A DNA stretch of 23,586 nucleotides from a virus, in the IMG/VR virus record IMGVR_UViG_3300020177_001040, positions 1 through 23,586 of that record. One strand, 5' to 3'. A program made the position numbers and the translations under genes. This document shows positions 1-23,586 of this stretch, in pieces. Position 1 is the first letter of the stretch, and each line of letters begins with the position of its first letter. Below the pieces are notes generated by a model. It made no database searches. It was given only the letters and a program-made list of their open reading frames with translations, and had not been told where the DNA came from.

Positions 1-25
1 TGTAACATACCAGTGGAGCAATTAA

Positions 26-991
26 GTGATTCCTAAATTATCAAATTTTGAAATTTACCATGATATTTACTGGAAAAACGAACGGTCGAGTATAGTAACA
101 TTAATCCATTGGGACGACAATTTTGATAAAGATATTGTTGAATGGGTAAAACAGGTTACTGACAAAAAAATAAACAACCTTTACACAAAATATTACAGAC
201 TGTACAGTTTTTGTTATTATCCCTCTCTGTTTATCAATCATTTTTCAAACTTTAACTATGTTTATAGACCCGAATTATTATTTTTAAAATTTCAGAATGC
301 TGTAAATTTTGATCATACTTTTGATGAGTTGCCTAAACTTAGGAAAGTCTCCCTTGAGAAAACTTTTTGTTTCCTTAACAACCGACCTACTAAGCCAAGA
401 AAAGAACTATTTTATTTTTTTAAAGACAACCAGTTATTAGATTTATCATATGCAAGTTATAATAATAATAGCCAGCGCGGCTATATAGAAGATGAAATAG
501 AACAACCGTATAAAAACTTTTTGGAGGACAAAGTACATAGGGATATAGGTCCCAATGTAGGAAACTTCTATCCTGTGCATAACTTTTTGTTTGACGTATG
601 TGCAGAAACCTACTGTACAGAAAATTATATAGGATTAACAGAAAAAAGTATTAAACCTTTTTTATGGGGCTACATACCTCTTATCTATGGACCCAGGGGC
701 ACTTACCAGTATCTTAAAAATTTAGGATTTGATGTTTTTGATAACATTGTTGATACAAGTTTTGACAATGAGTCTAATCATGATGTCCGTATGTGGAGAT
801 TCCAGCAAGAAGTATTGAGGTTAAGTAAAATACCGTTAACAGAATATGATATCGTTCAACTCGAATCTAGATTTAATCATAATAGAAATGTGTATCGAAA
901 GAATGTCCAACGCAGTCTAAACACACTCAATTGGATTGAACAGGAAACTAATTTTTTAATTAATAATAGGGAGCAGTATCTTGGATTTTAA
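26..991 (+). CDS. GT10-like (fucosyltransferase-type) phage protein
   Basis: 321 residues from a GTG start, with GGAG at 15-18 as ribosome site (7-nt spacer). An in-frame TAA at 23-25 bars extension upstream; a preceding gene may end at that TAA or at the TAA at 34-36. The recognisable part is residues 204-238: a Leu-Thr-Glu-Lys segment, then Lys-Pro-Phe, a Gly-Tyr-Ile-Pro turn, Tyr-Gly-Pro and a Gly-Phe-Asp-Val-Phe end. This resembles the donor-binding end of family-10 glycosyltransferases and related phage proteins ('TEK..KP...G.IP...G'). A Cys-Phe-Leu-Asn-Asn-Arg-Pro segment at 115-121 is also typical of that group. The gene is very AT-rich. It overlaps the next gene by 11 nt. A role in transferring a sugar to a surface or virion glycan is inferred; no substrate can be named. 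Confidence 0.6.
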   Translation: MIPKLSNFEIYHDIYWKNERSSIVTLIHWDDNFDKDIVEWVKQVTDKKINNLYTKYYRLYSFCYYPSLFINHFSNFNYVYRPELLFLKFQNAVNFDHTFDELPKLRKVSLEKTFCFLNNRPTKPRKELFYFFKDNQLLDLSYASYNNNSQRGYIEDEIEQPYKNFLEDKVHRDIGPNVGNFYPVHNFLFDVCAETYCTENYIGLTEKSIKPFLWGYIPLIYGPRGTYQYLKNLGFDVFDNIVDTSFDNESNHDVRMWRFQQEVLRLSKIPLTEYDIVQLESRFNHNRNVYRKNVQRSLNTLNWIEQETNFLINNREQYLGF

Positions 992-1631
992 TCGTGTAGT
1001 TTTTTTTGGAGATAGTTGGGTATATGGAGCTGAGTTAGATAGTAAGTGGTCTTTTCCTTGTTTGTTAGGATCAAACAACTATGGTGTTAACGGAACAAGT
1101 ATTCCTGGATTACTTAGACGTTTTAATGAGGTACGAAAAGATTTTAGTATAGCAATTTTTTGTTTGACAGATCCAAGTAGACAGATGTTTTACAAAGATT
1201 ACAATAACTACATAGATTATTCAGAAGGCACTGCCCAAGAAATTAGTGAACTTCGCATACTACAAATGACTGGCAACGACTACAATGATGACATAGTTGC
1301 AAGCCAAACTCTTTATATTTTATATAAATGGTGCCAGGATTTGGGTATACAGTGCTACTTTGTAAATTTATTTGCAGGGCAGTTAGCAGAAAGTTTCTTG
1401 TACGATCTGATTCCAGATAACGCATGGTTAATTAGTAAACGTTCTTGTTTAGTCAAAGAAGTTTTTGACACACAAAATTACTTTGCAGAATATCCACATT
1501 GTGGAGATTTTTCATGTTGGCTACAAGATAATAATAGTGATGTTCAAAATTTTATAAGGCCATGTGAAATGCATCCTAACAGAATAGGACATAGGGCTAT
1601 AGCTGATTTCATTATGAATAAGTTTTTATAG
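981..1631 (+). CDS. SGNH/GDSL-type hydrolase
   Basis: 216 residues from a TTG start, chosen because AGGGAG at 968-973 lies 7 nt upstream; the start overlaps the end of the preceding gene. The N-terminal strand runs into Gly10-Asp11-Ser12-Trp13 (block I of SGNH hydrolases, with Ser12 the expected nucleophile). The C-terminus carries a His-Pro-Asn-Arg-Ile-Gly-His segment (198-204) that fits block V, which supplies the catalytic His. Family members are esterases or deacetylases, often acting on acylated sugars. Sitting between two glycosyltransferase-like genes, it may trim or acylate a glycan; this is inference. Like its upstream neighbour it is AT-rich. Confidence 0.65.
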   Translation: MDFNRVVFFGDSWVYGAELDSKWSFPCLLGSNNYGVNGTSIPGLLRRFNEVRKDFSIAIFCLTDPSRQMFYKDYNNYIDYSEGTAQEISELRILQMTGNDYNDDIVASQTLYILYKWCQDLGIQCYFVNLFAGQLAESFLYDLIPDNAWLISKRSCLVKEVFDTQNYFAEYPHCGDFSCWLQDNNSDVQNFIRPCEMHPNRIGHRAIADFIMNKFL

Positions 1632-1632
1632 A

Positions 1633-2874
1633 ATGTTTGATATCTTTTGCATGCAGATTACAGGTAATACTGTTGACCTACCAGCCCACACACAATACAC
1701 TCGTTGGAACGGTACACACCTAGATACAATACGTAGGTGTGTTAACCGTGCTCGTACAGAGTATGTGTGGATTGTAGCAGACTGTTGCAATTATGCAACA
1801 TTTGATTTTACATGGCAACCTGCACCCTGGGAAGCAGATCAGATACACTGTTGGGCTAGCGGTAACCAGCAGTTTGGGGATACTTTCCTAGTGCCTGTAG
1901 CTGCTTTTAAGCGTCAACAAGAGGGCCTTAAACTACTAGAGTGGTACAAGCATATCAACTGGCATACAGAGCCCTATATACAGCGTTATGAGTGGCCTAC
2001 AGTTGATAGTTTGAATGAACAAACAAGCCTATATGCATGGCACAAGCAAACTCCCGCAGACATTAACTATGATCCCAGTCTATGGAAAAAACGTGATCTA
2101 CACGCCTTTACACAGAGCGGCAGTGTACTACTAGTGCCTAGGGACTGTAAACAGCATTTTAAGGACCAATTCTATGACTACCCATACATATTGCGTCATA
2201 CGGACTATAATATAGAAGAAAAGCCACTAGATGTTGTATATCTTAGTAATGGTGAAAAAAACGCCGATAAAAACTGGTTTCTGTTAAAGGCACAGTGCCC
2301 TAGAGCCAAGCGCATAGACGGCGTCACAGGCAGAGCACAAGCATACAAAGCCTGTGCTGAGATAAGCGAAACACCCTGGTTCTTTAACGTGTTTGCTAAG
2401 TGTATCGTCGAGCCCGACTTTAATTTTAAGTGGCAACCGGACTGGCTACAAGGGCCCAAACACTGGATATTTCATAGTCGTAATCCTGTTAACGGACTAG
2501 AATATGGGCACATGGGTATTATTGCATACCACAAACAGATGGTGTTAGATGCTACAGAATGGGGATTGGATTTTACGCTAAGTGCTAGACATGGTGTAGT
2601 ACCTGTCGTAGGAAGCACTGCTGACTTTAACACCACACCATATGAAACTTGGCGTACAGCGTTTCGTGAGTGTGTTAAACTTACTCAACAGTCGGACATT
2701 GAGAGTCGTTATAGACTAGAGCAATGGAGTACAGTTGGTAATGGTGAGAACGGTGAGTGGAGTGTGCGAGGTGCTGAAGATGCAGTCAAGTATGTTCAAG
2801 ATGGAAATGATCTACAGCAAACCTTCGAGTGGGCTTTCCTCAAAGAATTCTTTGATAGCCACTACAACAGCTAA
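1633..2874 (+). CDS. Tandem GT-A-like phage protein, degenerate metal site
   Basis: 413 residues starting with ATG one base after the previous stop. There is no clear ribosome site, so it is probably translationally coupled. Residues 200-310 match a pattern I associate with marine T4-like phage proteins of glycosyltransferase-A type: Asp-Val-Val-Tyr-Leu-Ser-Asn, Asn-Ala-Asp-Lys-Asn-Trp, Pro-Arg-Ala-Lys-Arg, then a Phe-Phe strand, 'DFNFKWQP', a Trp-Ile-Phe strand and 'SRNPVNGLEYG'. Residues 33-95 look like a second, more diverged copy ('TFDFTWQP' at 56-63, then a Cys-Trp-Ala strand). Where relatives carry an acidic D-x-D-like metal site after the hydrophobic strand, both copies here lack it (around 46-54 and 250-260). 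The protein may be a non-catalytic binder or use another mechanism. It converges on the DegT gene with a 63-nt coding overlap. Confidence 0.55.
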   Translation: MFDIFCMQITGNTVDLPAHTQYTRWNGTHLDTIRRCVNRARTEYVWIVADCCNYATFDFTWQPAPWEADQIHCWASGNQQFGDTFLVPVAAFKRQQEGLKLLEWYKHINWHTEPYIQRYEWPTVDSLNEQTSLYAWHKQTPADINYDPSLWKKRDLHAFTQSGSVLLVPRDCKQHFKDQFYDYPYILRHTDYNIEEKPLDVVYLSNGEKNADKNWFLLKAQCPRAKRIDGVTGRAQAYKACAEISETPWFFNVFAKCIVEPDFNFKWQPDWLQGPKHWIFHSRNPVNGLEYGHMGIIAYHKQMVLDATEWGLDFTLSARHGVVPVVGSTADFNTTPYETWRTAFRECVKLTQQSDIESRYRLEQWSTVGNGENGEWSVRGAEDAVKYVQDGNDLQQTFEWAFLKEFFDSHYNS

Positions 2875-3804
2875 CAGTTCTTCATCAGTCATATATGGAT
2901 CGCAAGGCAACTGTAAAAACTTATGACAGTTTGCCACTGCTCTGTCTAGTGTAGCAATAGGCTCACTATAGGCACGTTTTGTTTCTATTTTACGATGTGT
3001 TAGATGTGCTTGTAAGTCAGCTCTACGTGATGTTTCAATAACAAACTTACTAACTTGTCCATCTGCATCAGTTACACACTTTACGTATCTGCCTAACTGC
3101 TGATGATAATCTCTAGCAATCTCCTGTCTACGCTCTTGCCAGAACGGGAAATGATCTAATTTAACTAGCATCTCAGCACAATCACGCTCGCTCATAATAC
3201 TATTGCCACCAACATGCCCGTCTACTGTATGATGTCTACGTAATTCTTTTACTCTATCAATAACCTTTTTATCCCAGCTTACTACAGCACCACCATTGCC
3301 AAAGTTGGGTAATGCTTTTGTGGGATCAAAACTGTAAGCAGCAGTGTCTGCTTGTAAGGGCGCTCCAAAATGTTGAGCACCATCTTCTATTACAAAACAG
3401 TCATCAGGAATATGTTCAGTGTTTCCAAACAATCCTACCCATACCGCTGTTTCAATCTCTTGCGGAACTAAATTCCAATCAAGCAATCCATTAGGTTTAA
3501 TGTCAATACACACAGGCTGACATCCTGCTCTTGCGATGCTATTGCTAGTAGCAATAAATGTTTGCGCAGGCATTGCTACTGGTCCATCTACCTTTTCTGC
3601 TATTAGAGCATAATACAAGGCATCACTGCCACTGCCTACTACTGCGGCATGTTCAACACCAGCAACAGTTGCTATTCTGTTTTCAAATTTTTCAGTAAAT
3701 TCGCCCAACATGACACGACCTGATTTTAAAACCAGGTCGTTCATGCGTTCTAAACTTGGAGATAGTTCCTCGTATAGTCTATTCAGATTGTGTAGGCGTA
3801 TCAT
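2812..3804 (-). CDS. DegT/DnrJ/EryC1/StrS sugar aminotransferase
   Basis: 330 residues from ATG at 3804. A longer frame opens at 3855, but 3804 gives a normal 26-nt overlap with the upstream gene and sits just after a purine-rich AAGCAAGAAG. This PLP-dependent family aminates keto-sugars that feed LPS, O-antigen or other glycans. Visible features are Gly-Ser-Gly-Ser-Asp-Ala at 57-62 (phosphate region), Glu140-Asp141-Gly-Ala-Gln (pyridine-ring Asp) and Ser-Phe-Asp-Pro-Thr-Lys163 followed by a Gly-Asn-Gly-Gly loop, so Lys163 is the expected Schiff-base residue. It is slightly short for the family (about 360-400) but has the core. It is last in the 5888-2812 operon and faces the glycosyltransferase-like block, which suggests a shared role in making or modifying an amino sugar. 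Confidence 0.85.
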   Translation of the reverse strand: MIRLHNLNRLYEELSPSLERMNDLVLKSGRVMLGEFTEKFENRIATVAGVEHAAVVGSGSDALYYALIAEKVDGPVAMPAQTFIATSNSIARAGCQPVCIDIKPNGLLDWNLVPQEIETAVWVGLFGNTEHIPDDCFVIEDGAQHFGAPLQADTAAYSFDPTKALPNFGNGGAVVSWDKKVIDRVKELRRHHTVDGHVGGNSIMSERDCAEMLVKLDHFPFWQERRQEIARDYHQQLGRYVKCVTDADGQVSKFVIETSRRADLQAHLTHRKIETKRAYSEPIATLDRAVANCHKFLQLPCDPYMTDEELLAVVVAIKEFFEESPLEGLL

Positions 3805-4048
3805 CTTCTTGCTTTTGTTCCAGTTCTGGAACGTGTTTTTGTAACTGTAGAACAATATTTTCTCGAACTTGCTCCAAGGCCACTTCGCCCCGATCCAGCA
3901 TCCACAATGCCTCGGTAGCTTTTACCCTTTTAGTTCTGGCTATATTAGCTGCAATGCTGACCAGTTCTAATCTACCAATACCAAGCTTTTGAGTAATACT
4001 ATCTATATCAGGTGGAGTAGTAATAATTTTCTTAATAACTTTTGCCAT
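3779..4048 (-). CDS. Small RNA polymerase omega-like protein
   Basis: 89 residues; the ATG shares one base with the stop of the upstream gene (TAATG), so it is coupled. By eye it aligns with bacterial omega (RpoZ). An Ile-Gly-Arg-Leu-Glu-Leu-Val segment followed by Ala-Ala-x-x-Ala-Arg (residues 24-38) matches omega's conserved 'NRF-[DE]-LV..AA..AR' helix. A Lys-Ala-Thr-x-Ala-Leu stretch ending in Arg-Gly-Glu (43-54) matches omega's 'K-[PT]-T-x-x-AL-REI-x-x-G'. The tail is polar and Gln/Glu-rich, as in omega. The loop between the two blocks is about 10 residues shorter than in E. coli. If correct, it could bind host RNA polymerase in place of or alongside host omega. The match comes from memory of the family, so a small unrelated helical phage protein remains possible. 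Confidence 0.4.
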   Translation of the reverse strand: MAKVIKKIITTPPDIDSITQKLGIGRLELVSIAANIARTKRVKATEALWMLDRGEVALEQVRENIVLQLQKHVPELEQKQEDDTPTQSE

Positions 4049-4320
4049 TATTTTTTCCTATGTTCTGCTAGCCAACGTATTGCCCAAAAAACCATTTCTT
4101 TAGGATCTTCAAATGTCATAACAGCATTGCCTGTAACAGCATGACTGTCATGTTCTGTAAAATACCAACCCCAGCGACTTTTACATTTATTTGCCGCCCA
4201 CCATATGCTCTCGCCAATTACACCATCACGCTCGAGGGGTATTTGATGTTCGTATACTTTCCAGTAACCGCAACCTTGTGGGTATGAATGTTTAGGTACC
4301 CAGTTGTGAGTTACGTCCAT
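4048..4320 (-). CDS. Small Trp-rich hypothetical protein
   Basis: 90 residues, ATG at 4320 overlapping the end of thyX by 10 nt. I do not recognise a family. It has nine tryptophans in 90 residues, two cysteines (17 and 47), and an aromatic core 'WGWYF' near 50-54. The C-terminal helix is amphipathic and ends in basic residues. No signal peptide or membrane segment is visible, so it is probably cytoplasmic. It lies between thyX and the omega-like gene in one operon. Confidence 0.7.
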   Translation of the reverse strand: MDVTHNWVPKHSYPQGCGYWKVYEHQIPLERDGVIGESIWWAANKCKSRWGWYFTEHDSHAVTGNAVMTFEDPKEMVFWAIRWLAEHRKK

Positions 4321-4991
4321 TCAAACATTTCGTCCGCAAGTGGGAACACATCTGCAATTACTCGTGCACACGCATGGGCAATATCCATGTGTTCTTTTTG
4401 AGTACCATTAGCACCACGTAGTTCAATGTAGTGTACCCAACTACGTAGCGTACCGTTCATATACATGCGGCTTACTGTATTGCCCTCAGGCAATACAGCT
4501 CTGGCTTGTTCTTTAGCAATACCATTCTCAATAGCCCACGCATATGCCTTTTGAGCAGCTTCGATAACATTGAGCTGTTTATTTTCCCATGTTGCTTGTA
4601 GACTAGCATCTTCTGTATCAATGCTGTTCTGCCTGTTTGTAGTATCCTGCAAACGTGCTTCACGGGTAACGAACTCTAAATCCTTTGTGGGATCAGCATA
4701 GCGTTGACTAAATTCCTGGAAACTAAAACTCCTGTGACGTAGGATCTGCCTTGCTATGTCACGAGTAGTTTCAATCTCCATACAAGCACTAACCATTTCT
4801 AGGGGAGACCAGTGCTTGTGTTTGATGAGATATTTGATGAGCTTGGCGCTAGTTTCCATGTTTAACTGTCCACTAGGGTTGCTGACTCTAGCACAGAACG
4901 CAATAAGGTCCTGCACATCTGCGTCAGTAAGACCGTGTTCAGTTAAAAACTCTGGACTGGCTTGACTAAAACTAACCAGGCTTACCTTCAT
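4311..4991 (-). CDS. thyX: Flavin-dependent thymidylate synthase ThyX
   Basis: 226 residues, the usual length of the family. It makes dTMP from dUMP using methylene-tetrahydrofolate and FAD/NADPH, giving the phage thymidylate for replication. The diagnostic ThyX motif R-H-R-x-x-S-x(4)-S-x-R-Y is complete at residues 85-98 (RHRSFSFQEFSQRY). A C-terminal Glu-Leu-Arg-Gly-Ala segment followed by Gln-Lys-Glu fits the dUMP-binding/catalytic region. The ATG at 4991 shares its A with the preceding TAA (TAATG) and has no Shine-Dalgarno sequence, so translation is probably coupled to the upstream gene. ThyX is common in marine phages. Confidence 0.95.
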   Translation of the reverse strand: MKVSLVSFSQASPEFLTEHGLTDADVQDLIAFCARVSNPSGQLNMETSAKLIKYLIKHKHWSPLEMVSACMEIETTRDIARQILRHRSFSFQEFSQRYADPTKDLEFVTREARLQDTTNRQNSIDTEDASLQATWENKQLNVIEAAQKAYAWAIENGIAKEQARAVLPEGNTVSRMYMNGTLRSWVHYIELRGANGTQKEHMDIAHACARVIADVFPLADEMFEWT

Positions 4992-5623
4992 TAGGCAGCA
5001 GCCTTCTTACGGCCACGCTTCTTAGGAGCAGGTGCTGGAGCAACACTCGGATCAAGTGCAGTTGCTTCTTCAGTAAGACGTGCAACTTCTGCCTGTAGTC
5101 CTGCAATCTGTGATTCCATTTGTGTTGCCTGCTTCAGCAGGTCTGCAGCAATATCTGCATCAGTTAGTACACCCTGAGCACTTGCAGCATATGCTGTATT
5201 GTCAATAGTCTTAGCCGGATCTGCTAGACCAGCTTGTGCATCAATCTCTGCCATACGCTTGGCAGCATCTGCACCTGATTCCATTTCAGCAATGATCTTG
5301 TTAATTTCATCTAACCGAGCGCCTGGTTTATTTGGTACTGGAGTCATGATAACATCCTGACAACGAATCTTCTTCATCCATCGTTCTGCATGTACTGCTT
5401 GTAGCAGATTACGACCATCAGTACCTACTACACGACTCATTGCTTCGCCTAGATGACTTGATGATTGTCCTGCGTTACTCTCAATACACCGCATAAGGTC
5501 ATCATGAAATGATGTGGGTAGTTGACCTGGGTAAACTACCAGGCACATATGTTCCTCACCGGGAACTTCACGGAAAACTACTACGACGTTCTCCCCACCT
5601 TGTCTCCCAACATGTTTAAGCAT
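4991..5623 (-). CDS. Conserved phage-type protein with coiled coil and AT-hook-like tail
   Basis: 210 residues from ATG at 5623, chosen because AGGAGA lies about 6 nt upstream; the frame opens at 5677 but that start has no ribosome site. It overlaps the previous gene by 8 nt (ATGCTTAA). I see three parts: a beta-rich N-terminal domain (about 1-115) with no family I can name; an Ala/Glu-rich helical, probably coiled-coil region (about 125-190); and a short Pro/Ala linker ending in a basic cluster with Arg-Gly-Arg flanked by lysines and an alanine tail. The cluster resembles a minor-groove AT-hook or generic nucleic-acid contact. A DNA-binding role is suggested only by this tail. It lies directly upstream of thyX. 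Confidence 0.7.
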   Translation of the reverse strand: MLKHVGRQGGENVVVVFREVPGEEHMCLVVYPGQLPTSFHDDLMRCIESNAGQSSSHLGEAMSRVVGTDGRNLLQAVHAERWMKKIRCQDVIMTPVPNKPGARLDEINKIIAEMESGADAAKRMAEIDAQAGLADPAKTIDNTAYAASAQGVLTDADIAADLLKQATQMESQIAGLQAEVARLTEEATALDPSVAPAPAPKKRGRKKAAA

Positions 5624-5888
5624 CAGTATCTCCTGTTTGTTCTTCAGCCTCATCAGCCTGTGGCGCAGCAATCGCACCGTTAGCTGTTAGAAATGCCATT
5701 AGTTTGTTGTATAGATTGCCTACAGTAGCCATCTCGTTGGCACGAATGGCGCCCCTCTGTGCTACTGCCTGGATTACATTAGCGACCAAAACTAGGTCAT
5801 TAATTTCTAAGTTGGGTGCAGCAGGCGCTTCGGCCTGTTCTGCTTCTGCTTCTGTCTCGCTTGTTTCTACTTGTGTTTCATCTGTCAT
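5616..5888 (-). CDS. Acidic conserved phage hypothetical protein
   Basis: 90 residues, first gene of the operon, with AGGAG just upstream of ATG at 5888. The N-terminal 25 residues and the C-terminal 15 are acidic, low-complexity Glu/Ala/Thr. The middle (about 26-70) is a helical core: 'LEINDLVLVANVIQ', then Ala-x-Arg-Gly-Ala, then 'VGNLYNKLMAFL'. This core resembles a conserved hypothetical of marine T4-like phages (an 'L..QDL..I..II..A..RGA......VG..Y..L..FL' pattern), recalled from memory. Function is unknown. Confidence 0.75.
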   Translation of the reverse strand: MTDETQVETSETEAEAEQAEAPAAPNLEINDLVLVANVIQAVAQRGAIRANEMATVGNLYNKLMAFLTANGAIAAPQADEAEEQTGDTDA

Positions 5889-5917
5889 TGTTATCTCCTA
5901 GATATATGTATAAGTAT

Positions 5918-5946
5918 ATGATAAAGGTTGTTTATCATGAAGTCAA
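5918..5946 (-). promoter_or_regulatory. Sigma70-type promoter for the 5888-2812 operon
   Basis: On the minus strand, TTGACT (5946-5941) is followed after exactly 17 nt by TATCAT (5923-5918), about 30 nt upstream of the first start codon at 5888. The -35 box lies inside the opening codons of the divergent secreted-protein gene, so the two genes share this short region. The match (5/6 and 5/6 with 17-nt spacing) suggests host RNA polymerase recognition, as for early or middle phage genes. Confidence 0.6.
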
Positions 5947-6395
5947 AATTAATCTTAACTTTATTGTCTTTTTTTCTCTTTAGTAATATGGCGTATGCTC
6001 AATCTAAAATAGACACGTTACGTAACGGACTAAGTTCTATAATATCCTGCCAGGCCTCATATAAAATAGCAGCAGTTTATGTTGATATTTACCAGGCGTT
6101 TAAGGAGGACCTAGAAAAAACTGAACCTGCCGCTAGTGCCAATGCTATAAAGGAAAATCTTAAAGCTGACTGGGATGCCGGCGAAAAGATATCCGTAGAG
6201 ATAGGCAACATACTTATTCAATCTAATAGCATTACTAACGATCAAATTATGGCGCTGTACACCTTAGAGCAAACTACGTTATTACAAAAAATTGTGGAAT
6301 CTGTACCTGCTAAGGAGCAGATACAGATGTTATTCCACAAAAGCGCTCAGTGTTCCAAAGTTATAGAGGAACTAACCAAACTTCTTAAAAATTAG
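5937..6395 (+). CDS. Small secreted (periplasmic) protein
   Basis: 152 residues from ATG at 5937, with AAAGG 9 nt upstream; a TTG at 5928 is in frame but abuts the AAAGG and is rejected. The first 22 residues are a classic Sec signal: Lys-rich start, a Leu/Phe core, and Ala-Tyr-Ala followed by Gln as the signal peptidase I site. The mature part is helical, with two cysteines (one near the N-terminus, one near the C-terminus) that could form a disulfide in the periplasm. I recognise no family. It stands alone on the plus strand between two minus-strand operons, like a phage 'moron'. Its stop is 6 nt from the convergent gene. A role in altering the host envelope or superinfection exclusion is possible but unproven. 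Confidence 0.8.
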   Translation: MKSKLILTLLSFFLFSNMAYAQSKIDTLRNGLSSIISCQASYKIAAVYVDIYQAFKEDLEKTEPAASANAIKENLKADWDAGEKISVEIGNILIQSNSITNDQIMALYTLEQTTLLQKIVESVPAKEQIQMLFHKSAQCSKVIEELTKLLKN

Positions 6396-6401
6396 ACTTG
6401 G

Positions 6402-6671
6402 TTAAGCTTTCATTCTAACCACAGGAAATTCAGCATACTGTGCTCTACGAGCGCCGCTGGGTCCACGTCCATGACGCATACCTACAGCAAATCCGTTCTC
6501 AAGTTCCACCCAATACTGTACATCCTCTTCATCGCCAGGCCATCCGCGGTTGCTACCATGCTTATAAACAACCTTTTGGTCACCAAACTCCCTGGCTGGA
6601 ATTTCACGATCTTTGTACTTGTACAACTCCCACCAGGGCGCAAAGTCTTCCGCGAGTGTAAGGTCAGTCAT
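6402..6671 (-). CDS. Conserved phage hypothetical protein downstream of MoxR
   Basis: 89 residues from ATG at 6671, one base after the MoxR stop; the longer frame from 6788 runs inside the MoxR gene and is rejected. The C-terminal part, 'YWVELENGFAVG' then a Gly/Arg-rich turn and 'FPVVRMK', resembles a small protein pattern common in tailed phages ('..W.ELDNG.AV......FPV..'). The N-terminal half has several Trp and Tyr residues. No catalytic motif is seen. It is co-transcribed with the MoxR ATPase and may act with it. Confidence 0.75.
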   Translation of the reverse strand: MTDLTLAEDFAPWWELYKYKDREIPAREFGDQKVVYKHGSNRGWPGDEEDVQYWVELENGFAVGMRHGRGPSGARRAQYAEFPVVRMKA

Positions 6672-6672
6672 C

Positions 6673-7782
6673 TTAGTTCTCCATAGCCTTAACAACATAC
6701 TTGCCAAACCGGTCAAAAAACTCCTTAAAGTTCGCCAGCTTGTCCGGCTGGAAGGGCAGGTTGTAGTTGGTGATAGCCGTACGAGCACCCATAACAGTCA
6801 TCTCCGTGGGGAAGAAGTCCATCATGAACCGGAAGAAGTTGTCAGCCATCTCGTGCCACCGCTTGGCGTCCTTCTTACCAAAGTCGTCGTAGGCATTCTT
6901 GAGCTCGTAACACATGCCAATAGTCAGGGCATACTGGGCGCTGATCTCCTTAATCTTGAGCTCCTTAACCTTGCCAGCAAGGATATCCGCAGGATGCGGC
7001 ATGTCCTTGGCAACCTTACGGTGCGCCATAAACTTAATCGCAACACCCTCACCCACGCAACCGCTGACTAGGTCAGTGAGCTCGCTGTCAGAGATTGCGT
7101 CGTCCTCCAGGAAGCGGCTAACATAGGTCCAGCTACGCGGCGTAGCAAACGAGCGGCCGCTAGAGCGAGGATCAAAGTCCATGAGATCCTGCTTGGCGAA
7201 GCTGATATAACCCACCACATCTTCATTGATCTGGTTGTTAACAGCCCAGTTCAGCCAGCTCTCATAGTCCGGACGGACCTCAAGGTGGACGAAACGGTTG
7301 GCCAGCGGAGTGGGCATACGGTAGGTAACACCCTTGTCGCTCTCACGGTTACCAGCAGCAACGATAACCACGTTATCGGGAAGCTTGTAGGTGCCGATGC
7401 GACGGTTGAGAATCAGCTGGTAGGCAGCGGCCTGCACAGCCGGCGCGGCTGAGTTCATTTCATCCAGGAACAGGATGACAGTATCATACTCAGCAGCCAT
7501 CTCCTCGCTGGGCAGATCCACAGGGGGAGCCCAGAGCATGTTATCCTGACTCTTGCTAAGGAACGGCATGCCACGCAGGTCCGTAGGCTCCATAAGAGCA
7601 ACACGGATATCTACCAGGGCAGTATTACCCAAGGTGCCCTTGTCAGCAATGCCAGCCATAAGCTCGCTCTTGCCTACACCCGGAGGCCCCCAGAGGAAAA
7701 CCGGAAGCTTATTGCGGAAAGCACGAACGATACGATTCTCGGCTTCTGCAAGAGTAACAGTACGGGCATCAATGTCTGCCAT
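6673..7782 (-). CDS. MoxR-family AAA+ ATPase
   Basis: 369 residues, ATG at 7782 after AAGGAG. Walker A is GPPGVGKS (32-39), Walker B is a hydrophobic strand ending Leu-Asp-Glu-Met-Asn (106-110), sensor 1 is Asn145 in Ala-Ala-Gly-Asn-Arg, and the arginine finger is Arg163 in Ala-Asn-Arg-Phe. This layout, with a helical C-terminal lid, is that of MoxR/CbbQ/NorQ ATPases, chaperone-like remodelers that work with a VWA-domain partner. The partner is present at 9012 on the opposite strand. The gene is clearly richer in G+C than the flanking regions. It is driven by the promoter at 7838-7811, which contains a dyad in its spacer. The target of the module in phage infection is unknown. Confidence 0.9.
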   Translation of the reverse strand: MADIDARTVTLAEAENRIVRAFRNKLPVFLWGPPGVGKSELMAGIADKGTLGNTALVDIRVALMEPTDLRGMPFLSKSQDNMLWAPPVDLPSEEMAAEYDTVILFLDEMNSAAPAVQAAAYQLILNRRIGTYKLPDNVVIVAAGNRESDKGVTYRMPTPLANRFVHLEVRPDYESWLNWAVNNQINEDVVGYISFAKQDLMDFDPRSSGRSFATPRSWTYVSRFLEDDAISDSELTDLVSGCVGEGVAIKFMAHRKVAKDMPHPADILAGKVKELKIKEISAQYALTIGMCYELKNAYDDFGKKDAKRWHEMADNFFRFMMDFFPTEMTVMGARTAITNYNLPFQPDKLANFKEFFDRFGKYVVKAMEN

Positions 7783-7810
7783 TTCTTTCTCCTTGTTTAA
7801 CTAATATCTA

Positions 7811-7838
7811 AACATAGCACATCTGTGCTATGTGTCAA
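7811..7838 (-). promoter_or_regulatory. Promoter with operator-like dyad for the MoxR operon
   Basis: Minus strand: TTGACA (7838-7833), 16-nt spacer, TATGTT (7816-7811). The spacer and its edges form a perfect inverted repeat: CATAGCAC (7813-7820) and GTGCTATG (7825-7832) on the plus strand, 4 nt apart. The -35 begins 4 nt beyond the stop of the upstream gene. The shared GGTTGAC...GTGC-TAT layout with its neighbours makes it one of a promoter family. Confidence 0.7.
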
Positions 7839-7841
7839 CCT

Positions 7842-8183
7842 TTACGAGCCAGTGGTAAGCCGGAAGCTACCATCCTCAACGAGATTAAAGCCTTCGACAA
7901 ACACATGCCAATCACCAACTTCACGTCTGGCCTGCTGGAAAACGGACTCAGCCGCTGCCCAAAAACCCTCTACAGTGTTCGTAGCAGTGAACGAGCTAAA
8001 CTCATATTCCTGCAGGTTCTCGTCAAAAGCACGATAAGTTACACGATACATATCACGCTCTTCGTTAACAACACGGTCGTTGAGATCAACAATCTCTTCG
8101 CCAAACATGCTCCAACGAGTCTCAAAACCCTGCTCGTTGCGCTTGTTGTCCAAATCTTCGATAACTTTGTACATCTTGTCCAT
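7842..8183 (-). CDS. Small hypothetical protein
   Basis: 113 residues from ATG at 8183. The frame opens at 8198, but that codon is part of the sequence ATGAGGAGCAAG, in which AGGAG is the ribosome site for 8183 (7-nt spacer). The N-terminus is charged and helical; the middle (about 45-75) is a Tyr/Phe-rich beta segment 'YRVTYRAFDENLQEYEFSSF'; a helix with Glu, Trp and Ala follows. No family is recognised. It has its own promoter (8239-8212) and shares a near-identical leader with the next two small genes, suggesting coordinated expression. Confidence 0.75.
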   Translation of the reverse strand: MDKMYKVIEDLDNKRNEQGFETRWSMFGEEIVDLNDRVVNEERDMYRVTYRAFDENLQEYEFSSFTATNTVEGFWAAAESVFQQARREVGDWHVFVEGFNLVEDGSFRLTTGS

Positions 8184-8211
8184 GTGCTTGCTCCTCATTT
8201 CCTATATATAC

Positions 8212-8239
8212 ATATTAGCACGTATAAGGGTTTCGTCAA
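8212..8239 (-). promoter_or_regulatory. Sigma70-type promoter (16-nt spacer family)
   Basis: Minus strand: TTGACG (8239-8234), 16-nt spacer ending CGTGC, TAATAT (8217-8212), then a 28-nt gap to the ATG at 8183 containing ATGAGGAGCAAG. It has the same GGTTGAC, spacing and pre-minus-10 GTGC as the promoters at 7838, 8531 and 8612, but its spacer is not a full inverted repeat. Confidence 0.7.
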
Positions 8240-8244
8240 CCGTT

Positions 8245-8472
8245 TTAGGCTATTTTTTCACCTAAATCTATACGCCAATCAAAGCAAGATTCCATCATCC
8301 GAACAGTGTTTTCCCAGGTATCAGGAAACTGTGAAACCAGCATGCCGTTAGGGTCGCGACCCATGAATCCATCGCCAATCTTGGTGATTGTTACATCACC
8401 GCTCGAACAGTTGATCGACTCCCACGTTTCTGTGGTACGCCAATCCGATTTCTTCCATTCGCTTATAAACAT
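8245..8472 (-). CDS. Small hypothetical protein
   Basis: 75 residues from ATG at 8472. In-frame codons reach 8505, but AGGAGCAAG lies just upstream of 8472, so the longer reading covers the leader and the promoter's -10 box. The protein is Trp-rich with 'GDGFMGRDPNGMLV' in the middle, probably a beta-hairpin, and two cysteines. It has no recognisable family, signal peptide or membrane segment. It lies between its own promoter and that of the next gene, so each of these small genes is a separate transcription unit. Confidence 0.7.
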   Translation of the reverse strand: MFISEWKKSDWRTTETWESINCSSGDVTITKIGDGFMGRDPNGMLVSQFPDTWENTVRMMESCFDWRIDLGEKIA

Positions 8473-8503
8473 ATGCTTGCTCCTCATTTCCAACTTATGC
8501 TTC

Positions 8504-8531
8504 ATAATAGCACGGGTAACCAGATAGTCAA
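8504..8531 (-). promoter_or_regulatory. Sigma70-type promoter (16-nt spacer family)
   Basis: Minus strand: TTGACT (8531-8526), 16-nt spacer ending CCGTGC, TATTAT (8509-8504), then a leader with GGAAATGAGGAGCAAG before the ATG at 8472. The 11 nt CCGTGCTATTA are identical to the plus-strand promoter at 8612-8639. Confidence 0.75.
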
Positions 8532-8544
8532 CCGTTTCTAACCT

Positions 8545-8566
8545 AAAAAAATCGCAGTTTTCTGCG
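8545..8566 (-). terminator. Intrinsic terminator hairpin, minus strand
   Basis: On the minus strand, CGCAG-AAAA-CTGCG (8566-8553) is followed by A and seven T residues (8551-8545). The stem is only 5 bp but the U-tract is strong. No minus-strand gene feeds it from the right for more than 1.6 kb, so it would stop antisense read-through just before the promoter at 8531. It is nearly identical to the hairpin at 8587. Confidence 0.6.
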
Positions 8567-8586
8567 GTTTAAAAAAATAATAGAAT

Positions 8587-8609
8587 CGTAGTTTTCTGCG
8601 GGTTTTTTT
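8587..8609 (+). terminator. Intrinsic terminator hairpin, plus strand
   Basis: CGTAG-TTTT-CTGCG (8587-8600, one G-U pair) is followed by GG and seven T residues (8603-8609). It ends 2 nt before the -35 box at 8612, so it would stop plus-strand transcripts arriving from the left before the promoter. It shares about 20 nt of sequence with the hairpin at 8545. Confidence 0.6.
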
Positions 8610-8611
8610 GG

Positions 8612-8639
8612 TTGACGATAATAGCATCCGTGCTATTAT
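8612..8639 (+). promoter_or_regulatory. Promoter with perfect operator-like dyad
   Basis: TTGACG (8612-8617), 16-nt spacer, TATTAT (8634-8639). The spacer plus -10 box is a perfect inverted repeat: ATAATAGCA (8618-8626) and TGCTATTAT (8631-8639), 4 nt apart. A dimeric repressor bound here would cover the -10 and spacer. A leader with GAGGAGCAAGAG follows to the ATG at 8670. Confidence 0.75.
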
Positions 8640-8669
8640 ACATTATAAGTTGAAATTGAGGAGCAAGAG

Positions 8670-8960
8670 ATGATCCACGTAGTAGACAGTGTCGTAGCAG
8701 ATATTCAGCAGATGACAGACCGCCAGCTGGACGATGTCGTCCATGCTATTAAGATGCGTCGTCAGCAGCTCACTAAGCAGAACATTCGCAAGCTGATGGT
8801 TGGTGATATTGTCAGCTTTGAGTCCACCCGCACTGGCTCAACTGTAACGGGCAAGGTCCGCAAGGTTGGTCGCAAGTGGGTGAATGTGTTCGAAGGCAAT
8901 ACCAACACTGTTTGGAAGGTTCCTGCTAACATGCTTACCCCTCTGCAAATTGGGGGGTAA
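8670..8960 (+). CDS. Small SH3/KOW-like phage protein
   Basis: 96 residues, ATG at 8670 after AGGAGCAAGAG. Residues 1-40 form a charged helix with Met-Arg-Arg-Gln-Gln. Residues 43-90 form a small beta-barrel pattern: 'VGDIVSFES', a Gly-Ser-Thr turn, 'VTGKVRKVGRKWVNVFEG', then 'TVWKVPANML'. This order (GD-x-V-x-F, G-x-V-x-K-x-x-x-K, W-x-V) is common in small phage proteins with SH3 or KOW-like folds, which often bind nucleic acid; that role is inferred. It is the first gene of the plus-strand pair leading to the VWA gene, but the VWA gene has its own promoter. Confidence 0.75.
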   Translation: MIHVVDSVVADIQQMTDRQLDDVVHAIKMRRQQLTKQNIRKLMVGDIVSFESTRTGSTVTGKVRKVGRKWVNVFEGNTNTVWKVPANMLTPLQIGG

Positions 8961-8964
8961 GCGG

Positions 8965-8992
8965 TTGACAGCCGCTGTCCTTATGTTAATAT
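8965..8992 (+). promoter_or_regulatory. Sigma70-type promoter for the VWA gene
   Basis: TTGACA (8965-8970), 16-nt spacer, TAATAT (8987-8992); AGGAG follows before the ATG at 9012. The -35 box sits in the loop of an inverted repeat, AGCGG (8960-8964) and CCGCT (8972-8976). This promoter lacks the GTGC seen before the other -10 boxes of the family (it has ATGT), so regulation may differ. Confidence 0.7.
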
Positions 8993-9011
8993 ATACATAT
9001 AGGAGATACAT

Positions 9012-10304
9012 ATGACCACGACTACAGCAAACAAGAAGCACGTAAACCTCCCTGTGGGGTTCGAGACAGTTCGTCAGGAAGATCTAGATGCTCGCGAGAA
9101 GCTCACTACTGCTCGCGTTAGCCTGCTTCTCAAGGCAGCATGGTTTGGTAATATGGCAACTCGGTTGCCGCTTGTGAATGCAGATCAGTGGTTGCCCACA
9201 GCAGCTACTGACGGTCGCCACTTCTATTATAATAGCAAGTTCATCAACATGCTCAAGAGCAAGGAAGTAGAGTTCCTGTTTGGGCATGAGGTACTTCACA
9301 ATGTCTACGAGCATCTGGGCCGTAGCAAGCTCAACAAACATGACGCTCAGATTGCGAACATTGCTGCTGACTTTGCTGTAAACGGAGATCTGGTGCAGAG
9401 CCGCATTGGTGAGCTTATTACTACAGTGCCTGCTCTACATGACCGTAAGTACTACAATATGAGCATGGAGGAGATTTACGACGATCTCTATGACAACGCT
9501 GAAAAGATTGATCTAGAGCAGTATATTGATATGCTGCTGGACGAGCATCTTGAAGGCGATGATGGCGAGGGCGGTTCTGGCGGCATTAGTGAGGACGAGA
9601 ACGGTAACCTCAAGAGCTCGGGTAAGCCCACTTATTCTGACGAAGAGCGCAAGAAGATCCGTGATGAGATTAAGGAAGCATTAATCAACAGTGCCAAGCA
9701 GGCTGGTGGCGCTGGTAACCTTCCTGCAGGTGTTGCTCGCATTGTTAAGGATCTTACTGAGCCCAAGATGGACTGGCGCAGCATGCTTGCGATGAGCATT
9801 GAAAGCTCAATCAAAAGCGACTACAGTTTTATGCGCCGTAGCCGTAAGAGCTGGGGCAGTGACTTCCTGCTGCCCGGCATGGTTCCTGAGACTACCATTG
9901 ATATTGCGGTTGCTGTGGATATGAGCGGCAGCATCAGCAACGAACAGGCCCGTGATTTCTTTAGCGAGATTAAGGCCATCATGGATATGTACACAGACTT
10001 CAAGATCAAGCTCTGGTGCTTCGATACCGAAGTCTATAACTACGCTGAGTTTGACGCTACCAACATCGACGACATCATGACATATGAGCCCCAGGGCGGT
10101 GGCGGTACGATGTTTGAATGTAACTGGAAATTTATGAAGGACAACGACATCCAGCCTAACCGGTTTGTGATGTTTACTGATGGTTATCCCTGTGGTACCT
10201 GGGGTGACGAATTCTACTGCGATACTGTGTTTATTATCCATGGTCCGGATAACATCAAGCCAGCATTTGGTAACTGGGCTTATTACGACAAAAAGGTTAA
10301 CTAA
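9012..10304 (+). CDS. Metallopeptidase-like/VWA-domain protein, partner of MoxR
   Basis: 430 residues, ATG at 9012 with AGGAG upstream. The N-terminal domain (about 30-160) carries His92-Glu93-x-x-His96 followed by Glu100, a zinc-peptidase HExxH signature. A Gly/Asp/Glu-rich linker runs about 180-215. The C-terminal domain (about 295-425) is VWA-like with an intact MIDAS: Asp303-x-Ser305-x-Ser307, Thr366 after a Gly run, and Asp390 in Phe-Thr-Asp-Gly. This is the arrangement of the 'putative metallopeptidase plus VWA-like' family that pairs with MoxR ATPases in bacteria. The ATPase is encoded divergently at 7782. Both are more GC-rich than flanking genes. Whether the HExxH is active cannot be told. 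It overlaps the convergent gene by 8 nt. Confidence 0.85.
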   Translation: MTTTTANKKHVNLPVGFETVRQEDLDAREKLTTARVSLLLKAAWFGNMATRLPLVNADQWLPTAATDGRHFYYNSKFINMLKSKEVEFLFGHEVLHNVYEHLGRSKLNKHDAQIANIAADFAVNGDLVQSRIGELITTVPALHDRKYYNMSMEEIYDDLYDNAEKIDLEQYIDMLLDEHLEGDDGEGGSGGISEDENGNLKSSGKPTYSDEERKKIRDEIKEALINSAKQAGGAGNLPAGVARIVKDLTEPKMDWRSMLAMSIESSIKSDYSFMRRSRKSWGSDFLLPGMVPETTIDIAVAVDMSGSISNEQARDFFSEIKAIMDMYTDFKIKLWCFDTEVYNYAEFDATNIDDIMTYEPQGGGGTMFECNWKFMKDNDIQPNRFVMFTDGYPCGTWGDEFYCDTVFIIHGPDNIKPAFGNWAYYDKKVN

Positions 10305-10611
10305 TAGGCTGAAGGGTATACAGCATCAGGAAACTAGCAGCATCAGATTCAGTTTTAAATCTGATGTCTGCACCTGCGTCACTCCATCTTATATTCCATA
10401 AACCATCCTGCGGCCCATAACTTTCGTGTAGTAGGCCCAGGATGGTTTCCTTTTGTTCTTCTACACTGTCAATTATTTCTACGTTACGATATCCCCAGTA
10501 ATCATAATCATAAGGCCTATGACGAGTTTCAGGGAAATCTACACTTATTAGATGTAACCACTGACAGTTTTCTAGGTGCTTATTGTGTCTAAGACGATAT
10601 TTTGTTGGCAT
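10297..10611 (-). CDS. Small hypothetical protein
   Basis: 104 residues, ATG at 10611 with AAAGG 7 nt upstream, overlapping the previous gene by 23 nt. It is rich in Tyr, Trp and His near the middle ('YDYDYWGY') and in acidic residues after it. No family is recognised. It is the last gene of the small-gene operon and runs 8 nt into the convergent VWA gene. Confidence 0.7.
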   Translation of the reverse strand: MPTKYRLRHNKHLENCQWLHLISVDFPETRHRPYDYDYWGYRNVEIIDSVEEQKETILGLLHESYGPQDGLWNIRWSDAGADIRFKTESDAASFLMLYTLQPIS

Positions 10612-10957
10612 TTAAGAACCTTTCAAAATCCTGGTTATGTAGTACCAGCCAGAAATAGGTTTGTTCACTAAACAGGATAACTTTGGGCCACCGGCCGCGC
10701 TGCACATAGTAGGGGCAGTTCATAAAACGATCCAAGTCTAAAAGGAACCTTTGGGTTATCTTTTGTTCACGGATGTCTATTTCCCAGCTTTCTAACTTAA
10801 TATCTTCTACTAGACAAAAATACCCATTTTCAGTTAGCCTTAACCCTCCAGTATCTCTAATATTAAGCCAAAAGAATGCAAGCTCGTCACCGGCGGGCAC
10901 AGTAGTAGTTTCAATGTTTTTTAGAAATGCTTGTGTGTATTCTTGTTTATTGGGCAT
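10589..10957 (-). CDS. Small hypothetical protein
   Basis: 122 residues if ATG at 10957 is used, overlapping the upstream gene by 11 nt; a GTG start at 10978 (129 residues) is possible, and neither has a strong ribosome site. The middle alternates hydrophobic and charged residues, suggesting a beta-rich fold ('GYFCLVEDIKLESWEIDI'). The C-terminal part has 'KVILFSEQTYFWLVLH'. No motif identifies it. It is part of a set of overlapping small genes (11243 to 10297). Confidence 0.65.
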   Translation of the reverse strand: MPNKQEYTQAFLKNIETTTVPAGDELAFFWLNIRDTGGLRLTENGYFCLVEDIKLESWEIDIREQKITQRFLLDLDRFMNCPYYVQRGRWPKVILFSEQTYFWLVLHNQDFERFLNANKISS

Positions 10958-11243
10958 CTGGGTAGATGATCTCACCACTGCTCAGTAATACTACCGTGAA
11001 GTCAGAGCAGTTGAAATTCTTATTAAGCTTTTTGGCAAGATTTATAGCATGGCCTGGATTGCTGAATGAGACCTTCTTATATTTAGGACCAGGATAGCTA
11101 ATAAGCATATTACTACTCTTTAGATTAATAGGTTGGTTTTTATAGAATACACTCCAGATTCCTTCGCTAGCAAGGACCTGATCAGACTTGTAAGTCTGCT
11201 TATCAACCTTTTCTAATAAAACTGTGGGCTTGGGTCTACTCAT
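10947..11243 (-). CDS. Conserved phage-type small protein
   Basis: 98 residues, ATG at 11243. A core at residues 27-75, 'EGIWSVFYKNQPINLK', then 'YPGPKYKKVSFSNPGHAINLA', followed by a 'DFTVVLL' strand, resembles a conserved hypothetical of marine T4-like phages as I remember it. The fold is probably alpha/beta; function is unknown. The region upstream (11254-11282) has TATAAT 17 nt after a poor -35 (TTTCCA), and GATAAATA at 11276-11269, one base off the T4 late box, so late expression is possible. Confidence 0.7.
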   Translation of the reverse strand: MSRPKPTVLLEKVDKQTYKSDQVLASEGIWSVFYKNQPINLKSSNMLISYPGPKYKKVSFSNPGHAINLAKKLNKNFNCSDFTVVLLSSGEIIYPDAQ

Positions 11244-11295
11244 GGATTTTCCAATTATAATACAATATTATTTATCTGGAAATATGAGTAGTTTA

Positions 11296-11511
11296 TTAAA
11301 AATTTGGACCTAAGATCTCTATCTCAGTAGCCTGACGTTCTCGCTCAGCTAATAACTCATCCTGTATCTGAGTTATGTATCCAATAAGCTTCTGGTATTC
11401 CATTGCAATGTGTTGTGCTTCAGTTTTATTAATTATCAGATTTTCTGATTTAATTAAAGCACATTTGCTTGCTAGTTTTTCAAGATTGCCGAAGTGTGGG
11501 ATTTTAGCCAT
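11296..11511 (-). CDS. Small coiled-coil phage protein
   Basis: 71 residues, ATG at 11511 overlapping the upstream stop by 8 nt (ATGGCTAA). It opens 'MAKIPHFGNLEKLA', then has 'EAQHIAMEYQKLIGYI', then a long charged helix of Glu, Arg and Gln. It resembles a small conserved protein of T4-like marine phages, by memory only. It may oligomerise through the helix. Function is unknown. Confidence 0.7.
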   Translation of the reverse strand: MAKIPHFGNLEKLASKCALIKSENLIINKTEAQHIAMEYQKLIGYITQIQDELLAERERQATEIEILGPNF

Positions 11512-11974
11512 TTGATAGGTTTCTAATAACTTCCTGCATCTCTAACTTTGTTTTGTATGGTCCCTTATGTTCGTTTCTACCCAAAGTAATAAGTTTAGGG
11601 CAATATGCAGGAACCCAGCCGTTCTCAAAATTGATTGCATAATATCCAGCGCAGTAGAAGCATTGGCTTTTTTCAGTCTTGGTATACAATGGTAGTTTAC
11701 GCTTTAGGTCAAAAATACCATTAAATGGTAATGTCTTGCATGGATACCCATGTACATCAAACTGCTTTTTGCCGGCAGGTTCAATCCTCACTAAATTATT
11801 TTGAAAGTCTATATCCAACTTAGTACTCAGCGATTTCAAATCCGGATAACGGAAGTTTTTACTATTTACTGTTAGCACATAGTCATTACTGTGGCGAAGG
11901 GTACCTACCTTTTCGCCATTGCGTTCGATAATCCAGAAGGTATTATCTACAATAGCTTTAGCTTGTAACTTCAT
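11504..11974 (-). CDS. Conserved T4-like-phage hypothetical protein
   Basis: 156 residues from ATG at 11974, favoured over ATG 11980 because AAAGG is 8 nt upstream of the former and only 2 nt from the latter. The C-terminal half carries a pattern I associate with marine T4-like phages: 'KLPLYTKTEKS', a Cys-Phe-Tyr-Cys pair, Gly-Tyr-Tyr-Ala-Ile, a Gly-Trp-Val strand, Tyr-Cys-Pro-Lys-Leu-Ile-Thr-Leu, then Gly-Pro-Tyr-Lys-Thr. The cysteines (Cys-x-x-Cys plus a later Cys) might bind a metal, but this is uncertain. It follows the exonuclease with a 17-nt overlap and may act in DNA metabolism. Confidence 0.75.
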   Translation of the reverse strand: MKLQAKAIVDNTFWIIERNGEKVGTLRHSNDYVLTVNSKNFRYPDLKSLSTKLDIDFQNNLVRIEPAGKKQFDVHGYPCKTLPFNGIFDLKRKLPLYTKTEKSQCFYCAGYYAINFENGWVPAYCPKLITLGRNEHKGPYKTKLEMQEVIRNLSNG

Positions 11975-12962
11975 ATTCATAGCCTTTGTTCAACCATTCT
12001 GCAAACTTTGTAGCGTCTTCAGCTAGCCTATTGAGTTCATACTTACCGCAGAACTTTAGGAACTTAGCACCAACCATACCCATGTGCTTGTCCGTAACCT
12101 GCGAACGGATTGTTTCGTCAACATACTCTTTGATCTCTGCAGGCTGTGCTGTGAGATCCACCAGTGTGCGATTGCGCTCGTAGTCGTCGAGAACACGATG
12201 CTCTTCACCGTTATGATCTACCCAACGCTGTAGCATCATGTTATTCCAGTTATAACCGCGATTGGCACGATCCTCATATGCTTCTAATAGTCCTACCTTA
12301 TTTTTACTGCCTTTGGTTCGGACACCTGGATAAGCACTGAATACATTGTCAGTAGGATCACCACGCATGCATTTTTCAAATAGCAGCCACTCTGGATCTG
12401 GAGCAATCTTTGCTTCCCCAGTTTTTTTATCCTTAACAGGCTTGCCATAATCGTCAAAGATACCCTCTAGGGTAATCATATGATTTTGAATACCGTTGTA
12501 TTGACGAACGTTATCACTAACTAGCTGAACAAAATCAGTATCACTGCTAACAATAACGTGGTTGTCGTTAGGGTGCATATTAATAAACCGTGCGATAATA
12601 TCGTCAGCCTCCGCAATTTCGCATCTAAGGACGCTGCAATTTGAACTATCTTTTAGGAATGTCGTAAGTTCATCATATGCCTCCCAGAACAGTTTATCTT
12701 CTTCCTGCTCTGCTTCTGTTAGTGCTGCTCTTGCATCTGACCTGTTGCGCTTATAAGGTGTGTAATAGTCCTTACGCCAGCTTCTGCCTTCCAGCGCAAA
12801 TATTACATGATCAGCCCCGGCGATTCTGTGTGCTTTGTTTACAGCATTAAGTGTTACATGAATTGCAAAGCCCAGTTTAGTCCATGAATCCATGCCACGA
12901 TGGGCAACGTGTCTTGCACGAAAGAATGTGTTAGCGGTATCAACTAGTAGATAAGTCGTCAT
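11958..12962 (-). CDS. 5'-3' exonuclease (T4 RNase H/flap nuclease family)
   Basis: 334 residues, about the size of T4 RNase H (305). It removes RNA primers and flaps during lagging-strand synthesis. Acidic metal-binding residues are all present: Asp8 in 'LLVDTANTFFRA', Glu118-Ala-Asp120-Asp121, Ser-Ser-Asp141-x-Asp143-Phe, and Gly-Asp202-Pro-Thr-Asp205-Asn. The 'YKRNR' segment (70-74) fits the basic DNA-contact region of the family. The ATG overlaps the upstream stop by 4 nt (ATGA) and has GAGG 5 nt before it. A consensus-perfect sigma70 promoter lies about 60 nt upstream inside the preceding gene, so it can be made independently of the long operon. This is one of the clearest phage-replication markers in the window. 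Confidence 0.9.
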   Translation of the reverse strand: MTTYLLVDTANTFFRARHVAHRGMDSWTKLGFAIHVTLNAVNKAHRIAGADHVIFALEGRSWRKDYYTPYKRNRSDARAALTEAEQEEDKLFWEAYDELTTFLKDSSNCSVLRCEIAEADDIIARFINMHPNDNHVIVSSDTDFVQLVSDNVRQYNGIQNHMITLEGIFDDYGKPVKDKKTGEAKIAPDPEWLLFEKCMRGDPTDNVFSAYPGVRTKGSKNKVGLLEAYEDRANRGYNWNNMMLQRWVDHNGEEHRVLDDYERNRTLVDLTAQPAEIKEYVDETIRSQVTDKHMGMVGAKFLKFCGKYELNRLAEDATKFAEWLNKGYEYEVTS

Positions 12963-13732
12963 CCAGTCCTCGTAGGTCCAAATTTTACTTGTTGGTTGGG
13001 ATTAACCTTTACTGCTTGTATTATACTACTTTGATTGGTGTTTGTCAACCAGGGCAACAGATACTTTCCCCAGGCTATTTGGGCATCTCTTCCATAATGT
13101 AAACCATTGTTGACTGTTTTAAAGCCGTGTTCCTTACACCAGTTAAAATAAGTGCCTGCGTCTTCATAGGGATTTATATAACAGTTTTGCCAATCAAACT
13201 TTTCTGCATCAGACATATTAAAGTGATTGTAACTATTAAAAAACAAATGTGAGATATTTTTACTTTGTAAATCTAAATGGAATTCATAGATTTTATTGTG
13301 CCAGTACCTTTGTTTTTTAGCCAACTCTTGTTGGGTTTGCTCTGTTACCCATTGTTTATATTTGTCTACAAGTTCTGCTGGAACACTATCAGTACCGCTT
13401 GCTGTAACCTGATAGTATAAATCTTCGTGTAGCCATTCTTCTCTTTCCCATGTACTCCAGCCAATAATTATGGTGGTATGAGAACTATATTTTTCTTCTA
13501 AGAATGTAGTTGTAGTTCTTAGTATTCTCTGGTTACTACCTGCACTTTCTGCATCTAAGAAGTAACCAGCATTTAAACTCTGGCTGAGAAAATATCCAAA
13601 GGTATAGGGTATAGCTTCAGGGTGTGGTGTGCGACCTAGATGAATGTATCTTCTGTCGTCCATGGCAAAGCAGAAATCTTCTACTAGCTCTGCTCCTGCA
13701 CTATGACTATCTCCATTAACATAGACAAGCAT
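12959..13732 (-). CDS. SGNH-like hydrolase, phage type
   Basis: 257 residues, ATG at 13732. The N-terminus 'YVNGDSHSAGAEL' holds Gly7-Asp8-Ser9-His10 (block I), with Ser9 the likely nucleophile. 'SAGSNQRI' at 64-71 fits block II (Gly/Asn oxyanion residues). Near the C-terminus 'HYGRDAQIAWG' supplies a candidate catalytic His. Similar proteins of unknown function occur in marine phages. A role in esterase or deacetylase chemistry on a glycan is possible. The 3' end carries the promoter for the exonuclease gene, which may explain its loose, polar C-terminal 20 residues. Confidence 0.6.
   Translation of the reverse strand: MLVYVNGDSHSAGAELVEDFCFAMDDRRYIHLGRTPHPEAIPYTFGYFLSQSLNAGYFLDAESAGSNQRILRTTTTFLEEKYSSHTTIIIGWSTWEREEWLHEDLYYQVTASGTDSVPAELVDKYKQWVTEQTQQELAKKQRYWHNKIYEFHLDLQSKNISHLFFNSYNHFNMSDAEKFDWQNCYINPYEDAGTYFNWCKEHGFKTVNNGLHYGRDAQIAWGKYLLPWLTNTNQSSIIQAVKVNPNQQVKFGPTRTG
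13020..13048 (-). promoter_or_regulatory. Consensus-perfect sigma70 promoter inside a coding region
   Basis: Minus strand: TTGACA (13048-13043), 17-nt spacer, TATAAT (13025-13020), with GG before the -35. All 12 hexamer positions match consensus at ideal spacing. It lies within the last 30 codons of the SGNH-like gene and 57 nt before the exonuclease ATG at 12962. Confidence 0.8.
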
Positions 13733-13789
13733 TATAATTTACTTCTTTTATAGCAGGGCATTATGTATTAAAAATGTGATAAGAGAATT

Positions 13790-13820
13790 AAAAACCCAGC
13801 TACCATTTAAATAGTGGTTT
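13790..13820 (-). terminator. Possible weak terminator after the 14214-13846 gene
   Basis: Minus strand: AAACC (13820-13816) can pair with GGTTT, which runs into TTTTT (13794-13790); a 3-bp CTA/TAG helix lies inside. A separate small hairpin, AGCAG-GAA-CTGCT on the plus strand, is at 13829-13841. The stems are short and interrupted, so this is tentative. The 113-nt gap 13733-13845 holds nothing else clear; a TATAAA box near 13758 lacks a good -35. Confidence 0.3.
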
Positions 13821-13845
13821 GCATATTCAGCAGGAACTGCTCGTA

Positions 13846-14214
13846 TCATTTATACTCTACTCTGCCATCACCTAAGTCGTTACGAGTTACCATAGCTTCA
13901 TCTTTTTCATAGCTTTCCATAACCACGTGCCTGCAGACATCCTGAAACCAGCGATCTACCATATCGTTTTCATTTTCGTCACGGTAACCTTTTTTCCAAA
14001 GCAATTTAATAAAAGGTTGGTTCCAGTCTAATTCAAAAGCACCATTGCCAGGATTTTCCTGATCAACTTCTACACTAAGGACACTAACCCAGGGCTCACC
14101 CTTTTCTGTAGCAATTTCCTTTTCTGATTTTTTAGGTGCGCGTGGCTTAGGTTCCTCAACACGTTTGGCTTTACCCAAACCCATAGCACTTTTTGCGTCG
14201 TCTAGTATTCCCAT
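13846..14214 (-). CDS. Conserved T4-like-phage hypothetical protein
   Basis: 122 residues from ATG at 14214, supported by GGAGG 9 nt upstream; the frame is open to 14313 but only inside the phosphatase gene. The first 50 residues are basic and Pro/Lys-rich; then 'EIATEKGEPWVSVLSVEVD', a Gly-Asn-Gly turn, 'FELDWN', and a helical part with 'ENDMVDRWFQDVCRHV'. The pattern 'KE.AT..GEP.V.V..VE.D..NP..G.FELDWN..F...L...GY' is one I associate with marine T4-like phages. Function is unknown. It overlaps the phosphatase gene by 13 nt. Confidence 0.75.
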   Translation of the reverse strand: MGILDDAKSAMGLGKAKRVEEPKPRAPKKSEKEIATEKGEPWVSVLSVEVDQENPGNGAFELDWNQPFIKLLWKKGYRDENENDMVDRWFQDVCRHVVMESYEKDEAMVTRNDLGDGRVEYK

Positions 14215-14759
14215 TCTATGAAACCTCCAGTCTCTATTTCCCAATCTACAACAGATTCCGGTGTATTTTTTCCAAAAATCACACTTGCTGCTCTTATAGT
14301 ATTTCCGTGACAAACAAAAATAATCGGAAGATTACTTTGTTCTATATTGTCCAAATAATTTGCTACTCTACTAGCAGTATCTTTCAAACTCTCACCGTTA
14401 GGGGGAGCAATGTCCCAGCCTCGGCGTATAGATAAAAATCTTTCATCTCCTACACTTAAACGGTTTTCATCCTTGTTTTTACCGCTCCAATCACCATAGT
14501 CACGTTCACGCAATCTACTATCTATTTCTGTCTCAACAAACCATGGCGAGCTTTGTAAAATTATACTAGCTGTCTGTACTGCTCTACGAAGATCGCTAGT
14601 ATGTATACTAGCGATCATTGTGTATCTTTGAGCTAAAATTCTAGCTGTTTCAAATGCCTGTTCTACCCCAAGTTGGGTAAGATCAGGATCGTGCCAACCC
14701 GTTGCTAAATTTTTAGCATTATATTCGCTTTGTCCGTGTCTTACCCAAACTGTTCTCAT
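14202..14759 (-). CDS. Histidine phosphatase, short dPGM-like
   Basis: 185 residues. The RHG signature is 'WVRHGQSEYN' with His8 the phosphate acceptor; 'TGWHDPDLTQLG' follows as in 2,3-bisphosphoglycerate-dependent phosphoglycerate mutase. Further dPGM-like blocks are 'SDLRRAVQTA', 'RLRERDYGDWSGKNK' and 'PPNGESLKDTASRV', ending in a second catalytic His in 'FVCHGNTIRA'. It is 45-65 residues shorter than typical GpmA (about 230-250), with a shortened helical insert, so phosphatase activity on a small phosphorylated metabolite is at least as likely as mutase activity. It follows QueE after 33 nt with no strong ribosome site. Confidence 0.8.
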   Translation of the reverse strand: MRTVWVRHGQSEYNAKNLATGWHDPDLTQLGVEQAFETARILAQRYTMIASIHTSDLRRAVQTASIILQSSPWFVETEIDSRLRERDYGDWSGKNKDENRLSVGDERFLSIRRGWDIAPPNGESLKDTASRVANYLDNIEQSNLPIIFVCHGNTIRAASVIFGKNTPESVVDWEIETGGFIEWEY

Positions 14760-14792
14760 ATTGCACCAGCTTTACGTAACTTATTTTCTAAG

Positions 14793-15656
14793 TTAGGTTC
14801 CCCAGGCGTTACCGAAGACGTCGACGTGGAGGCGTGGGCTATATCTGTAGCCTTTTTCGAGGGCGAGCTCTGCGACTTGACGACCGTTTTTGAAGTAACT
14901 GTCTGTCGTACCGCCAACAGGCATGAGGTAAACCGGCGCTTCAAGTCCCGCAGATCTATATTCTGCAACAGCTCTATCAACTTCTGCCACGTCAACATCA
15001 TCAGAAACAACGAACTTAAGATACAAGTGGCTGTTAGGAACACTAGCGTACTTAACAGCAACATCAGGCTTGATAGCATCAACCCAAGTATGTCCACTAA
15101 CCGATAGTTTAGGGGAGCAAGAGAATGTAATGTGTACCTGTTGATTATCTGTGAGGTACGTTTTGAAATCCTCTGACAGAGATTGTGTAGTATTAGTTTC
15201 GAACGTGACATTCTTCAAGTCCTTCATGCGTGGATGTTCTAGCAACTGTATATATGCTCGTTGCCAACCTAATAGAGGCTCACCGCCTGTGATTACCAAA
15301 TGGATATCCTGACCATTATCCAATGACCATGCACCTGTTGGTGTAAGTGCAAGTAGATCATCAACCAGCTGATCAATGTCTACATCATGTTGAAAACGTT
15401 TGAATGCAGGGTGCCAAGCAGCATAGCTATCGCACCCTACAGTCACAAGTGGGAGATCCTCAAGTGTATCATAGTTATCAATCTCATCTACAATCTTTTG
15501 GATCTGAGGCTCTGCTGTTTCGTTACTGTTCCTAGCAATACCAAACTTAGGACAAGTAAAGTTACAACCATACATACGAAGGAATACACTGGGCACACCT
15601 GTCCAGCGACCTTCTCCTTGAACTGAATAAAACGCTTCAGTATATCTTACTTTCAT
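14793..15656 (-). CDS. queE: QueE-type 7-carboxy-7-deazaguanine synthase, variant radical SAM
   Basis: 287 residues, ATG at 15656 with GAGG 5 nt upstream. QueE is a radical-SAM enzyme converting 6-carboxy-tetrahydropterin to 7-carboxy-7-deazaguanine. The N-terminus fits QueE: 'YSVQGEGRWTGVPSVFLRMYGCN'-like start (10-32 region). The usual C-x3-C-x2-C cluster motif is altered: Cys31 and Cys35 are present, but the third ligand is probably Cys75 in 'GCDSYAAW', which matches the canonical 'WCDT.Y.W' and is displaced by about 39 residues. The SAM-binding Gly-Gly-Glu is at about 124-126, and 'CSPKLSVSG' resembles the later QueE region. It works downstream of QueD (16320) in 7-deazaguanine synthesis. 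The inserted residues contain no other Cys. Confidence 0.85.
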   Translation of the reverse strand: MKVRYTEAFYSVQGEGRWTGVPSVFLRMYGCNFTCPKFGIARNSNETAEPQIQKIVDEIDNYDTLEDLPLVTVGCDSYAAWHPAFKRFQHDVDIDQLVDDLLALTPTGAWSLDNGQDIHLVITGGEPLLGWQRAYIQLLEHPRMKDLKNVTFETNTTQSLSEDFKTYLTDNQQVHITFSCSPKLSVSGHTWVDAIKPDVAVKYASVPNSHLYLKFVVSDDVDVAEVDRAVAEYRSAGLEAPVYLMPVGGTTDSYFKNGRQVAELALEKGYRYSPRLHVDVFGNAWGT

Positions 15657-15665
15657 TGACGCCTC

Positions 15666-15854
15666 TTAGTCTACAGTTACGTGTTTTTTTAGTTCATCAA
15701 TCATCTTAGCCTTTGTAAGACGACGATCGAGGTTGATACCATGATCTGCTGCCCAGTCATCAACTTGCTTCTTTGTCATCTTGTTAAGCTCAGCTTCTGT
15801 AATAACAGCAGGTGTGTCTCCAACTCCTAGCCATTTCATAATGCATTTAAACAT
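15666..15854 (-). CDS. Small HeH/SAP-like helical protein
   Basis: 62 residues from ATG at 15854, chosen because GGAG lies 6 nt upstream; it overlaps the queD stop by 8 nt (ATGTTTAA). Alternative starts at 15866 and 15881 lack a good site. The C-terminal 40 residues, 'ITEAELNKMTKKQVDDWAADHGINLD' split by a turn and followed by 'LTKAKMIDELKKHV', fit the helix-extended loop-helix of HeH/LEM or SAP-like domains, often found in phage proteins and able to bind DNA. The first 20 residues include two Cys and a Trp. It sits between queD and queE. Confidence 0.65.
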   Translation of the reverse strand: MFKCIMKWLGVGDTPAVITEAELNKMTKKQVDDWAADHGINLDRRLTKAKMIDELKKHVTVD

Positions 15855-16320
15855 CGAATTCTCCATCTTCTCTGTGACCAACTCGCATAGCCATATTTGA
15901 GTCAGTTTCTCTTACCTCAACCTTACAGCACCATACCCTAGTGCCAGGTTCCCAACTAGGTAAAAATATTGTGTTTACGTATTCATACAAAAAGTCTGAC
16001 AGACCTTCACATCCAGTCTTTTCAACTTCTGTAATCTTTGCTAGGCCTTTCTTGCCTAGTTCTAGTAGCGTGTCGCGGTCTGGATCATCCTGTGCTACTA
16101 GCAGAGTGTGATCAAACCAATCTTCTAAGCTATCCTTTAGTGGACGTAATCCACCAAAGTCTACTACCCAGTTACGAGCATCTAGGTCATCAGTTTCAAA
16201 TTCAAAATGGAAACTTAATGCGTATCCGTGGATAAGATTGCAGTGTGAATCTGCTCTCCACTGTCTGTATGCTACTGGACCTAAATGCCTGTATGTTTTT
16301 GTACTAATATATTTTGCCAT
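15847..16320 (-). CDS. queD: QueD-family 6-carboxytetrahydropterin synthase (variant)
   Basis: 157 residues, ATG at 16320 with AAGGAG 7 nt upstream. The family converts dihydroneopterin triphosphate to 6-carboxy-tetrahydropterin, the substrate of QueE. The active-site block is 'SHCNLIHGYALSFHF': Cys27 and His31 align with E. coli Cys27 and His31, but the third position of the His-Gly-His zinc motif is Tyr33. 'NWVVDFGGL' and 'WFDHTLLV' (catalytic His71) are clear, and 'VEVRETD' (Glu138) matches the substrate-binding Glu. This 'SHC..IHGYALSF' subgroup occurs in alphaproteobacteria, as I recall. It heads a transcription unit with its own promoter and a structured leader. Confidence 0.88.
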   Translation of the reverse strand: MAKYISTKTYRHLGPVAYRQWRADSHCNLIHGYALSFHFEFETDDLDARNWVVDFGGLRPLKDSLEDWFDHTLLVAQDDPDRDTLLELGKKGLAKITEVEKTGCEGLSDFLYEYVNTIFLPSWEPGTRVWCCKVEVRETDSNMAMRVGHREDGEFDV

Positions 16321-16359
16321 GTTTATACTCCTTGGTTATGGAGTGTGCGGAATATTTAA

Positions 16360-16384
16360 AGAGGGTCGAACACCTTAGTCCTCT
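16360..16384 (-). promoter_or_regulatory. Leader hairpin upstream of queD (possible riboswitch or terminator)
   Basis: On the minus strand AGAGG (16384-16380) pairs with CCTCT (16364-16360), with a second small GGT/ACC helix in the loop and then TTTAAATATT. It lies at or just after the predicted start of the queD transcript. Two readings fit: a leader element, for instance a preQ1-type switch (AGAGG...CCTCT followed by an A/U-rich tail recalls preQ1-I), or a weak terminator for the gene upstream. Conserved preQ1-I loop and tail positions were not verified. Confidence 0.35.
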
Positions 16385-16398
16385 AATGTAATTACATT
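16385..16398. repeat. 14-bp perfect palindrome at the queD promoter
   Basis: AATGTAATTACATT is its own reverse complement. It overlaps the last 3 nt of the -10 box and the predicted transcription start of queD, so it is well placed as a dimeric repressor operator. Confidence 0.5.
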
Positions 16399-16424
16399 GT
16401 AAGATATTTATGATTGAGAGTCAA
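16396..16424 (-). promoter_or_regulatory. Sigma70-type promoter of queD operon
   Basis: Minus strand: TTGACT (16424-16419), 17-nt spacer, TACAAT (16401-16396). The -35 starts 2 nt after the stop of the PP-loop gene. It precedes a leader of about 70 nt and the queD ATG at 16320. Confidence 0.7.
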
Positions 16425-16425
16425 T

Positions 16426-17247
16426 TTAATTCTGAAGTAAGTTAATGAGATTAGTTTTTGACCAATCTTGGTTATTGATTTTTCTATTTTTAGTTATATG
16501 TACTAGTTTAAGATGAATAGAATCTGGAAATAATCTATATTCTAGTGTCTTATGTCTGACAGGAAAATTATATAAAGCAGCTCGAGAGTAATCATCCGTC
16601 TTTGTAATATCTAGATTGATTGCCTGTGATAGTAGAATTTCGGGAGTAAAGAAGAAGAATCCACCAATTAGTTGATTGGTCAACTCAAGAGCAAATTCAC
16701 TTATCTCTACAGAATAAATGGGTTCTTTACTAGCTTGCTTTGGGTGATAAGGTGTTAAAGGAAGTGTAGGACCACCGACTATTAAATGACCAGAATGTTT
16801 TTTTGCAATACTACTTAAAAAAAGATCTATGCAATTTCCTATATTAACAAACGGAACTTTTTTTAAAAAGGTCGTATAAATTTTTAAAATATCTTGTGAA
16901 TAAAATTCTAAGTCAAGAATGATAGATTTTATATTCCGCGCATTACACCAATCTATAGCAAATTCATGATCATTATTAGTAGGGTTTATTCCTATTAATG
17001 GTGTAAAGTTAATATTATTTTTATACAAAGTTTCAGCAACAAATTGACTATCCATGCCTCCACTAAGTCCTAGGAAGATATCTTTGTATTTTTCAGCTAT
17101 TGTTCTTGCAGTGTAATCAGCAGCTTCAAAAAAATTCAGTTGTCGAGCCGGAGACTTGTGATTAAAATTAACCTCAAATGTGTTCAATGACGTATTTACA
17201 GTGACATTATACCAGTTATCTAATCCACCATCGCCAGTTATGATCAT
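16426..17247 (-). CDS. PP-loop ATPase, asparagine-synthase-like
   Basis: 273 residues, AT-rich, ATG sharing one base with the preceding stop (TAATG). The ATP-binding PP-loop is Ser62-Gly-Gly-Met-Asp-Ser67, preceded by 'IFLGL'. 'PTNNDHEFAIDWCNARNI' and 'IILDLEF' follow, as in asparagine-synthase C-terminal and related AMP-forming amidotransferase domains. Such enzymes adenylate a carboxylate and replace it with an amide using ammonia. There is no glutaminase domain (no N-terminal Cys nucleophile). It is not QueC: the C-terminal Cys cluster of QueC is absent. Next to queD/queE it could amidate a deazaguanine or sugar carboxylate, but this is speculation; phages also use such proteins in glycan synthesis. 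Confidence 0.7.
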   Translation of the reverse strand: MIITGDGGLDNWYNVTVNTSLNTFEVNFNHKSPARQLNFFEAADYTARTIAEKYKDIFLGLSGGMDSQFVAETLYKNNINFTPLIGINPTNNDHEFAIDWCNARNIKSIILDLEFYSQDILKIYTTFLKKVPFVNIGNCIDLFLSSIAKKHSGHLIVGGPTLPLTPYHPKQASKEPIYSVEISEFALELTNQLIGGFFFFTPEILLSQAINLDITKTDDYSRAALYNFPVRHKTLEYRLFPDSIHLKLVHITKNRKINNQDWSKTNLINLLQN

Positions 17248-17822
17248 TAATTCTTTCTCATTTTAGCATTTAGAGCATCTTCGCTAACTGCTTGAAACGC
17301 TATAATTGTTCTCATTTCCTTACAACGTCGCTGCGGCCCTTTGCCTACATGGGCAATACTACTATCAAATGTAATAAGCTTTCTGGGTTCATATTCGCTA
17401 GCTTCTACGACACCATCCTTATAAAAGGCCGTTTCCCCGCCCCAGTTCTGTTCCCATACCTTGTCTGTATAAAGTACACCTGTAATACTTACATCAGGAT
17501 GTGGCCAGTCTGTATGGATATCACCATCAATGCCAAACGTATTACTACTGGCCATAAACCTAACAAGTTTATAATTGCCCGGGCATAACTCTAAAAATCT
17601 ATCTTTTAGTGAACGTAACAGATTGGTCACTATCTCTTGATCTGGTTTGAACTCAAATGTTCTAATATCCCAAAAGTTTTGGAACCACATGGGATAGTTT
17701 GGTTGGATTGTATTGTCGCTTACCTGACCAAAACGCCAGCGTGGAGCATACAACACCAATGCTTGTAACATGCCATGTTCATCCTCTGAGATCCAGTCTT
17801 TGTGTGTTTCAAATAATGCCAC
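17247..17822 (-). CDS. 2-oxoglutarate/Fe(II)-dependent oxygenase
   Basis: 191 residues from GTG at 17822 (GGAG 8 nt upstream); ATG at 17828 is only 2 nt from that site and is less likely. The double-stranded beta-helix core has the iron facial triad His103-x-Asp105 ('HTDWPHPD') and His158 in 'FDSSIAHVG', with Arg171 as the 2-oxoglutarate ligand. 'GVLYTD' and 'GGETAFY' are typical of the prolyl-4-hydroxylase-like branch common in marine phages. The substrate is unknown: protein, nucleic acid or small molecule. It overlaps the DUF3307 gene by 14 nt and is coupled to the PP-loop gene. Confidence 0.85.
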   Translation of the reverse strand: MALFETHKDWISEDEHGMLQALVLYAPRWRFGQVSDNTIQPNYPMWFQNFWDIRTFEFKPDQEIVTNLLRSLKDRFLELCPGNYKLVRFMASSNTFGIDGDIHTDWPHPDVSITGVLYTDKVWEQNWGGETAFYKDGVVEASEYEPRKLITFDSSIAHVGKGPQRRCKEMRTIIAFQAVSEDALNAKMRKN

Positions 17823-18171
17823 GTGCATAACTCCAAATAGCAACATATGTTAACATATGTAATAGTTGATCAAAACCAAACAATATCCAATACTGCTGAT
17901 GTGCTGGTGTCAGTTTCATAACACGCGATACTAGTTCTTTACAATAATCAATAGTGTAGTGTACGGCGAAATCAGCTAATCCAACAAATAGAGCAAAAGG
18001 CCAACCAATAAAATAATAACAAATAACAAATGTAAAGACACCGTGTATAGCTGCATGGATCAGTCCACCTAGACCAAATGGTTTACTTTTTGCCTGGATC
18101 ATCCACGGAGTTTGTAAACAGAAGTCGCTGAGCCAGTGCTTAACTAGCAGTGCTATTAAGAGTTCAATCAT
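17809..18171 (-). CDS. DUF3307-type membrane protein
   Basis: 120 residues from ATG at 18171 (GGAG 8 nt upstream; its A is shared with the preceding TGA). Three or more hydrophobic segments are visible (about 1-15, 40-65 and 95-115). 'KHWLSDFCLQTPWM' then 'K..G...HAAIHG' match the His/Asp pattern of the DUF3307 family of small inner-membrane proteins, with 'HYTIDYCKE' further on. Function is unknown in that family; the conserved His and Asp residues might bind a metal. A phage-encoded inner-membrane protein may affect the host envelope. Confidence 0.75.
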   Translation of the reverse strand: MIELLIALLVKHWLSDFCLQTPWMIQAKSKPFGLGGLIHAAIHGVFTFVICYYFIGWPFALFVGLADFAVHYTIDYCKELVSRVMKLTPAHQQYWILFGFDQLLHMLTYVAIWSYARGII

Positions 18172-18683
18172 CACCACCACTCCTCATAGGGGAATACGAC
18201 CCATGTATCTTCTTCAGCTTTGTTAATTTCAATGCTTGTATAATCGATGTTAAATGGACTTGCAAGATTGTTTACAATAGTTGCAAAGCGAACATTCTGA
18301 TTCCAAACTTTATCCCATCGGTGTTCATTTGGATGACAGCCTGCCGGCCAATCTTCTTTAATCCATTGGAATGTAGCACCACTATCGTTAATATCGTCTA
18401 GGATAAGAATTTTCTTATCTTCATATATGCCACCCATTTGGAAAATACCAAATGCATCTTCTGCCATCCAACAGTTGGATTCTTGTTCATCGCCATCACG
18501 CAAACGAACATCCAGTGTGTGCATTTTAATACCTGTAAGATGACTCATTAGAACAGCAGGAATTAATCCACCTCTGGTAATACCTACAATATAATCGGGC
18601 CGCCAGTTGTCAGCATACATTTGCTTTATAACGTTATGTACACCCTTTTCAATATCTCGATTAGACAGATATAATTTTTTCAT
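18171..18683 (-). CDS. Purine-type phosphoribosyltransferase
   Basis: 170 residues. The PRPP-binding loop is 'ILILDDINDSGATF' (Asp-Asp-x3-Ser-Gly-x-Thr), and 'IVGITRGGLIPAVLMSH' supplies the pyrophosphate loop. The length and order resemble xanthine/guanine or hypoxanthine phosphoribosyltransferases, which make a nucleotide from a free base and PRPP. Residues 115-130 are an insert rich in His, Trp and Arg. A role in nucleotide salvage or in attaching ribose-5-phosphate to a modified base are both possible. It overlaps the cupin gene by 23 nt, with AAGGTGAGAG before the ATG. Confidence 0.85.
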   Translation of the reverse strand: MKKLYLSNRDIEKGVHNVIKQMYADNWRPDYIVGITRGGLIPAVLMSHLTGIKMHTLDVRLRDGDEQESNCWMAEDAFGIFQMGGIYEDKKILILDDINDSGATFQWIKEDWPAGCHPNEHRWDKVWNQNVRFATIVNNLASPFNIDYTSIEINKAEEDTWVVFPYEEWW

Positions 18684-19098
18684 CTCTCACCTTTTGCTTA
18701 CGCCATTCAAAATACTTTTCATTGTGCATCCATTTGCCGTTGACAATGAAACCCCACTCACGTAGTTTAGGACCAGGAATGAATAGTGACCAAGCACATA
18801 CTCCTGGTTCTAGTTCTACACGATGTAGACTCTTAGGACCGCTAAAACGCATGTGTCCTGGACCACGCCAGAAGCGTCCTTTAGGAGTAGTCTCCCAATA
18901 ACCCCCACGTAAGATTAGCGTGAAGTAGGGCCAGGGATGATCGTGTAGTTCATCCGGATCGCTTTGTAAAAACTTATGTAAAAATACATTAAATGGAAAC
19001 CATTTACGATCTTTTAGAAACAAGTAATACCTAACCAAGTAGGGCTTCTGCCCAATGCGATCTAGGATTACACGTTTCCTATCTTTGAACATATTCAT
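18661..19098 (-). CDS. Cupin-like phage protein
   Basis: 145 residues. The centre has His52-x-His54-Pro-Trp after Asp-Glu-Leu, 'LILRGGYWE' with Glu69, and His92 in 'SLHRVEL', which together fit the metal-binding motifs of a cupin barrel. The C-terminal 'WSLFIPGPKLREWGFIVNGKW' is a pattern repeated in tailed-phage proteins of this type. The activity is unknown. The ATG overlaps the upstream TGA (ATGA) with no clear ribosome site; a second in-frame ATG is two codons on. Confidence 0.75.
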   Translation of the reverse strand: MNMFKDRKRVILDRIGQKPYLVRYYLFLKDRKWFPFNVFLHKFLQSDPDELHDHPWPYFTLILRGGYWETTPKGRFWRGPGHMRFSGPKSLHRVELEPGVCAWSLFIPGPKLREWGFIVNGKWMHNEKYFEWRKQKVRDEKIISV

Positions 19099-19553
19099 AA
19101 ACTGTATTCGTAGTTATCAGTTGCAGTATTGTTCTGCAAAGTAACTGCTCCATTGTTTAAGTGAAACCTCCGTGCCATATCCGTTTTTGGACTTAGTGTA
19201 ATAAGACGTTTGACTTTATCATTTGCACGACATTCATCTAGCAAACGAAAAACAACGTCTCTGCCAGCACGTGGCGCACGACTCCAAACTGTATATGCTA
19301 CGCAAATAGAACCGTGTTGATCTTCCTGACAAGCAGCCTGACTCATAAGGTCAAGTTCCTTTACAGTAGTTGGTACTTCATTAGTATAGGCAACGCAAAT
19401 TGCTGCCTGATACTTACCGTCCGTTTCCAACACATAAACCCGACGACCCGGGCCCAACCTAAAATTAAGGTCAAGCTCGGGTCTCACGGGGTCGTGGTTG
19501 GTATCAAACTGTAGTGCTTCTACATTTTCATATGTCAGCGTAGTTAGGTTCAA
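19095..19553 (-). CDS. GNAT-like acetyltransferase
   Basis: 152 residues from a TTG start with AAGGAG about 9 nt upstream. The C-terminal two-thirds look like a diverged GNAT fold: 'AAICVAYTNEVP' strands, 'ICVAYTVWS' (the central strand), an Arg-Ala-Gly-Arg loop in the acetyl-CoA pyrophosphate position, a helix 'VVFRLLDEC', and 'RLITLSPKTDMARRFHLNNGA' as the final motif, common in phage GNATs. The acetyl-CoA loop is shorter than the Q/R-x-x-G-x-G/A consensus. The acceptor is unknown; host or phage protein acetylation is possible. Confidence 0.7.
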   Translation of the reverse strand: MNLTTLTYENVEALQFDTNHDPVRPELDLNFRLGPGRRVYVLETDGKYQAAICVAYTNEVPTTVKELDLMSQAACQEDQHGSICVAYTVWSRAPRAGRDVVFRLLDECRANDKVKRLITLSPKTDMARRFHLNNGAVTLQNNTATDNYEYSL

Positions 19554-19565
19554 TACCTTTTCTCC

Positions 19566-22500
19566 TTAGAACTTCAAGTTCACTTTCATGCCTAGGTTAA
19601 CTTCATTGTTACCTGAGACACCTGCAACATTGCTACGATGCTCTGCATAGCCAGCAAGTGCAACATTGTTTACATTATATTTTACAAACAAACCGGTATC
19701 ATATTCAATATTTTTCGTACTTGCATCAGCACTTCCTTCATTAAATAATACCTGTCCGTCAAGTGTACGTCCTACTGGAACCTTGTAGTTCATCTTACCG
19801 CTTGTAACTGTCATTGGCTGACTAAAGTTAGCGCCAACAGTCCACCCGTTAGTAAACTTGTAACCTGCACCGACACCCCAACTGTTACTTACTAGGGTGC
19901 TGTACCCAGTTACTAGACTAAACTCCTTGGATGACTCAACGTCTGTCATGCCCAACTGGAAGTTACCAAACCCAAACCAGTTCTCATCAAACTTGTGATT
20001 GAGACGCAAGCCTGCATAGTTTGTGGTGTGTGACTCACCAACTCCCATAAAGCCTTCCTGAACGTTGTTAAGGAACTTACCTGTCTCCTTAATCATTCCA
20101 AGTGCGGCAGTAATAGTAGTTTCTTCGCTACTATGCACATCATACTCTGTACGCATGCCCCAGTCGCCATTGGCTTTAGCATCTGGGTCAAACTTGAATG
20201 ATGTCCTAATACCAAACAAGTCACTAGTGCCTTCGCCGGCATTAGCAAGATTCCAATAACCGTCATAGTTTGCACCAAAACTTAGTGCTTCTGTTGACGA
20301 TCCAGGACGAGTATCAATAGCTTGAGTGTTGTTTAGATTGATTGTAAAATCACGCTCAAAGCTATCAAGCACCGTAACATTACTTAGTGCCGCAAATGCA
20401 TCGCTACTAATACTTCCGACAGCAGCGCCACCACTTAGTGTTTCAAGGTTAGCAATAGCACCACTCGTACGCCCGCTTGTTGGAATACCTGTTGCACCTA
20501 CAGGCTGTGTAGCCTTGTCCAAGTCCAACATGCCTTGTCCATGTGTTTCCACAGTGTAACCTGGCAGGTCCTTGTTAGTAGTCTGCAGAACAAGTTTAAC
20601 GAGGTTTTCACCTTTCATATGTGGCCACATCTGGTGTAGGATAGCAAGTGATCCTGTAACCACAGGAGCAGCCATACTTGTACCACTCATTGTTACAGTT
20701 GTGCCATCCTTGTAAGCACTTTCAATACGTTCGCCTGGAGCAAGGATATAGAAGTCGCTAGCCCTTGCAGCATCTTTACAGAGATTATTTGTAAAGTCCC
20801 AGGTGGCACAAACAGTACCAGCCTTGTTGCTGAAACTAGAGATTTTATTGTTAGTAACATCATAGCTACCAACAATCAGCATGCGTCCGCCCATAATAAG
20901 GTTTCCATTTGCATCAGTAGCATGGGCCATCTGTGCACTGCCTGATACATAGTCTTTAGCAAAGTTACCAGCACTGTTCACAAGGATCTGTTCGCTACCT
21001 AGTGCAGTCGCCCACAACTTGGCTTCGTCTACAGCACCATTGTATCCATTCTCACCGTAGTACCAGTGATTACTGTAATTCATTCCAGAACCGATATTTA
21101 CGATACTGCTTCTGAACGCACTGTCTTCATTCCAGTTTGCACTGGCACTGAAAGCAATACTACCCAAATCTCTGGCCCATGCTGCGCCAGCTCTAGCTCG
21201 CTGGAAGCTATAAACAGTGCTGTCAGTCACCTTAACTACAGCTACGTCTGCATCGAATGCAACACCGTGGATGCCTGACCCGTTCTTACGCCCAGCCGCG
21301 ATGCCCAACACATGACTACCGTGACCAACGTTGTCATCCATAAAAGTGTTAGTGCCGCCAGTTAGTGTATTATACTCATGCTTCACCGCACTAGAAAGAT
21401 CTGTATGATCTCTGTCCCAGCCAGTATCAGCAATGGTAATTAGACTGCCTTTACCTGTCCAACCACGTGAGTAAGCAACATCTGCTTTAACAGCACTCAG
21501 AAAGTTTACGCCTTTAGTGCCTGTAAATTCTGATGTACGATAACTTGTTGGATCAGTATTATAACCTGCTGTGCGAGTTCCCATATCCGGGTGATCGTCA
21601 GCAATAGGCGTAGTATCAGCCGGCGCATCTGTGGTTGTGGTGCTCATTACCTTGGTCCAGGTATCCTTGGCAACAGTACTAGCAGTCTTTACATCAGTAA
21701 CAGTGTCACCACGAATAATCTTCTCAGTACCATCAGTCCAAATCTGCTTGGTGACTGGAGTAGTTTTTGTGGTAGTAGTAGTTGTTACTGTGGCTGTAGT
21801 GGTATAGTAACGAGTAACTGTTGTAATGATTTTGCTATCAACTGTTTCAGTTGTAGTTTTATCCTCATAAACAGTATCAAATACCGGCTCGCTCTCTACT
21901 ACTTCAGTAATGATTTCGTTTGTTGTTGTTTCCTTGGTAACCACATGTTCAGTAGTTGAGTTACTAGTGGACTCACTAGTAGTTACTACTACTTCGTTTT
22001 CCACACTACTAATAACTTCATCCGTAGCATCATGAGTGAACGAGTGTCCATCCTCATATGTATAGACGCTGATCTTAGGATAAGTTTTAGTAGTAGTAAC
22101 TGGCGTGGTAGTCGTTGTAGTTGTCTTACGAATCGTATTGTGTAGAATGCTACCATCACTCTGTGTAACCTTCTCTACACGATCTTCGTATACATTCTCG
22201 ACTGACGCTGAACCGCGTGTAACCGTAATTGCAGGATCGTTATTTTCTTTAACACTGTAAGCAATAGTTTTAGATAGCGATTCAGTACTTACCTGCGGTG
22301 ATGCATCAAGAGTTACCTTATAAGGAACTTCTCGTTCTGCACCATTTTCAGTCTTAGTTGTACCATCGCTGAATACAGAGGTTGTTACGTTCTGTAATGT
22401 AACACTCCAGCTACGATCATATACCATCTTCTTAGTTGTAGTGCGTGTCCAGCTAGCAGTACGAGTTAGGTCACTAATTCCAGTGCCGCCACGCACTGTC

Positions 22501-23114
22501 TGCTCACCGTCTGTAACAACGGTTTCACTAATACGCTCTGCCGAACTTGTAGCTGTAGTTTCAGATACCTTTACTGCGCTTGTGCTTGAGCTAATAAGAG
22601 TTGGTACAACATTATTAAAGATATCCTTTTTAGTATCTTCAATAACCTTATCCAGTGATTCTTTCTTTTCCATAAAGACAAACTTGGTAGTATCGTAAGC
22701 CTTGCCTTCAGTTACGTTAACAACAAGTGGACGCACCTGATTTTTGAGGATGTTTACTACAGCTTCAGCTTTCTGAAAGTCAGGATCAGCTAGTTTTACT
22801 GCCAAGAGTTTGGCATTCATTTCTGCCTTATGGCTATCCCAACTAGCTATAACATTGTCAATCTTGCTGACAATGTCTCCTGCCATATGTTTGTCTGCTT
22901 GTGTAGGATTAAGGATTGCACTAAGGCTTGATGCGCCCTGTGCTTCCATTACTGCTGCCTCTAGAGCAGAAATTTCACCTGAGATAGCAGCAAAATTGAT
23001 ATTCGCTGTAGGACTAAGTTCACGCTTTACTGTGTTAACTGCGCTTCCGCCACCCTGACACGCTGTCAGCATTGTAGTGGCGAGCAATGCGCTTGCTAGT
23101 GTCTTATAAGTCAT
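19566..23114 (-). CDS. Lipoprotein subtilisin (S8) with C-terminal beta-barrel
   Basis: 1182 residues, ATG at 23114. Residues 1-19 form a lipoprotein signal ending in the lipobox Leu-Thr-Ala-Cys19. Residues 40-170 are helical. Residues 180-505 are Thr/Ser/Val-rich with recurring Asp-Gly-[Thr/Ser/Glu/His] turns (202, 250, 320, 355, 461). The S8 peptidase domain spans about 535-870: Asp563 in 'IADTGWD', His598 in 'GHGSHV', oxyanion Asn717 in 'SAGNF', Ser813 in 'SGTSMAAP'. The last 230 residues have alternating amphipathic strands with Gly/aromatic patterning and end Asn-Leu-Lys-Phe, as in outer-membrane beta-barrels and autotransporter translocators. The protein probably sits at the host outer membrane with the protease on an exposed passenger. 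Such a gene is unusual in a phage; a bacterial origin or lysogenic-conversion-like role is inferred. Cys769 and Cys779 could form a disulfide. Confidence 0.85.
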   Translation of the reverse strand: MTYKTLASALLATTMLTACQGGGSAVNTVKRELSPTANINFAAISGEISALEAAVMEAQGASSLSAILNPTQADKHMAGDIVSKIDNVIASWDSHKAEMNAKLLAVKLADPDFQKAEAVVNILKNQVRPLVVNVTEGKAYDTTKFVFMEKKESLDKVIEDTKKDIFNNVVPTLISSSTSAVKVSETTATSSAERISETVVTDGEQTVRGGTGISDLTRTASWTRTTTKKMVYDRSWSVTLQNVTTSVFSDGTTKTENGAEREVPYKVTLDASPQVSTESLSKTIAYSVKENNDPAITVTRGSASVENVYEDRVEKVTQSDGSILHNTIRKTTTTTTTPVTTTKTYPKISVYTYEDGHSFTHDATDEVISSVENEVVVTTSESTSNSTTEHVVTKETTTNEIITEVVESEPVFDTVYEDKTTTETVDSKIITTVTRYYTTTATVTTTTTTKTTPVTKQIWTDGTEKIIRGDTVTDVKTASTVAKDTWTKVMSTTTTDAPADTTPIADDHPDMGTRTAGYNTDPTSYRTSEFTGTKGVNFLSAVKADVAYSRGWTGKGSLITIADTGWDRDHTDLSSAVKHEYNTLTGGTNTFMDDNVGHGSHVLGIAAGRKNGSGIHGVAFDADVAVVKVTDSTVYSFQRARAGAAWARDLGSIAFSASANWNEDSAFRSSIVNIGSGMNYSNHWYYGENGYNGAVDEAKLWATALGSEQILVNSAGNFAKDYVSGSAQMAHATDANGNLIMGGRMLIVGSYDVTNNKISSFSNKAGTVCATWDFTNNLCKDAARASDFYILAPGERIESAYKDGTTVTMSGTSMAAPVVTGSLAILHQMWPHMKGENLVKLVLQTTNKDLPGYTVETHGQGMLDLDKATQPVGATGIPTSGRTSGAIANLETLSGGAAVGSISSDAFAALSNVTVLDSFERDFTINLNNTQAIDTRPGSSTEALSFGANYDGYWNLANAGEGTSDLFGIRTSFKFDPDAKANGDWGMRTEYDVHSSEETTITAALGMIKETGKFLNNVQEGFMGVGESHTTNYAGLRLNHKFDENWFGFGNFQLGMTDVESSKEFSLVTGYSTLVSNSWGVGAGYKFTNGWTVGANFSQPMTVTSGKMNYKVPVGRTLDGQVLFNEGSADASTKNIEYDTGLFVKYNVNNVALAGYAEHRSNVAGVSGNNEVNLGMKVNLKF

Positions 23115-23140
23115 TTTAACCCCGTGTTAGTTTGACTAAA

Positions 23141-23169
23141 AAGAGCATGTTCACCTTGAACATACTCTT
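23141..23169. repeat. 13-bp inverted repeat at the protease gene start
   Basis: AAGAGCATGTTCA (23141-23153) and TGAACATACTCTT (23157-23169) pair over 13 positions (one mismatch at DNA level, G-U in minus-strand RNA) around a 3-nt loop. On the minus strand it is followed by a T run (23142-23138). It begins 1 nt after the -10 box, so it covers the transcription start. It may be an operator or a 5' attenuator. Confidence 0.6.
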
Positions 23170-23197
23170 ATAATAACACAGAGTCTAGACTTGTCTA
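23170..23197 (-). promoter_or_regulatory. Promoter of the protease operon (16-nt spacer family)
   Basis: Minus strand: TAGACA (23197-23192), 16-nt spacer ending GTGT, TATTAT (23175-23170). This is the layout of the 7.8-9.0 kb promoters (GG before the -35, 16 nt, GTG just before TATTAT). The spacer contains the 10-bp palindrome AGTCTAGACT. Confidence 0.6.
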
Positions 23198-23216
23198 CCG
23201 TTTCTTAAATTTTTTG

Positions 23217-23537
23217 TTAATGTGGAAGTTTAAACATTTCCAACTTAATAATACTACTAATTTTTGTATCAAAATCATCTTCGTCATTGATAATATAAAG
23301 ATTACTATTATTAACGTCGTTAAGACCATCATATCTATTGAATTGAATTATATATCCACCTGTAGCTCTAGCAACTTGCATATTTAATCCTTCTACCCCT
23401 ATATTACTGGGAGTAGGCCTACCATGAGTAGGGACGTTAGGAATACTCCTAGCGTCGACGCTAGGGGTTGAATTACAAGATTGCGATTCCCACGCCTTTT
23501 TACTTTGTTTATAAAACCATTTATCAAACCATTTCAT
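23217..23537 (-). CDS. Conserved small phage protein
   Basis: 106 residues, ATG at 23537 preceded by AAGGAAAG. The basic, aromatic N-terminus 'MKWFDKWFYKQSKKAW', a Pro/Ser linker, and a C-terminal domain 'GGYIIQFNRYDG', 'NSNLYIINDEDDF', ending in a Lys-Leu-Glu-Met helix, resemble a conserved T4-like marine phage hypothetical, from memory. The C-terminal domain is alpha/beta. Function is unknown. The 102-nt gap to the protease gene holds that gene's promoter and dyad. Confidence 0.75.
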   Translation of the reverse strand: MKWFDKWFYKQSKKAWESQSCNSTPSVDARSIPNVPTHGRPTPSNIGVEGLNMQVARATGGYIIQFNRYDGLNDVNNSNLYIINDEDDFDTKISSIIKLEMFKLPH

Positions 23538-23586
23538 ACTTTACTTTCCTTTATATTAAGTAAATCCCACGCTTTGTAATGCTTTT
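23534..23586 (-). CDS. 3' end of an upstream gene (partial)
   Basis: The frame ending in TGA at 23536-23534 is open to the right edge of the window; its 16 residues end Asn-Ile-Lys-Glu-Ser-Lys-Val. The stop overlaps the next ATG as ATGA, the coupling seen throughout this operon, which is the main support. Other frames also reach the edge with stops nearby, so this is tentative. Confidence 0.35.
   Translation of the reverse strand, partial: KHYKAWDLLNIKESKV

Follow-up and report, generated by a model that had tools for sequence, protein, structure and literature searches.

What use would a phage have for a predicted lipoprotein subtilisin that ends in an outer-membrane barrel? The question is raised by one gene of the window, that is, the whole stretch of environmental viral DNA analysed here (23,586 nucleotides). 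The window is 99.99–100% identical over 23,581 bases to part of a 105 kb viral contig that carries a DNA polymerase and virion genes; this phage contig, together with the phage neighbours of the gene, rules out a bacterial fragment misclassed as viral. No tRNA, and no RNA family at gathering score, was found. The answer that we consider moderately probable is that the gene encodes a membrane-anchored phage subtilisin that works like the bacterial proteases NalP and SphB1 and cleaves proteins on the infected cell's surface.

Gene and domain architecture

The minus strand (23114..19566) holds a single open frame of 1182 aa that fills this interval, and the plus strand over the same coordinates has many stops. 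The open frame, a Pfam match, and viral relatives identify it as a gene for an S8 lipoprotein with an outer-membrane barrel (19566..23114, minus strand, as are all features below). Two more contigs (L004 and L009) carry an identical protein, which rules out an assembly or frame artefact, and no tandem repeats were found within the gene. A sequence-only reading had described a 1182-residue protein with a lipobox, a Thr-rich stalk, a complete S8 triad, and a C-terminal barrel ending in Phe, built like a bacterial autotransporter protease yet encoded by a phage, and this description holds throughout. Sequence or model evidence underlies each of the following: the domain composition, an unbroken catalytic triad, the fold of the barrel, a broad family with conserved genomic positions, and a promoter-like site.

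The protein starts with MTYK and continues to L16-T-A-C19-Q, in which the lipobox LTAC can be read directly (23058-23069); the signal peptide with its lipobox, including Cys19, spans residues 1–19 (23058..23114). The phage enzyme thus probably carries a fat anchor, judging from these residues and from family counts. Homologs with a lipobox, which the earlier reading had proposed to look for, do exist: of 53 non-redundant rows of the family, 32 have a lipobox-like N-terminus, versus 3 of 888 genes taken from elsewhere in these loci, in a count for which the start codon of family members was picked to favour a lipobox, controls were taken from their first start, and rows were also required to have at least 440 residues ahead of the Ser motif. 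In the full-length AlphaFold model, the signal peptide is followed by a predicted helical domain (residues 39–167, 22614..23000; block pLDDT 48–83) and by a Thr-rich beta stalk of long, low-confidence strands (residues 171–506, 21597..22604), which is recognized both by the model and by composition, Thr making up 19.6% of the residues ahead of the S8 domain.

The protease domain

The sole Pfam match of the protein is to PF00082 (E 3.5e-30), over residues 554–861 (20532..21455). The Asp-His-Ser triad and the oxyanion Asn (D563, H598, N717, and S813) are invariant across a 53-row alignment (A4). In structure comparisons, the S8 region scores Z 37.3 against subtilisin BL and Z 36.8 against the Serratia autotransporter Ssp (8e7f), with 28% identity over 308 residues; by sequence, too, no solved structure is closer to the domain than Ssp (E 4.3e-19). 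Sequence and model together place the protein, as a predicted enzyme, in Peptidase family S8 (subtilases). Residues 326–902 further match the PHROG profile phrog_3677, annotated 'protease' (E 1e-28, profile positions 362–854 of 1125). In a defence library, the S8 protein matches a generic subtilase model, and no match was found there for three neighbour genes. The part of the protein ahead of residue 871 is under purifying selection: four of the five comparisons give dN of 0.10–0.36 versus dS of 0.9–2.3, and the remaining one (L047) includes a dS that has no computed value.

Linker and C-terminal barrel

A linker (residues 872–957, 20244..20501), with conserved residues around VLDSFERDF and DTR, leads to the predicted outer-membrane beta barrel (residues 958–1182, 19569..20243), which ends in VNLKF and is assigned from model and fold matches. 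The AlphaFold model of residues 872–1182, built from 50 alignment rows, reaches a pLDDT of 84.8 and a pTM of 0.81, and contains a barrel; the outcome that was to refute the earlier reading, a predicted structure with no barrel, is therefore not what is seen. All 8 Foldseek rows against the PDB at E ≤0.001 are outer-membrane barrels, NalP (1uyn) included, with query TM-scores of 0.32–0.44 for the 8 best rows. With VIA-align, NalP (1uyo) and EspP (8qn4_F) both score Z 11.7, over 200 and 190 residues, respectively. These two alignments begin ahead of the barrel, at model residues 24 and 26 (protein residues 895 and 897), as does that of one FadL entry (model residue 29); the autotransporter BrkA aligns only from model residue 96 (protein residue 967). 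Porins score as high as or higher than autotransporters against the barrel model (Z 13.5 versus 11.7), and the modelled fold matches are not specific to autotransporters.

Classical type Va barrels have 12 strands and, in the pore, an alpha-helix formed by the linker; DSSP counts 10–12 strands in the model, with a short helix (904–910) ahead of the barrel. The C-terminal residue is Phe, and 41 of 54 relatives end in F or W, compared with 50 of 888 other genes, while in the remaining 13 relatives residues extend beyond the barrel. The model thus predicts an outer-membrane barrel with an aromatic end, as in classical autotransporters (type Va secretion). By sequence, none of 50 barrels matches the Pfam Autotransporter family PF03797 at E ≤1, which is why the protein is called autotransporter-like here and not a member of that family. 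A search of the PDB with the barrel sequence profile found no outer-membrane barrel chain; its sole row was a ribosomal protein (E 0.14).

Genomic setting and viral family

A scan of viral contigs found relatives encoded on 110 stretches. Nine of L001–L103 (L001, L040, L056, L059, L067, L081, L093, L094, and L097) have no plus-strand frame by pattern and were left out of the family counts; among the 54 non-redundant loci retained, the 5' end is cut or short in L010, L016, L021, L054, and L071. In 40 of these loci, the S8 gene sits in the midst of 7-deazaguanine genes, upstream of queE; in the other 14, it sits upstream of a cytidylyltransferase-like gene, so that two settings cover all 54. In the window, QueE (14793..15656; cluster 3' of the S8 gene in 40/54 loci), QueD (15847..16320; 25/54), and a phosphoribosyltransferase (18171..18683; 38/54) are encoded 3' of the gene. 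Numerous phage neighbours of the S8 gene are metabolic genes. The sequence-only reading had also placed small conserved phage genes on both sides. This stands for the 152-aa gene on the 3' side (19095..19553), which has no family match and whose cluster recurs in 15 of 54 loci, but not for the 106-aa gene on the 5' side (23217..23537), which likewise has no family match and has no relatives elsewhere among the 54 compared loci.

A sigma70-like site, TAGACA-N16-TATTAT, lies 5' of the gene (23170..23197). Scores of at least 11 (of 13) for such a site were obtained for 27 of 48 S8 genes versus 132 of 865 other genes (Fisher p 4e-10, with kinship ignored), and the 14 loci of the cytidylyltransferase type mostly score low. 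The late motif ATAAATA was absent from all 50 upstream stretches (one of them, L016, at an internal start); this absence says little because the motif is rare, with only 17 occurrences in the 105 kb contig. The T4 capsid gene gp23 was found on 4 of 24 tested contigs, 70–190 kb from the S8 gene (distances derived from ranges), and the fibre-like genes of the window's own contig are at least 39 kb away. Genes with virion matches are nearer. In 31 of 54 loci, a gene 3–8 kb downstream matches a virion protein of the PHROG collection (phrog_13349, E 9.5e-15); in 13 of the 14 cytidylyltransferase-type loci, a gene whose virion match is weak (E 2.8e-5) is found upstream. A study of Far-T4 contigs places queuosine genes in their structural module (PMC4360716).

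Among annotated phage records, tblastn retrieved 1 for the window protein, 30 for L030, 1 for L027, and 31 for L079. None spans 80% of its query, and the matches are mostly within the protease domain.

Passenger exchange and bacterial copies

The passenger and the barrel of the window's allele (L004) differ in their histories, the breakpoint lying close to residue 871. The check for such exchange was extended to further close pairs, and among the 14 results listed a strong contrast is seen only in pairs with L004, which is why the exchange may be a single event; the pair L080/L083 shows a slight passenger/barrel contrast.

Chromosomal copies in a few Proteobacteria nest within the phage tree, which is unrooted. 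Four of them, from one alphaproteobacterial order (L117, L118, L119, and L038), share 49, 45, 44, and 41% identity with their respective nearest phage relatives, and such proteins were found in 4 of 136 genomes of that order, one seed included. They resemble the phage protein in having a lipobox-like N-terminus, an S8 domain, and a barrel region, but a short spacer replaces the long stalk and their neighbours are not phage-like. The latter suggests that free-living bacteria benefit from the protein. This may be a case of bacteria acquiring a surface protease from phages, and the order offers a lead to the host group.

Possible roles of the protein

Relatives occupy two conserved positions across numerous viral genomes, which suggests that the enzyme is placed on the surface of the infected cell. 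That the protein is exported, lipidated, exposed at the surface, and active is inferred, as are its timing, target, and benefit. Displayed in the manner of NalP, the protease would cut proteins of the infected cell's surface, and its most likely use would be to change or remove phage receptors or other surface proteins, so that the cell might not be re-infected or progeny might not be trapped. The sequence-only reading had proposed host-surface remodelling, a block to other phages, or help with release as candidate roles. A broader account can be offered tentatively, and as a whole it is doubtful: T4-type phages would have long kept a surface protease at conserved places, mostly beside 7-deazaguanine genes, for shaving receptors or other proteins (superinfection exclusion or progeny escape), with a target-facing passenger that can be swapped on a constant barrel (one case), and at least two bacterial lineages would have taken the gene from phages. 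The same surface protease could instead bring a nutritional or protective benefit as an auxiliary metabolic gene, digesting outside protein for peptides or destroying hostile proteins. The chromosomal copies without phage-like neighbours, with the use to free-living bacteria that they suggest, and the many metabolic neighbours in phages agree with this; the same data suit any surface role, none being specific to nutrition, and we regard such a benefit as unlikely.

The stalk, which precedes the S8 domain on the lipid side, counts against a NalP-like surface position. The enzyme may rather be periplasmic, its lipid staying on the inner leaflet and the barrel merely anchoring the S8 domain, with a role in envelope breakdown at lysis or in the clearance of misfolded proteins. 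If the number of strands is even and the C-terminus periplasmic, the N-terminus of the barrel would indeed face the periplasm, and passage of the S8 domain to the surface would need a threading. The NalP and EspP alignments nevertheless start ahead of the barrel, many family members have a sigma70-like site, and NalP, of the same design, works at the surface (PMC5472700); a periplasmic enzyme therefore appears quite improbable. As for timing, both the distance from gp23 and the promoter-like element speak for a function while the infected cell is alive, whereas a virion-like gene a few kb away would allow a late role or a place in the particle, as a tail- or capsid-associated protease delivered to the next host. 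The virion-match genes, downstream in 31 of all 54 loci and upstream in 13 of the cytidylyltransferase type, point that way, but a lipobox signal and an outer-membrane barrel make little sense in a particle, the distances from gp23 (four contigs) and from the contig's own fibre-like genes are large, and bacterial copies exist without phage-like neighbours; a virion part is very improbable. If a large, probably lipid-anchored, and barrel-borne surface protease is kept in place across diverse phages, cutting surface proteins of the infected cell would be a normal part of these infections, and, in aquatic bacteria, the protein is a concrete candidate for the exclusion of superinfecting phages or the release of progeny.

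Comparison with known systems

Small phage lipoproteins are placed in the host outer membrane, as exemplified by Llp of T5 on FhuA, and a FhuA-Llp entry is present among the fold matches of the barrel. Bacillus phages (SP-15, Goe3, and others) likewise encode subtilisins, but the match is limited, or nearly so, to the protease domain, and their named hosts are Bacillus. Another viral counterpart is A0A6J5TBB6 (UniProt), a 689-aa protein of an uncultured Caudovirales phage with the generic title 'Peptidase S8/S53 domain containing protein', which aligns over 700 columns (target TM 0.79, E 6.6e-43) and matches the phage barrel alone with E 8.0e-16. No paper was recognized as describing a phage-encoded S8 autotransporter in a literature search that covered few subscription journals.

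Among bacterial proteins, Ssp of Serratia marcescens is classed as a subtilisin-like autotransporter of Group 15 in PMC9289746; its S8 domain (8e7f) aligns from chain residue 31, without a long stalk ahead, and it is not phage-encoded. NalP of Neisseria meningitidis and SphB1 of Bordetella pertussis share with the phage protein a lipobox, an S8 domain, and a C-terminal outer-membrane barrel, and the NalP barrel is among the fold matches of the phage barrel. Both are described as lipidated S8 autotransporters, and lipidation is considered to retain the passenger temporarily on the cell surface (PMC9977779, PMC5472700, PMC9289746); a lipid anchor combined with a barrel is therefore not unprecedented, nor is it odd in itself, as the sequence-only reading had supposed. 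The differences are that in the phage protein the S8 domain adjoins the barrel, that a stalk of about 330 residues lies N-terminal to S8, that the barrel is not recognized as PF03797 by sequence, and that the protein is encoded by a phage. It is this phage setting of a probably lipidated S8 and barrel protein that is new.

Gene and genomic context

The window is a viral record of 23,586 bases. The sequence-only reading had placed a protein of 1182 residues at 19566-23114, and this protein is indeed encoded in a single open frame, 23114..19566 (-), with many stops on the plus strand opposite this subtilisin (S8) gene. A viral contig of 105,168 bases, G001, matches the window at 99.99-100% identity across 23,581 bases and encodes a DNA polymerase (phrog_262, E 2e-194) as well as virion- and tail-matching proteins. 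G001 may be a fragment, and neither gp23 nor Terminase_6N was detected on it. Its fibre-like genes lie at about 88-100 kb and the S8 gene at 45-49 kb.

Scanning IMG/VR with the window protein detected 38 relatives spread over 36 loci, and scanning with family alignment A1 gave 110 stretches holding a relative, 80 of which were kept; once near copies and 9 loci missed by the frame pattern had been dropped, 54 viral loci were left, including 5 whose 5' end is truncated or short. The S8 gene occupies one of two genomic places in all 54. In the first type (40/54), queE is found 728-6836 bases past the S8 stop (median 2771), and folE is upstream in 28 of these 40 loci. Other partners of this type include a phosphoribosyltransferase (38/54 loci), QueD (25/54) and a Vut_1-type transporter (7 loci, including the window's phage). 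In the second type (the other 14), a cytidylyltransferase-like gene, with PHROG and Pfam matches, is downstream, and a ClpA-like gene (12 loci) and a deformylase-like gene recognized by eye (10 loci) are upstream.

7-Deazaguanine genes can modify phage DNA. Far-T4 phages are described as carrying queuosine genes, a GTP cyclohydrolase and a phosphoribosyltransferase in their structural module (PMC4360716). For a 121-aa gene of locus L050, PHROG gives phrog_13349 (E 9.5e-15), a 'virion structural protein'. Members of this gene's cluster occur 3.2-7.7 kb past S8 on the downstream side in 31/54 loci, and a window relative was identified by eye at 13846-14313. Second-type loci have, in 13/14 cases, a gene upstream of S8 whose virion match is weak (E 2.8e-5, in L077). 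Across 24 contigs, many of which may be fragments, gp23 was found on 4 and Terminase_6N on 4 (both on three), and on the four gp23 contigs S8 and gp23 are 70-190 kb apart.

The PP-loop-like protein at 16426-17247 (FLGLSGGMDSQ) adjoins QueD, has a weak NAD_synthase match and could be QueC-like. For 17247-17846, the PHROG name 'DNA endonuclease V' (E 1.2e-19) looks wrong; Pfam gives a sub-threshold 2OG-Fe(II) oxygenase. At 6673-10304, an ATPase (phrog_1297, -) and a phrog_1314 match (+; named 'HNH endonuclease' by PHROG, VWA-like by eye) are encoded on opposite strands. By eye, the window's phage contig (L104:2504-5012) encodes proteins resembling the TctA and TctC components of a tripartite tricarboxylate transporter; the TctA-like protein has no PHROG match. 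A phage-encoded Nol-like carbamoyltransferase (phrog_1601) is at L107:9144-10670.

Protein architecture

The protein begins with MTYKTLASALLATTMLTACQGG. This is a short signal peptide whose last residues form a lipobox, with Cys19 followed by Gln. A lipobox is present in 32/53 family rows, against 3/888 other genes taken as a control. Fifteen of the 21 rows without it belong to one tree clade and apparently start with an ordinary signal peptide; the 21 also include L010 and L054 (both cut at the 5' end), L069, L070 (near lipobox LQNC) and the bacterial rows L038 (LAGC-GGGG further in) and L039. In the full-length AlphaFold model (53-row alignment, mean pLDDT 75.8, pTM 0.51), helices at about 39-167 are followed by the Thr-rich stalk, whose long strands (173-496) are of low confidence; the S8 domain comes next, joined through a linker to the barrel. 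Thr makes up 19.6% of the residues ahead of the S8 domain. That domain matches PF00082 (E 3.5e-30), its best solved sequence relative being Ssp of Serratia (E 4.3e-19) and its fold matching subtilisin BL (Z 37.3) and Ssp (Z 36.8). D563, H598, N717 and S813 are invariant in alignment A4 (the window protein and 52 relatives).

Modelled alone (50 rows), the C-terminal barrel reached pLDDT 84.8 and pTM 0.81, with 10-12 strands countable from DSSP. At E up to 0.001 Foldseek gave 8 rows, every one an outer-membrane barrel (query TM-scores 0.32-0.44), and NalP (1uyn, 4.5e-4) is among them. In VIA-align a Vibrio OmpT variant scored Z 13.5, OmpG 13.4, and NalP and EspP 11.7 each. By sequence, PF03797 matched none of the 50 barrels at E up to 1, and the barrel profile found no outer-membrane barrel chain in the PDB. 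The protein is thus best said to work like an S8 autotransporter, with membership claimed for S8 alone. The alignments hint that the linker sits in the barrel pore, since they start at model residue 24 for NalP and 26 for EspP (8qn4), whereas the OmpG, OmpT and CymA rows start at 65-87. Against this, the autotransporter BrkA aligns only from 96, a FadL entry aligns from 29, and the reported extents are first and last residues only.

The C-terminal residue is F or W in 41/54 proteins. The remaining 13 all belong to the second type and, in those read, are longer by roughly 50-75 residues. A conserved tail behind the barrel in these members is unusual. In L025, L027, L029 and L034 the extra residues contain Cys and a shared end such as HGLVYDLETDKFVPI, and L074, L077, L084, L087 and L090 end similarly.

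A mosaic allele and bacterial copies

The window allele (19566-23114) combines passenger DNA far diverged from its close relatives with barrel DNA that is nearly identical to theirs. Compared with L002, L005 and L007, its nucleotide identity rises from 0.68-0.69 before S8 through 0.79-0.80 across S8 to 0.95-0.99 for the barrel, and dS falls from 0.9-2.1 before residue 871 to 0.05-0.16 after it. There is a breakpoint within the S8 gene near residue 871. Because the flanking DNA is itself mosaic (72-99% identity), recombination is general in the region.

A search of bacterial genome contigs gave three bacterial loci, L038 lying among Mla-type transporter-like genes and L039 adjoining an rfbA-like gene, both by eye. 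A profile search (E up to 1e-60, seed genome included in every count) matched 2/385 genomes of L038's class, 4/136 of its order and 1/293 of L039's order; one of the four copies in L038's order lies on one 2,753,527-base chromosome. In a 60-row tree built from 54 viral and 6 bacterial sequences, these four copies form a clade (100/100) within a mixed viral clade (97/99), L039 falls in a different viral clade, and the bacterial label needs three changes. Tree places and the direction of transfer are uncertain, because L039 and L040 have long branches and five rows are of odd make-up.

Expression and proposed role

The window S8 gene is preceded by TAGACA-N16-TATTAT. On a simple promoter score (maximum 13), 27/48 S8 genes reach at least 11, versus 132/865 of the remaining plus-strand genes in these loci (Fisher p 4e-10, which is too small because the loci are related). 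The T4-type late motif was found in 0/50 upstream stretches of S8 genes, a result that chance alone could give.

Most likely the S8 protein is a protease that would be made during infection and displayed at the surface. The favoured benefit, an inferred one, is receptor removal. This reading follows from an anatomy that is the same as that of NalP and SphB1. The lipid anchor of these two proteins is thought to retain the passenger temporarily on the cell surface, where it processes other surface proteins (PMC9977779, PMC5472700, PMC9289746).
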